Both the position numbers and the translations under genes were made by a program. A DNA stretch of 43,068 nt from a virus: the IMG/VR virus record IMGVR_UViG_3300005435_000028, positions 1 through 43,068 of that record; one strand, given 5' to 3'. A model generated the notes under the pieces. It made no database searches, had not been told where the DNA came from, and saw nothing but the letters and a program-made list of their open reading frames with translations. How positions within the stretch are numbered: the first letter of the stretch is position 1; each line of letters opens with the position of its first letter. Below, piece by piece: positions 1 through 43,068 of this stretch.

Positions 1-21
1 CGTCAGGCACTCGTCCGGCCA

Positions 22-123
22 CTAGCGGGGGCTGCCCCCACCCAGTAGCGCAAAGGCCATGAGTGAAAACAGTAGCGCGCTGCTATAACGTTTTCGGGAA
101 CTGGCCCTCACCTCTCCAGCCAT
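22..123 (-). CDS. Possible 33-residue membrane peptide
   Basis: A short frame begins at an ATG placed 6 nt after a GGAG inside repeat copy F. It encodes a basic N-terminus (ASSRKR) followed by a hydrophobic stretch (SSALLFSLMAFALLGGG) and ends at TAG. The layout resembles a small phage membrane peptide. No family is recognised. The same frame opens further upstream to 264, but that part has the composition of a shadow frame. It is weakly supported and could be chance. Confidence 0.25.
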   Translation of the reverse strand: MAGEVRASSRKRYSSALLFSLMAFALLGGGSPR

Positions 124-134
124 ACGTCGCTCCG
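106..134 (-). repeat. 29-bp repeat, copy F
   Basis: Read on the minus strand it starts CGGAGCGACG, followed by three to five variable bases and then TGGAG. It is the most divergent of six copies, with the 3' third differing (AGGTGAGG instead of CTWTACC). It overlaps the start of the possible small membrane peptide. Confidence 0.6.
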
Positions 135-230
135 AATTCGTTGACCAGCACACAGCCAGCCAGCCTACAGAACTATGCACAGCCAGTACTCTGAGGCAGG
201 CCTTCGCGCGTACGCGTGGGCTACGTACCG

Positions 231-354
231 ACTCGGAATATGGGACTACGGAACACCAACCCACTCAACCACCAACTCGAAGTATGGGGTCAGCAAGGCC
301 CATACTCCGGTTGACCGTCTCCGCAACTCGTGTTCTATTTCCCATATTCGGAGT
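231..354. repeat. Four symmetric copies of a 14-bp motif
   Basis: The motif ACTCSGARTATGGG (second copy ACTCGAAG) occurs at 231-245 and 275-289 on the plus strand and, inverted, at 299-311 and 340-354. Like-oriented copies are about 44 bp apart, roughly four helical turns, and the pairs mirror one another around position 293. Such clustered, phased inverted sites are typical of protein-binding arrays (replication origin iterons, operators or terminase/partition sites). Which one applies cannot be told from sequence. Confidence 0.6.
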
Positions 355-405
355 TTACGTGGCGCTTTCCCGCGCGCGCGCGAGGAGATTTGACCACAGG
401 CAGTC

Positions 406-780
406 TCAGATAGGCAACCACCGAAGCTCACCACGTGTCTCCGCGTAGGCAAGCTCAGACATTGGTAGCAGGTAGGTTGGGTCATAGACATAGATTCGGT
501 CAACCTTGAATCCGCGCAGCCGCTCAACCGATCCTACAACGAGCGTGAAGTGTCTGGAGTTGACGTCCAGACGGCCGGAACGCTGGGCAACCTGCGCCAT
601 CCGCATCGTTGGGCACCAGAGGATGACGTCAGCTGGTACACAGCGCGTTGGTGGCGGCAGTGGATCATCCAAATCCGTCTGGAACACTGACAACACCGGC
701 ATCATCGAGCATGGACAGAGAAGCTCAGCCGCGTCAGCCTCATACAGCTTGAGGCAACGTGGGCACTTCCAGACCTTCAT
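406..780 (-). CDS. Zinc-ribbon protein of unknown function
   Basis: A 124-residue protein and the last confident early gene in the transcription direction. Cys6, Cys9, Cys22 and Cys24 near the N-terminus (CPRC and CPC) could bind one zinc ion. The rest has an alternating pattern of hydrophobic strands and helices (ADVILWCP, FTLVVGSVERL, VDRIYVYD) suggesting a small alpha/beta domain. The ATG overlaps the TGA of the preceding gene as ATGA, and GAAGGAGAAG lies about 10 nt upstream, so translation is probably coupled. No family is recognised. Small early phage proteins of this type often bind host proteins or nucleic acid, but nothing here shows that. Confidence 0.75.
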   Translation of the reverse strand: MKVWKCPRCLKLYEADAAELLCPCSMMPVLSVFQTDLDDPLPPPTRCVPADVILWCPTMRMAQVAQRSGRLDVNSRHFTLVVGSVERLRGFKVDRIYVYDPTYLLPMSELAYAETRGELRWLPI

Positions 781-1172
781 TGCGGCAGCTTCTCCTTCGC
801 GTACTTCTTGATGGCCGTCAATGCCTCCTCCGAACCACCAACAGGCGTAGCGGCCTCCAACAGCGCGCGGAACGCGTCAAGCTCCACACACTGCCCTTCC
901 CAAAGACCATCCAGCATCGGTGGCGTCCAAGCATCCGGCATGTGATCGTACTCTCGCGGCAGGAAGTACACCATGCCGCCTGAAACCACACGCTCTGACG
1001 GACGGCTGACGTAGATGGGCTCAGATGTCGCCCGCAGACCGATATGGCCAAGGATGTAGCCATTGCCGTTGTCACGGAAGCTGAGCCAGTGGCCAGCATT
1101 CAGAAGCTCCCAGACCTTGTCGGTGGGAACCGCAACCTTGGCCTGGATCGTTCGTTCTGCTCTCTCAGTCAT
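777..1172 (-). CDS. Hypothetical early protein
   Basis: A 131-residue soluble protein with no signal peptide or membrane segment. It has a mixed alpha/beta composition, with a strand-rich centre (NGNGYILGHIGLRATSEPIYVS) and a helical, charged C-terminus (ALTAIKKYAKEKL). The start ATG has GAGGTG upstream and overlaps the end of the previous gene by 8 nt. The stop overlaps the next start as ATGA. I do not recognise the family; it belongs to the leftmost early operon. Confidence 0.75.
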   Translation of the reverse strand: MTERAERTIQAKVAVPTDKVWELLNAGHWLSFRDNGNGYILGHIGLRATSEPIYVSRPSERVVSGGMVYFLPREYDHMPDAWTPPMLDGLWEGQCVELDAFRALLEAATPVGGSEEALTAIKKYAKEKLPQ

Positions 1173-1365
1173 AGTAACACCTCATGTCCTCCGGGATGAT
1201 CGCCATCCCGAGCCGATACCGGATGTCACGCACCCAGAAGTACAGCCTGCTGCGCCGTCTCGGAAGGATTGAGCGCTGTTGAATCGCCTCCAGCAGTGCT
1301 CTCGACCAGAGCTTGTCGTCTTGAATCGCCTCCAGCAGTACTCTCGACCAGAGCTTGTCGTCCAT
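1165..1365 (-). CDS. Small protein with a 14-residue tandem repeat
   Basis: A 66-residue basic protein whose N-terminus consists of two near-identical 14-residue units (DDKLWSRVLLEAIQ and DDKLWSRALLEAIQ), coded by a 42-bp tandem duplication. Each unit would form an amphipathic helix. An arginine-rich middle follows (LPRRRSRLYFWVRDIRYR). The ATG was chosen because GGAGAAG lies just upstream and because it overlaps the preceding stop as TGATG; longer frames upstream overlap a better gene. Function is unknown. Confidence 0.65.
   Translation of the reverse strand: MDDKLWSRVLLEAIQDDKLWSRALLEAIQQRSILPRRRSRLYFWVRDIRYRLGMAIIPEDMRCYYD
1279..1362 (-). repeat. 42-bp tandem duplication inside a gene
   Basis: Two adjacent 42-bp units (1279-1320 and 1321-1362) differ at one base. 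The unit length is a multiple of three, so the duplication keeps the frame and doubles a 14-residue helix. The single mismatch suggests a recent event. Confidence 0.95.
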
Positions 1366-1544
1366 CACCGCTTCTCCAGGATCATGTACAGCTGGCGCTC
1401 GAAGCCATCGTGGGCTGGTATCACCCGAGCCGTCTTGATCTTGGCGTTCCATCCTTCCGCCTCAGCCAGTTCCCGGACGGCCGCGTGAAGGTGCTGGACG
1501 GTTGCCTTCTCCGGTAGGTTGATGATCGCGTATCGCTTCTCCAT
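1365..1544 (-). CDS. Small early protein, 59 residues
   Basis: A short gene between two others, joined to both by TGATG overlaps (stop of one sharing bases with the start of the next). It reads MEKRYAIINLPEKATVQ at the N-terminus and contains a central helix (HLHAAVRELAEAEGW) followed by strands. The pattern strand-helix-strand-strand (YAIINL, RVIPAH, RQLYMILEKR) is plausible for a small compact domain. Codon use fits its neighbours. No family is recognised. Confidence 0.7.
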   Translation of the reverse strand: MEKRYAIINLPEKATVQHLHAAVRELAEAEGWNAKIKTARVIPAHDGFERQLYMILEKR

Positions 1545-1729
1545 CAGCCATCCTTCCGAACGCGAATGCGCTCCAGCCGCGCCAACTCCGCTGCCTGGAA
1601 CGTCTCGCGTATGCCTGGCTTCTTGGAGTTGCCGTCACCGAGCTTGTGCCACGGCCGGACGGAAGCCAACTTGTACTCCCACTCACCAGTGTCGTCCACC
1701 ACTCTGCCGTCATCTGTCAACTTCGCCAT
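1544..1729 (-). CDS. Small early protein, 61 residues
   Basis: It encodes a short charged protein with an aromatic cluster (GEWEYKLASVRPWHKLGD) and a basic helical C-terminus (AAELARLERIRVRKDG). The ATG follows GGAGGTTGAA, a strong ribosome binding site. The competing frame over the same bases is rich in Arg/Ser/Gly and looks like a shadow. Function is unknown. Confidence 0.7.
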   Translation of the reverse strand: MAKLTDDGRVVDDTGEWEYKLASVRPWHKLGDGNSKKPGIRETFQAAELARLERIRVRKDG

Positions 1730-1750
1730 TTCAACCTCCAGTGTATTCCG

Positions 1751-2059
1751 CTAGTCTCGTCCCACACCACGCTGGTCAAGCTTGGCCTGCTGGCGCCTCT
1801 CACGCTCGGCCTCAATCCGGTTCTTGATGATCATAGTGTCGAGGTACGCCAGGTTGGGTGATCCATCCTTGCGCCGGACGCCGCCAACGTACCCAAATGC
1901 CTCCGCTCGCGTCAGGATCTTGACCACGTGGTCATCCAGCGCCCAGCTGAGGATCTCAAGCTCATCATCTGTGAACTCCATCACGCTCCTCCGAATGGCG
2001 AGTATGGTCAACTCTGTCCCATCCTCACAGGTGGCCGGGATTCCCTCAAACCGTCTCAT
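1751..2059 (-). CDS. Hypothetical early protein, 102 residues
   Basis: A mostly helical soluble protein with an acidic N-terminal half (EFTDDELEILSWALDDHVVKIL) and a basic C-terminal helix (KNRIEAERERRQQAKLDQR). The ATG overlaps the preceding TGA as TGATG. A helix near the C-terminus could be a coiled coil. No family is recognised; it is part of the leftward early operon. Confidence 0.75.
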   Translation of the reverse strand: MRRFEGIPATCEDGTELTILAIRRSVMEFTDDELEILSWALDDHVVKILTRAEAFGYVGGVRRKDGSPNLAYLDTMIIKNRIEAERERRQQAKLDQRGVGRD

Positions 2060-2301
2060 CAGAAGCTCGCGTCACGGTGGTACACGAGCCCAAACGCCTT
2101 CTCACGGTTGTCCTCATCTGCGACGTTCACCACGTCCACAGCAAATCCCTTGTCGATCTGCTTGGCGAACCGGATCGCAGCCGCTCGCGCGATTCTCATG
2201 GCGTCCGTCTCGCGGATCGCCTCGAACGTTGCGATGGTCATCTGGCGCTGGACAGGAGTCTCGCGCCCGAACTCCATAAACGTGACCTTGACCTCGAACA
2301 T
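2059..2301 (-). CDS. Hypothetical early protein, 80 residues
   Basis: A small protein with a beta strand (FEVKVTFMEF), a long central helix (IATFEAIRETDAMRIARAAAIRFAK) and a C-terminal strand. AAGGAGG precedes the ATG and the gene follows the upstream stop by two bases. The length and pattern resemble small double-stranded RNA/DNA-binding or regulatory folds, but there is no diagnostic motif, so no function is assigned. Confidence 0.75.
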   Translation of the reverse strand: MFEVKVTFMEFGRETPVQRQMTIATFEAIRETDAMRIARAAAIRFAKQIDKGFAVDVVNVADEDNREKAFGLVYHRDASF

Positions 2302-2303
2302 GT

Positions 2304-2963
2304 CTACGCCTCCTTGTTGAACTCGGTGGTCAGCCGGAGCGTGTGAAGCTCCGCGATGTCCGCCGCCAGTTGTAGCAACCTCGCGCGGAGCCGCGCGTCA
2401 GTCGCTGAAACGCTACCGATGGAACCCATGGAGACTTCCGCAGGCTTGACGTGCTCTGCCTTGGTCTCGCTGTAGAAGTCTCGCTCAACCTCAGCCGGGT
2501 ACACGTCCACATCGTAGCCGAACCGCTCATTCCACATCGAGTGGTAGCCACCGCACCTGCGGCAGAGGTTCGAGCCGTTGTGGCCTTTGCCAGCGCCGAG
2601 TGGTTCCAGACCGTTGCCGCCACAGCGCTCGCAGACACCCATGGCCTTGACTTCGCCGCGCTCTGACTGCTTGCGAGCCTCGCTGTACCGCTCGTGAGGG
2701 AAGTACATCAGTGTCCACTGACCCTGGGTTTCCAGGAAGTGGGCGATGACCTCAACCTCGCGCGCCTCGACAACGCGGTTGCCGCTCGACAGTTCGTTGC
2801 CGCGCTCGTGGCCGTTGAGGAGGAGCGTGCCGTGGCCTTCGGCCGTCGCGCGCGATCCGGGAAGTTCACCCTCAACGATGCGCACTTCCAGGATCTGGTC
2901 ACCCCACTTGACTCGGTCACCGACCTTGACTGTCCGGCCGTTCTTGTCCTCGTGCTTGATCAT
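2304..2963 (-). CDS. Zinc-finger protein with N-terminal barrel-like domain
   Basis: A 219-residue protein. Residues about 1-60 (RTVKVGDRVKWGDQILEVRIVEG, split over several strands) look like a small beta-barrel of the KOW/SH3 kind. Around residues 110-145 lie CxxC-G-x-G and a second CxxCGG, the pattern of a DnaJ-type zinc finger. The C-terminus is helical. I infer nucleic-acid or protein binding, but no named family is certain. The gene overlaps the upstream leaderless gene by 4 nt (ATGA) and is read from promoter P1. Confidence 0.75.
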   Translation of the reverse strand: MIKHEDKNGRTVKVGDRVKWGDQILEVRIVEGELPGSRATAEGHGTLLLNGHERGNELSSGNRVVEAREVEVIAHFLETQGQWTLMYFPHERYSEARKQSERGEVKAMGVCERCGGNGLEPLGAGKGHNGSNLCRRCGGYHSMWNERFGYDVDVYPAEVERDFYSETKAEHVKPAEVSMGSIGSVSATDARLRARLLQLAADIAELHTLRLTTEFNKEA

Positions 2964-3148
2964 GACGCCTTCTCCTTCCGGTATTCCGCTTGCAGTTTCA
3001 TGATGATCTCGGCCACCTCGCGCTCCGAGCAGATCACTTCCTGCATCCAGCCATCGAGCCAGTTGCAGGTGATCTCCCAGACGGCCTTCTCCACGGTGCC
3101 GCTGATCGGCATCGCGCTGAAGCTTCCGCAGGTGATCGAACCGTTCAT
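2960..3148 (-). CDS. Small leaderless early protein, 62 residues
   Basis: The ATG at 3148 lies exactly 7 nt after the -10 box of promoter P1, so the mRNA probably starts at or next to the start codon. The protein has a conserved-looking mix of Cys, Trp and Met residues (WEITCNWLDGWMQEVICSE) and a charged helical C-terminus. The open frame extends upstream to 3322, but that part would run through the promoter and is not protein-like. Function is unknown. Confidence 0.75.
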   Translation of the reverse strand: MNGSITCGSFSAMPISGTVEKAVWEITCNWLDGWMQEVICSEREVAEIIMKLQAEYRKEKAS

Positions 3149-3192
3149 ACGAGTAACCATAATCCGTCGCGCGGAGGAAAACAACCCATTTT
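3149..3192 (-). promoter_or_regulatory. Leaderless early promoter P1
   Basis: On the minus strand: -35 TTGTTT (3184-3179), 17-bp spacer, -10 TATGGT (3161-3156), then 7 nt to the ATG at 3148. A GAAAATGGG element precedes the -35. The layout is shared with P2, P3 and P4. Confidence 0.8.
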
Positions 3193-3419
3193 CACAAGAA
3201 TCTTGCGCCGCACTCAAGTTTGTGGTCGATGACGGCCTCCCAAACGCGCTCCTTGATGGCTCCACCAGTGTGGGTACCCCACCCGCAAGAGCATTCCGCG
3301 TCCCAGCCGTCCCACCGGCCACGCATCGTCGCGGTTCGCCGCAGCCGCTCCGAGCGTGAGCCGTTGCTGGCGTACACGAACCAAGAGATGCGGTGGCCTT
3401 CGAGCTTGCTCAGTTTCAC
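3192..3419 (-). CDS. Small early protein with CxC motif
   Basis: A 75-residue basic protein with a central cysteine/tryptophan-rich patch (GWDAECSCGWGTHTGG) and a C-terminal His-Cys segment (IDHKLECGARF). Three cysteines and two histidines might coordinate zinc. It starts at GTG overlapping the upstream TGA as GTGA. It ends immediately before the -35 box of P1. Function is unknown. Confidence 0.7.
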   Translation of the reverse strand: MKLSKLEGHRISWFVYASNGSRSERLRRTATMRGRWDGWDAECSCGWGTHTGGAIKERVWEAVIDHKLECGARFL

Positions 3420-3952
3420 CGTGGCCTCTTGGCGTACCGGCCTTGCGCGTCGTGGTACCGGCCATCCGCATCGATCCAGCCACCCGCGTGCCGCGACCAG
3501 CCACGGCTGGAGTAATCTTTCGCGGAGGAGTCAGCCCAGCGGCTGCGATAGGTCGTGGATCGCCGCGCACCAGACGCTGCTCGCGCTCGCGCTCGCGCTC
3601 GCGCTGCCGACGCAGCCCTGCGCGCCGCGTCCCGAGCCGCCACGCGGTCAGGGTCGTTGTAGTCACTCCGGCCGTACGCGTACGGGTCAGCAGCTGGCCG
3701 AGACGCAGCAGCCGTGCGCCGAGCAGCCTGCTGGCGCTCCCACTCGCGCATGATCTCGTCAATCGTGGACGCCGAGACAGATGGCCGGACGTTCGGGTCA
3801 GGCGTGCGCTGGTGCATCTGGATGAGCTTGCCGGTGCGCTTGAAGTACATCGCACCAGCGTTGTCCTTCTCGCCCTGGCTGGCGCTCGGGTGGTTGTACA
3901 TGTCGAACAGTTTGTCTTCGGTGGTTCGGTAGTCAGCTGCGCGGTTCATCAT
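3416..3952 (-). CDS. Basic Arg/Ala-rich leaderless early protein
   Basis: A 178-residue protein with a helical N-terminal half and a long low-complexity basic region of alternating Arg and Ala (SAARARARARAASGARR), coded by a run of GCTCGC-type repeats near 3570-3620. The C-terminus has an aromatic repeat-like segment (GGWIDADGRYHDAQGRY). The first ATG lies 6 nt after the -10 of P2; a second ATG follows directly. The composition suggests nucleic-acid binding (for example DNA compaction or host takeover), which is inference only. Confidence 0.75.
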   Translation of the reverse strand: MMNRAADYRTTEDKLFDMYNHPSASQGEKDNAGAMYFKRTGKLIQMHQRTPDPNVRPSVSASTIDEIMREWERQQAARRTAAASRPAADPYAYGRSDYNDPDRVAARDAARRAASAARARARARAASGARRSTTYRSRWADSSAKDYSSRGWSRHAGGWIDADGRYHDAQGRYAKRPR

Positions 3953-4009
3953 AGGTAGACCATAAACGATGGCAGCGCAGAAAACAACCCCATTTTGAAA
4001 CTATTTTGC
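3953..4009 (-). promoter_or_regulatory. Leaderless early promoter P2
   Basis: -35 TTGTTT (3987-3982), 17-bp spacer, -10 TATGGT (3964-3959), 6 nt to the ATG at 3952. Upstream of the -35 lie two CAAAAT elements exactly 11 bp apart, resembling a phased UP element or activator site. Confidence 0.85.
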
Positions 4010-4010
4010 G

Positions 4011-4367
4011 TCAATCTTCGCAAGGGTCAACCCAATCCTCCAGCGCCCACTCGATGAGTTGGGCCGCGAGGTTGTCGGCCGCTCCTTGGATGCCCTGGAA
4101 CGCAGAGCCCAGCCAATCGTCAGCCGCGAGTAGGCCGGGAAGCTCACCGTCAAGGTTGTACTTGGCGCCTCCGCGAGACTTCCAGCCATCATGAACCTCG
4201 TTGATGGCCACCTGGTGGTCGTTGCCCGCGCCGCAGTACACCGTGTACCAGCCTTCCAGCCGTCCGAACAGGTGGTCAGCGTCACGCCGGTGGGCCCAGA
4301 CTCGGAGGGTGACGCCCTCCAATGAGCCTGGGCCGAACTTGAACACGCGCGTGGTGTAGTTATTCAT
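4011..4367 (-). CDS. Hypothetical early protein, 118 residues
   Basis: An acidic soluble protein. The N-terminal half has strand-forming segments and aromatic residues (GVTLRVWAHR, GWYTVYCGAGND). The C-terminal half is helical and rich in Ala/Trp (ADNLAAQLIEWALEDWVD). The start overlaps the preceding gene by 8 nt. It is the third gene of the operon read from P3. No family is recognised. Confidence 0.75.
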   Translation of the reverse strand: MNNYTTRVFKFGPGSLEGVTLRVWAHRRDADHLFGRLEGWYTVYCGAGNDHQVAINEVHDGWKSRGGAKYNLDGELPGLLAADDWLGSAFQGIQGAADNLAAQLIEWALEDWVDPCED

Positions 4368-4548
4368 CCTCTGTTCCCATCACGAACTCGAACACTGACC
4401 GGCTGGTGAACTCCTCCGCGCGCTTGCGAAGGATCTCACGCTTGGCAGCGTTGGCTGCCACGTTGTCCATCCGATCCACGTCAGCCTGGTCAGCCCAACG
4501 GAGGACAGGGAAACCGTGGTCATACTCGATCCAGAAGCTTGGCGTCAC
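4360..4548 (-). CDS. Small early protein, 62 residues
   Basis: It starts at GTG overlapping the upstream TGA as GTGA, which indicates coupled translation. The short protein has an aromatic N-terminus (SFWIEYDHGFPVLRW) and a helical, charged remainder (NAAKREILRKRAEEF). No motif identifies a function. Confidence 0.7.
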   Translation of the reverse strand: MTPSFWIEYDHGFPVLRWADQADVDRMDNVAANAAKREILRKRAEEFTSRSVFEFVMGTEDE

Positions 4549-4952
4549 TTCGCCACCTTCTTCACGAACCGGCCGCCAGCGCCGTGGCGCCGTCCACTCG
4601 CGTCGAGCGCCATCTTGGCGGCAGCCTCAGCCACGACCTCTTTGATGGCCTGGTTCAGCTTGGCCGCGTTCTCCGGCTGGTTGATCGCGTCGATGATCGT
4701 CTTGGCCTTCCGCGCGGCCTTGGCCTCATGCATGCACTGGAGTCCCAGGCAGTAGGGGCAGTCAGTTGGCTTCTCGCCGTAGTGCTCGCCGTTCGTGTCG
4801 CTGTGCTGGTTCTCCATCCCGGCCGAGTCGAAGCAGACACCGCAAAGCTCGGTGCCCTCTCCACTCATGTCGGTGGTGCGCTTCCCACAGCAGTGGCAAA
4901 TGACGTTCGTCTGGTTCCATCGGCTGAGTCGGTTCCGCTTGGTGCTGTTCAT
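4545..4952 (-). CDS. Zinc-ribbon protein, actinophage CHCCGKRT type
   Basis: A 135-residue protein with two zinc-binding CxxC pairs in the N-terminal half (CHCCGKRT, CGVC) and a third cysteine group (CPYCLGLQC), then a helical Ala-rich tail. The string CGKRT, a second CxxC, then ENQHSD and CPYC recalls a small-protein family I know from actinobacteriophages, hence the host inference. The function of that family is not known to me. The ATG at 4952 is 7 nt after the -10 box of P3 (leaderless); the frame upstream of it runs through the promoter and is excluded. Confidence 0.85.
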   Translation of the reverse strand: MNSTKRNRLSRWNQTNVICHCCGKRTTDMSGEGTELCGVCFDSAGMENQHSDTNGEHYGEKPTDCPYCLGLQCMHEAKAARKAKTIIDAINQPENAAKLNQAIKEVVAEAAAKMALDASGRRHGAGGRFVKKVAK

Positions 4953-5020
4953 AGGTACGATGGTAAACCCATCGATGGCAGAAAACAACCCCATTTTGGA
5001 ACTATTTTGAAACTATTTTG
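4953..5020 (-). promoter_or_regulatory. Leaderless early promoter P3
   Basis: -35 TTGTTT (4988-4983), 17-bp spacer, -10 TACCAT (4965-4960), 7 nt to ATG at 4952. Three CAAAAT elements precede it, at an exact 11-bp period, so they lie on one face of the helix. Confidence 0.85.
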
Positions 5021-5054
5021 GGCCCACAATCCGCAGTCCACCAACAGTTCTCCC

Positions 5055-5087
5055 AAAAGAAAAGGCTGAGCGGTTTCCCGCCCAGCC
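5055..5087 (-). terminator. Intrinsic terminator after the gene ending at 5111
   Basis: The stem GGCTGnGCGG / CCGCnCAGCC (5064-5087) has a 4-nt loop and is followed on the minus strand by TTTTCTTTT. It lies between the end of the gene at 5111 and promoter P3. The sequence just upstream (CTGAACAAGCT then GGCTGGGCG) matches the duplicated leaders at 33.3 and 38.2 kb. Confidence 0.9.
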
Positions 5088-5110
5088 CTAGCTTGTTCAG
5101 CCCACCTCTG

Positions 5111-5428
5111 CTACGCCGCCGCCGCTCGCCTCCGGCCGCTTGTCGCCTTCTGGCTCGCCGCCTTCTGGCGCCGGTTTGCCTTCAACCACGCTACCAGTCC
5201 TGCGGGCAGCTGACCCTTCTGAGGAGCCATGCCCTTCACTGGCTGTATGTCCGCCAGCGCGCGCTTGGGGCCTCGCGGAGCCGCCTTGGGCGCTGGCGCT
5301 TTCACATCTGTCAGGATCTCGTTCGCCAACGCCACCGCCTTCGGTTTGCCGATCCGGTTGATCAGCCCTATCGCCAACGCCGACACACTCACGCGGCCGT
5401 CTCTTACGATGAGTTCACCCTTTGCCAT
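5111..5428 (-). CDS. Basic small protein ending in Arg/Ala tail
   Basis: A 105-residue protein with a compact helical N-terminal domain (VSVSALAIGLINRIGKPKAVALANEIL), then a Lys/Pro/Ala linker and a very basic C-terminus. The segment KGQLPAGLVAWLKANRR resembles the C-terminal KRGLPAGLQEYLRKKR of the gene ending at 13337, so the two may share a docking helix. AGGAGAAGGAG precedes the ATG. It stands alone between two terminators (5558-5598 upstream, 5055-5087 downstream), so it is a separate transcription unit; a TATAAC box lies near 5484. Nucleic-acid binding is likely but not shown. Confidence 0.75.
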   Translation of the reverse strand: MAKGELIVRDGRVSVSALAIGLINRIGKPKAVALANEILTDVKAPAPKAAPRGPKRALADIQPVKGMAPQKGQLPAGLVAWLKANRRQKAASQKATSGRRRAAAA

Positions 5429-5557
5429 GACAATTCTCCTTCTCCTGAAGCTTGCGACCGCTGTATGAACGGTTCTACTCTGTTATACGCCTACCTGAGG
5501 CAGAATAACCGGGCAATCTTGACTTGGATGGGCTCGGCCACTCAACATTCTGGACAT

Positions 5558-5598
5558 GAAAAGTGGCCGGTGGAGTGTCCTTGTTCTCTCCACCGGCC
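5558..5598 (-). terminator. Strong intrinsic terminator
   Basis: A perfect 11-bp stem (GGCCGGTGGAG, 5588-5598 with 5565-5575) has a 12-nt loop and is followed on the minus strand by ACTTTTC. It ends the structured region 5599-6006 and isolates the downstream basic-protein gene. Confidence 0.85.
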
Positions 5599-6006
5599 GA
5601 GCGCGCGCCTGCTTGCGATGGACGCCTCAGCGTCATCCGGCCAAGCTACCAGAATTTGTCTAGTGGTGGGACTCTGGCTAACCACCGTCCGCGAGCCGGT
5701 ACTGCAATTCTGCCGTAGCAGACCAGTTCCCGCCGCGCTGCTCCATCCACGCGAGGGTGTCTCATCCCTCTGGCCATCCGGCCGAAGATTTGCGCTGGAT
5801 CGCTGCCTGCCGGTTGACGTGCCTACCGGCGTGTCTGGGCTTTGTCCACCGTCACGCTAACACCAGGATGCAGAGCCTGGTTGGTTTACGTACCTGAGTG
5901 GTCCAGAACTAACAGGCCGGGTACTTGTTACACGCGGAGCCGAGCGCGTGGCGGTTTACGCTTCTTAACGCATCCTGCGCAACCACAAAGCCTTTGCGAC
6001 GGTTGC
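5565..6006 (-). ncRNA. Candidate structured noncoding RNA
   Basis: A stretch of about 440 bases without a credible gene that folds into consecutive hairpins. Stems are seen at 5979-6006 (GCAACC/GGTTGC), 5931-5950 (CACGCG/CGCGTG), 5890-5924 (GTACC/GGTAC), 5862-5881 (ACCAGG/CCTGGT), 5809-5830 (GCCGGT/ACCGGC), 5753-5770 (GAGGG/CCCTC), 5709-5722 (TCTGC, TACG loop, GCAGA), 5663-5685 (GTGGT/ACCAC), 5617-5637 (GACGC/GCGTC plus GAT/ATC) and the terminator 5565-5598. On the minus strand the 5709 hairpin carries a UACG (UNCG-class) loop and the last stem has a T tail, which fixes the strand. Repeat copy E lies directly upstream and could be its promoter. Size and ornate folding recall large phage RNAs such as ROOL and GOLLD, but I cannot assign a family. 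The minus frames contain only short stop-broken fragments. Confidence 0.45.
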
Positions 6007-6035
6007 CCGTACTACTCCAACGCAACGTCGCTCCG
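6007..6035 (-). repeat. 29-bp repeat, copy E
   Basis: It begins CGGAGCGACG and continues with CGTTGGAG on the minus strand. It overlaps the last codons of the gene ending at 6012 and sits directly in front of the structured region 5565-6006, consistent with a promoter or regulator-binding role. Confidence 0.85.
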
Positions 6036-6221
6036 ACTGCAGATGGAGCACCTTTGCTTTGAGGTAATACCATGGGGGCACCTGTTGAGCTTGGCTACCT
6101 GTCGCTTGAGACGGCCGGACTCAGCCAAGGCCAGGTCAAGCTCCGCGCGAGACTTCGCCAGGACAGCCTTGGTAGCCTCCAGGGAAGCCATGACGCGTTC
6201 ATGCTCTGGCGTTGGCTTCAT
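6012..6221 (-). CDS. Coiled-coil protein with C-terminal zinc-knuckle-like motif
   Basis: A 69-residue protein: a long amphipathic helix (MASLEATKAVLAKSRAELD and onward) followed by a CPHG...CSIC cysteine/histidine group at the C-terminus that could bind zinc. The ATG at 6221 overlaps the upstream TGA as ATGA; the longer in-frame start at 6269 lies inside the upstream gene and is not used here. The last codons are built from repeat copy E. Function is unknown. Confidence 0.65.
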   Translation of the reverse strand: MKPTPEHERVMASLEATKAVLAKSRAELDLALAESGRLKRQVAKLNRCPHGITSKQRCSICSRSDVALE

Positions 6222-6418
6222 GTCCGGTTCTTGTACTCCTTGTCGAGCATATTCACCCACGCTCCCCACATCTGGCGACCATCAGGGCGCTTCTCCCACG
6301 AACGCGCCCAGCCGGTTCCATCATCCTTGGTACGCAGGACGCCTTTGGTGGCCAGCTGACACTGCTCGCAGCCAGCTAGGTGGGAATCCCACTCCTTCTT
6401 GGCCTCGATGCTGGTCAC
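6218..6418 (-). CDS. Small early protein with CxxC
   Basis: A 66-residue protein starting at GTG that overlaps the preceding TGA (GTGA). It has HLAGCEQCQLATKG, a His/Cys cluster that resembles the HxxxCxxC metal-site motif of zinc-finger anti-sigma and related regulators, then a Trp-rich region (GWARSWEKRPDGRQMWGAW). Anti-sigma function is speculative because no membrane or sigma-binding part is seen. Confidence 0.65.
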   Translation of the reverse strand: MTSIEAKKEWDSHLAGCEQCQLATKGVLRTKDDGTGWARSWEKRPDGRQMWGAWVNMLDKEYKNRT

Positions 6419-6684
6419 CGCTTCACTCCGTCCCAGATGAACGTCCGGCACCGGCAGGCTCGGCACTGGTACGGGTTGTACTCCGCTCCTGGCCAGTACG
6501 CCTTTGAGTCAGCATCCATGCGCTGGACGTGCCCGCCATCTCCGCGAGCAACACGCGGGTGACCGCAGATGCACCGCTGCCGAGATTGGCGAGAGTCGGC
6601 GCGCCAAGACTCAAAGACAGCCACAGCAACGACAGCGCCAAGGACAGCTGAAAGAAGGATGCCTTGTGCGTCACTGGGAGACAT
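6415..6684 (-). CDS. Membrane-anchored zinc-ribbon protein
   Basis: An 89-residue protein with one N-terminal transmembrane helix (GILLSAVLGAVVAVAVFESW) and a cytoplasmic or external tail holding CICGHP and CRACRCR cysteine groups, which look like a zinc ribbon. The ATG at 6684 was preferred over an upstream TTG because it opens the hydrophobic segment directly. It overlaps the upstream gene's end by 14 nt. Function is unknown; it may be a phage protein acting at the host membrane. Confidence 0.65.
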   Translation of the reverse strand: MSPSDAQGILLSAVLGAVVAVAVFESWRADSRQSRQRCICGHPRVARGDGGHVQRMDADSKAYWPGAEYNPYQCRACRCRTFIWDGVKR

Positions 6685-6886
6685 CGGCAAGCTGCTTGTC
6701 CCGTAGCGCCCTCCACTCCGCGTAGTCGGCCGGATCTTTGGTGGCTTTCATGTGGGCGTCCAGATGGGCCTCACAGACGGATACCCTGGCTGAGCCGAGG
6801 ATGCCCGGAGCGTTACACCGCTTGTCCGTGGTTTCGTGGTGCCACGTGCACATACCGTTGTGGTCAGCGTACTCCTTGAGGGCCAT
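6671..6886 (-). CDS. Small Cys/His protein, 71 residues
   Basis: The order MCTWHHETTDKRC...C..HLDAH gives three cysteines and several histidines arranged as a likely zinc site, followed by a charged helix (YAEWRALRDKQLADV). The start ATG overlaps the upstream stop as TGATG. HNH-like spacing was considered, but the catalytic His-Asn-His order is not visible, so only metal binding is suggested. Confidence 0.65.
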   Translation of the reverse strand: MALKEYADHNGMCTWHHETTDKRCNAPGILGSARVSVCEAHLDAHMKATKDPADYAEWRALRDKQLADVSQ

Positions 6887-7149
6887 CAGAGTGTTTCCTC
6901 CATGGTCTGCTTGATCTGGGTTGCCCGGTAGTCGCGGCCGATCTTCTCGGCCCAACCAGGCTTGAGCGCCCCACGTGTGGAGCCACCAGTGTGCCAGGTG
7001 GTGATGGTTCCGCCAGGGAACAGCACGCGCCGAGTCTCGTGAGAGCGCGAACAAGGGCACTCCACCGGGAGATCCGCGTCAGCCACCATGCGGATCCGCT
7101 CGGTGACGGCACCACAGTCGGGATGGGTACATTCGTACACGTAGATCAT
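6886..7149 (-). CDS. FmdB-like zinc-ribbon protein
   Basis: An 87-residue protein beginning MIYVYEC..PDCG and continuing to CPC about 20 residues later. This matches the start of FmdB/CxxC zinc-ribbon proteins (aromatic MxxYEYxC followed by a C-rich second half), found often in phages and actinobacteria as putative regulators. Cysteines are at positions 7, 12, 31 and 33. The C-terminus is basic and ordered. The ATG overlaps the end of the upstream gene by 4 nt. Confidence 0.75.
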   Translation of the reverse strand: MIYVYECTHPDCGAVTERIRMVADADLPVECPCSRSHETRRVLFPGGTITTWHTGGSTRGALKPGWAEKIGRDYRATQIKQTMEETL

Positions 7150-7376
7150 CGGCCAACCTTCGCTGACAACGGCAGCAGCTTGAACTCTCGGACGCCTGTG
7201 GCTATGAACTCCTTGTCGGCCGAGCCGAACGTGGCGACGTCGGCCACCTCATCCTCCACCGCAACGATCCGAGCGCGGATGGTCACTGTGACATCATCGC
7301 CAAGGCCGTGGATGCCTCCGTCTCCTTGAACCGCGAACGGCCGTTCGAGGTTGATTCGCGTAACGTTTGGTCTCAT
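7146..7376 (-). CDS. Hypothetical beta-rich protein, 76 residues
   Basis: A small soluble protein dominated by beta-strand segments (DVTVTIRARIVAVEDEVADV, then FKLLPLSAKV), possibly a small OB- or SH3-like barrel. The ATG at 7376 shares bases with the TGA of the frame ending at 7373 (ATGA). The start was placed there rather than at 7397, where the frame runs into the upstream gene. Function is unknown. Confidence 0.65.
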   Translation of the reverse strand: MRPNVTRINLERPFAVQGDGGIHGLGDDVTVTIRARIVAVEDEVADVATFGSADKEFIATGVREFKLLPLSAKVGR

Positions 7377-7768
7377 GCGCTCACCAGGAGCCGCCAAAGC
7401 TCTGCGTCCAGTTCCACGTTGCGACTACGGAGCAGCCTAACCCTAGCCACAAGGCCGTCCGGTTCAGCCGGGTCGAGTCGCGCAACGCCAGGATGACAGC
7501 AGCTGCGATCACAGACATCACCTTCACGGTCAACCACGCCTCCGGTGCGTGGAAGAACGGGTTGGCCTCTGTCGCTCCGCTGGCTGTCGCCGTAGCTGTC
7601 GCCATCAAATCGGCCATCTGGCCTAACGCCAAACTCAGCCATGCTGCGAACCTCCTCATTCCATGTCTCCAACCAGGTGAATCCGAACAGTGGCTCGGCC
7701 TTCGCGCGCTCCTCGCGCTGTCGTAGTCCGGCCGCGAGTATCCCCAGAGTGGTTGCGAACTTCCTCAT
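7373..7768 (-). CDS. 131-codon frame that contains a nested gene
   Basis: It starts at ATG sharing bases with the upstream TGA (ATGA) and ends at TGA sharing bases with the next ATG (ATGA), so both ends show the coupling used by true genes here. The first about 50 residues look genuine (MRKFATTLGILAAGL, a basic helix, FGFTWLETWNEEV). The rest is Arg/Gly/Asp-rich and overlaps a separate membrane-protein frame at 7381-7659. Either the long frame is an overprinted gene or only its first part is meaningful. Confidence 0.45.
   Translation of the reverse strand: MRKFATTLGILAAGLRQREERAKAEPLFGFTWLETWNEEVRSMAEFGVRPDGRFDGDSYGDSQRSDRGQPVLPRTGGVVDREGDVCDRSCCHPGVARLDPAEPDGLVARVRLLRSRNVELDAELWRLLVSA
7381..7659 (-). 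CDS. Two-helix membrane protein nested in another frame
   Basis: A 92-residue protein in the +1 frame relative to 7373-7768. After a helical N-terminus it has two hydrophobic helices (TVKVMSVIAAAVILAL and TALWLGLGCSVVATW) separated by a charged turn (RDSTRLNRT), a small hairpin membrane protein. GGAG is 7 nt upstream of its ATG, and its codons have the G/C-rich third positions of neighbouring genes, so this is the better-supported frame of the pair. Holin-like topology is possible, but the lysis genes are elsewhere. Confidence 0.7.
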   Translation of the reverse strand: MRRFAAWLSLALGQMADLMATATATASGATEANPFFHAPEAWLTVKVMSVIAAAVILALRDSTRLNRTALWLGLGCSVVATWNWTQSFGGSW

Positions 7769-8034
7769 GGTGTCCAGTGGGAGAAGTGCGTGATCAATGC
7801 TCCGAGCGCGAAGCTGATGAGACACGCGATGGTCACCCACCAAACCGGGTGCTTCAGAAGCTCGAACGCCGTGACGAACGAGATGGTGGGCACCTGCCGT
7901 GTGTAGATGGCTATGCCCTCGTACACTAGCCCCACGGCCAAGCCTTGGAATACCAGCGCGAGCGCGAACCAGAACATGGACGCGTACAGACGCCACCAAA
8001 AGGGTATGGACGCCGGGATGTCCGTGACGCTCAT
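7765..8034 (-). CDS. Two-helix membrane protein
   Basis: An 89-residue protein with a long hydrophobic stretch (FWWRLYASMFWFALALVFQG continuing to GLVYEGIAIY) and a second one (HPVWWVTIACLISFALGALI), so two or three membrane passes. The ATG at 8034 overlaps the upstream stop as ATGA; the longer frame upstream lies in another gene. Together with its neighbours at 6415, 7381 and 13178 it belongs to a set of small early membrane proteins. Function is unknown. Confidence 0.75.
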   Translation of the reverse strand: MSVTDIPASIPFWWRLYASMFWFALALVFQGLAVGLVYEGIAIYTRQVPTISFVTAFELLKHPVWWVTIACLISFALGALITHFSHWTP

Positions 8035-8600
8035 GGGTTGACCAGTCCGTTGTACTGCGTCCAGTCTACAGGTGGGTTGACGTGTGGACACCTTGGGGAG
8101 CCGTCCTCAAGCCCAAGCTCCTCACCCAAGAACTCGGGTGGAAGCAGGCTGAAGTCAACCTCTGAGAGTGGCGTAGGACGCTGAGCCCAACCAATCGTCT
8201 GCCAGAACGAGTGGAACTCAGGCATGAACGTCCGTGCGTACTCCTCCTGATACTCCTCGATGGCGTAGCTGGTGGCGTTCTCGGGGTCAACTCCGACCGC
8301 GAGCATGTGCCGCGTCCGCTCATAGATGTGGTGGGACTCGGCCTCAACGCTCGGCCGGATGACACCGTGGTGGCAGTTGTCGCACAAGCCTTTCAGGTAC
8401 GCTACAGCCTCCCACTTTCCCGGAGTGGCGCCGAGCGTACCATTGTCCACCTCACCGACACGTTCTTGCCGGTGGGCGATCCAAGCTTGGCCGGTCTGCA
8501 TCAGCTTCACAGCCTCCGAGTAGCCAACCCACCAGACGCGTCCGCACCTGTCGCAGGTGACCGGCCGTCTGCCGTTGTCCTCTTGGATGGGTCCAGGCAT
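8031..8600 (-). CDS. Zinc-ribbon protein, 189 residues
   Basis: The N-terminal third contains CDRCGRVWWVG and, about 55 residues later, CDNCHHG, together a probable four-cysteine zinc ribbon. The remainder is acidic and helical with many aromatic residues (YAIEEYQEEYARTFMPEFHSFW). It is joined to the upstream gene by TAATG. No enzyme motif is seen. It may be a nucleic-acid or host-protein-binding early protein. Confidence 0.7.
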   Translation of the reverse strand: MPGPIQEDNGRRPVTCDRCGRVWWVGYSEAVKLMQTGQAWIAHRQERVGEVDNGTLGATPGKWEAVAYLKGLCDNCHHGVIRPSVEAESHHIYERTRHMLAVGVDPENATSYAIEEYQEEYARTFMPEFHSFWQTIGWAQRPTPLSEVDFSLLPPEFLGEELGLEDGSPRCPHVNPPVDWTQYNGLVNP

Positions 8601-8956
8601 TAGACAGGCTCACCGCGCCTGCGGGCCAACTCAGCGGCCTCCAGCGCCCGGTTGTACGCCTGCATCGAAGCGGCAGCGGTCATGTCGCTGACCAGGCTGT
8701 CCTCCGCGTCGGCATCCTCAGGCCCAAATGCGTGAAGCTCCGTCTCGCGCCGATCTTCCAGCTGACGCTCCGTCAGGACTGGGTACTTGGCGACCACGCG
8801 CGCGAACTCCACCGGCCTCTCAATCTCACACTGGGCGAGGAATGCCGCAACGGCCTCCTCATGGTTGTATCTCATACGTAGCTCCAGCGCGCCGTCGCTC
8901 CGTGTCCGCATCTCGTTGTACGCCTTCCTGCCTTCCGCCACTGTAATGGTGACCAT
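8600..8956 (-). CDS. Hypothetical helical protein, 118 residues
   Basis: Largely helical and acidic (EEAVAAFLAQCEIERPVEFARVV split across helices). Two starts are possible: ATG at 8956 after AGGAGAAGGA, used here, and ATG at 8875 placed 6 nt after the GGAG of repeat copy D, which would give a 91-residue form. The repeat thus lies inside the coding region for the long form and would be the leader of the short form. Function is unknown. Confidence 0.7.
   Translation of the reverse strand: MVTITVAEGRKAYNEMRTRSDGALELRMRYNHEEAVAAFLAQCEIERPVEFARVVAKYPVLTERQLEDRRETELHAFGPEDADAEDSLVSDMTAAASMQAYNRALEAAELARRRGEPV
8874..8902 (-). repeat. 29-bp repeat, copy D
   Basis: A full match to CGGAGCGACG then CGCTGGAGCT on the minus strand. 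It lies inside the N-terminal coding part of the gene 8600-8956 and directly in front of an alternative internal ATG. Confidence 0.85.
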
Positions 8957-8964
8957 TCCTTCTC

Positions 8965-9519
8965 CTACTTGATGATGGACTGCAACTTCTTGAGGATCTC
9001 CACGCGCCGCGTACGGACTGTCTTGGCCGAGTCGTTGCGCCCTCCGTGGGAGGTAGCAGCCTTGTAGCCCATGAGATCACGGATGACCTCGTCAGGCGTC
9101 CCGGCCATCATGTACTGAGCGATCTTGGTCTGCGTCGGAGTCAGCCCGGCCAGGGTATAGACACTGTCCAACCCTTGGTTGAGCGCATCCCGCAGAGCCT
9201 GGTGAGGCTCCAGCCGAGCCGCCCAGACCGCGCGCTGACGCTCCTCCACCGTGCCCTTGTCGTCCGCGATGAACTGCGCGGCCTCGTCAGCCAACTCGTC
9301 CAGGTTCTTGTGGGCGTACCACTCGGACATCGCCAGCTGGCACATCAAGAAGCTCAGCCGGTACTGTCCCGACACGCCACTCGGCATCTTGGACTCGTGG
9401 AACGCTGACTTACTCGCGCCGGGAACGGTGTACCAGTGTTTGGTGGACGCGTCATGCGCCTCCGGGAACTCCTTGTACAGCTGCTCCCACGTCTTGACCC
9501 AGGTCGTGTTATCTTCCAT
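8965..9519 (-). CDS. Protein with C-terminal LuxR/sigma-4-like HTH
   Basis: A 184-residue protein. The last 60 residues read LTPTQTKIAQYMMAGTPDEV...KTVRTRRVEILKKL, which closely follows the LuxR-type helix-turn-helix pattern (LTPxExxVLxLxAxG, then KTVxxHxxxIxxKL), except that the turn carries an extra glycine/serine-rich insertion. The N-terminal 120 residues are helical and unrecognised. I infer a DNA-binding transcription regulator acting on early or middle genes. ATG follows AAGGAGG and stands apart from the upstream stop by 14 nt. Confidence 0.6.
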   Translation of the reverse strand: MEDNTTWVKTWEQLYKEFPEAHDASTKHWYTVPGASKSAFHESKMPSGVSGQYRLSFLMCQLAMSEWYAHKNLDELADEAAQFIADDKGTVEERQRAVWAARLEPHQALRDALNQGLDSVYTLAGLTPTQTKIAQYMMAGTPDEVIRDLMGYKAATSHGGRNDSAKTVRTRRVEILKKLQSIIK

Positions 9520-9533
9520 GTACCTCCTTCCCT

Positions 9534-9656
9534 CTATCTTCCAGCGATGCGCTGCTGGCGCTTCAGCTGCTCAAACCACCACTCAGGTGAGGACAGTGGA
9601 TGCTCGAACAGCTGCGTGAGTGGGCTCAACACCCACCCACGCTTGTCCTGTATCAA
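9534..9656 (-). CDS. Small early protein, 40 residues
   Basis: Read from a TTG start, it encodes a short protein with a Trp/Phe-rich centre (GWVLSPLTQLFEHPLSSPEW) and a basic end (EQLKRQQRIAGR). A longer in-frame ATG exists at 9740, but that stretch overlaps a better gene in another frame and is low in complexity. The ribosome site is weak (AAGGG), so the exact start is uncertain. Confidence 0.45.
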   Translation of the reverse strand: MIQDKRGWVLSPLTQLFEHPLSSPEWWFEQLKRQQRIAGR

Positions 9657-9666
9657 CCTCGCGCCC

Positions 9667-9837
9667 TTACGAGCCGTGGAGTGGATCGCGGTTGATGGGC
9701 TCGAAGTGTCGGTGGAGCCTGATTCCGCCTTTGGGTCCAATGTATGCCTCCACTACAAGCTCTGACTTGGGCCGGGGATCTCGGGGTGTCGCCGTTCGGC
9801 TGGTCACGTTTGTCTTGGACTTCTTGCCGTCAGCCAC
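9667..9837 (-). CDS. Small early protein, 56 residues
   Basis: It starts at GTG preceded by GGAGCCACC and overlaps the upstream gene's end by 8 nt. A basic, polar N-terminus (ADGKKSKTNVTSR) is followed by a short strand-turn-strand (ELVVEAYIGPKGGIRLHRHF). Third-position G/C use matches real neighbours. No family is recognised. Confidence 0.55.
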   Translation of the reverse strand: MADGKKSKTNVTSRTATPRDPRPKSELVVEAYIGPKGGIRLHRHFEPINRDPLHGS

Positions 9838-10081
9838 GGTGGCTCCTGGCCTGCGGCCGGTGCTGAACGCGCTGGTATGGCGCGCCCACCTTGACCTCGG
9901 CCGTGACCTTCCCGCCTTGTCGTTCGTAGACGGTCATGCCGAACTTCCCGCGCAGCCACTTGATGAACTTCGGCCGGTTCCGGTCACGCTGGCCGTCCGG
10001 CAGCGTCGTGGCTTCCACGTACTGCTCCTGGCGGCTGGCGGCCGTCTTACGCTGGGACAACCGCGATGGGTTCTTGGCCAT
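9830..10081 (-). CDS. Basic small early protein, 83 residues
   Basis: A Lys/Arg/Gln-rich protein, with one likely strand-turn-strand module (KFIKWLRGKFGMTVYERQGG) between basic tails. Probably binds nucleic acid or ribosomes, but no diagnostic motif is present. ATG follows the TAA of the upstream gene by 2 nt. Confidence 0.65.
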   Translation of the reverse strand: MAKNPSRLSQRKTAASRQEQYVEATTLPDGQRDRNRPKFIKWLRGKFGMTVYERQGGKVTAEVKVGAPYQRVQHRPQARSHRG

Positions 10082-10083
10082 CG

Positions 10084-10479
10084 TTACGCTCGCGCCGCGA
10101 GCTTGCGGCCCAGCTGCTCCGCGATGAACACAGCGACCTCGCCAAAGCCGTGGCCGCCGTCGTTCAGCTTGGCCAGCTGCTTCTGTCCCGCCATCGTCAG
10201 GTGGTACGCGCTCGCCGCCTTCTTGCCCAGGTATCCGTTCGGCGCAGTGGGCGAACCCAGCGCGTGCCCGAATCCGTTGGTTAGGTGGCCCCAGCCCTCA
10301 TTGTTCTGAAGTTGGCAGATGACGCCCAGGCAGCAGTATCCGGGGTTGGTGGACGCCTGCGAGCGGAGGTTGTCGGTGGTCTGCTTGTAGTCGCCGGAGA
10401 CCAGCGCCGCGATCCACTCACGTATGCGCTTCTCCGCCACGCCGCTCATCTTCGACCGCGTGAAAATTGATGTCGTCAC
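10084..10479 (-). CDS. Conserved phage protein with CCLGV motif
   Basis: A 131-residue protein in which a central YCCLGVICQL follows a helical N-terminus (EKRIREWIAALVSGDYKQT). The combination of a basic helix, a Tyr/Cys-Cys-Leu-Gly-Val segment and a C-terminal helix (FGEVAVFIAEQL) is a recurring small-protein family in phages of many hosts (FCCLGVLCDL type) whose function is not established. It starts at GTG within GTGA, with GGAGGAGACAGG upstream. Confidence 0.7.
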   Translation of the reverse strand: MTTSIFTRSKMSGVAEKRIREWIAALVSGDYKQTTDNLRSQASTNPGYCCLGVICQLQNNEGWGHLTNGFGHALGSPTAPNGYLGKKAASAYHLTMAGQKQLAKLNDGGHGFGEVAVFIAEQLGRKLAARA

Positions 10480-10661
10480 TTCCTGTCTCCTCCAAGACCT
10501 TGGGCCAAAATCTCCATGGCGGTTGGCCCGTTCCGCCTCTCCTCAGCGGCCTTCTCCAGCCGCTCCGCAACCAGGACATCCGGGTGTACCGGACGCCTGG
10601 TGAACTTGCCCTTACGCCGGTTCTGCGTTCGGCCGCGAGCCGAAGCTGAAGTGCTCGTCAT
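10476..10661 (-). CDS. Basic small protein, 61 residues
   Basis: A strongly basic N-terminus (SARGRTQNRRKGKFTRR) is followed by a charged helix (LVAERLEKAAEERRN). The ATG at 10661 has GAGGAGC upstream and lies inside the end of the preceding gene, a 50-base overlap in another frame. Its job is unknown; the composition suggests nucleic-acid binding. Confidence 0.6.
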   Translation of the reverse strand: MTSTSASARGRTQNRRKGKFTRRPVHPDVLVAERLEKAAEERRNGPTAMEILAQGLGGDRK

Positions 10662-11568
10662 CCTTGCTCCTCTCAAACGTGGCCGTCAACTTAATGCGCT
10701 TGCCCTTGATTCCGTCGCTGGGCTCGAATGGGAACAGCTTGCTCGGGACTGAGCACCAGACCTTGTTCCCATCGTCCAGCTTGACCAGCATCTTGCGGGT
10801 GTTCCCGAAGTCTGAGGCCACCCACTTCTCGCCTTTGATCACGCCGATCACGGCCACGCGCCCGGACGGAGCCGGGGTGGTTGGGACAACCTCGGCAGCC
10901 TGCTCTGCGGCCTTCTCTGCGGCCTGAGCAGCGCGCTTCGCCGCGATCTTGACGACAGCGGCCGTCTGGTTTGGGGTCAGTTCCCAGTTCTTCATCAGGT
11001 AGTCCATCAAGCTCTGGAGGAAGTCAAACCGCTCCGTGTCCGGGTTCAGTGACTCCATGAACTTGGCGGCCTCCGGGTTAGCCTCGCGCCACGCCGCCAG
11101 CCTCGCGGCCTTCTTGGCCTGGTCGGCTGCCTTCGCCGCGCGATCCTTGATGTACTTCATCCTGAACGCGCTGATCGTCAGCCCGAGCTTGTTCTCCACG
11201 CACTCGTGGCCGATGCAGATGACCTCGTTGCTGGGCTTGTGCAGCACGCTCCAGGCGTACCGGACAGTGACGTTGCCGCAGTGGTCGCAGACGTGGGGCC
11301 AGCGGCCTCCGCTGAGCGTCTGCGGGTCGCAGATGGAACCGTTGCCGAACGCTGTCTTCATCCGCGCGATCTCGGCGCGCCACCACTTCATCGCTGCCTC
11401 GAACTCGGCCTGCGCCCTCTCCAGGTTGGCGAATGGGCCTGGCTGGAAGCGTGGGCGCTCCAACTTCAAATCCCACTCCTCCAGAGCCTCATAATCCTCC
11501 GGGACAAAGCCGCTGGGCTTGTGGTTGACCTTGTATCCGTCTGTAAGCTCGGGAGTGTCGTTCATCAT
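10612..11568 (-). CDS. Zinc-ribbon/OB-like leaderless early protein
   Basis: A 318-residue protein starting at ATG 7 nt after the -10 of P4. Around residues 90-120 CDHCGNV and CIGHEC give a four-residue Cys/His zinc site. An Ala/Lys-rich coiled coil follows (KAADQAKKAARLAAWREA), then a strand-rich C-terminal domain (VAVIGVIKGEKW, NTRKMLVKLDDGNKVW) with the look of a small OB-type barrel. Zinc ribbon, coiled coil and OB-like parts together suggest a DNA- or RNA-binding early protein, perhaps linked to replication. Two ATG codons are adjacent; the first is taken. Confidence 0.75.
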   Translation of the reverse strand: MMNDTPELTDGYKVNHKPSGFVPEDYEALEEWDLKLERPRFQPGPFANLERAQAEFEAAMKWWRAEIARMKTAFGNGSICDPQTLSGGRWPHVCDHCGNVTVRYAWSVLHKPSNEVICIGHECVENKLGLTISAFRMKYIKDRAAKAADQAKKAARLAAWREANPEAAKFMESLNPDTERFDFLQSLMDYLMKNWELTPNQTAAVVKIAAKRAAQAAEKAAEQAAEVVPTTPAPSGRVAVIGVIKGEKWVASDFGNTRKMLVKLDDGNKVWCSVPSKLFPFEPSDGIKGKRIKLTATFERSKDDEHFSFGSRPNAEPA

Positions 11569-11610
11569 GAGTACGATGTTACTCGACGGCCTCTGAGGAA
11601 AACAACCCCA
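11569..11610 (-). promoter_or_regulatory. Leaderless early promoter P4
   Basis: -35 TTGTTT (11605-11600), 18-bp spacer, -10 TAACAT (11581-11576), 7 nt to ATG at 11568. The -35 and the GGGG before it lie inside the last codons of the upstream gene (QLGLF). Shares the GGGGTTGTTTTC core with P2 and P3. Confidence 0.8.
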
Positions 11611-11983
11611 ATTGGTCAGAATTTACCATTCTTAACTCTTTGGCCGCTTCTTGGCGCTCAAGCTCACTCAGGAAGTCCAGCGTGTCGTCCAGCCCTCCGT
11701 GCTCCATGCTGGCCGTCGCCTCCGGGTATGGCCAGAGCCGAGACGGATCATGCGGGTGGAGATGGAGGTGGGCGTACTCGTCTGGATCATCGCAGAGACA
11801 GAACGTCCAGCGGCCGTTCGCGCCCTCACAGTGCTCGTGGTCGAGCCGGAGGCAGGCCGGACAGACGTACCTCGACTGCTTGGGGTTGAATCGGAGTAGG
11901 AACCGAAACAGCACCGCCTCCACCTTGAAGTAGATGCGGTGCCGTCGCGGAGCCTGGATCGGCTCAGCCACGAGTGTACTCAC
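11579..11983 (-). CDS. Zinc-ribbon protein ending in a clamp-motif-like QLGLF
   Basis: A 134-residue protein: a basic aromatic N-terminus (RRHRIYFKVEAVLFRFLLRF), a zinc-ribbon-like CPACLRLDHEHC..FCLC, an His-rich loop, then a helical C-terminus that ends SDQLGLFSS. QLGLF fits the consensus of peptides that bind the bacterial beta sliding clamp (QLSLF), but the same bases form the -35 region of P4, so the match may be accidental. The start used is GTG overlapping the end of the previous gene; the ribosome site is weak and GTG 12 nt downstream is an alternative. Confidence 0.65.
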   Translation of the reverse strand: MSTLVAEPIQAPRRHRIYFKVEAVLFRFLLRFNPKQSRYVCPACLRLDHEHCEGANGRWTFCLCDDPDEYAHLHLHPHDPSRLWPYPEATASMEHGGLDDTLDFLSELERQEAAKELRMVNSDQLGLFSSEAVE

Positions 11984-12188
11984 GGATGGCGCCGATGACT
12001 TGGTGGACGAGGAGCGGCAGGATGCTCATCGCGTTGTGTTTGGTGATGGAGATCAGTCGGAACGTCTCCATGTCTGTCGCGGTCACGATGATCTGTAGCT
12101 GCGGAGCCTCGCCCATCTGCGGTAGCTGCGTGGCTGTGTCGGCCTCTTTCCGGCCGAATATCTCATCCAACGCGCTGGTGTCAGGCAA
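11964..12188 (-). CDS. Hypothetical small protein, 74 residues
   Basis: It starts at TTG with GGAGG 9 nt upstream, overlapping the endonuclease VII gene's stop by 8 nt. An acidic N-terminus leads to a compact beta/alpha part (QLQIIVTATDMETFRLISI and a hydrophobic helix MSILPLLVHQVIGAI). The upstream in-frame extension to 12287 overlaps the endonuclease in another frame and is rejected. Function is unknown. Confidence 0.65.
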   Translation of the reverse strand: MPDTSALDEIFGRKEADTATQLPQMGEAPQLQIIVTATDMETFRLISITKHNAMSILPLLVHQVIGAIREYTRG

Positions 12189-12492
12189 CGTTCTCGGCCT
12201 CCTGATGCAACGGGCACACGTCCAAGTGCGCCTGGAAGTAGTCAGCCGCGAGCCGGAGCAGCGCCGGACGTTCGCGCAGCAGCCCACGGTTGCAATTCGT
12301 ACAGAGCAACCCTCTCACGCTCGCGCGGAGCCACTTCTTGTAGCGCCCGCAGGCGTGGTGATGGTCAACCGCCAGCGCCCTCTTGGCCGGTGGTCGGCCG
12401 CAGATGGCGCAGACACCGTGTTGAGCCTCAAGCAGCTGGGTGTACTCGCCCGGTTGTAGCCCATACTGCTTGAGGTATTCCGCATCGGTCAC
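12181..12492 (-). CDS. Recombination endonuclease VII family protein
   Basis: A 103-residue protein with the hallmark start YLKQYGLQPGEYTQLLEAQ, then CAICG (Cys28, Cys31), the metal/catalytic DHHH (43-46) and a second pair CTNCN (Cys64, Cys67). This is the His-Me finger endonuclease of the T4 gp49 type, which cuts branched DNA such as Holliday junctions and mismatches during replication and packaging. Many actinophages carry a short single-domain form like this. The GTG start is in a GTGA overlap with the upstream gene. Confidence 0.9.
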   Translation of the reverse strand: MTDAEYLKQYGLQPGEYTQLLEAQHGVCAICGRPPAKRALAVDHHHACGRYKKWLRASVRGLLCTNCNRGLLRERPALLRLAADYFQAHLDVCPLHQEAENVA

Positions 12493-12731
12493 CGCACGAG
12501 TGGCTCGTCCCAGCTGAAGTACGCGGTGAATCCGTTTCCTCCATACATGGAAAAGCCTCCTGTGATCCGTACTTTGGCGTCGTCCGGTACTCCCAGACAA
12601 CGAGCTTGGGTCAACGCCGCTTGAACCGTCTTGAGCGTCTCGGCCTCTCCGAACGGCAAGGTGAACGTGACCGCGCGAGTCGGGATCGTTGGCGTTGGCT
12701 GCGCCTTGGCAGCCTTCTTGAAGCCTCTCAT
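12489..12731 (-). CDS. Hypothetical small protein, 80 residues
   Basis: A basic leader (MRGFKKAAKAQPTPTIP) precedes a compact beta/alpha domain (RAVTFTLPF, helix AETLKTVQAALTQA, KVRITGGFS, GFTAYFSW). The pattern strand-helix-strand-strand is that of a small ferredoxin-like or dsRBD-like fold, without diagnostic residues. ATG overlaps the preceding stop as ATGA. Confidence 0.7.
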   Translation of the reverse strand: MRGFKKAAKAQPTPTIPTRAVTFTLPFGEAETLKTVQAALTQARCLGVPDDAKVRITGGFSMYGGNGFTAYFSWDEPLVR

Positions 12732-13021
12732 CCGACTGAGTTGAGCCGGTGCTCAGCGATCAGGTCGTTGATCTTGTCGCCTCCTGCCAGGTGGTACATG
12801 TTCCGGTACCACGACACACGCGCTCTCAACTCCTCGTTGATCAGCGCCTGTTCCGCGAGCTTGGCGGCCAGGTTATCTGCCGCGTTCTCGGCCTTCTGCC
12901 ACATGTCGATGGCGTCCAGTGCCTGCTCCTTCCAGTAGTCGCGCTGGTTGGCGAGCGCCATCTTGTCTGGCGTCAGCACCTCGATGGTAACGCCGGTGAG
13001 GATGTCGGGAACCTTAGCCAT
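12728..13021 (-). CDS. Hypothetical coiled-coil protein, 97 residues
   Basis: Mostly one long helix (YWKEQALDAIDMWQKAENAA continuing to AAKLAEQALINEELRARVSW) that would form a coiled coil, after a short strand-like N-terminus (DILTGVTIEVLTPDKM). ATG at 13021 has AGGAGGTATCGA upstream and overlaps the preceding stop by 8 nt. The frame further upstream is a shadow. Function is unknown. Confidence 0.7.
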   Translation of the reverse strand: MAKVPDILTGVTIEVLTPDKMALANQRDYWKEQALDAIDMWQKAENAADNLAAKLAEQALINEELRARVSWYRNMYHLAGGDKINDLIAEHRLNSVG

Positions 13022-13184
13022 TCGATACCTCCTGAGTCTCAACGGTGAACTCCTGCACCACGCCGAACATCTCGGCCACCTCAGCGCGCTCACGGAGGAA
13101 CGCGTTGAAGCTCTCGGCGTCAGGGAACTGGAGCCTGGTGGACTTGTCGCTGTACGCCGGGATCGTGACGATGTACTTCACCAT
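13014..13184 (-). CDS. Hypothetical small protein, 56 residues
   Basis: Reads MVKYIVTIPAYSDKSTRLQF, then a helix (AESFNAFLRERAEVAEMF) and a strand (VVQEFTVET), a small beta-alpha-beta unit. A longer start at 13340 is in frame, but the added 52 residues overlap a better membrane-protein frame and look like a shadow. Its ATG overlaps the end of that small membrane protein (ATGGTGA). Confidence 0.65.
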   Translation of the reverse strand: MVKYIVTIPAYSDKSTRLQFPDAESFNAFLRERAEVAEMFGVVQEFTVETQEVSNG

Positions 13185-13282
13185 CGGCCGAACCAGGCCA
13201 GGTGCGCGACCTTGACGACCGCGAAGATGACCGCGCTCCAGATCGCAAGGTTGAACAGGATTGATCCCGACGCAGCTGACAC
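13178..13282 (-). CDS. Small single-pass membrane protein, 34 residues
   Basis: From GTG it encodes SAASGSILFNLAIWSAVIFA and a short basic tail (VVKVAHLAWFGRW). The hydrophobic run is long enough for one membrane helix, and its codons have G/C-rich third positions, unlike the competing frames. No strong ribosome site is visible, and an in-frame stop lies a few codons upstream, so it must start here or at a non-standard codon. Confidence 0.5.
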   Translation of the reverse strand: MSAASGSILFNLAIWSAVIFAVVKVAHLAWFGRW

Positions 13283-13336
13283 ATCCAGCCAGCGGATCGG
13301 AGCCGCTTGATGAACTCAGTCGAACCGTCTGACCTC

Positions 13337-13774
13337 TCATGCCGTTGCCTCCTTGGCTTCGCGCTTCTTGCGCAGGTACTCCTGCAGCCCTGCGGGCAGC
13401 CCACGCTTAGGCTTGCCTGGCTCCTCTGTTGGGTGTTTTGAATCATCCACCGCTGCGCGTGGCTGCTTTGGCTCAGGCTTGGGTTTCGCGGCTGCCTGCA
13501 CCGGAGCCTTCTTGCCGACTCGCGCCGCGAGCCGTTCGTTGACCTCCGCCAGCTGCGCGTCTGTGATGTCGTCTCCGGCCGCGCCGAAGCACAAGCCATC
13601 CTCCGGGTGGTCGCAATAGGGCTGGCGGTGCTGTGGCTTGATCACGAACTGCGGGTTGACCCTCAGCGTGTCGCGGAGCGTCATCTGGACTTCCGCCATC
13701 GACACACAGTACTGGTGCCGAGCCCAGTACTGAGCCTTGGTGACGTGGGTGACTACCGATTCCTTAGCGGCCAC
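13337..13774 (-). CDS. Hypothetical protein with LPAGL tail
   Basis: A 145-residue protein. The N-terminal half is a folded-looking domain with His/Cys residues (QYWARHQYCVSMAEV, RQPYCDHPEDGLCFGAAGDD); four Cys/His residues could hold zinc. A Lys/Pro/Ala linker follows, and the end KRGLPAGLQEYLRKKREAK resembles that of the gene ending at 5111, suggesting a shared C-terminal binding helix. The GTG start has GGAGGAGTAAGG upstream. Confidence 0.7.
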   Translation of the reverse strand: MAAKESVVTHVTKAQYWARHQYCVSMAEVQMTLRDTLRVNPQFVIKPQHRQPYCDHPEDGLCFGAAGDDITDAQLAEVNERLAARVGKKAPVQAAAKPKPEPKQPRAAVDDSKHPTEEPGKPKRGLPAGLQEYLRKKREAKEATA

Positions 13775-13958
13775 CCTTACTCCTCCCCAAGCTCCACAGA
13801 CCGTTCGCTGCGCGGTCGATGGGGCCTCCGATCTTCATGGAATCCTCCACGGCATCCGCGATCCGAGTCCAAGCCTCAGCTTGCTTCTCGGCCGCAATAG
13901 CCTGGCGGTGTAGGCTTGTCTCGATGGCCTCCAGAATGGCGGTGGTGACCTCGTCCAT
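13764..13958 (-). CDS. Helical small protein, 64 residues
   Basis: An amphipathic helical protein (DEVTTAILEAIETSLHRQAI, then AEKQAEAWTRIADAVEDS) with a short Gly/Arg-rich end. The ATG at 13958 has GGAGGCGTAGC upstream; the 13-residue upstream extension is out of the operon pattern. It overlaps the following gene by 11 nt. Possibly a phage antirepressor-type or coiled-coil partner protein, but there is no evidence. Confidence 0.65.
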   Translation of the reverse strand: MDEVTTAILEAIETSLHRQAIAAEKQAEAWTRIADAVEDSMKIGGPIDRAANGLWSLGRSKGGR

Positions 13959-13959
13959 G

Positions 13960-14112
13960 CTACGCCTCCACCCGCTGAACGCAGCCGTCCGGGCCAACGC
14001 GGTACGTGAACGACGCCGGGATGAACTTCCCGTACCGCTCCGCCAGCCGCTCGGCCACCGGCCGCTGCATGTCCTTGGTGTACTGGTTCCGCGACATCTT
14101 CTTGGTCTTCAC
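13960..14112 (-). CDS. Basic small protein, 50 residues
   Basis: Starts at GTG after AGGAGAGTCGAA and reads MKTKKMSRNQYTKDMQRPVA, a helix (ERLAERYGKF) and a strand-rich end (SFTYRVGPDGCVQRVEA). It fills a gap that would otherwise be empty, and its stop lies 1 nt before the next start. No family is recognised. Confidence 0.6.
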   Translation of the reverse strand: MKTKKMSRNQYTKDMQRPVAERLAERYGKFIPASFTYRVGPDGCVQRVEA

Positions 14113-14164
14113 TTCGACTCTCCTGAATGGGATGGACGTGGACAGGATTCAATCATGGGGTGGG

Positions 14165-14500
14165 TCATCCGTCCAGTCCAAGACCTATCTGGTTAGTTTT
14201 TGGTAAAGACTTCTTAACAGCTGGGGTGGCTTTGGGCTGCGTGACTACACTGGTCGTCTCCGGCCTCCAGCCGCGCGACCTCGCCAGCGCCGCAGCCGCC
14301 TCCAGCGTGGTTGACAAACCCATGAGCAACGGAGTGCCATCAAGGTCGGTCAGCCGGTACGCCGCGCTCAGGTGGTTGTGGGCGATGGCGACCTCAGTCA
14401 CCTTCTCCACCCTGACGATGGCGCCACGCTTAGGTAGCTCGGGTTCAGACCGTTGGCGCGGCCTGTCGTCTATCTCGATCCAGACGGCAGGCCGGATCAG
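14165..14500 (-). CDS. C-terminal extension made by -1 frameshift
   Basis: This frame has no ATG or GTG for its first 30 codons, yet reads as coding: LIRPAVWIEIDDRPRQR, then ELPKRGAIVRVEKVTEVAIA, with G/C-rich third positions. It begins exactly at the slippery heptamer that ends the upstream gene. I therefore annotate it as the trans-frame part of a fusion (about 111 residues added to the 176-residue upstream product). It contains a strand-rich domain (AAYRLTDLDGTPLLMGLSTT), a helix (LEAAAALARSRGW) and a basic Pro/Lys tail. A separate 81-residue protein from GTG 14410 is the alternative, but has no good ribosome site. Confidence 0.65.
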   Translation of the reverse strand: MIRPAVWIEIDDRPRQRSEPELPKRGAIVRVEKVTEVAIAHNHLSAAYRLTDLDGTPLLMGLSTTLEAAAALARSRGWRPETTSVVTQPKATPAVKKSLPKTNQIGLGLDG

Positions 14501-14506
14501 AAAGGG
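14459..14506 (-). promoter_or_regulatory. Programmed -1 ribosomal frameshift signal
   Basis: Minus strand: slippery heptamer C CCT TTC (14506-14500) in the zero frame, immediately followed by the TGA stop. After a 5-nt spacer comes a stem-loop: CGGCCTG (14494-14488) with CAGGCCG (14465-14459) plus an inner CGTC/GACG pair, loop of 12 nt. All three classical elements (X XXY YYZ, spacer 5 nt, stable stem) are present. Confidence 0.75.
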
Positions 14507-15027
14507 ATCTCGTCATAGCTGGTCAGATCGCAACGGAACGTCAGGACGCCGGGAATGTCGAAGGTCAGCGTGCCTCCAGCCTCCGTGAAGGTGTCCTTCA
14601 TCCGTTCTCCGAAGTCGATCATGATCCGACTCGCCGCGTCCAGCATGTACCACTTGGCCTCAGCCAAGACAGCTGCCTGAAACTTGTCCTGAAGCTCGGC
14701 CAACGTCGCCTCCGCGTTCTTGATGGCCTTCGGATCTGCGCCGCGCTCCTTGGCCGCCGCGATCTTGGCCGGAGCCGCCGCGATCCGCTCGCGCCACTCC
14801 TTCATCTGTTCGGGAGTCACGCGCTGCATGTTCCAACTCTGGGCGCGCTCGTGGACTTGACTCTCTGTGAGAAGGTCGTCCACGGAGCCGCTCATGGGCC
14901 GAACCGGGATGCGTGGCGTCGGTGTGGCGGCCTTTGCGTACCCGCCTTCAGGTGGCCCCAGATCCACGCCGCGCTTCGCTGCATCTGCCTTCATCATGTC
15001 GAGGACAGACTTGGTTGTCTCAGACAT
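14497..15027 (-). CDS. Replication-associated protein with SSB-like DEIPF tip
   Basis: A 176-residue protein encoded directly after the primase-helicase. It has a flexible Pro/Gly-rich N-terminus, a long charged coiled coil (about residues 70-110) and a C-terminal strand-rich part ending SYDEIPF. Bacterial SSB ends in DDDIPF, the acidic tip that docks replication partners, so this tail may recruit host or phage proteins; there is no visible OB fold, so I do not call it SSB. The last codons form the slippery heptamer of a -1 frameshift, so two forms are predicted: one with the free tip and one in which the tip is buried in a 111-residue extension. ATG 15027 is 9 nt from GGAGG and overlaps the upstream stop. 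Confidence 0.7.
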   Translation of the reverse strand: MSETTKSVLDMMKADAAKRGVDLGPPEGGYAKAATPTPRIPVRPMSGSVDDLLTESQVHERAQSWNMQRVTPEQMKEWRERIAAAPAKIAAAKERGADPKAIKNAEATLAELQDKFQAAVLAEAKWYMLDAASRIMIDFGERMKDTFTEAGGTLTFDIPGVLTFRCDLTSYDEIPF

Positions 15028-16855
15028 CGACATCAACCTCCATTCCTTTCAGTGCCCAGACTTTGGGGCCACCGTAGTTTCCGCCTCCAGTCCGCTTGAG
15101 CGCGCCAGCCTCATCCATCTTCTGGGCCGCACTCTCGACGGTTGACCAGGTGATTCCGTCCACCTTCGCCGCCGCCTTGAGTTCGTCCACCGTCATGGGG
15201 CCGTTGGCGAGCATGTCGTTGATGAACCTGATCGCCTCCGCGCGCTTGGGCGCGTCTCGCAGGTCGTCCATCACCAGCTGGTCGGCCGTCATGTCGCTCT
15301 GGCCGTCCCAGCGGAATAGGCCCACGTCATCGCCGTCCTCAATGTGGTACACCCAAGACTTCCCGGAGCGCGCGAGGTTGGATTTGGCGTGGGCGAAGAT
15401 CCGGCTGCCCTCCGGGTCGATGGGGTTCTTGGCGACGATCATGGCCGAGCGCGTGGCGCCGATGATGCCGATGGAACCGCCTCCACGGTAGATTGCCGCG
15501 TTGCCCGAGAGTTTGTTGAAGTGGCGAACGAACGCGATGGTACAGCCTGTCTCCTCCGCGAGCTTGCGAAGTGGCGCCATCACCTGCGACCTGATTGCCT
15601 GGTCGCGGTGCGTGTCCACCGTCTCGTCCAAGACCGCCATCAGCGGGTCAACGATCATGAACCGCGCCTGCTCTTGCTCGATGGTTCGCCGGATGTACGG
15701 CATGTGCTTCACGATCTCCACGCCGAACTCCTCGCCAGCCTTCGGCCGGATGTCCTCAATGGCTACGATCCGGGACATGTCAGCCTTCTGAGCCTTGAGT
15801 CTCGGCTGGATTGTCTCTCCAAGGCTGTCTTCCACGGAGATGAGCACAGTGCTGAACTCCTCTGACCAGCCGTTCATCGCGCCGTCCGGGTTGACGTCGC
15901 CGCGCGACCACCGCGCTGCCAAGTCGAGTAGCAGCGTGGACTTACCCAGGCCGGGATCACCGTCAAGTATCACAAGCTTCCCAGCCGGGAAGTACGGATA
16001 CCAGAGCCACCGTGTGTACTCACGCTGAACGTCAGACATACGAGTGCCTGGAACGTACTCCGGGTCAAGCTCTGCGTCTGGCGTAGGCTGCTGAGCAGCG
16101 CCCTTCGCCTTGATTCGCGCTTGGAACTTCTCGTTGCCTTCCAGCGTTGCGTCCGGTTCGTACCGCGCCGCGTTCTTGGCGATCCGTCCAAGCTCGAAGT
16201 CGGACAGCGGTGGGTCATACCTCTTGTCTGCCCGCAGCGCCGTGAAGATGGTTTCCTCATCCATCCCCAGCCGCCGCATCGCGCTGGCCTGCCTGAACGC
16301 CGTGTCGTTGCGCTTACCCTTCGGGATGGGGCCTTCCAGCGTCTGGGAGACGGACACCGACCGCTGAGCCATCTCCAGGATCTCGGCTGGGATCTTGGCG
16401 AACGGTACGGTGTAGTCCACGGCCCACTCATACATGTGACCGTCCGGGTGGATGCTCGGTGGTGCTACAACGTAGCCTCCGTCAGCCCGGAAGTCCAACC
16501 CTGGCGACATTCCCGCGCGGTTACCCAGAGGTGAGTCGGGCATCATGAAGTAGATGTGTGTGCCGCGACCAGTCGCAACGGCTGGCGTATAGGGCAGAGA
16601 CAGGTTCAGAGCCTTGAGCGACTCCTCACCCAACTCACCGTCCACGTCGAACACGACAACGCCGGACGGACGCCCACACGCAATACCTATGTTCGCGTTA
16701 GGTTCGTCCGTCCACCACTTGTTGATGACTTCTTCATCGCGGCTGGCGTCATGGACGCCGTGCGATCCTGGCACCGGCCGCTTCGCTCGGGGCTGGAGTG
16801 GGAAGACAGCCAGCCCGTGTCGTGCGTACGCTAAGGCTGCCTCCCTCAGCGTCAT
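15020..16855 (-). CDS. Primase-polymerase/RepA-like helicase
   Basis: A 611-residue two-domain replication protein. Residues 1-160 are a bifunctional primase-polymerase (AEP/prim-pol) domain with VVVFDVDG (Asp70, Asp72), GTHIYF (His100) and DFRADGGYVVAPPS. Residues 180-240 look like a primase C-terminal helical module. Residues about 285-480 are a RecA-fold ATPase of the RepA/AAA_25 kind, with Walker A GDPGLGKST (299-307), Walker B RFMIVDP and a following RGGGSIGIIGATRS stretch. A C-terminal winged-helix-like region follows. It would prime and unwind phage DNA. No phage DNA polymerase is seen in the window, so the host polymerase may extend. ATG overlaps the dioxygenase stop (ATGA). Confidence 0.9.
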   Translation of the reverse strand: MTLREAALAYARHGLAVFPLQPRAKRPVPGSHGVHDASRDEEVINKWWTDEPNANIGIACGRPSGVVVFDVDGELGEESLKALNLSLPYTPAVATGRGTHIYFMMPDSPLGNRAGMSPGLDFRADGGYVVAPPSIHPDGHMYEWAVDYTVPFAKIPAEILEMAQRSVSVSQTLEGPIPKGKRNDTAFRQASAMRRLGMDEETIFTALRADKRYDPPLSDFELGRIAKNAARYEPDATLEGNEKFQARIKAKGAAQQPTPDAELDPEYVPGTRMSDVQREYTRWLWYPYFPAGKLVILDGDPGLGKSTLLLDLAARWSRGDVNPDGAMNGWSEEFSTVLISVEDSLGETIQPRLKAQKADMSRIVAIEDIRPKAGEEFGVEIVKHMPYIRRTIEQEQARFMIVDPLMAVLDETVDTHRDQAIRSQVMAPLRKLAEETGCTIAFVRHFNKLSGNAAIYRGGGSIGIIGATRSAMIVAKNPIDPEGSRIFAHAKSNLARSGKSWVYHIEDGDDVGLFRWDGQSDMTADQLVMDDLRDAPKRAEAIRFINDMLANGPMTVDELKAAAKVDGITWSTVESAAQKMDEAGALKRTGGGNYGGPKVWALKGMEVDVDV

Positions 16856-17775
16856 CCGAGCCGCTTCCCGCGCTCGGTGGACTTGTCCGCGAACTCCATG
16901 GCCTTGGCGTACTCCTCATCGTACGTGCCGCACTCGCGCATCTTGGTTCGGTAGTAACACACGATGCTGATGCGCTCGCTGCCGCACTCCTCGTGGGTGT
17001 GGGCGATCCGCTCACCGCAGACGCCGCAGGTCATCACGGTGTTGCCGTGCCAGTCATGGGCGTCCATCAGGAGCGTATCGCCGTCCTGAAGGTCAACGCT
17101 CACGCCGTACTCCGGGAAGGTGAGCATGCCGCCGGTGTATTTGCCGCGCCGGAGGCAGGTCACGTTGCTGAATCCTTCGGGAAGGTCACCGGAGTCTTGG
17201 TGGACGCCGGTGGGGTAGCTGTTGTTCACCGTCACGGTCGTGAACGGGGTGTCGTGGATGACCCACTCAGCCTGCGTCCGGTTGACGACCTCCATCTGGA
17301 TGGCGTACCGATCCGGGACGTACTGCTGGTACAGCGCGCCGATGTGCTGGAACAGCGGCTGGAGTGACTCAAACTTCTCGGCCTCCGAGCCTGTCCACGC
17401 CGTCAGCCGACAGTACTGCTTCGCTCCGGCCGGGTCGAACGCGCCGATGATGGCCGAGGAGACGGTGTCTGACGTGCTTGTTCGAGTGCCCGCCTTCTCA
17501 CCGCCATGCTTCGGCGCAACTCGCCGGTAGCCAGAAGCGTTACCCCGGTTGTGGCTCTCGAACTTCCGAAGCTCATGAAGGGTAGGATAAACACTGTCCC
17601 TCAACTCCTTTGGGATGGCCCCAGGCAGGTAGATGCAGAGTGGCTTGCCGTCCGGCCGGAGAACCTTGGCGGCCTGCGTCAGGACAACGCCGAAGTCTCG
17701 TGGGTCCAGCAGCTTGCCGACCTTAGCCTCAAGCTCCTCCTGCGGGATCTTGGAACGCAACCGAAGCTCAATCAT
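16852..17775 (-). CDS. TET/JBP-family DNA base dioxygenase
   Basis: A 307-residue 2-oxoglutarate/Fe(II) dioxygenase. The double-stranded beta-helix core shows GVHQDSGD (His192 and Asp194 of HxD), GGMLTFPEYG, GDTLLMDAHDWHGN (distal His243) and ERISIVCYYR (2OG-binding Arg, 268). The spacing and the HGN and ISIVxYxR signatures are those of TET/JBP enzymes, which oxidise the 5-methyl of thymine or 5-methylcytosine in DNA. A Cys/His cluster (250-264, TCGVCGERIAHTHEEC) is inserted between the distal His and the Arg, possibly a zinc knuckle. Start ATG overlaps the kinase gene's TGA (ATGA). The neighbours (P-loop kinase, transferase) fit hypermodified-base synthesis. Whether T or 5mC is the substrate is not determined; no C5-methyltransferase is visible, so thymine is the better guess. 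Confidence 0.85.
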   Translation of the reverse strand: MIELRLRSKIPQEELEAKVGKLLDPRDFGVVLTQAAKVLRPDGKPLCIYLPGAIPKELRDSVYPTLHELRKFESHNRGNASGYRRVAPKHGGEKAGTRTSTSDTVSSAIIGAFDPAGAKQYCRLTAWTGSEAEKFESLQPLFQHIGALYQQYVPDRYAIQMEVVNRTQAEWVIHDTPFTTVTVNNSYPTGVHQDSGDLPEGFSNVTCLRRGKYTGGMLTFPEYGVSVDLQDGDTLLMDAHDWHGNTVMTCGVCGERIAHTHEECGSERISIVCYYRTKMRECGTYDEEYAKAMEFADKSTERGKRLG

Positions 17776-18317
17776 GCGATCTCCTTGAGAATGTCGCCAG
17801 CTATGATGTCAGCCGGATGGTAGGTTGGGATCACCGTCGCGCCCCAGGCCTGTGCCAGCGCGCGAGCCTTTGAGGCACGTCCGATCACCCACGTTGGGTC
17901 TTGAGCCTTGGCGCCGTACAGCGCCTGTCTCTGGCGCCGTCGCTCGGCCAGAAGCTCCTCAGGAGCCTCAAGGTAGAACAGCTTGAGCGTGTAGCCAGCC
18001 GCGCGGATCGCCTCAAAGAAGCGCACGTTGGAGAGTCTGTCTCCCTCCGCGAACACCGGGGTGCGTCCCACGCGACCCAGGAAGTCAATGAACGGCACGG
18101 CCTTCTCGATGACGCTCATGGACAGTGCGTCTGTCCCACTGAACGGCCCACGGTTCGCTCCAAGCTCGGTGGCCTTGACGTCGCCATCCTTCATCCAGAG
18201 CGTGTGGGCAAATGGTTGAAGCACCGGACGCGGCACAACGCCCATATGGAACCGAATCCACTTCATGGTTGTCGTCTTGCCCGCGCCCGGTGCGCCGATC
18301 AGGTAGATGAACTTCAA
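17772..18317 (-). CDS. P-loop kinase, 5-hydroxymethyl-base DNA kinase-like
   Basis: A 181-residue P-loop NTPase with Walker A GAPGAGKT (8-15), a Walker B-like VFAEGDRL (88-95) and the segment TELGANRGPFSGTDALSM (50-67) characteristic of the predicted 5-hmdU DNA kinase group that accompanies hypermodification genes in phages. In that pathway the kinase phosphorylates the hydroxymethyl group in DNA so that a transferase can displace it with an amine or amino acid. It starts at TTG after AAGGAGG and sits between the transferase and the dioxygenase. Repeat copy C lies just upstream. Confidence 0.75.
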   Translation of the reverse strand: MKFIYLIGAPGAGKTTTMKWIRFHMGVVPRPVLQPFAHTLWMKDGDVKATELGANRGPFSGTDALSMSVIEKAVPFIDFLGRVGRTPVFAEGDRLSNVRFFEAIRAAGYTLKLFYLEAPEELLAERRRQRQALYGAKAQDPTWVIGRASKARALAQAWGATVIPTYHPADIIAGDILKEIA

Positions 18318-18334
18318 GGTCGCCTCCTTCAGGG

Positions 18335-18363
18335 TGGTAAACCTCCAACGCTCCGTCGCTCCG
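18335..18363 (-). repeat. 29-bp repeat, copy C
   Basis: CGGAGCGACG then CGTTGGAG and GTTTACC on the minus strand, in the 47-nt gap between the transferase-like gene and the kinase gene, 18-46 nt before the TTG start of the kinase. Confidence 0.85.
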
Positions 18364-18364
18364 A

Positions 18365-19267
18365 CTAGCGGCTGATCACTTCGCCGGTTCGAGCGTAGTG
18401 ACTGGCACGATGCCTGTCCACGCCCTTCCAGCCGTTGATCTCTCCCAGGTAGGCTGCGGGCAGAACGGCCGCGCGAGCCTCCCAGACTGGCTTGATGTGG
18501 GGCTGAACGCGCCAGTCGGCCTCCGCAGCGTTCATCTGCGCGAGGATGTCGTCAATGCCCTTGCCGTTGTAGTACCGGCCGTCAGCCATCGCGTGGAAGT
18601 CGCAGAGACACGTCTCAAGCTCCTCAATGGCGATGGGCAGACCGCGCCGCGCAAGTAGGTCTTGGAGGATCCAGCCCTGCTCGTCCAGCTGTCGGATCGC
18701 GGCCGGACTGTTGCCGTGGACGACGTCAAAGAACAGCGCCAGACCTTGTCTTGGGCCAGTGCTGTTCTCGTTGCCCATGTCTGGCGGTTCGAGCGGCCAG
18801 CCGTTGGACTTCATCAAGACCTCGGCCAGCTTGTAGCCTGCCCAGCGCCCGTTCCCGCGAACGGTCTGGACAAGCTTCACCATCCGGCGCCAACTCTCCT
18901 TCGGGTCTGGAGTCAGAGCCTCTTTGAAGAACGCCGTCAGGCTGCCGTGCATCTCGATGACCTTCGCCCACGACTCGAAGTGGAGGGTCATCGGCAGGCC
19001 TCCGCGTAGGCCGCGCCGCTCCACGTCCGTGGGGAGTTTGGCAGCTGCGCCCTGGACGTTGTCACCCGGTTCGGGAGCAGCGTGGAACACGGCCTCACTG
19101 GACGGCAGGGAGTGGTACGCAACGTACATGACGCTGCGCCACAGAGCCTGTTCTGGCTCCATGTCACGCTCCAGCCACTTGAGGAGTGGATAGGCCGGGT
19201 CAATGTCCAACGAGGAGATCTGGAGCCGCGCAAACGCGGTCAGGTCGTCAACGCGCTTGAGGTTCAT
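18365..19267 (-). CDS. Amino acid:DNA transferase / aGPT-PPlase-like protein
   Basis: A 300-residue, largely helical protein. A conserved-looking stretch GNGRWAGYKLAEVLMKSNGW then PLEPPDMG (138-165) and a later EELETCLCDF (215-224) then GRYYNGKGIDD (230-240) resemble the DNA-glycosylase-fold (HhH) enzymes predicted to attach amino acids or polyamines to phosphorylated 5-hydroxymethyl bases (aGPT-PPlase/amino acid:DNA transferase, also the HMUDK helical domain). I recall these motifs rather than having searched, so the exact clade is uncertain. The position next to the P-loop kinase and the dioxygenase strongly supports the role. ATG overlaps the upstream stop as ATGA. Confidence 0.6.
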   Translation of the reverse strand: MNLKRVDDLTAFARLQISSLDIDPAYPLLKWLERDMEPEQALWRSVMYVAYHSLPSSEAVFHAAPEPGDNVQGAAAKLPTDVERRGLRGGLPMTLHFESWAKVIEMHGSLTAFFKEALTPDPKESWRRMVKLVQTVRGNGRWAGYKLAEVLMKSNGWPLEPPDMGNENSTGPRQGLALFFDVVHGNSPAAIRQLDEQGWILQDLLARRGLPIAIEELETCLCDFHAMADGRYYNGKGIDDILAQMNAAEADWRVQPHIKPVWEARAAVLPAAYLGEINGWKGVDRHRASHYARTGEVISR

Positions 19268-19563
19268 CTCGTGACGTCCAGCATCCCAATCAGTCTGTCC
19301 ACCCTGGCGCGCTCCGCGAGGTAGTCAGCCCGCAGTTGCTGCGGGTGCTCCACAGCGCCAAGCTCCTTCGCCAACGCCGCGAGGATCGCGTTCATGGCGC
19401 CATCCGGTATCCTGGCGAATGGGAAGTCAGGTAGGGCTGCCGCCATCTGAACGCGTTGTTGGCCGCCCTGTCCGTTGTACAGGAAGTCGCCTCTGCGGAG
19501 ATAGATGCGATGGGTGAAGCTGGTGAAGTCTTTGACTACGATTGCCTCATATTCCTCGCTCAC
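19264..19563 (-). CDS. Hypothetical protein in the modification cassette
   Basis: A 99-residue protein: a beta-rich N-terminus (YEAIVVKDFTSFTHRIYLRR) and a helical C-terminal half (DGAMNAILAALAKEL, then ADYLAERARVDRLIG). GTG overlaps the stop of the ParB-like gene (GTGA) and its own stop overlaps the transferase start, so it is co-translated with the cassette. The function is unknown. It may be an accessory subunit. Confidence 0.7.
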   Translation of the reverse strand: MSEEYEAIVVKDFTSFTHRIYLRRGDFLYNGQGGQQRVQMAAALPDFPFARIPDGAMNAILAALAKELGAVEHPQQLRADYLAERARVDRLIGMLDVTR

Positions 19564-20462
19564 GCTTCAACCTTCCCGGCCAGCGCCGTCCGTGTATAGA
19601 CGCCTGCCTGAAATGCGGCCAGTAGCTCGTTGCCCTTGTCGGCCTTGATGGCATCCTGAAGCTCCAGGAAGCTCGCCTCAGTCTCCTCCGGGGTTGGCGG
19701 CAACGTCCGCTCCATCATCGCAAGGATGGTCTTGCCCACCGACTCGATTCCCCAGAACTTCTGGAGTGCCTTCACGCGCGCCATGAACTTGTCGTAGTCC
19801 TCAACCGCGTACATGAGGATGACCTCGTGGAATCCCTGGGCCTTGGCGACACCGCTCACGGTCTTGAGCTTCTTCATCGCCTCTGCCTGCGCTTCGGGAT
19901 CGTATGTGGCGTGGTCAGCGAACTTCGCCGCCGTCTCCTCCAGCCTGGCCTCTGAGATGTTACCGGCCTCAGCCTGCAACGTCTCCAGCGTGTCGATGTC
20001 GAAGCCAGTCCCAAAGAAGTCTGTCTGCTCGATGCCCGCCACGATCTTCCGGGTGCGACTCGGCCGCGCTCCGGCCGCGATCAGCTTGGCCAGTAGCTCC
20101 TTGTCGTACTCCGCGCCGTCGCTGGACGCGTTGTCGATGGCCACGATCTGCGCGGCCTCAACCTCATCCACGAACGAGTACACCACGTTGATGGTCTGGA
20201 TCTCAGCCACCTTCGCGGCCTCGACAGTGCCGTGGCCCTTGAGAATCGTTGTCTTGTCTTCGCCCCAGACGACAATCGGGACGTACTGGCCGTGAGCCTG
20301 CAAGCTCTCCACGATCTTGGCCAGGTTCTTGTGCTTGTTCGCGTTCAGCGGGTGCGCCTTCAGCGAGTCCACATGAACCTGGAACACTTCCATGCTGGCC
20401 GGAACGTCGATGGACGTCTGCCCTTCGACCTTCTTGGCGCGCTTGGTACCTTCTGCGCTCAT
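19560..20462 (-). CDS. ParB/Srx-fold nuclease-like protein
   Basis: A 300-residue protein. Residues about 25-95 form a ParB/sulfiredoxin domain: VHVDSLKAHPLNANKH, VESLQAHGQYVPIVVW and ILKGHGTVEAAK, the conserved order of this fold, which in various phage proteins acts as nuclease, NTPase or DNA-binding unit. The remaining 200 residues are helical and unrecognised. ParB-type proteins were reported by comparative genomics in phage base-modification neighbourhoods, often near TET/JBP-type genes, so it may direct or protect the modification machinery. It overlaps the nuclease gene upstream (ATGA). Confidence 0.75.
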   Translation of the reverse strand: MSAEGTKRAKKVEGQTSIDVPASMEVFQVHVDSLKAHPLNANKHKNLAKIVESLQAHGQYVPIVVWGEDKTTILKGHGTVEAAKVAEIQTINVVYSFVDEVEAAQIVAIDNASSDGAEYDKELLAKLIAAGARPSRTRKIVAGIEQTDFFGTGFDIDTLETLQAEAGNISEARLEETAAKFADHATYDPEAQAEAMKKLKTVSGVAKAQGFHEVILMYAVEDYDKFMARVKALQKFWGIESVGKTILAMMERTLPPTPEETEASFLELQDAIKADKGNELLAAFQAGVYTRTALAGKVEA

Positions 20463-21217
20463 CGCTCCTTCAACTCCTTCTTGATTTGGTAGTTGTCGAG
20501 ACAGTTCAGGAAGATCCGCCAGTACAGCGGCATCTTTGCCTGCTGCAACTCATGGATCTCAGCCTCAGCCGTCTGCTCCTCGCGGCCAACCCGGATCAGT
20601 ATGAACTTCTCCGGCCGCTCAAAGCCGTTCTCCTCCAGTAGCTCGCTGTACGCCGTCACCTGGCACTTGTGGCTCAGCCCGATGAATCGGCTGGACTTGA
20701 TGTCCCACAGCGTCCTGACTCCGTCCACGATGCCGTAGAAGTCAAGCTTGCCGCCGAACTTGTGCTTGCGACTCACCATCGGGTGCTCCACAAGGATCGG
20801 TTCGATGGTCTTGCCCTGCTTCCACGCGAGGAACGCGTTGACGCTGTACGTCGCGCGCTCTTGCTCGTCCTCAGACCACTCCTTGAGGCTGTACTCCTTG
20901 CCGTCCAGCTGGCGTTCGATCAGGTCGTGCGCCAGCGTTCCGACTCGGCCAGCTGCTTGCATGTACAGCCGGTTGTCGATGCCTTCCAGGCCGAGTTTGT
21001 TAGCCCAGCCGACAAGGTAGTCATCGCCGCCAAGCTCGTTGAGGACAGTCGTGACGCCGGGGACAAACACCTTGATCTTGGTCTTGCCATCCGGCGCCAA
21101 CTCGTCCGTCTCGAAGTAGTACCTGATGTGGGCCTTGACTCGCTGGCCAAAGTCCTCACGCCACCAGCCAGCCTTCTCCTCTGTCGGTTTCCGGCCGGAC
21201 GGTACGCCTGGCTTCAC
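20459..21217 (-). CDS. PD-(D/E)XK nuclease, RecB/Cas4-like
   Basis: A 252-residue protein. FGGKLDFYGIVDGVRTLWDIKSS supplies the PD-(D/E)XK pattern (Asp of GGKLDF, then D-x-K of WDIKSS) and SHKCQVTAYSELL the downstream QxxxY motif of the RecB/Cas4 exonuclease group. The N-terminal part has a conserved VPGVTTVLNEL and a helical LGWANKLG/AHDLIERQL region as in phage exonucleases of this kind. Probably cuts or resects DNA for recombination or host DNA degradation. Start GTG at 21217 overlaps the upstream TGA; the long frame upstream is not protein-like. Confidence 0.85.
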   Translation of the reverse strand: MKPGVPSGRKPTEEKAGWWREDFGQRVKAHIRYYFETDELAPDGKTKIKVFVPGVTTVLNELGGDDYLVGWANKLGLEGIDNRLYMQAAGRVGTLAHDLIERQLDGKEYSLKEWSEDEQERATYSVNAFLAWKQGKTIEPILVEHPMVSRKHKFGGKLDFYGIVDGVRTLWDIKSSRFIGLSHKCQVTAYSELLEENGFERPEKFILIRVGREEQTAEAEIHELQQAKMPLYWRIFLNCLDNYQIKKELKER

Positions 21218-21585
21218 TTCTTCACTCCTGGCTTGCGGACGAACGTGGCACCCTGCTTGATGCACGCGTCCACCCATCCGGTTTCGAGGATGCCTGCGGC
21301 CGCGAGCGCGCGGAGCAGGTCTTGGTACTGCCACCAGGGCATAGGCTTGTCGATGTACAGGTGGTAGTTGCCTGGTGTCGTGGACTCGACCACGCGAACG
21401 GGTATGCGGTCGATGTCCAGGACAGGCATGTGTTCGCCGGTATCCGTCAACGAGCCTATCAGGTTCGCTTCGGCCTCCGGTACGATGGTGGGGATGGGAG
21501 GATGCTCCCACCCCTCACCGGAATCCTTCTTGGCCGCCAGTTCCACGAACCGGAACAGCCTACTCTGTCGCGGCTGCGAAGGCAT
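21214..21585 (-). CDS. Hypothetical phage protein, 123 residues
   Basis: A beta/alpha protein with MPVLDIDRIPVRVVESTTPG and NYHLYIDKPMPWWQY followed by helices (LLRALAAAGILETGW). The DIDxPxxVxxSTTxGxxHLYID pattern recurs in hypothetical actinophage proteins encoded beside replication genes; the role is not known to me. ATG 21585 has GGAGGAG upstream. It overlaps the previous gene by 26 nt. Confidence 0.7.
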   Translation of the reverse strand: MPSQPRQSRLFRFVELAAKKDSGEGWEHPPIPTIVPEAEANLIGSLTDTGEHMPVLDIDRIPVRVVESTTPGNYHLYIDKPMPWWQYQDLLRALAAAGILETGWVDACIKQGATFVRKPGVKK

Positions 21586-22036
21586 CCAACTCCTCCTGGG
21601 TGAACGGGACAGGCTCGGCCTTCGGGCCATCCCGCATCTCAATGGGCTGGAACTCGGCCATGATGCGCTCGTTCTGCTCGTTCAGGATCTGCTGTTCAGC
21701 CGCCTCCTGAGCCGCGCCACGGATACGCTCGGCCACGTCGCCGGTGAACGTCCTGAGTAGCTTGGTGATCTCCGGGAGAAGTTGCTCACCGTGCTCCGGT
21801 TCGCCGCGCTCCTCCCAGAGATACCAGTTCATCATCAACCGTCCGGTGACGTTCACGCGGAGGTTGAACAACTGCGCCTGTCGGATTCGCTCACGCCTCG
21901 CCATCTGTTTGTTGGTCATGCCAGCTAGGTGCTGGTTGTACCTTCGCGCCGCGCCACCTTCTGCCTCACGCCGCTTCGCTCGCGCGCTGGGCAGCTTCCG
22001 GTTCGCTTCAGCTTCGGCCATGTACCCTAGCGCCAT
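21560..22036 (-). CDS. Hypothetical helical protein, 158 residues
   Basis: Strongly helical and charged: a basic N-terminal half (SARAKRREAEGGAARRYNQH, MARRERIRQAQLFNLRV) and an acidic, coiled-coil-like C-terminal half (EAAEQQILNEQNERIMAEF). The gene lies between an SSB-like protein and a nuclease, a place often taken by recombination helpers, but no family is recognised. Two starts are close together (22036 and 22021); the second has AGGG upstream. Confidence 0.65.
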   Translation of the reverse strand: MALGYMAEAEANRKLPSARAKRREAEGGAARRYNQHLAGMTNKQMARRERIRQAQLFNLRVNVTGRLMMNWYLWEERGEPEHGEQLLPEITKLLRTFTGDVAERIRGAAQEAAEQQILNEQNERIMAEFQPIEMRDGPKAEPVPFTQEELDAFAAATE

Positions 22037-22037
22037 C

Positions 22038-22601
22038 TCAGATGTCTAGGTCGTCGCTGGCGGCCTTCTTGGCAGCGGCCTTCTCAGCCTTCGGAGCGGT
22101 CGGAGCCTTGGCCGCTTCCTGCGCCTTCACCTTCGCGCGCTTGAAGCCTGTGGGCTTGAGGTACTTCTTTTCGGCATCCTTGAACTCTCCGATCACCCAG
22201 ACGTACTTGCCCGCCAGGTCATCTGTGTCGAAGTCTGCGTACAGGTTCGGCGCGCGATCCTTCGCGGCTGCCTGCTCGTCCGTGAGCACGTCCAGTGTCG
22301 TGTTCTCGGGCATCGTTGCGATGGCCAGACCGCGCAGCTTGGCCTTCTCGTGGAGGCTCACGCCGCCAAAGAACCAGATGCGGCTGCCCTGGACGTCCAC
22401 CTTCTCCCCCTCGTCATCGAGGTAGTAGATGGCGTCAAACACGACCTTCAGCTGCTCCTTGGCCTCCTCGCCCTCCTTGAACTGCTTCATCGAGACGGAT
22501 GGCGCGTCATCCTTGTCGTTGATCTTGCAGAGGATGAAGGTCATCTCTGGAAGCTCCGCGTAGTCGCCGTTGCCGGATGTCGGCACTCCTGGTTTCGCCA
22601 T
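22038..22601 (-). CDS. SSB-like protein with acidic C-terminal tail
   Basis: A 187-residue protein. The N-terminal 140 residues alternate strands and loops (MTFILCKINDKDDA, RIWFFGGVSLH, YVWVIGEFKDAEK), consistent with an OB fold. A Lys/Ala/Pro linker follows and the end SDDLDI resembles the acidic tip of single-stranded DNA-binding proteins. It opens the DNA-metabolism operon. The ATG at 22601 (GGAGGTAAC upstream) was chosen over an upstream start that would read through the repeat A region. Identification as ssDNA-binding is by layout and position only. Confidence 0.55.
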   Translation of the reverse strand: MAKPGVPTSGNGDYAELPEMTFILCKINDKDDAPSVSMKQFKEGEEAKEQLKVVFDAIYYLDDEGEKVDVQGSRIWFFGGVSLHEKAKLRGLAIATMPENTTLDVLTDEQAAAKDRAPNLYADFDTDDLAGKYVWVIGEFKDAEKKYLKPTGFKRAKVKAQEAAKAPTAPKAEKAAAKKAASDDLDI

Positions 22602-22636
22602 GTTACCTCCGTGTATTTTCGGGACTGTAGCGCCCC

Positions 22637-22665
22637 TGGTATAGCTCCAGCGCGCCGTCGCTCTG
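22637..22665 (-). repeat. 29-bp repeat, copy A
   Basis: CAGAGCGACG then CGCTGGAGCTATACC on the minus strand. It lies immediately after the terminator at 22666-22701 and 36 nt before the SSB-like gene, exactly where a new promoter is expected. Confidence 0.85.
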
Positions 22666-22701
22666 AAAAGCAAACAGCCCCCAGATCTCTCTGAGGGCTG
22701 T
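22666..22701 (-). terminator. Intrinsic terminator after the lysis genes
   Basis: Stem ACAGCCC plus CAG pairing with CTG plus GGGCTGT (22674-22701), loop of 6 nt, followed on the minus strand by TTTGCTTTT. It separates late/lysis transcription from the DNA-metabolism operon. Confidence 0.9.
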
Positions 22702-22726
22702 CGCCGGAGAAGGAAGGAAGTGGGTG

Positions 22727-22873
22727 TCAGTCGGAAAGGAGGTTTATGCTGATCTCGGATTCTGGCTGCGCGGCGTCATCGTCGCCGTCGCAACAGTCAG
22801 GATCAACGATGCACTGACTGCATGGGTCCAAGCCACTCAAGCCGAAGTGGCAAGGACACGGACATTTGTCCAT
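22727..22873 (-). CDS. Cysteine-rich 48-residue protein
   Basis: After a near-perfect AAGGAGGT the ATG opens MDKCPCPCHFGLSGLDPCSQ, followed by CIVDPDCCDGDDD and an acidic end. Eight cysteines and one histidine in 48 residues suggest a metal-binding or disulphide-rich micro-protein. It lies between the holin gene and the terminator, so it is the last gene of the lysis operon. No family is recognised. Confidence 0.65.
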   Translation of the reverse strand: MDKCPCPCHFGLSGLDPCSQCIVDPDCCDGDDDAAQPESEISINLLSD

Positions 22874-22911
22874 CGCCCTGGTACCTCCTTGTTAGATTTG
22901 GTCGGCCGAGC

Positions 22912-23184
22912 TTACGCGCTTGTGCCGAGCTTGCGGACGGAGCGGCCGATCACGTAGACCGCAACCGCGATCAGGCCCAGGACTTCGACCTGAGCCAGTT
23001 GCGAAACGACCGCGCTGGGGATGCTGAGGCCAAGCTGTGAAGCCGCGTCAGTCGTCCCATACGCCGCCAGCTGGATGAGATAGCCCACAATGAGCTTCCA
23101 CTCGGACGTGGTCACGCCGGATTCCGCGACGGCCGCTGGTTCTGGGATGTCAACCGCTGGGGTTTGATCAGCGTTCGGCGCCAT
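22912..23184 (-). CDS. Probable holin
   Basis: A 90-residue protein with an acidic/polar N-terminus, one moderately hydrophobic helix (SEWKLIVGYLIQLAAYG) and a strong C-terminal membrane helix (VLGLIAVAVYVIGRSV) with a basic end (RKLG). The size, two helices, charged C-terminus and place downstream of the lysin fit a holin that permeabilises the cell membrane at lysis. ATG follows AAGGAGTAGAAC. Confidence 0.7.
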   Translation of the reverse strand: MAPNADQTPAVDIPEPAAVAESGVTTSEWKLIVGYLIQLAAYGTTDAASQLGLSIPSAVVSQLAQVEVLGLIAVAVYVIGRSVRKLGTSA

Positions 23185-23413
23185 GTTCTACTCCTTGTGG
23201 CCGGATGCCCGGCCGAATGGGGATGACGTTCTCCGCGAACGGCTCGATGACGTACACAACCTCCTTGGTTGCCTCATCCACGATCTGAGCGGTCACGTGG
23301 TGCTGTTCAGACATCCCGTCAGCGACCTGCCTGGCGACCGCGTACTCCAGGTGACCGGCCGTGACTGGAACCTGGGCCTCACGCACGACCACCTGGTACA
23401 GCTTACCGGACAC
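23168..23413 (-). CDS. Small protein between lysin and holin
   Basis: An 81-residue soluble protein with strands (LYQVVVREAQVPV, HHVTAQIVDEATKEVVYVIEPF) around a helix (HLEYAVARQVADGMSE). GTG overlaps the lysin end by 11 nt and the stop overlaps the holin start by 17 nt. It could be a lysis accessory protein, but has no signal peptide or lipobox. Confidence 0.65.
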   Translation of the reverse strand: MSGKLYQVVVREAQVPVTAGHLEYAVARQVADGMSEQHHVTAQIVDEATKEVVYVIEPFAENVIPIRPGIRPQGVEHGAER

Positions 23414-24275
23414 GGCCGAGAAGCCTCAACAGCCAGTAGATGATGAACCGCTGCGCGGCAGCCGCTACAGCGTCTGACGGAGTCGGAGGAGCCGTGACCG
23501 GCGTGTTGTTCGCCTCCGCTCGCGCCGCTGCGTCTGCTGCAGCGTGGGCTGCGGCTTCTCTCGCGTCCGCAGCAGCCGCTTCCGCCGCTGCCTTGGCATC
23601 CGCTTGGGCTTGGGCCTCGGCAGCCGCCTTAGCCGCCGCTTCAGCCGCAGCTGCCTGGGCCTGAGCCGCCGCCAGAGCCGCTTCCGCATCGGCTTTAGCT
23701 TTTGCCGCAGCCGCTGCCGCATCGGCCGTAGCCTTTGCCGCAGCCGCCTGAGCCGCTGCAGCCGCCGCGCGCTGGGCCCTCAGAACCTTGACGTACAGCG
23801 TCTTGACGACGATTCCTGGCCCACCCCAAGTGGCGAGGGTCATCACCTTGCCCCACCAGGGATCGGCCACCTGCGTCGGCGAGTACATCACCATCGCGTG
23901 GTAGCCGGGAACACCCACGGCCGGGTTGTGGATCCACACCACTGCGTACTCATCTGGGGCCGCGATGGCCGCGTTGATGTGAGCCTGGTTGAATGCCGCC
24001 TCGACGTGGGACGAGAAGCGTGGGCCAAGCCCACCATCGTTCGGGAACGCTCTGTCCAGCGCGTTGTCGGGCAGAAGGTCGCCGGAGAACACGCCTTTGG
24101 ACCACAGAAGGTCATCGAACGCTGGCGGCGTGTAGTGCAGGTCGGGATAGGCGTCATAGGCCACCATCGTGAGACACGTCTCATAGCAGCCGTACGGGCC
24201 AAGTTCGCCTGTGCCCGAGCCGAGCGCGTGGCCTGCCCAACGCGGATCTCTCTGCGAGAAGATTTGGAACGCCAT
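23403..24275 (-). CDS. C39-like cysteine peptidase lysin with coiled-coil tail
   Basis: A 290-residue protein. Residues 1-165 form a C39-like papain-fold domain: DPRWAGHALGSGTGELGPYGCYETCLTM carries the nucleophile (Cys30), GYHAMVMY the histidine and VADPWWGKV the acidic residue. Residues about 170-265 are an Ala/Lys/Glu/Asp low-complexity coiled coil (AAAAAQAAAAKATADAAAAA type), and the C-terminus is amphipathic (QRFIIYWLLRLLGRVR), possibly membrane-seeking. C39-like domains occur in actinophage endolysins as peptidoglycan peptidases. No classical cell-wall-binding domain is seen. ATG follows AAGGAGTAACG. Confidence 0.75.
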   Translation of the reverse strand: MAFQIFSQRDPRWAGHALGSGTGELGPYGCYETCLTMVAYDAYPDLHYTPPAFDDLLWSKGVFSGDLLPDNALDRAFPNDGGLGPRFSSHVEAAFNQAHINAAIAAPDEYAVVWIHNPAVGVPGYHAMVMYSPTQVADPWWGKVMTLATWGGPGIVVKTLYVKVLRAQRAAAAAAQAAAAKATADAAAAAAKAKADAEAALAAAQAQAAAAEAAAKAAAEAQAQADAKAAAEAAAADAREAAAHAAADAAARAEANNTPVTAPPTPSDAVAAAAQRFIIYWLLRLLGRVR

Positions 24276-24277
24276 CG

Positions 24278-25150
24278 TTACTCCTTCCGAGCCGCCGCGT
24301 ATGCGGCAGTGCTCATTCCGTGGATTCTCCGCTCCTCAAGGTCAAACAGGATCACGCCACCGCCGATCTCGCTGGGCGGGTAGCCTTTGCGCTCGCTGTA
24401 TGTAGTCGTCTCCTGTACGCCGATCTGGTAGCCTCGGAGATACGTGCCGGTGAGCATGAACAGTCTGTCGCGCTTGGCGATCCTCGGCTCACCGTCCTGC
24501 TCGCCGTAAGACAGCGCGACCTTCTGCGTCACGCCGTACTGATGGACGTGGCCCTTGAGGTACACGTCTGCTTCCCACTCGGCCGCTCGTCGCTGGATGC
24601 TGTTCGTGGCGTTGCCGATGGTTCCACCACCTGTGGCGCCATGCTCCGCGAAGATGTTGACCGTCCAGAGGTTGTCCGGTCGGCCGCGCTTGGCGATGTC
24701 CAGCTGGATCAGCGTGGTGTAACCAAGGTGTCGAACCTTGAACGCCTCCGCGATCTCTCGCATGGGGTCGCTGAAGTAGTGCTTCCTGAACGCATCCTCG
24801 TGGTTGCCGTCCAGAAGTCCCAGACACTTGTCGCGGATCGGCTCAAGCTCGCGCCGGATGAACGCAACGTGTTCCACCGCGAGGTTCCCGCTGCTCGGCC
24901 TGCCCTTGTGGTACCCGAGCCGCTTCCAGTCGTGGCCATCCATGTTCCAGCGCGGGTCGGACGGCATGATGAAGTCACCCATGTCGCCCAAGCCGAGCCA
25001 ACGCGCGTCCCGATCCTCCGCGACCATCTGAACGGTGCGCCGGAAGTCGTTGATGTCGCAGGCCGTCGCGCCCAGGTGTACGTCACCGATGGGGTACAGC
25101 CTCAGAGTCTTGGACGCCTTGACCGTAGCGGATGTGTGTGTAAGCTCCAA
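24278..25150 (-). CDS. Calcineurin-like metallophosphoesterase
   Basis: A 290-residue protein with all five metallophosphoesterase blocks: GDVHLGA (Asp23, His25), GLGDMGDF, LDGNHEDAF, NIFAEHGATGGG and KGHVHQYG. It is a binuclear metal phosphoesterase; substrates in phages include DNA ends, cyclic nucleotides and phosphoproteins, and none can be chosen here. Starts at TTG, 1 nt after the upstream TAG, with GGAGGAAATAG before it. It is co-transcribed with the nucleotide genes. Confidence 0.85.
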   Translation of the reverse strand: MELTHTSATVKASKTLRLYPIGDVHLGATACDINDFRRTVQMVAEDRDARWLGLGDMGDFIMPSDPRWNMDGHDWKRLGYHKGRPSSGNLAVEHVAFIRRELEPIRDKCLGLLDGNHEDAFRKHYFSDPMREIAEAFKVRHLGYTTLIQLDIAKRGRPDNLWTVNIFAEHGATGGGTIGNATNSIQRRAAEWEADVYLKGHVHQYGVTQKVALSYGEQDGEPRIAKRDRLFMLTGTYLRGYQIGVQETTTYSERKGYPPSEIGGGVILFDLEERRIHGMSTAAYAAARKE

Positions 25151-25708
25151 CTATTTCCTCCACAACTGGGCAAAGCGCCACAGGAACCACCGTTCAGCCT
25201 CATCCCACGTCATAGGCTCAATCCGCTCAGGCAGGGCCATTGACTCGTCCAACCAGGTGACGTGGGAACCTTCGGGGAACAGATCACGGCCTTCAGTGTG
25301 AACCATCACGTGGTCTGCCACCGTGACCGACTCCGGCCGGGGAGACGGAAGCTGGAACGCGATGTTCACGGCCGCCATCACATTGTCCTCAGCCTCGCGG
25401 TACGCTTCCATGCCGCGAGCGTGCTTAATCGGGCCAGGGAGATCCTTCAGATACGCCTCACCCGCGTCGTGGAGCAGCGCTGAAAGTGCGTCAGCCTCCG
25501 GGACGATGTAGGAGCATCTGAAGGAGTGCTCAGCCACACTGTAGAACGTCTCGGTGAAGCCACCGAACCGTGCCTGCATGGCGAGCGCGTGGGCGATGTC
25601 CCGGATGTCGATCAGCGCCGGATCAGGGCTGAGCGGCCGGAACTTCTTGCCGGAGAAGGTGTGGACGTAGTCGATGTACTCTCCGGCCTTATTCAGCTTG
25701 ATGGCCAT
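25151..25708 (-). CDS. HD-domain nucleotidase (YfbR-like)
   Basis: A 185-residue HD-superfamily hydrolase. The motifs DIAHALAMQARF, AEHSFRCSYIVP (His61), LSALLHDAGEAYLKDLPGPIKH (His80, Asp81) and a later Asp (TVADHVMVHTEGRDLFPEG) match the metal-binding pattern of deoxyribonucleoside 5'-monophosphatases of the YfbR type. It would hydrolyse dNMPs to adjust the nucleotide pool. ATG overlaps the TGA of the dNMP kinase gene, its likely metabolic partner. Confidence 0.85.
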   Translation of the reverse strand: MAIKLNKAGEYIDYVHTFSGKKFRPLSPDPALIDIRDIAHALAMQARFGGFTETFYSVAEHSFRCSYIVPEADALSALLHDAGEAYLKDLPGPIKHARGMEAYREAEDNVMAAVNIAFQLPSPRPESVTVADHVMVHTEGRDLFPEGSHVTWLDESMALPERIEPMTWDEAERWFLWRFAQLWRK

Positions 25709-26328
25709 CAGGAGTTAACCATGACTGAGAGGCCAGGGTCAAGCTCAGTCGGGCCGTAGCCTTCCGTCTGACAGATCGCTTGGCTGGGTCGCGCCGGAGC
25801 CGCTGCGCCTGGCAGAGCTTGTTTCGCTTCGATTGCCCAGATCACTGTGTCCTCCAGGTCCGCGAGGGAACCGTGGTTGTTGAGAACCAGATCCGCTCTG
25901 ATGAGTTTCTGGCTGGTCTCGGATGCGTGACCGTCACCGGCGTGTCCCGGCCGGATCACCCTCCAGACTTCACCACCGTGCGCTCTGACGAACTCGGCCT
26001 CATTGGGGAACCGGACGTCAGTTATAACCACCAGGTCGTGGTGACTAATCGCGCGCTCGGCCGCGAGGAGCCATGCGTCATCTCGGATGTTCTCACGTAC
26101 TCCCTCCGTTCCGAGCACCTGCAGAAGCTCACGGCCTTGTAGCATCCCACAGTGTTCGCACCGGGGAGTCTCGGCCTTGTCGCCGTTCCAGCCCAAGACG
26201 GCCGCGATGGCCTTCAACGGGTCAGCGAACGCTACGCGCTGGTACCCATACCGATTGAGGACAAGGGCAACGGTGTCCTTGCCTGAGCCTTTGTAGCCGG
26301 TCAGTCCTATCAGCTTCGGTTTGCTCAT
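25708..26328 (-). CDS. Deoxynucleoside monophosphate kinase
   Basis: A 206-residue P-loop kinase. MSKPKLIGLTGYKGSGKDT is a Walker A of the T4 gp1/dNMP kinase type (GxxGSGKDT), followed by RVAFADPLKAIAAVLGW, LLQVLGTEGVREN and DVRFPNEAEFVRAHGG, all signatures of phage dNMP kinases. It would convert dNMPs to dNDPs for replication. A CEHCGM insertion about residue 57 is a possible extra metal site. Repeat copy B abuts the ATG and supplies its GGAG ribosome site. Confidence 0.9.
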   Translation of the reverse strand: MSKPKLIGLTGYKGSGKDTVALVLNRYGYQRVAFADPLKAIAAVLGWNGDKAETPRCEHCGMLQGRELLQVLGTEGVRENIRDDAWLLAAERAISHHDLVVITDVRFPNEAEFVRAHGGEVWRVIRPGHAGDGHASETSQKLIRADLVLNNHGSLADLEDTVIWAIEAKQALPGAAAPARPSQAICQTEGYGPTELDPGLSVMVNS

Positions 26329-26356
26329 CGTAAAGCTCCAGCGTGACGTCGCTCCG
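26328..26356 (-). repeat. 29-bp repeat, copy B
   Basis: CGGAGCGACG then CGCTGGAGCTTTACG on the minus strand, ending at the A of the dNMP kinase ATG, so the second GGAG of the repeat serves as ribosome binding site (7-nt spacing). Confidence 0.85.
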
Positions 26357-26358
26357 GG

Positions 26359-26601
26359 TTAAGCTCTCGTGTACCCAACCATTCCTGTGGTGCAGTCGAT
26401 TTCGACGTGGTGACCGTGATTAGCCTCGGGGTGGTTGGAGTCGCGCGGGCACTTGTCTCTGCACTCGCATGTGTGTCCGAACGCTCCGGCCTTGCCTAGC
26501 TGGTTGCCGACCTCCAGCCCCAGGGCGGCTGCATCGTCCGGGTGCAACCAGCCAAGCTTCGGGTGTAGGACGTGATGCGGGTTTGGGTGTACTGTGAACA
26601 T
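26359..26601 (-). CDS. Cys/His-rich small protein, 80 residues
   Basis: It reads MFTVHPNPHHVLHPKLGWLH then DDAAALGLEVGNQLGKAG and a C-terminal cluster (HTCECRDKCPRDSNHPEANHG) with three cysteines and many histidines, a likely metal site. The ATG shares bases with the TAA of the long tail gene (TAATG) and GGAGG lies 9 nt upstream. It is therefore the last gene of the tail operon. A longer frame overlapping the tail gene is rejected. No family is recognised. Confidence 0.7.
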   Translation of the reverse strand: MFTVHPNPHHVLHPKLGWLHPDDAAALGLEVGNQLGKAGAFGHTCECRDKCPRDSNHPEANHGHHVEIDCTTGMVGYTRA

Positions 26602-29600
26602 TACGGATGCGCCTCCAGGGTGAACAGCGAACCAATGGCGAACAGGACAGTGCCGCTGGCGTCGGCGTAGTTCGTGATCGAAGTGATAGCCGCCGTGCTG
26701 TTCCAGACACCGTAGTTGACGCCTGAATACTGGTTGGTTTGAGGGAAGGAAGTTCCATCCGCCAACCCCCACTGCCAGATACAGGTCTTGACGTTGCTGT
26801 AGGCGTAATCATAGAACGTGTACTCAACTGGCGAGAAACTTCCAGCCGGTTGGGCGGGGCCAGCGTAGAACGGGCCTTGATAGAAACCTCCGGTGGTGTT
26901 GTCGTGTACGCCTGTGCCGGCGCTGCCGTTCACCATGCTGGTACGTTCCGTTTCATAGTGACCGCCGGTGGCGTCGCCGTTCACTGTCGTCAGGCCAGTC
27001 GAGTAGTTGTTGGCGCTGGTGTTGCGACCACTCACGAACTCTTTGAGATGCGTCCAACTCTGGGGTATGCCACTGAACGTTACGCTCGCGGCCGTCGCCG
27101 CCAATCTGTTGTATCCTATGCGGACAGGTACGGTGCCGGTGCCGTCTCCTTTCAAGACCAGGCTACCAGTCTCTGACTGGATGATGCCAGCAGACCCCAC
27201 AGGGAAGTTGTTGCTGCTCGGGTCGGCCGCGCCTCCGCTGTTGTAGGCCGTCATCGTCAGCGTCGTGGCCGACTGACTGGCCTGCTGCTTCGCCGCGCCA
27301 GTTGCCGGTTGCGTAGCGTTGGGCAGCGCGTAGTACCGGATGTTGTTGGGGTCATCAAGACCTCCAGTGCCAGGTATCGACGGAGTGGTGATCACCAGCT
27401 GCGCGCGCCGCGACAGCGTGATGGAAGCGTAGGGGCTGACCATTGTCTCGTGAATGTGAGACGCCTGGCTGTCGTACCAGGTGTAGGCCACCCAGTAGAC
27501 ACTCGATGCCGTTGTCCAGACCCAGGTGGAGTGGCTGGTCAGGTTGACCGCCGCGCCTCCGTTCGCCGGGAGACTGAAGAACCGCGTTCCATCGTACGTC
27601 AAGCCCCAAGCCGAGTTGCCTGCAACGTAGAATCCTTCATTCGCCGTCTCATTGACCGGCGTGGGTGTGGTGCCGTCAAAGGAGTAAACCTCTGCGGTGT
27701 ACACCTGAACGAGCAGTCGCCATGCGCCTAGGTCGAAACTCCCTGCCGCGCAGGACATGACCTGGTTGCCTGGGTTGACGCCTGTGTCCACAAGGCTACC
27801 AACAGTCGCCATACTCCCATCGTACTTCTGGTACTTCATGTTGGAGCCGCTCGCGCGGTCAACGATGATGACGTTGGTACCGTCCGAGCACATGATGGGC
27901 GTGTTCGGAGCCGCCAGCTGACTGATGCTGGCGTATGTGGTGTCAAGCGCGAGCGTGGACTGGACGTACCTCCGAACCTTCCACACGCGGGTGTCCGGGG
28001 TGTAGGTGACGAACGCTCTCATGTCGCCACAGGTGTACGGGCTTGCGCAGGCCGTCCGGCCGGACAAGCTCGAAACGCCGGACACAGTCTGGGTGTAGAA
28101 GCTCCCTGAGGAGTTTACGCCCCACTGGCCGTAGTTGGACTTGGTGCGCCAGAATCCAATGTAGAATCCCTGGCCAGACGAACAGCGATAGGACACGCTC
28201 AGCGTCTGGTCGGTCAGAGTTGTCCCAAGGCCGGTTCCGGCCGAGTTTGCCAGGAGGTTCCCGGACGTGTCCCACAGACAGAAGTAGAACGTGGACGTGC
28301 CGGAGTATGACGAGCAGCGAATCGTGATGCTCGTGATCGTGCCCGCGCCGGGAGCAGTGTAGTAGCTCGAAGTGGACACCTGGTTGTCTGTGTTTGGCCC
28401 AGAGTAGTCCCAGCTGTACGTCGCGGAGCCGGTTCCACCCCAAGATGACGGCGAGCCGGTGCCGCCGTCAATGCCCAGCACGTAGACGTACGAGCCAAGC
28501 CGACAGATGCCCAGAGGAGTCTGAAACCCATCAGCTGTGAGATCATGGGTACGGTTAACCGTCCTGTCGGAAGCCAGAAGCTCCAACAGGTAGTCGTGAG
28601 GTGATCCGCCATTCTGGGTGACTTGGAGGAACACCTTGGTGGCGCCACCGGAGCCTCCGGCCGCATCATAATCCAGGCCCACACGACTGTAGGTCGTGCT
28701 GGACTTGTCGTACGTCGCGTTGACGGGAAGCGAGACGCTGTTCCAAGTCTGGGCGATGGACGGAGCCTGCGCCGGATTCTGGAGACTGGAGTCCAGTTGT
28801 AGTGTGGAGCCCAACGCAATCTCGTTCTTGGTGCCCTGGAACACGCTGTTCCCGGAGACGATCAGCGACTGGGCCAGAACGTTTGCGTTGATGGTCACAG
28901 GGCTGACGCCATCCGTAGGAATGTTAACCACGAGGTTCCCGGAGCCGTCATAGGCTCGCAGCCCGTTACCGTCCATCTCCACGTGAGCCGTACCCGTACC
29001 GGCCTTGATCAAGCTGGCCAAAACGAGTGTAGATGTGAGCTTGTCGGCCGTGATCGCTCCGGCCGCGATCTGCGCTGCCGTGATCGCGTTCGCCGCAACC
29101 TTCGGAGTCGTGACCGCACCGTCCGTGATCTTTGTCGTGGTGATCGGAAGGATGCCCGCGTTGGTCGAGTTCAGCCAAACGGACATGCTGACGATAGGGT
29201 CGCCCACATAGATACGCTGCCAAGGAGTGATGTGGTCGATGTCCCAGGTGATCTGAACGTCCTGAACGGTGAATCCTTGGTTCACAAGGCCGAGATCGGC
29301 GTTGGTGATGTCAACTGTCTGGATGGGCCACAAGCCAGTGGCCTGTGTCAGGTAGCTGGAACTCGTCTTGTTTGTGCCCGACTGGTCTTTGCTGTAGCTG
29401 TGAGCGGCCTCACGGTACTTAGCGAACGCACCGAACGAGAAGTCATCGAACCACGACTGTCCGTTGGTGCCGGTGACGCCATCCCAGTAGCCGTACATCA
29501 GTTGAACGACCGCGTAGCGCGCATCCTGCGGCGCCACGACTGTCCCACTCCACTGCGTCCAAGCGTATGGGCCATCCGTGCCGCCTTGAATGAAGTCAGT

Positions 29601-30749
29601 GGTACGGATGTCCGAGAGGTTGACGGTGTCTTTGTACCAAAGGATCTTGTAGTGGTTCTGCTTGGAACCAGCCGCCGCCTTCGCCCAGACAGACGTGGTG
29701 TAACTCATTCCAGGGGCGACCACAAATGCCGGGTTGCCGCCGATGGTCGTCCAACCAGGGAGATAAGGTGAGGCCGCATTCCAACCACTCGCCGTTCGAG
29801 TCGTGGTGCACAGCAGCGACTTGGCGCCGCCGTGAAAGTTGACTGTGTCCAAACTGAATTCGGCCGGAGTGCCCAACGTCCAGTAGTTCTCCAGCGCCGT
29901 CAGCGTCGCGTCCTCAAAGCCAGGATCTTGTGACCAGTTGCGCAGAGGTTGGGAGCCGTCCGACAAGTCAAATGGCGCAACCGAAGCCACCGCCACGTTC
30001 GTGTTCGTGGCGGACATGGTGACGAACGTATGACCACCCTTCTCCGAGACGGACGTTTGCTGGATCTTGGCGACGGTGCCTGACCAGTTGAGCGCGAGGT
30101 TTGGGTCAATGACTGTAATCACGTCTCCAAGGTTCGGGATCACCGTTGGGTCGATCAGCTGGCAGTCGAACGTGTTGAACTTCAGCGTGGTGGACTGATA
30201 CTGGAGGTAGGCCGTCTGGTCAGTGATCTGGCCGTTGGTGGTCACCTGTACATCAAGCGCAGGCATACAGAACACGTCATCAAACCTCTGGGTGCTTGCC
30301 GTACCCTTGTCCACCTGGACGTAGAAGCTGATGAAGTATTTGCCAGCCGGAACCTTGTAGACTCCCTGCTGAAATTGCCAGCTGCCGACCGTGGCGCTGG
30401 TTGGGACGTTCGCGTACACCGGGGTGGCCTTGTTCGCGTCGTACGCCACGAGCGCGATCCAGCCTGCGCCGGTGCCGCTCTCCCGGTAAGACCAGCCACC
30501 GTATTGGATGATCTGGCCGGGAACGACAGGCAGGTACAGCTGCTGGGTGCCCGCCTGGTCACTGGTCGCCATAGCCGTCGCGTAGGCCGCGCCAGTACCT
30601 GAGGCCACCAGCCGCATGTACGTGCTGCCGCTTCGAGCGTTCGCCGCGTTGGTCGTGAAGGCTGCCGTGTCGTTCGCGTCACCCTGCAGCGACCACCACT
30701 GACTGAGCGTCTCGAAGTCGGTGTTTTGGAACTTCCCGAGTTGAGCCAA
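26601..30749 (-). CDS. Minor tail protein / tail fibre, 1382 residues
   Basis: The largest gene, directly after the tape measure. Residues 1-190 look like a carbohydrate-binding jelly roll (NTDFETLSQWW at the start, SGSTYMRLVASG). A base-plate-like strand region follows (about 195-260), then a second jelly-roll module (about 270-440, DPGFEDATLTALENYW). Around 525-565 is a collagen-like fibre repeat (KITDGAVTTPKVAANAIT, AAGAITADKL), and the C-terminal 700 residues are strand-rich and Gly/Ser/Thr-rich. It probably forms the tail tip and binds host glycans. A single giant gene appears to replace separate distal tail and fibre genes. TTG start with GGAGAAGCG upstream. Confidence 0.8.
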   Translation of the reverse strand: MAQLGKFQNTDFETLSQWWSLQGDANDTAAFTTNAANARSGSTYMRLVASGTGAAYATAMATSDQAGTQQLYLPVVPGQIIQYGGWSYRESGTGAGWIALVAYDANKATPVYANVPTSATVGSWQFQQGVYKVPAGKYFISFYVQVDKGTASTQRFDDVFCMPALDVQVTTNGQITDQTAYLQYQSTTLKFNTFDCQLIDPTVIPNLGDVITVIDPNLALNWSGTVAKIQQTSVSEKGGHTFVTMSATNTNVAVASVAPFDLSDGSQPLRNWSQDPGFEDATLTALENYWTLGTPAEFSLDTVNFHGGAKSLLCTTTRTASGWNAASPYLPGWTTIGGNPAFVVAPGMSYTTSVWAKAAAGSKQNHYKILWYKDTVNLSDIRTTDFIQGGTDGPYAWTQWSGTVVAPQDARYAVVQLMYGYWDGVTGTNGQSWFDDFSFGAFAKYREAAHSYSKDQSGTNKTSSSYLTQATGLWPIQTVDITNADLGLVNQGFTVQDVQITWDIDHITPWQRIYVGDPIVSMSVWLNSTNAGILPITTTKITDGAVTTPKVAANAITAAQIAAGAITADKLTSTLVLASLIKAGTGTAHVEMDGNGLRAYDGSGNLVVNIPTDGVSPVTINANVLAQSLIVSGNSVFQGTKNEIALGSTLQLDSSLQNPAQAPSIAQTWNSVSLPVNATYDKSSTTYSRVGLDYDAAGGSGGATKVFLQVTQNGGSPHDYLLELLASDRTVNRTHDLTADGFQTPLGICRLGSYVYVLGIDGGTGSPSSWGGTGSATYSWDYSGPNTDNQVSTSSYYTAPGAGTITSITIRCSSYSGTSTFYFCLWDTSGNLLANSAGTGLGTTLTDQTLSVSYRCSSGQGFYIGFWRTKSNYGQWGVNSSGSFYTQTVSGVSSLSGRTACASPYTCGDMRAFVTYTPDTRVWKVRRYVQSTLALDTTYASISQLAAPNTPIMCSDGTNVIIVDRASGSNMKYQKYDGSMATVGSLVDTGVNPGNQVMSCAAGSFDLGAWRLLVQVYTAEVYSFDGTTPTPVNETANEGFYVAGNSAWGLTYDGTRFFSLPANGGAAVNLTSHSTWVWTTASSVYWVAYTWYDSQASHIHETMVSPYASITLSRRAQLVITTPSIPGTGGLDDPNNIRYYALPNATQPATGAAKQQASQSATTLTMTAYNSGGAADPSSNNFPVGSAGIIQSETGSLVLKGDGTGTVPVRIGYNRLAATAASVTFSGIPQSWTHLKEFVSGRNTSANNYSTGLTTVNGDATGGHYETERTSMVNGSAGTGVHDNTTGGFYQGPFYAGPAQPAGSFSPVEYTFYDYAYSNVKTCIWQWGLADGTSFPQTNQYSGVNYGVWNSTAAITSITNYADASGTVLFAIGSLFTLEAHP

Positions 30750-30758
30750 CGCTTCTCC

Positions 30759-32726
30759 TTACAGCGCGGTTGAGAACGCCAACCGCTGTGCGATCTTGTT
30801 CGTGAGGATGTCCAAGCTGGGGCCGTCGATGAACGCGCCCTGGTCAACGTGGACGTGGATCTCTGTGACGCCGGAGCCTCCGCCACCGCCGAACAGCTGT
30901 TCAGTCGGGATGATGGAGCCGGAGACGGCCGAAGTGAACAACTCCGGGCCGTGCTCACCCACGAGGTACGTGGTTCCAGCGGCCGTGTAGCCACCGGAAG
31001 CGTGCCCGCCTCCGAAGATGCCGCCAAGGTTCCCGATCTGGCCGATGCCGTTGATGATCCCACCGATGGAGTTCATCAGGTCGTGAGCCTGCGTCCCGAG
31101 CCAGCTGAAGAAGTCTCCAATTTTCTGGAGGATGGGCGGCAGGACGTTCTGAAGCCAAGCTCCGAATGGCTTGAGGACATCGTTCCACAAGCCGTTCACG
31201 ATGTCGCGGAACCACCCCACGTTCTTGTAGGCCCAGATCACGCCGACAACCAGCGCGCCGATAGCCACTATCACGATGCCGATGGGGTTGGCGTCCATGG
31301 CTGCGTCGAACAGAAGCTGGACAGCCGTCCAAAGCTCCGTCGCGCTCCGAGCCTCCGCGAGTAGGCCGATGTACGGGCCAATCATCGCCCATATGCTCAG
31401 TCCGGCCGAGATGGCCAGTTGGGCGTTGAGGATGACTTGCTGCGCCGCCCACGCCGCGACGAATGGCGCGAGGAGCGGCCAATGGTCGAACGCCCACTTG
31501 ATGAACGGTTCGACTGACTGGAACTTCTTGTACAGATCCTCGACGGCCGGGATCAGTTTGTTAAGCATGTTCGTGGCCCAGTCCGCAACCACAGGCACCA
31601 GAGGGGTGACTAGGCCAAGGAACTGCGACACGTACGGCAGCAGGACGGTTCCGAGCTTGATGCCCGCAACCGACAGGGACGCCTGAAGCTGGTCCATCTT
31701 GAAGCTGACGTTCGCCGTGGTAGCAGCCCAAGCGTCACCGAAGCTGGTCCCCCCCTTGCCAACATCAATCTCCTTCTGCTTCAACCGATCCATCTGCTGG
31801 AGGAGAAGCTGGATGGTGGCGCCGGATTTGCCGCCTCCGAACGCCTTGGAGATGATGTCGGCCTGCTCCGTCGCCGTCAGGCCAGACTTCTTCAGATGAT
31901 CCTGCAAGTCTTCCAGAGCCTTGACCAGGCCACCTGAGCGCATGTCGTTGCCCAGTTCGTCTGTGGTGATGCCGATCTTCGCCAGATCCTTCGCCGCCGC
32001 GCCGGACTGAACCGCGAGGAGCGCGAAGGACATGCGGAGTTTGGTACCGGCCTCCGCGCCTCTGATGTTGTTGTCGCCCAGGACAGCCAGCGCCGCGCCG
32101 ACATCCTTCAGGCTGAGCCCGAACGTCTTGGCGGTGGCGATGATGCCGGTACCCATGGCGTCAGCCAAGTCCTGCATCTTCATGTCGCCAGCGCCGACTA
32201 TGGCGTTGAGTTCACCCATCGCCATACTCATGTTCTTGGCCTCAGGCATACCCGCGACCAGGACAGCGTCCAAAGCGTTCGTGACGTCCACGAGGTTCGC
32301 CTGGCCTACCTTTGCGCCTTCGGCCGCGATCTGGAGCGCCTGCAACGCCTCGGCAGCCGGAATCCCGGTGGAGGCAATGTGGTACATCGCGTCCGCCAGA
32401 ACGTCCGGGGCCGTCGCTGTAGGCCCAGCCAAAGCCAAAACGGCCTTGGTCATCAAAGCCACTTCACTGGCGCTGCGTCCGGCCTGCGTTTGTATCAACG
32501 TCATCTTGGCCTGGAACTCAGCGGCAGACTCAGCAGCCTTGGACAGACCAAGGCCGATTCCGACAGCTGCGCCGATTACGAGCGCACCGCCAGCGACGGC
32601 CGCTGCGCCCATGAACGAAAATCCGTTGCTGGCTTCCGCCGTCGCTGCGTGTACTTTGCCCATGCCAGCCTTGAACTCAGTCAGGTTGGCACCGACTCTC
32701 ACATACAGGTCAGACAGAATCCCCAC
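30759..32726 (-). CDS. Tape measure protein
   Basis: A 655-residue tape measure. N-terminal helices (ILSDLYVRVGANLTEFKAGM) lead to a hydrophobic GAAAVAGGALVIGAAVGIGL, then a TP901-type core (GVQ-like region with GIPAAEALQALQIAAEGAKV, DVTNALDAVLVAGM), membrane-like segments near residues 475-505 (NPIGIVIVAIGALVVGVIWA) and a C-terminal GHASGGYTAAGTTYLVGEHG motif typical of siphovirus tape measures. It sets tail length; 655 residues suggests a tail of roughly 100 nm. GTG start with GGAGG upstream, right after the chaperone extension. Confidence 0.9.
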   Translation of the reverse strand: MGILSDLYVRVGANLTEFKAGMGKVHAATAEASNGFSFMGAAAVAGGALVIGAAVGIGLGLSKAAESAAEFQAKMTLIQTQAGRSASEVALMTKAVLALAGPTATAPDVLADAMYHIASTGIPAAEALQALQIAAEGAKVGQANLVDVTNALDAVLVAGMPEAKNMSMAMGELNAIVGAGDMKMQDLADAMGTGIIATAKTFGLSLKDVGAALAVLGDNNIRGAEAGTKLRMSFALLAVQSGAAAKDLAKIGITTDELGNDMRSGGLVKALEDLQDHLKKSGLTATEQADIISKAFGGGKSGATIQLLLQQMDRLKQKEIDVGKGGTSFGDAWAATTANVSFKMDQLQASLSVAGIKLGTVLLPYVSQFLGLVTPLVPVVADWATNMLNKLIPAVEDLYKKFQSVEPFIKWAFDHWPLLAPFVAAWAAQQVILNAQLAISAGLSIWAMIGPYIGLLAEARSATELWTAVQLLFDAAMDANPIGIVIVAIGALVVGVIWAYKNVGWFRDIVNGLWNDVLKPFGAWLQNVLPPILQKIGDFFSWLGTQAHDLMNSIGGIINGIGQIGNLGGIFGGGHASGGYTAAGTTYLVGEHGPELFTSAVSGSIIPTEQLFGGGGGSGVTEIHVHVDQGAFIDGPSLDILTNKIAQRLAFSTAL

Positions 32727-32728
32727 GC

Positions 32729-32908
32729 TTATCCTCCATTCTTGGCGGCCTCATAAGCCGCCTTCTTCTCCTCAGCTTCGAGCATCAAGTGAGCCCTCCA
32801 CTGCGTCAACTCCCACGCCCCGGTCGTGGCCAGAAGCTCACCCACGTTACGCCCAGTGCGCTCCGCTATGATGAAGTTCAGCCGTTCTCCGGGGTTGTCG
32901 ATAAATCC
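32729..32908 (-). CDS. Tail assembly chaperone, -1 frame extension
   Basis: In the -1 frame over and beyond the end of the chaperone gene lies GFIDNPGERLNFIIAERTGR, ending in GAWELTQWRAHLMLEAEEK and AAYEAAKNGG. The WELTxWxAxLxLE pattern and its location before the tape measure are those of the GT-type product made by ribosomal frameshifting in siphoviruses. It has no ribosome site or start codon of its own at its beginning. No perfect X XXY YYZ heptamer is present; candidates are GGATTTA and AACCCCG in the overlap. Confidence 0.75.
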   Translation of the reverse strand, partial: GFIDNPGERLNFIIAERTGRNVGELLATTGAWELTQWRAHLMLEAEEKKAAYEAAKNGG

Positions 32909-33255
32909 TGCTTCGCCCTCGCCACATCCTTCTCGGACAGGCCGGACTGCTTCATGGCGATCTCCACGATGGGCTTGAGCGTGGTCATTCCAAGCTCTTC
33001 AAGCACCGCGCGGTCGGCCGCTGAGAAGATGTTGGCCTTGTCGTCGTCAGTGTCGTGGATCACCATCTGGAGGAGCATCCCGAGCGTGTTGGGCTTCTTG
33101 TCTCGCACCGCCTGCTCGAATGACTGCGACTCCGCGCCGGTCAGTTCCCGGACGAGTACCTTGACCGGGCCATCGGGCCCAGGCATCTCTGCTTCCTCCT
33201 CGGCCAGCTTACCGACCATCTGAAGGATCGCCTGACGCTTGTTCTCTGCGGACAT
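32878..33255 (-). CDS. Tail assembly chaperone
   Basis: A 125-residue acidic helical protein (MSAENKRQAILQMVGKLAEE, LVRELTGAESQSFEQAV, VIHDTDDDKANIFSAADRAV), the G-type chaperone that wraps the tape measure during tail assembly. The RELTGAE and ADRAVLEELG segments match the pattern of actinophage chaperones. ATG follows AGGAGGCAAAC at the end of a 99-nt leader that is duplicated before the scaffold gene. Confidence 0.85.
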   Translation of the reverse strand: MSAENKRQAILQMVGKLAEEEAEMPGPDGPVKVLVRELTGAESQSFEQAVRDKKPNTLGMLLQMVIHDTDDDKANIFSAADRAVLEELGMTTLKPIVEIAMKQSGLSEKDVARAKQDLSTTPENG

Positions 33256-33354
33256 GTTTGCCTCCTGGGCGAATTGACCGGGCCAGCCGGTCTGTTGGGT
33301 GTTGGGCGTTTCAACCGTTTACGCCCAGCCTGAGCTTGTTCAGCCCAGGTTCTT
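33256..33354 (-). repeat. Duplicated structural-gene leader, copy 1
   Basis: The about 99 nt before the chaperone ATG match, by hand alignment, about 80 percent of the leader before the scaffold gene (38171-38270). Both carry CTGAACAAGCTCAG, TGAAACG, CACCCA, the hairpin ACCGG-CTGGC-CCGGT and GCCCAGGAGGCA just before ATG. This copy adds a TGGGCGT/ACGCCCA stem. Confidence 0.75.
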
Positions 33355-34027
33355 AGTTGGACAGGAACCAGACGGAGTTTGTCGCGCCGGACGGAGCGTG
33401 AACTTGGAAGTTCAGCGTGTTGTCGATGATGCCCGCGACGGCTGCCTTCAGCTGTTCATCTTTCAGGAAGGCCAGGCACTCGTACCGTGGCCCTGCCGGT
33501 TGCCCGGCCGCGTTGACGTACAGCGCGAGGATCAGAAGGTTGCCCATGGTCGCGCGGAGGGTGTCGTCCACCCAGAACTTCTTGACGGACACCGAAGCAT
33601 CCTGCAAGGTGGTCTTGTATGTCTTGGCGAGCGCGCCGAACTCGGTGATGTCGGCCATCGCAACGCTCGGGGTCAGCGTCCACTCGTTGCTCCCAGCCAT
33701 GTGGGCATATGGGAGGTAGTTGCCGCTGTGGAACCGGAACTGCGCGGCCGGAGCCGCCTGCTGTGACGCGTTGAACCGGATGAATCCGGCCTCCACGTGG
33801 TCTGGCGTCACCGGGTTCCAAGTCGTGCCAGAGTCCAGGGAGATCGTGAACGTGTTGACGGCCGTTGGGTCGAAGTATCGCTTGACCGCGTTCGTGACCG
33901 CGTAGCACGTCCTGACCAGCTGGCCGGGAACGTTGGCCGAGATGTCGGACATGGCCTCGTCAGTCACGGCGACGCCGGGTGTAGACGTGACGAACACGTC
34001 TGCGTGTAGACCTTGAAGTGCTGCCAC
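33353..34027 (-). CDS. Major tail tube protein, larger paralogue
   Basis: A 224-residue beta-rich protein. Its second half (NEWTLTPSVAMADITEFGAL, KTTLQDASVSVKKFW, FLKDEQLKAAVAGIIDNTLN) is clearly related to the neighbouring gene at 34040-34429, while the first half is an added domain of about 115 residues (ISLDSGTTWNPVTPDHVEAG). Tail-tube proteins of siphoviruses have this size and position before the chaperones. GTG start with GGAGGCGAC. Confidence 0.7.
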   Translation of the reverse strand: MAALQGLHADVFVTSTPGVAVTDEAMSDISANVPGQLVRTCYAVTNAVKRYFDPTAVNTFTISLDSGTTWNPVTPDHVEAGFIRFNASQQAAPAAQFRFHSGNYLPYAHMAGSNEWTLTPSVAMADITEFGALAKTYKTTLQDASVSVKKFWVDDTLRATMGNLLILALYVNAAGQPAGPRYECLAFLKDEQLKAAVAGIIDNTLNFQVHAPSGATNSVWFLSN

Positions 34028-34039
34028 GTCGCCTCCTTA

Positions 34040-34429
34040 TTACGAGTAGGCCGGGGAGCCGTTCGCCTGAAGGTTGATCGTGATGTCAACCAGGCCGGAC
34101 ACCGCTGCTTTGATCTGAAGATCCTTGATGAGCGCCGCCACAGTGTACCCATGGTTGCCCACAGCGTCCGTTTCCATGTAGATGGTGACTGAGGTTCCCG
34201 CGAGGAACGCCGTCCAGAGCGCGGCCTGACCGGTCGCGTCGGTCTGGTCGTGACGACCTTTCAGCGCGATGGTGCCATCCTGGAGGCCAGCCAAGAAGTT
34301 CTTGGCCGCGTCTCCAAACTTGGTCTTTTCGTGGAGCGCGATGGAAGGAGTGAACGTCCACTCGTCCATCTCCGCGATGGTGCTGGCGCCGTTCTTGACG
34401 GCCGCGTTCTTGCCTGCAAGTGCTGTCAT
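34040..34429 (-). CDS. Tail tube-like protein, smaller paralogue
   Basis: A 129-residue protein sharing EWTFTPSIAL..KTKFG, LQDGTIALKGRHD and LIKDLQIKAAVSGLVDITIN with its larger neighbour. It is a single tube-like domain. One of the two probably builds the tube; the other may cap it, form a minor ring or be a decoration. ATG follows AGGAGAG. Confidence 0.7.
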   Translation of the reverse strand: MTALAGKNAAVKNGASTIAEMDEWTFTPSIALHEKTKFGDAAKNFLAGLQDGTIALKGRHDQTDATGQAALWTAFLAGTSVTIYMETDAVGNHGYTVAALIKDLQIKAAVSGLVDITINLQANGSPAYS

Positions 34430-34448
34430 CTGTGTATCTCTCCTGCCT

Positions 34449-34880
34449 TTACTGTTGGCCTACGTGGATTTGGAACTTCGCCACGATGTGGCGTGTACCG
34501 TCCGGGTCGCGGATCTCGCGGCCGAACGTGTAGAGGGTCATGTAGACGTTCCACCCTGCGGTGTTCGCCTTAACGTTCGCCACGCCTATGTCGATGTCCT
34601 GCACCAGGTAGTTCAGGAGGTTCTGCGCTTCCTGCCAACCCTTGGCCTGGCTGTAGATGTGGATGGTCTGCTCGCAGATCCGGCCTTGGCCGTTCGAGCC
34701 CATCACGTTCTCGGGAGTCTCGTTGATCTCCCCCAGCTGGATGTATGGGAAGTTCCCATAGTTGTCGGGAACTTCATCGAACAGGTTGTTGTTGACCGCC
34801 GCCATGAGCGTTGCGTCCGCTTCGAGCGTGGTGAAGATGCCTTTCTGAACGTTGGACATGGCGCTGTACTGGTTGCTCAC
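34449..34880 (-). CDS. Tail terminator/completion protein
   Basis: A 143-residue alpha/beta protein (MSNVQKGIFTTLEADATLMA, FPYIQLGEINETPENVMG, ICEQTIHIYSQAKGWQEAQN) with the helix-strand order of the tail-terminator (gpU/gp17-like, DUF3168) proteins that close the tail tube at the neck. Gene order (connector, HK97 gp10-like, terminator, tube) is canonical. GTG overlaps the upstream stop (GTGA). Confidence 0.75.
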   Translation of the reverse strand: MSNQYSAMSNVQKGIFTTLEADATLMAAVNNNLFDEVPDNYGNFPYIQLGEINETPENVMGSNGQGRICEQTIHIYSQAKGWQEAQNLLNYLVQDIDIGVANVKANTAGWNVYMTLYTFGREIRDPDGTRHIVAKFQIHVGQQ

Positions 34881-35224
34881 AGGGCTGTAACCTCCTCAAC
34901 GGCCTTGACGACATCGTCTCTGAAGCTCCGCGCCTCCTCACGAGCCGCTGGCCCCAGGGAAGGTTCCGCCGCCATCTTGCGTGTGCCTAGTTCGACGTAT
35001 GGGAAGTACGGTGCCGTGTTGCTCACCTGCCGCTCCGTCCCGGAGCCTTCCACTGTGAAGTCTCCAGCCATCGTGCCGGTGAGTTTTGGAGCGTTCGCGC
35101 TCGCGCGGTCGGCAACGCGGTTGGCGCCTTCATCGGACACCTGGTCCATTCGTGCTTCCATTGCGCCTGCCACTTCCAACGAACGGTCGAACACTACAAC
35201 CGTTGTTACGCTGAAGCCACTCAC
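34877..35224 (-). CDS. HK97 gp10-like head-tail protein
   Basis: A 115-residue protein: VTTVVVFDRSLEVAGAMEAR, a helical region and APYFPYVELGTRKMAAEPSL, the latter the characteristic Y..xVExGTR.xAxPxL stretch of HK97 gp10-type neck proteins. Joins head and tail. GTG at 35224 overlaps the upstream TGA; the in-frame TTG at 35242 is rejected because the GTG fits the overlap rule. Confidence 0.8.
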   Translation of the reverse strand: MSGFSVTTVVVFDRSLEVAGAMEARMDQVSDEGANRVADRASANAPKLTGTMAGDFTVEGSGTERQVSNTAPYFPYVELGTRKMAAEPSLGPAAREEARSFRDDVVKAVEEVTAL

Positions 35225-35598
35225 CCTCGGATCTCCTCGCAAATCAGCAACGGGTTGCCACCCATGTGGTCTACGTTGTGGATGCGGAGGTAGATGCCGT
35301 TCCAGATCGCGCGGCAGCCTGGTACCAGACCAGGAACGTCCATCCGCAAGTACATGTGGTGGGTGACGTGCTCTCCGAGCGCGCCCAGCTGCATCTCCTG
35401 GCCTCCCAGGTTCCGCTTCCGGCCTTTGTCGTCCACGACGATGGCTGGGATGTTGACGCCGTTCGTCAGGTTCGACCAGCTATCTAGGAAGCCACCCTGG
35501 CCATCCGCTGTCGTACTGTTCACCTGGATCGTGATCAACTCGGTGAACAACGCGTACGGGATCGGCAGACGCCGGATGATTCCTCGTGGGAGGGGCAT
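35221..35598 (-). CDS. Head-tail stopper protein
   Basis: A 125-residue beta-barrel-like protein (ITIQVNSTTADGQGGFLDSW, NIPAIVVDDKGRKRNLGGQE, YLRMDVPGLVPGCR) with the layout of SPP1 gp16/Phage_H_T_join stopper proteins. ATG 35598 overlaps the upstream TAA (TAATG); the six residues upstream of it are excluded. Confidence 0.7.
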   Translation of the reverse strand: MPLPRGIIRRLPIPYALFTELITIQVNSTTADGQGGFLDSWSNLTNGVNIPAIVVDDKGRKRNLGGQEMQLGALGEHVTHHMYLRMDVPGLVPGCRAIWNGIYLRIHNVDHMGGNPLLICEEIRG

Positions 35599-36050
35599 TA
35601 GGGCACCCCAATCCACTTGGACATCAGGCCGGTTCCGGGGCCAGTCGCGGCCGGAACTGACTGGAGGTAGTCATACGCTCGCGCGCAGAGTCTCGAACGC
35701 CGGACGGTGGCCGAGTCTCCGGTGCGCGTCATCGTGACGCCTTCGACGGAGAACTGCTGCCACTGACCCATCTCGTCTAGCTCATCGCCCGAGAGGATCC
35801 AGAATTCAACCTGCGCGCAGACCGCACCGTTGAGAGCGTTCAACAAGGTGGGGTCTGTCGGGTTGCCGGTGGAGTCCGTGGAGAACGCGTACCGGGCCAG
35901 CCAGTTGTCCACAAGCTCGCAAGCTCGGATGACCAGCCGGGTGATCTCAGCGGTGTCGTATGGAGGGTTGGGGATCGGAGCGTGGGCGCTCATGAACGCG
36001 ATCACGTCTGCCTCAACCGCGTACGGGGTGAATGGGTACGTGTACGCCAC
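35598..36050 (-). CDS. Head-tail connector (gp15-like)
   Basis: A 150-residue mostly helical protein (YAVEADVIAFMSAHAPIPNP, EITRLVIRACELVDNWLARY, LNALNGAVCAQVEFWILSGD) like the adaptor proteins that bind the portal (SPP1 gp15/HK97 gp6 type). GTG start has AGGAGGAAGC. Its C-terminus overlaps the stopper start. Confidence 0.75.
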   Translation of the reverse strand: MAYTYPFTPYAVEADVIAFMSAHAPIPNPPYDTAEITRLVIRACELVDNWLARYAFSTDSTGNPTDPTLLNALNGAVCAQVEFWILSGDELDEMGQWQQFSVEGVTMTRTGDSATVRRSRLCARAYDYLQSVPAATGPGTGLMSKWIGVP

Positions 36051-36113
36051 GCTTCCTCCTCAGTTTGTTGGGCTGGCCCAGCCGGAGCCGAGCCAGCCCT
36101 GATTGTCGAACGG
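36051..36113 (-). promoter_or_regulatory. Hairpin leader before the connector gene
   Basis: GGGCTGG...CCAGCCC, 7 bp with a 16-nt loop, lies between the decoration gene and the connector start. No T tail, so it is more likely a processing or stability element than a terminator. Confidence 0.4.
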
Positions 36114-36488
36114 TTACGCCGAAACCTCGTGGACCCACACGGTGCAGATGCCTGACGTGCTGAACTGAATCGAGCCGTCTGCCTGCATGTGACGCGACGC
36201 ATCGACGGTGATGACCGCGAGTGACGAGTTGCCAAGCGCGCCGGTCGTGTAGTCGCCTGCGCCGCTGCCCAGCGCCGGAGGATACGCGCCTGCCTTCAGG
36301 GTCAGCGTGGAACCACCCGCAGGGGTGGAGACCAGGAAGATGACCTTGTTGGCCTTCTTGGGGACGAACGAGTAAACGGTGGCCGCGACGGTGATCTGGC
36401 TGGCGCCAGTCGGGGCCGCTGCGGTGCCGAGCAGAAGCTCAGTGTCGCGAACGAGCCTGTCGGGGTTGGAAGCCATAGCTGATGCCAT
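36114..36488 (-). CDS. Head decoration/stabilisation protein candidate
   Basis: A 124-residue, small-residue-rich beta protein (SQITVAATVYSFVPKKANKV, STLTLKAGAYPPALGSGAGD, GICTVWVHEVSA). Its position just after the coat gene and strand-rich composition fit a decoration or capsid-stabilising protein. ATG follows AGGAGAG; a second ATG lies 5 codons in. Could also be a small head protein of other type. Confidence 0.55.
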   Translation of the reverse strand: MASAMASNPDRLVRDTELLLGTAAAPTGASQITVAATVYSFVPKKANKVIFLVSTPAGGSTLTLKAGAYPPALGSGAGDYTTGALGNSSLAVITVDASRHMQADGSIQFSTSGICTVWVHEVSA

Positions 36489-36540
36489 TGATTCTCTCCT
36501 AAGCCCAATGGGAGGGCTGGTGGGCTGGCTCGGGTGTTAT

Positions 36541-36560
36541 GCGGCTGTTACACCAGCCGC
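36541..36560 (-). other. Hairpin between coat and decoration genes
   Basis: GCGGCTG/CAGCCGC, 7 bp with a 6-nt loop, without a T tail. Possibly an mRNA-stability or partial-termination element that separates coat from downstream genes. Confidence 0.5.
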
Positions 36561-36591
36561 TGTCCACCCTCTGCTGCTTGTTCTGACTGGG

Positions 36592-37446
36592 TTAGACGGT
36601 TGACGCCGGGAGAACCGCGATGGCATCCGGGCGGATGGTCTTGCCACCGTACAAGTGGAGGCCACGCAGCGCGTCAGCGAACGTGGTCTGGAGCCTGTAC
36701 GCCTCGACCTGGTTGATCTGCTCCGCGCCTGCGAGCGCGCTGGGAACTCCAGCAAGCACCGCGTACGTGGTGGCAGGCTGACCGAACGGCGACGTGGGGA
36801 CGTTGTTGGACACGAGGATGTCGATTCCAGCCGCGCGGCCGATCTGGCCGGAGAGCAGTGCTGAATCGACGTTCGCGGCCGGGTTGGCTGCGAAGTTGGT
36901 CGAGTCGAGCAAGAGCGCGTACATCCACGGCGGGAGGATGCCGAACCTTGCGTTCATCGGCACGTTGGCCTCGTCAAGCTTCTGCTTGATCTTCGTCAGC
37001 TGGGTGTAGGCGATTGCGCCGGTCGTGATCGGGACGGCCACGCCAGCGTTCAGCTTGTTGGCTGCCTGAACGTCCGCGTACTTCCCGGACAGGAAGATGT
37101 CGTGCTTGTCCGCCATGGCGTACGCAGCCTCGACCATCGCCTGCTCCAGGATCGCTCCGGCTGCCTGGCGCTTGTCGATGTCGTCCACCTCAAACGCAAA
37201 GTAGTCGGCCTGGTCGATGACCAGGGTGCGGTCAGCTGCGCTCAGCTGCTGCACGGTGATCGCCTGTCCCACCGTGTACGTGTTCACGGTCGGCCGCGAC
37301 ACGGAGTTGATGTGGACGGTGTCACCACTCTGGGCAATCTCGCCCTCGTAATCCTTGTTGAAGACACCCGCGTAAACGTGGGCCTTCTTCAGGGACGCGA
37401 GGAGAACTGACGACCAGATCTCAGGGACGAATGTACCGAATGACAT
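36592..37446 (-). CDS. Major capsid protein, P22 coat-like
   Basis: A 284-residue coat protein. TFVPEIWSSVLLASLKKAHV then GDTVHINSVSRPTVNTYTVG, DDIDKRQAAGAILEQAMVEA and GIDILVSNNVPTS are the pattern of the P22-type (gene 5) HK97-fold coat proteins common in actinophages. ATG follows AAGGAGAGTCC. Located after the scaffold gene, as usual. Confidence 0.9.
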   Translation of the reverse strand: MSFGTFVPEIWSSVLLASLKKAHVYAGVFNKDYEGEIAQSGDTVHINSVSRPTVNTYTVGQAITVQQLSAADRTLVIDQADYFAFEVDDIDKRQAAGAILEQAMVEAAYAMADKHDIFLSGKYADVQAANKLNAGVAVPITTGAIAYTQLTKIKQKLDEANVPMNARFGILPPWMYALLLDSTNFAANPAANVDSALLSGQIGRAAGIDILVSNNVPTSPFGQPATTYAVLAGVPSALAGAEQINQVEAYRLQTTFADALRGLHLYGGKTIRPDAIAVLPASTV

Positions 37447-37534
37447 TTGGACTCTCCTTTGTAGGATTTCATGGGGTTGTGGTGTCCCTGATACACCTGG
37501 TATCTCGGACGATTACTGCCCAGCGCCTGGCTGG

Positions 37535-38170
37535 TTACTTGCCGCCGCGATTGGCGATGATGGCCTTCAGCTTGCCCTCTTTCTGGGCCTTTGCGATGGC
37601 CTCGTGGTCACCCGCCTTCCGAGCGGCAGCCAGCTGCTCCTCTGTCCACTGGTCTTGTGCGACAGGGGTCTGGGTGTTCGGATGGGTGATGTCGCTTCCA
37701 GCCTTCTGGGCACCTGACCCCTTGGGCGGTTGCGCTGCGGTGGCGCTCTTCAGCGCCGGAGTCTCCTTCACGGCCTTCTCAACGAGCGCGGTGAGGGAGT
37801 CTTTGAACTTGTCGGAGCCGGGATCCAACGCGCTGATCTCGTCGCGGAGCAGCGCCTTGGTGAGCTTGGCGTCCACGCCAGCCGCTGAGATGACCTCAGA
37901 CAGCGCCGCGTCCACCTTCAGACCTTTGATCTGACCTTCGAGCGGTTCCAGCTGCTTGATACGGGCCTCTGCCTGTTCAGCGCGCGTGGCCGCTTCCTTG
38001 GCGTTGGTGCGATACTTCGCGTTTTCCTGTCGAAGCTCCTCCACGTATGACCGTGGAAACATCTCCTGCGGAGCCGCGCCGCCAGGAACGCCTGCCGGAG
38101 CCACGATTACCTGCTGACCGGCCTGAGCCGGAGCCGGGGTCACTGGTGTCTGTTCGCCTTCGCCTGCCAT
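37535..38170 (-). CDS. Capsid scaffolding protein
   Basis: A 211-residue protein with a Pro/Ala/Gln-rich N-terminus, a coiled coil (YVEELRQENAKYRTNAKEAA, EQAEARIKQLEPLEGQIKGL), an acidic helical middle and a Lys-rich end (WTEEQLAAARKAGDHEAIAK). Charged coiled coil between portal and coat genes is typical of scaffolds. ATG follows AGGAGGCATC. Confidence 0.8.
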   Translation of the reverse strand: MAGEGEQTPVTPAPAQAGQQVIVAPAGVPGGAAPQEMFPRSYVEELRQENAKYRTNAKEAATRAEQAEARIKQLEPLEGQIKGLKVDAALSEVISAAGVDAKLTKALLRDEISALDPGSDKFKDSLTALVEKAVKETPALKSATAAQPPKGSGAQKAGSDITHPNTQTPVAQDQWTEEQLAAARKAGDHEAIAKAQKEGKLKAIIANRGGK

Positions 38171-38270
38171 GATGCCTCCTGGGCTTTTGTACCGGGCCAG
38201 CCGGTGAGATGGGTGGTGGCCGTTTCAGCCGTCTGAGCCCAATCTGAGCTTGTTCAGACCAGGTTCTAGG
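38171..38270 (-). repeat. Duplicated structural-gene leader, copy 2
   Basis: Counterpart of 33256-33354; about 80 percent identical over 99 nt by hand alignment, ending in GCCCAGGAGGCA before the scaffold ATG. The identical ACCGG-CTGGC-CCGGT hairpin lies 15-20 nt before the ribosome site. Confidence 0.75.
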
Positions 38271-38271
38271 C

Positions 38272-39981
38272 TTACTGAGCCGGTTGCGAAACGGGTTGCG
38301 ACGGAGCCGGAGCCGTCCCGGTGGTGGATCCAGGCCTCATCGGCATTGCGTCTGTCGGTTTTGGAGCGTTGGGGCCAGCCGGTTTGGCCGGGCCACCCTC
38401 AGGCACTTCGCCCGAGCCGCTTGTGACGGTCGGTGGCGGAACGTTCTCAGACTGGATCGCGGCCATCTCCTCAGCCACCATTTCAGGTGACCAATCGGGA
38501 TGAACCATCTGGATCTTGGTCTTGAGCGACAGCGCCTGGGCTTGAGTCAAGAAGTTCACCGCGTTTGCGGTGTCGATCATGCTCGCCTGGATGGACTTCG
38601 GGAACTCCATCTGGGGCCGGAACACTCCGGGGCCATCGAATTCCTGTTTGTCCACCATGAGAAGGATCTCGAAGATGTCGGCCATGGCCGATTTCCAGTA
38701 GCGGATCTTGCGGTCACGTGTCGCGAGCGTTCGAGCCTCAAGGCTGTGCACCTCAGTGGCCGTCTGCTCGATGTTTTCTGGGCCTTTCAGCCCGAACGTG
38801 GCGCCGGAGTACCCTGCTGTGGCTACGATCTGTCTGACCAGATCTTCGGCCGTCTCGGAGTGCTCCTGAGTGCGGATTTGGAACTGTTGAGGCTTGATTT
38901 CCCCATCCTGAGGGTTCATCTTCAAGCCTTCCCAGACCTCGCGCTCCAGATCGAACGTGGAACCTTGTCCGCGCCGCTGGGTCTGCAGGTATTCCTCAGG
39001 GACGATCAGCCGCGCGCGGCCCAATCGGATGTCTCTCATCCAGCTGGTCCAGACCTCGTCAAGCGCGTCAAGCATTCCCTCAACGCCTGCGTAGTCGCTG
39101 CGCCCGAGCGCGCTGGTGCGGTCAGATCGGTTCGGCCGCATGTTGGGTACGTATACGATGGGGATTCGTGGGAGAAGCGTGTTGACGTCCGCGACTAGGC
39201 CGCTGGGAAGCTCGGCCGGGTCGGTCATCGTACCCACGATGTTGGTCGTTTCAGGCATCATCGACAGCGGAACCTGTTTGCCGAGCTTATCCTGGGTGCC
39301 CTCGTACAGGCCGGTGATGATGTGGGCGCTGCCGCCTTGCATCTCGTACCGCTCCAGCTGACGGTACACCTTCTTGCCGGTGTCCATCACGACTCGCCAG
39401 ACGGTTGCCGCCACGAGACGGCCGTACAGGAATTCCGGGATCACCGCGTCAGCGTGGATCACACTCAGCAGTGGCCGGTCGGATGCGAACTCCTTGTCCC
39501 AGCCCACCTTGATGTAGACGCCTCCGAGCGCTGAGCCAACCTCTGCTCCTTCGAGGAGCGCGCCCATGATCCCATCCTGATCGAGAAGCTCATTGAGCCT
39601 GTCCTGAGCCGTTTTCGAGGTGGCCGTGGCTGTGGGCTCGTGAGCCTCCTGGATGAGCATCTTCGGAGGATCGCTGAACAACAGGTCGCTGGAGACGGAT
39701 GCGATGTCGGCCGCGAGCGGCACATGGAGCCGGACGCGAGTTGTCGCGCCGGGGATCTGCCGCGCCCAGAACATGAACCGTCGCCATACGCTGATGTACG
39801 GCTGAGCGGTTGTCGTGGGGTCAAAGAAGCCAGTTTTGTCTTGGCCTGCGTATCCGGCATAGAACCTGGTCAGGCTCTGCGGGTCGCCGCTGTACCATGC
39901 CGAGTGCTCGCCATAGCGCAAATACGCTGGGCGCCACAGAATTGGCGGCCAGGGCGTTTGCGGATCTGTCGGCAGGGCCAT
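38272..39981 (-). CDS. Portal protein
   Basis: A 569-residue portal. The N-terminus (YLRYGEHSAWYSGDPQSLTR), a central core (ADIASVSSDLLFSDPPKMLI, GGVYIKVGWDKE), SDYAGVEGMLDALDEVWTSW, and a late stretch (GYSGATFGLKGPENIEQTAT) match actinophage portals of the SPP1/gp6-like group. The C-terminus is Pro/Ala-rich. ATG has GAAGGAG upstream. It forms the packaging vertex dodecamer. Confidence 0.9.
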   Translation of the reverse strand: MALPTDPQTPWPPILWRPAYLRYGEHSAWYSGDPQSLTRFYAGYAGQDKTGFFDPTTTAQPYISVWRRFMFWARQIPGATTRVRLHVPLAADIASVSSDLLFSDPPKMLIQEAHEPTATATSKTAQDRLNELLDQDGIMGALLEGAEVGSALGGVYIKVGWDKEFASDRPLLSVIHADAVIPEFLYGRLVAATVWRVVMDTGKKVYRQLERYEMQGGSAHIITGLYEGTQDKLGKQVPLSMMPETTNIVGTMTDPAELPSGLVADVNTLLPRIPIVYVPNMRPNRSDRTSALGRSDYAGVEGMLDALDEVWTSWMRDIRLGRARLIVPEEYLQTQRRGQGSTFDLEREVWEGLKMNPQDGEIKPQQFQIRTQEHSETAEDLVRQIVATAGYSGATFGLKGPENIEQTATEVHSLEARTLATRDRKIRYWKSAMADIFEILLMVDKQEFDGPGVFRPQMEFPKSIQASMIDTANAVNFLTQAQALSLKTKIQMVHPDWSPEMVAEEMAAIQSENVPPPTVTSGSGEVPEGGPAKPAGPNAPKPTDAMPMRPGSTTGTAPAPSQPVSQPAQ

Positions 39982-39999
39982 GCTTGTACCGCGCTCCTT

Positions 40000-40653
40000 C
40001 TAGGCCAAACTGGCCTTCTCGTCAATTTTGCTGCCGTCCATGTAACGCGGTTCGCCGTGGTAGTGCTTGTACCAGCAGCTGAGAGCCACGGCCAAGACGA
40101 TGTCGTCATGGTCGCCTTCGCGCGCGTTCTCCCACGTCTCGTTACCAGCCGTGGTGAATTTCGCGCTGAAGTTCTGAAGTTCGGCCTTCAGCAGCCTGCC
40201 TTCTGGGCTTTGCACCACCTTGTAGCGGCCGGTCTGGAGGATGGCCTGCATCTTCGAGACAAGCTCACTTTTGGGCACTTCGGTCTTGGTAGCCTTCCGG
40301 CCACCCGTTATCACATATCCGCGTGGCCAGTTGTTTCCAAGTAGCTGGCGCTGGTACGCGATCTGGAACAGTTCTACAACCTTCCGGCCGACTCCGGTGC
40401 CGTCGATGATGATCTCAGCATCTTGGAGTTGGCCGCGCCGGATGATGTCTCCGACCTCGCTGATGATCGCCGGGTACTCTGTACCCAGCGGCCAGCGCTT
40501 GATGTACCGGGTCTGGTAGTGGTCATCCTCCTGGATCTCGCTGCCCTCACCCTTGAAGATGACTTCTTTGGCTGCGATGATCCGCTCGGTGACCGCCAAC
40601 GCGGTGTAGTCAACGATCTTGCCTAGGTCGATGCCGATGGTGAAATTTGCCAT
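40000..40653 (-). CDS. Terminase large subunit, nuclease part
   Basis: A 217-residue RNase H-fold nuclease: IGIDLGKIVDYTAL (first acidic site), AEIIIDGTGVGRKV (second Asp) and REGDHDDIVLAVALS (third) supply the metal-binding triad of terminase nucleases. It is a separate gene, starting at ATG in a TGATG overlap with the ATPase gene. It would cut concatemers during DNA packaging, in complex with the ATPase polypeptide. Confidence 0.85.
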   Translation of the reverse strand: MANFTIGIDLGKIVDYTALAVTERIIAAKEVIFKGEGSEIQEDDHYQTRYIKRWPLGTEYPAIISEVGDIIRRGQLQDAEIIIDGTGVGRKVVELFQIAYQRQLLGNNWPRGYVITGGRKATKTEVPKSELVSKMQAILQTGRYKVVQSPEGRLLKAELQNFSAKFTTAGNETWENAREGDHDDIVLAVALSCWYKHYHGEPRYMDGSKIDEKASLA

Positions 40654-41510
40654 CAGAACAGTGGTTCAACCTCCGTGTCGAATGCCCTGTCGATGGACTC
40701 CTGGCTGAACGCCGCGCCGGTCGTCTCCAGGAACTCGCCCATGTATTCTTGGCTGTACTGGCGCTCACCCATCCGGGCAAGCTCCTCGGCCAGGAAGTCT
40801 GGCGTGATCCGGGGACAGTCGGTGGCGATGGCCTTGATCTTCATCCACCCACGTGGGTTCGTCTTGCGGTCGTACACTGGCCCTTTGTCCCAGGCCTCGT
40901 AAAACCAGCCGCGCTTACCCTTCGGGGTGCTGAGCGCGAGGAGCCGCCCACCGCTCACAGCGAGCATGGGGCTGATCGCGTTCACGAGCATGTCGGTGAC
41001 CATCGCGGCCTCGTCAACGATGATGAGAGCCACGCCGGAGTATCCACGGATGGTGGAGTCATCACGGCCGGGGAGACTGATGATGCGGGAGCCATTCTCA
41101 AGCTCCATCGTCAGGGCCGTTTCCGACTCTGGCGCCGGGTCACTCGAAGCTTCGAGCGTCAACCGGCCAGCCTCATTCACGTCGAACAGCATCGTGTCCA
41201 CGCTCTCGCGCGGAGCCTTCCACAGCGTCTTGTATATGCCCGCAACCTTGCGGAACAACTCACCAGACTGCCGTTGGGAGGGTGAGATCAGAAGGGTGAT
41301 GGATCCAGCGTTGTAGGTGGCCTCATTGGAGGCTGCGACGCCTGCGACTGTGGACTTACCGGCCTGGCGGTGGCAGTTCAGCAGAGTCCGCGCTGCCTTC
41401 TCCTCCAGCACGAGCCGCTGCCAAGGATCAGGGTCAAAGCCAATGGTTGGGGCCATCAGCGACGGATTCAGAGCGCGAGCCAGATCAGCTTGCAGCGCGT
41501 TCCCGTTCAC
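40653..41510 (-). CDS. Terminase large subunit, ATPase part
   Basis: A 285-residue packaging ATPase. LLNCHRQAGKSTVAGVAA is the Walker A, GVALIIVDEAAMV the Walker B with catalytic Glu, and LLALSTPKGKRGWFYE the coupling motif III. The reading frame stops just after the linker (FSQESIDRAF), where most phages continue into the nuclease. GTG start, 2 nt after the stop of the upstream gene. Confidence 0.9.
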   Translation of the reverse strand: MNGNALQADLARALNPSLMAPTIGFDPDPWQRLVLEEKAARTLLNCHRQAGKSTVAGVAASNEATYNAGSITLLISPSQRQSGELFRKVAGIYKTLWKAPRESVDTMLFDVNEAGRLTLEASSDPAPESETALTMELENGSRIISLPGRDDSTIRGYSGVALIIVDEAAMVTDMLVNAISPMLAVSGGRLLALSTPKGKRGWFYEAWDKGPVYDRKTNPRGWMKIKAIATDCPRITPDFLAEELARMGERQYSQEYMGEFLETTGAAFSQESIDRAFDTEVEPLF

Positions 41511-41512
41511 TG

Positions 41513-41815
41513 TTACAGCCCGAGCTTATCTTTGAGCCAGTACACGCCGATGCCTGCAAGGATCATCCCGAGTAGGGTGCCTATCGGAGCCATGTGGAAT
41601 CCAACCCAGACCATTGGGTTGCGTTCCACGCGGTTCTGACGCTTCTCGACTGCGCTCAGCCGCTCATCCATCCGGACAAGCAAACCAGGATCCACCTTGG
41701 ACTCTCCAAGCAGATCCTGTCGCAGCTGGGTGGATGCCGCTGCTGCCTGCGCAGCTGCTGAGGCTGCCGCTCGCGCGGCCTCCTGTACGGCATCCAGTGT
41801 CTTGTTCTGACTCAT
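41513..41815 (-). CDS. Coiled coil plus C-terminal membrane helix protein
   Basis: A 100-residue protein: Ala-rich helix (AVQEAARAAASAAAQAAAAS), a second helix (LLVRMDERLSAVEKRQNRV) and one membrane helix (WVGFHMAPIGTLLGMILAGI) with a short basic end. Architecture resembles XhlA/BhlA-like or tail-associated membrane proteins; the position in the terminase region is unusual for lysis. ATG at 41815 overlaps the upstream TGA (ATGA); ATG 41833 is an alternative. Confidence 0.65.
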   Translation of the reverse strand: MSQNKTLDAVQEAARAAASAAAQAAAASTQLRQDLLGESKVDPGLLVRMDERLSAVEKRQNRVERNPMVWVGFHMAPIGTLLGMILAGIGVYWLKDKLGL

Positions 41816-42150
41816 CCGGGATTGCTGGACCATCCTTCGGGGTGATTTTCTGGTGACTCGAACTTCGCCGGACGCTGGGCTGGCACGATGATGCCGCTGC
41901 CCGCGATCCGCGCGGCCTCCCAGACCTCAAAGAACTCCCTGAGCATCTGCTTGGCTGCGTGGGCCGTCTTGGGGTCTTTCTCGTTGTTCGCCGCCATCGT
42001 GGCGCGACTCAGCGCGGTGTTGATCTCCGCGAGTCGTGGCGCCGCGCGCATGTAAAGCTCCGTCTGGAGCGCGCCGACTTGGCCGGTGAGGCTCTCAATT
42101 GCCTCCACCATCATTTCCTGCGGAAGCTTGGTTAGGTTGGGATTGCTCAA
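41812..42150 (-). CDS. Hypothetical protein between terminase genes
   Basis: A 112-residue helical protein (EMMVEAIESLTGQVGALQTE, RAAPRLAEINTALSRATMAA, AAKQMLREFFEVWEAARIAG) with a Pro-rich end. TTG start with AGGAGGG upstream. It overlaps the small terminase gene by 56 nt. Possibly a packaging accessory, unproven. Confidence 0.7.
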   Translation of the reverse strand: MSNPNLTKLPQEMMVEAIESLTGQVGALQTELYMRAAPRLAEINTALSRATMAANNEKDPKTAHAAKQMLREFFEVWEAARIAGSGIIVPAQRPAKFESPENHPEGWSSNPG

Positions 42151-42697
42151 CTTTGCCCTCCTGGAGCATCAGTCTGCTGGCGACCGCCAGGCGGGCATCG
42201 GGGTAAGGCTGTAGTGCCTCCATGATGGCTCGCCGGGTCTGTAACCACGCCTCCGTGGTCAGGATGTTGATCACTGTCGTAGGCCGTTCGTCAAGCTCGC
42301 CCGTGATACGGGCCAGAAGCTCAATTGTGGCTCTAAGCTCTCGGACGGCCGACAGCGCTTGGCCAACGTTTGGAAGGGTCAGGAAGTTGCCGTTGGCGTC
42401 CTGCCTGCCCTGTGCTTGCTCCAAGAGGTTCTTCAGGATGGGGATTAGCTCCTTCACCTGGTCGATGGCCGCTCGGCCATCCGCCTTCGCCTTGGCCTCT
42501 TGGACTGCCTTGTAGGCTGGGCTGATGTGGTTCTTCTTGTGTGCTCTGAGGGAGGATTCGTTGATGCCGTAGTGCTTGGCGATCTTGGTGACCGGCCAGT
42601 CGCCGGTGATCAGGTGGGCGTTGATCTCCTCCTGAGCCGGATGGCTACACGTCGCGCACTTTCCTCGGCCACCCTTGTGGATCGCGTTCTCGGGCAC
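42095..42697 (-). CDS. Terminase small subunit candidate
   Basis: A 200-residue protein: an N-terminal zinc-knuckle-like CATCSHPAQEEINAHL, then a helix-turn-helix (WPVTKIAKHYGINESSLRAH) and a long helical part (IDQVKELIPILKNLLEQAQG) with a polar C-terminus. DNA-binding N-domain plus oligomerisation helices and position before the large subunit fit a small terminase. GTG start with GAGGAGGG. Confidence 0.7.
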   Translation of the reverse strand: MPENAIHKGGRGKCATCSHPAQEEINAHLITGDWPVTKIAKHYGINESSLRAHKKNHISPAYKAVQEAKAKADGRAAIDQVKELIPILKNLLEQAQGRQDANGNFLTLPNVGQALSAVRELRATIELLARITGELDERPTTVINILTTEAWLQTRRAIMEALQPYPDARLAVASRLMLQEGKVEQSQPNQASAGNDGGGN

Positions 42698-42740
42698 CTG
42701 GCCCTCCTCATATGGGATTGTTCGCCTATTCGCCTACTCC

Positions 42741-42755
42741 TGCCGCGAAGCGGCA
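42741..42755 (-). other. Short hairpin before the small terminase gene
   Basis: TGCCGC-TTC-GCGGCA, 6 bp with a 3-nt loop, in the 83-nt gap upstream of the small terminase start. No T tail. It may be part of a packaging or leader structure. Confidence 0.4.
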
Positions 42756-42780
42756 AACGTGGGTACAGACGTTCGGGTGG

Positions 42781-43068
42781 TTAGCGGATTGAGCTTGGCC
42801 GGGGCTGAAGCTCCACGGTGCCGTCTTTGTAGACACGGAACACGTTGCCGACGCTGTCTGCCCTGTCCTCGAAGTCGGCCGGAGCCGCTGGGTCAGCGAG
42901 TCGGGCCACGATGTCGGCGGTGGGCACGTCAGCCTTTGGGGCCTCCGGGGCAGGCTCTGGAGCCGTCGCCGGTTCGCTCGCTGCTGGCGCTTCAGTCGGG
43001 ACACTGGGAGCCTCCGCTGCCGGAGCGGCCGGAGCCGCCTCAGCCTTCAGTTCGGCCTCAACCTGGGC
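42781..43068 (-). CDS. Ala/Pro-rich protein, C-terminal part (truncated by window edge)
   Basis: The last 95 codons of a gene that starts beyond the right edge. It begins in the window as AQVEAELKAEAAPAAPAAEA, continues with Pro/Ala/Glu-rich linker and ends ADIVARLADPAAPADFEDRA...FRVYKDGTVELQPRPSSIR. The end has a small strand-rich unit (VGNVFRVYKDGTVEL). G/C-rich third positions support the frame. A competing 92-residue frame over the same bases is Arg/Ser-rich and rejected. Function is unknown. Confidence 0.7.
   Translation of the reverse strand, partial: AQVEAELKAEAAPAAPAAEAPSVPTEAPAASEPATAPEPAPEAPKADVPTADIVARLADPAAPADFEDRADSVGNVFRVYKDGTVELQPRPSSIR

Follow-up and report, generated by a model that had tools for sequence, protein, structure and literature searches.

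Hypermodified thymines have been described in phages whose DNA first receives 5hmdU from the nucleotide pool. In the base J pathway of kinetoplastids, thymine is oxidised within DNA by JBP1 and JBP2 and the hydroxymethyl group is then glucosylated. Phage 5mC-TET systems, e.g. those that Burke et al. reportedly described in 2021, combine a C5-methyltransferase with a TET-associated glycosyltransferase (TAGT). For the phages M6, ViI and phiW-14, conjugation is taken to follow the phosphorylation of 5hmdU in DNA by a 5hmdU DNA kinase (PMC6449724). A thymine hypermodification cassette has also been reported for the Rhodococcus phage Tonitrus (PP978825; PMC11955845).

The cassette described here lies in an IMG/VR record of 43,068 nt, which was analysed in its entirety and is referred to as the window. 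Since this record is linear and has no terminal repeats, it is possibly a genome fragment, and gene absences from it are no proof. The window resembles the pathway of the Pseudomonas phages M6 and PaMx11, in which an amino acid:DNA transferase (ADDT) with the gp46 fold puts an amino acid on a phosphorylated 5-hydroxymethyl base. M6, however, employs a thymidylate-synthase-type hydroxymethylase, kinase families PF18748 and PF18723 as well as PLP and radical SAM enzymes, none of which we found in the window, whereas the window encodes a TET enzyme and a PF18751 kinase. With the phage 5mC-TET systems it shares a TET/JBP dioxygenase that would act on DNA ahead of a decoration of the hydroxymethyl group, but it has a kinase and an ADDT in place of the C5-methyltransferase and TAGT. 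Base J likewise involves a TET/JBP family enzyme; for the window, the predicted steps are phosphorylation and addition of an amino acid instead of glucosylation.

In Tonitrus, ParB-like, TET-like, ADDT (there named aGPT-Pplase2) and PF18751 kinase genes are neighbours as well, with identities to the window of 39.7% for the ADDT and 41.2% for the kinase. Its TET belongs to a divergent subtype, however, the gene order is different, and its kinase is followed by a possible flavin gene that is absent from the window. The same TET subtype (about 50% identity) and the same order (ParB - ADDT - kinase - TET) were observed in the IMG/VR loci L017, L018, L029 and L102 and their relatives. In most cassettes of this type, ADDT and kinase are separated by a flavin-type or Asp/Arg-hydroxylase-like gene, whereas in the window the kinase directly follows the ADDT, as in 13 other loci without such an intervening gene. 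The original prediction that no characterised system uses exactly this route stands within the literature examined, which had Iyer 2013, Lee 2018/2022 and Burke 2021 outside its scope.

Organisation and distribution of the cassette

The gene set, coordinates and overlaps that had been predicted from the sequence were all recovered: five genes on the minus strand (20462-16852), connected by 4-nt ATGA/GTGA overlaps except for 47 nt ahead of the kinase (Table 1). The quoted motifs are also present (ELGANRGPFSGTDALS; HQD, residues 192-194; WHGNT, residues 242-246; R268-ISIVCYYR). The kinase starts at a TTG codon preceded by a strong ribosome-binding site, GAAGGAGG. An exonuclease gene overlaps the ParB-like gene at the upstream end of the shared operon, and a primase-helicase gene overlaps the dioxygenase gene at its downstream end. 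Because the operon runs on in both directions, the cassette lies within a replication module.

Table 1. Genes of the cassette and its two flanking genes, with the matches that support their assignment.
Feature	Position	Strand	Evidence
PD-(D/E)XK / Cas4-like exonuclease	20459..21511	-	PHROG 298 exonuclease 2.1e-22; PDDEXK_1 1e-3, below cut-off
ParB-like protein	19560..20462	-	PHROG 723 2.7e-29; ParB_N 6.6e-4, below Pfam cut-off
99-aa orphan	19264..19563	-	Neither Pfam nor PHROG match
Amino acid:DNA transferase (ADDT)	18365..19267	-	PF18724 3.8e-15; fold match gp46
P-loop kinase (Ploopntkinase3)	17772..18317	-	PF18751 9.6e-29
TET/JBP 2-oxoglutarate/Fe(II) dioxygenase	16852..17775	-	PF12851 (Tet_JBP) 1.6e-24; fold match TET2
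Prim-Pol primase-polymerase / AAA helicase	15020..16855	-	Prim-Pol 1.1e-42, AAA_25 1.6e-27

These cassettes typically begin with a ParB-like gene, and such a gene is present in 59/72 and 65/78 related loci; that its product targets DNA is a guess. For the 99-aa protein no relatives were found across 168 loci. The window also encodes a dNMP kinase and an HD-type dNMP phosphatase. Among potential sculpting enzymes, no flavin-gene, Asp/Arg-hydroxylase-like, PLP or radical SAM relatives were detected in the window. Ten further window proteins gave no informative Pfam match, and PHROG/Pfam scanning covered part of the remaining small ORFs.

The cassette is widespread among phages, with a published case in an isolated one. 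TET, ADDT and kinase occur together in 61 of the 72 IMG/VR loci fetched with the ADDT, and all three genes are carried by phage isolates of Rhodococcus (Tonitrus), Gordonia (CaiB), Mycobacterium (Phelemich, Reprobate) and Microbacterium (Kozie), among others. The rarity implied by the original prediction is therefore not borne out.

Dioxygenase, transferase and kinase

The Pfam matches of all three enzymes lie above the curated cut-offs. For the dioxygenase the score against PF12851 is 86.4 bits (cut-off 34.9), and the iron ligands H192, D194 and H243 (HxD...H) together with the 2-oxoglutarate-binding R268 are kept in 51/51 dioxygenase sequences. A comparison of the dioxygenase model (pLDDT 91.7) by VIA-align resulted in Z-scores of 22.4 for TET2, 20.0 for CMD1, 19.7 for NgTET1 and 18.6 for CcTet, compared with 14.4 for ALKBH3, the best AlkB-type chain, and 13.2 for FTO. 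As judged by the model, the double-stranded beta-helix fold is nearer to TET/JBP than to AlkB or FTO; this places the enzyme inside TET/JBP, as had been proposed, and the sequence agrees. The predicted reaction of the enzyme is oxidation of the thymine methyl group in DNA, giving 5-hydroxymethyluracil.

Within the TET subtype of the window, D197 and R276 are invariant; the Tonitrus subtype has N and L at these positions. We dropped the two residues as a discriminator between thymine and cytosine, since the Tonitrus subtype has the same partner enzymes; neither decides the substrate. In a tree of 141 TETs, ADDT-linked and unlinked enzymes are mixed (23 changes), so the linkage does not correspond to one clade. 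The locus of the nearest TET relative (L091) holds, in place of kinase and ADDT, a ParB-like gene and a gene for a protein without assignment.

The ADDT, formerly called alpha-glutamyl/putrescinyl-thymine pyrophosphorylase clade 2, scores 56.7 bits against PF18724 (cut-off 26.2). Its model (pLDDT 96.7) matches PaMx11 gp46 with a Foldseek value of 1.5e-5 and superimposes with Z 20.9 and an rmsd of 3.2 over 243 residues; the next family follows at Z 11.9. The fold does resemble HhH DNA glycosylases, in line with the predicted "HhH-type" transferase, but it is far closer to gp46, whose title reads 5-phosphomethyl-2'-deoxyuridine (5-PmdU) glycinyltransferase. Sequence and fold thus both back the assignment as a transferase. 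The predicted reaction of the ADDT is the attachment of an amino acid to the 5-hydroxymethyl base in DNA after its phosphorylation. A scan of viral contigs with the transferase as a single sequence gave no matches; finding its relatives there required alignments. In the bacterial genome collection, the sole ADDT relative was found on a Streptomyces africanus contig.

Over 11 kinase sequences, 24 columns are invariant, including most of the Walker A motif GAPGAGKTT. The assignment as a P-loop kinase holds; the family, however, is PF18751 and not that of the M6-type 5-hmdU DNA kinase (PF18748 with PF18723). PF18748 was not listed for the window kinase up to E 1, while M6 gp54 matches it at 7.7e-18, and a profile comparison with the M6 kinase gave a weak P-loop match (probability 67.9%). 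The helical partner of the M6 enzyme, HMUDK_hel (PF18723), had no match among the window ORFs of at least 60 aa. The window kinase matches 386 phage records, mostly mycobacteriophages. PF18751 kinases are also present in TET-less actinophage genomes (Oline, Hashim76) and in CRB2, a genome with 7-deazaguanine genes, hence the family is not tied to hydroxymethyluracil.

The predicted role of the window kinase is to put a phosphate on the 5-hydroxymethyl base in DNA. The protein could instead be a packaging factor, with the modification ending at hydroxymethyluracil or activated in another way: the protein matches PHROG 800 ("terminase small subunit", 3.5e-15), a label used by several records, and the P-loop gene adjoins the terminase in cluster B mycobacteriophages, also in those without TET or ADDT. 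In the window, however, the gene is flanked by ADDT and TET and stands some 22 kb away from the terminase gene, and among TET-fetched loci a kinase gene was observed in 38/39 with ADDT versus 7/39 without. The ADDT reaction is moreover expected to need a phosphorylated substrate, judging from the title of gp46. We consider a packaging role most improbable.

Origin of the hydroxymethyl group

The proposal that the dioxygenase takes the place of a missing dUMP hydroxymethylase receives strong comparative support. The thymidylate-synthase family (PF00303) was found in 0/47 virus records with TET and ADDT, the window included, and in 0/6 isolate genomes with TET, ADDT and kinase. M6 served as the positive control of this search (5.5e-20). 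Besides M6, the TET-less ADDT records G049, G050 and G054 contain the family; 4/6 of the TET-less transferase records above 20 kb hold such an enzyme. The sole exception to the exclusion is phage Cr30, which combines TET and ADDT with a canonical ThyA. With Cr30 counted as an exception, Fisher's test resulted in p = 1.5e-4, a value that overstates independence because the records are related.

Alternatively, 5hmdUTP could be supplied by an unseen pool enzyme, either off the contig or of an unknown family, with the dioxygenase employed otherwise, for example in further oxidation of the hydroxymethyl group or the side chain of the attached amino acid. The dNMP kinase and dNMP phosphatase in the window, the possibly fragmentary record, the capability of TET enzymes for multi-step oxidation and the example of Cr30 would fit such a route. 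HD phosphatases are widespread among phages generally, however (263 records), and the distribution of PF00303 argues against it. We regard a pool origin as very unlikely.

The base oxidised by the dioxygenase could also be 5-methylcytosine, since the host may methylate cytosine or an unseen phage methyltransferase could do so; kinase and transferase would then build a hypermodified cytosine. Phage 5mC-TETs are known, 5mC is the substrate of the structural neighbours TET2, NgTET1 and CcTet, and in one contig (L159) a C5-methyltransferase gene adjoins a TET-ADDT-kinase cassette. A C5-methyltransferase (PF00145), however, was found neither in the window nor in 11 related phages, and matches occur in only 4/47 TET+ADDT records, three of them over the cut-off. 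A search of the window for a TAGT was also negative, and gp46, the structural match of the ADDT, acts on a deoxyuridine derivative. Contig L057 encodes HMUDK_hel, a hydroxymethylase-like protein, an ADDT, a putative flavin enzyme and a kinase of the same family as in the window; this combination of kinase family and ADDT with a hydroxymethylase of the thymidylate-synthase type favours thymine over cytosine. A cytosine substrate is thus improbable. The suggestion that the base is "probably from T" now has stronger evidence than it was given originally, namely the PF00303 exclusion, L057 and the scarcity of C5-methyltransferases; the search of the window beyond the cassette gave neither a C5-methyltransferase nor a hydroxymethylase, although the window may be a fragment.

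Proposed mechanism and implications

Based on these comparisons we propose, as the probable reading, that the cassette remodels thymine already present in DNA. The TET/JBP dioxygenase would oxidise thymine of phage DNA at its 5-methyl group, yielding 5-hydroxymethyluracil, and the P-loop kinase would add a phosphate to the hydroxymethyl group. In the next step the ADDT would replace the phosphate by an amino acid, with glycine as the default guess, to give an N-alpha-aminoacyl-thymine. The modified base would shield phage DNA from host nucleases. The Cr30 pairing counts against this scheme, as do the wide occurrence of PF18751 kinases, the difference from the PF18748 family, the possibly incomplete record, and the dNMP kinase and HD phosphatase as possible signs of nucleotide-pool remodelling.

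If the dioxygenase makes the base on finished DNA and the nucleotide pool is not the source, the phage could mark chosen thymines only, the ParB-like protein helping in the choice, and the pathway would end at an undescribed, uncut aminoacyl-thymine. We consider this extension unlikely. If true, the cassette would be a DNA labelling system at chosen sites and not one for wholesale base replacement.

For the remodelling of thymine in DNA, the cassette suggests a second and evidently common entry route to hypermodified bases, with the handle made directly on DNA by a TET/JBP enzyme. Through the near-exclusion of the two entry enzymes, a prediction from gene neighbourhoods becomes a precise claim that is open to test, and isolates that grow on laboratory Mycobacterium smegmatis and Gordonia carry the cassette. 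The three enzymes would represent a small toolkit for putting amino-acid groups on the thymines of ordinary DNA.

The cassette in its genomic context

The window spans an entire linear IMG/VR virus record of 43,068 bases with a G+C content of 61.7%. No terminal repeats were found within these 43,068 bases, and the contig may be incomplete. Almost every predicted gene lies on the minus strand. Five co-directional genes with ATGA/GTGA junction overlaps make up the cassette; the kinase gene starts with TTG, 47 nt from the preceding gene, and has a GAAGGAGG ribosome-binding site ahead. The Pfam profiles Tet_JBP (1.6e-24), Ploopntkinase3 (9.6e-29) and ADDT, the amino acid:DNA transferase family (3.8e-15), each matched above their own cut-off. 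Coordinates, overlaps and Pfam matches agree, and the originally predicted operon of dioxygenase, kinase and transferase is real. It also contains an exonuclease gene upstream and a primase-helicase gene downstream of the cassette, which therefore lies within a replication module.

The capsid protein is closest to that of Streptomyces phage phiSASD1 (47%) and the terminase to those of Meiothermus and Thermus phages (42%). Judged from these relatives the phage appears to be a mosaic; its host is likely actinobacterial. A PHROG search with the lysis-protein candidate gave no match.

Coordinates of the window features and of the compared loci
Record	Feature	Position	Strand	Remark
Window	Cassette: ParB-like, 99-aa orphan, ADDT, P-loop kinase, TET/JBP dioxygenase (in this order)	20462-16852	minus	
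Window	Putative cysteine-peptidase-like lysis protein	23403-24275	minus	Recognised by eye; long, alanine-rich, repetitive C-terminal tail
Window	dNMP kinase, HD-type dNMP phosphatase, DNA-repair-exonuclease-like protein	24278-26328	minus	
Window	Capsid protein	36592-37446		
Window	Large terminase, second part	40000-40653	minus	Weak terminase matches; apparently split gene, parts overlap
Window	Large terminase, ATPase part	40653-41510	minus	
L057	Chimeric cassette	5283-10355		
L017	Asp/Arg-hydroxylase-like oxygenase	6314-7432		ADDT-kinase interval
L011	Asp/Arg-hydroxylase-like oxygenase	2656-3759		ADDT-kinase interval
L002 (P12024L)	TET, glycosyltransferase, methyltransferase	16409-18674		

Protein families and distribution

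For the dioxygenase, the predicted structure (mean pLDDT 91.7) gave NgTET1, CcTet, TET2 and CMD1 as top Foldseek matches. Alignment with VIA-align resulted in a Z-score of 22.4 across 268 residues for TET2, compared with 14.4 for the top AlkB-type chain. Residues H192, D194, H243 and R268 are conserved in 51 out of 51 sequences. The fold check thus places the enzyme within the TET/JBP family, as had been proposed. For the transferase model (pLDDT 96.7) the sole significant Foldseek match was gp46, the 5-phosphomethyl-dU glycinyltransferase of PaMx11 (Z 20.9 across 243 residues; next family 11.9). The ADDT-family profile also matches 25qc (5e-16), deposited as an amino acid:DNA transferase domain protein.

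The window kinase belongs to PF18751 and that of Pseudomonas phage M6 to PF18748. In cluster B mycobacteriophages that have neither TET nor ADDT, PF18751 kinases adjoin the terminase, and one in CRB2 co-occurs with 7-deazaguanine genes; in CRB2, Hashim76 and Oline, where TET and ADDT are absent, the kinase relative adjoins the terminase. The link of the window kinase to 5hmU rests on its gene neighbourhood and on the L057 cassette described below. P-loop kinase relatives occur in approximately 360 mycobacteriophage records, annotated as adenylate kinase or terminase small subunit.

Alignment-based searches of IMG/VR yielded 72 ADDT loci and at least 548 TET relatives, 80 of which were retained. 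Within the fetched stretch of each ADDT locus we found TET in 63, the kinase in 67 and the ParB-like gene in 59 cases; TET, ADDT and kinase occur jointly in 61. ADDT occurs at 39 of the 78 new TET loci; 38 of these also hold the kinase, compared with 7 of the 39 others. Two layouts are most frequent. One, ParB - ADDT - (flavin gene) - kinase - TET, is shared by the window except that the window lacks the flavin gene; the other is ParB - TET - ADDT - (flavin gene or Asp/Arg-hydroxylase-like gene) - kinase. All three genes are also found in the isolates Tonitrus (Rhodococcus), CaiB (Gordonia), Phelemich and LilMcDreamy (Mycobacterium), and Kozie and MO526 (Microbacterium). The cassette of Tonitrus has already been called a thymine hypermodification system by its authors (PMC11955845). 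From these loci, isolates and this description, the window cassette belongs to an already known, predicted type; with 61 of 72 ADDT loci and six isolated phages carrying the gene set, its implied rarity was overstated. The Streptomyces africanus NRRL B-24243 genome carries one cassette (L169/L029) on a 92.7 kb contig that is also an IMG/VR virus record.

A ParB-like gene heads most cassettes, including those of CRB2, HTVC112P and the L091 record, across differing DNA-modification chemistries (TET, 7-deazaguanine). According to PMC12783734, such genes also accompany cytosine hypermodification, leading a carboxymethylcytosine cassette, and have no assigned function there.

Probable source and identity of the modified base

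The absence of a dUMP hydroxymethylase and of a C5-methyltransferase had been read from one contig; we re-examined both over many records. PF00303 (thymidylate synthase family) takes in the hydroxymethylase of M6, which was detected as a positive control. No PF00303 match was found in the window, in 46 further TET- and ADDT-containing virus records or in the six isolate genomes. A large Caulobacter phage, Cr30, is the single exception to this exclusion: alongside TET and a canonical ThyA it matches ADDT strongly (1.3e-52). Among TET-less ADDT records above 20 kb, PF00303 is present in M6, G049, G050 and G054 and absent from G051 and G052. A Fisher test of the association returned p = 1.5e-4 (4e-4 after rough thinning), values which serve as a guide only because the records are related.

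An informative intermediate is the chimeric cassette on contig L057, in which ADDT and a PF18751 kinase stand together with an HMUDK_hel protein, a PF00303 fusion and a putative flavin enzyme; a search for TET found none there. By gene content, its kinase and ADDT appear to operate with a thymidine-type hydroxymethyl donor, so that a TET in that slot would most simply supply 5hmU. The window block at 24278-26328 possibly serves nucleotide-pool management. Its dNMP kinase and phosphatase could hint at pool remodelling, yet the phosphatase is common among phages.

Neither the window nor 11 related phages contain a C5-methyltransferase, and such enzymes are infrequent overall (matches in 4 of 47 records, three above cut-off), in line with the original reading. 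Because of this scarcity, the near-exclusion of PF00303 and TET, and the L057 cassette, thymine is the likely substrate of the dioxygenase. In Nonlabens phage P12024L, the genes after TET encode a TET-associated glycosyltransferase and an N6/N4 methyltransferase; its genome has no C5-methyltransferase, and the product is possibly a base-J-like glycosylated hydroxymethyluracil.

Proposed pathway

In the pathway we propose, TET would oxidize T to 5hmU within DNA, the kinase would convert 5hmU to the phosphomethyl base, and ADDT would exchange the phosphate for an amino acid. The latter two steps parallel M6, ViI and phiW-14; in those phages a 5hmdU DNA kinase is presumed to phosphorylate 5hmdU in DNA before conjugation (PMC6449724). 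M6 has PLP and radical SAM enzymes and related cassettes usually add a flavin-type gene, whereas a search of the window revealed no relative of any of these. ADDT is directly followed by the kinase, with no flavin-type gene between them, at 13 other loci. The predicted end product in the window phage is an unsculpted aminoacyl-thymine. In virus records L017 and L011 the ADDT-kinase interval holds a second predicted 2-oxoglutarate oxygenase (PF05118, 3e-6), and such an enzyme perhaps hydroxylates the attached amino acid in some cassettes.

The chemistry of the original prediction mostly stands; the implied rarity does not, the cassette being common. The value of the observation is that it points to another way of reaching hypermodified thymine, one that can be tested on existing isolates.
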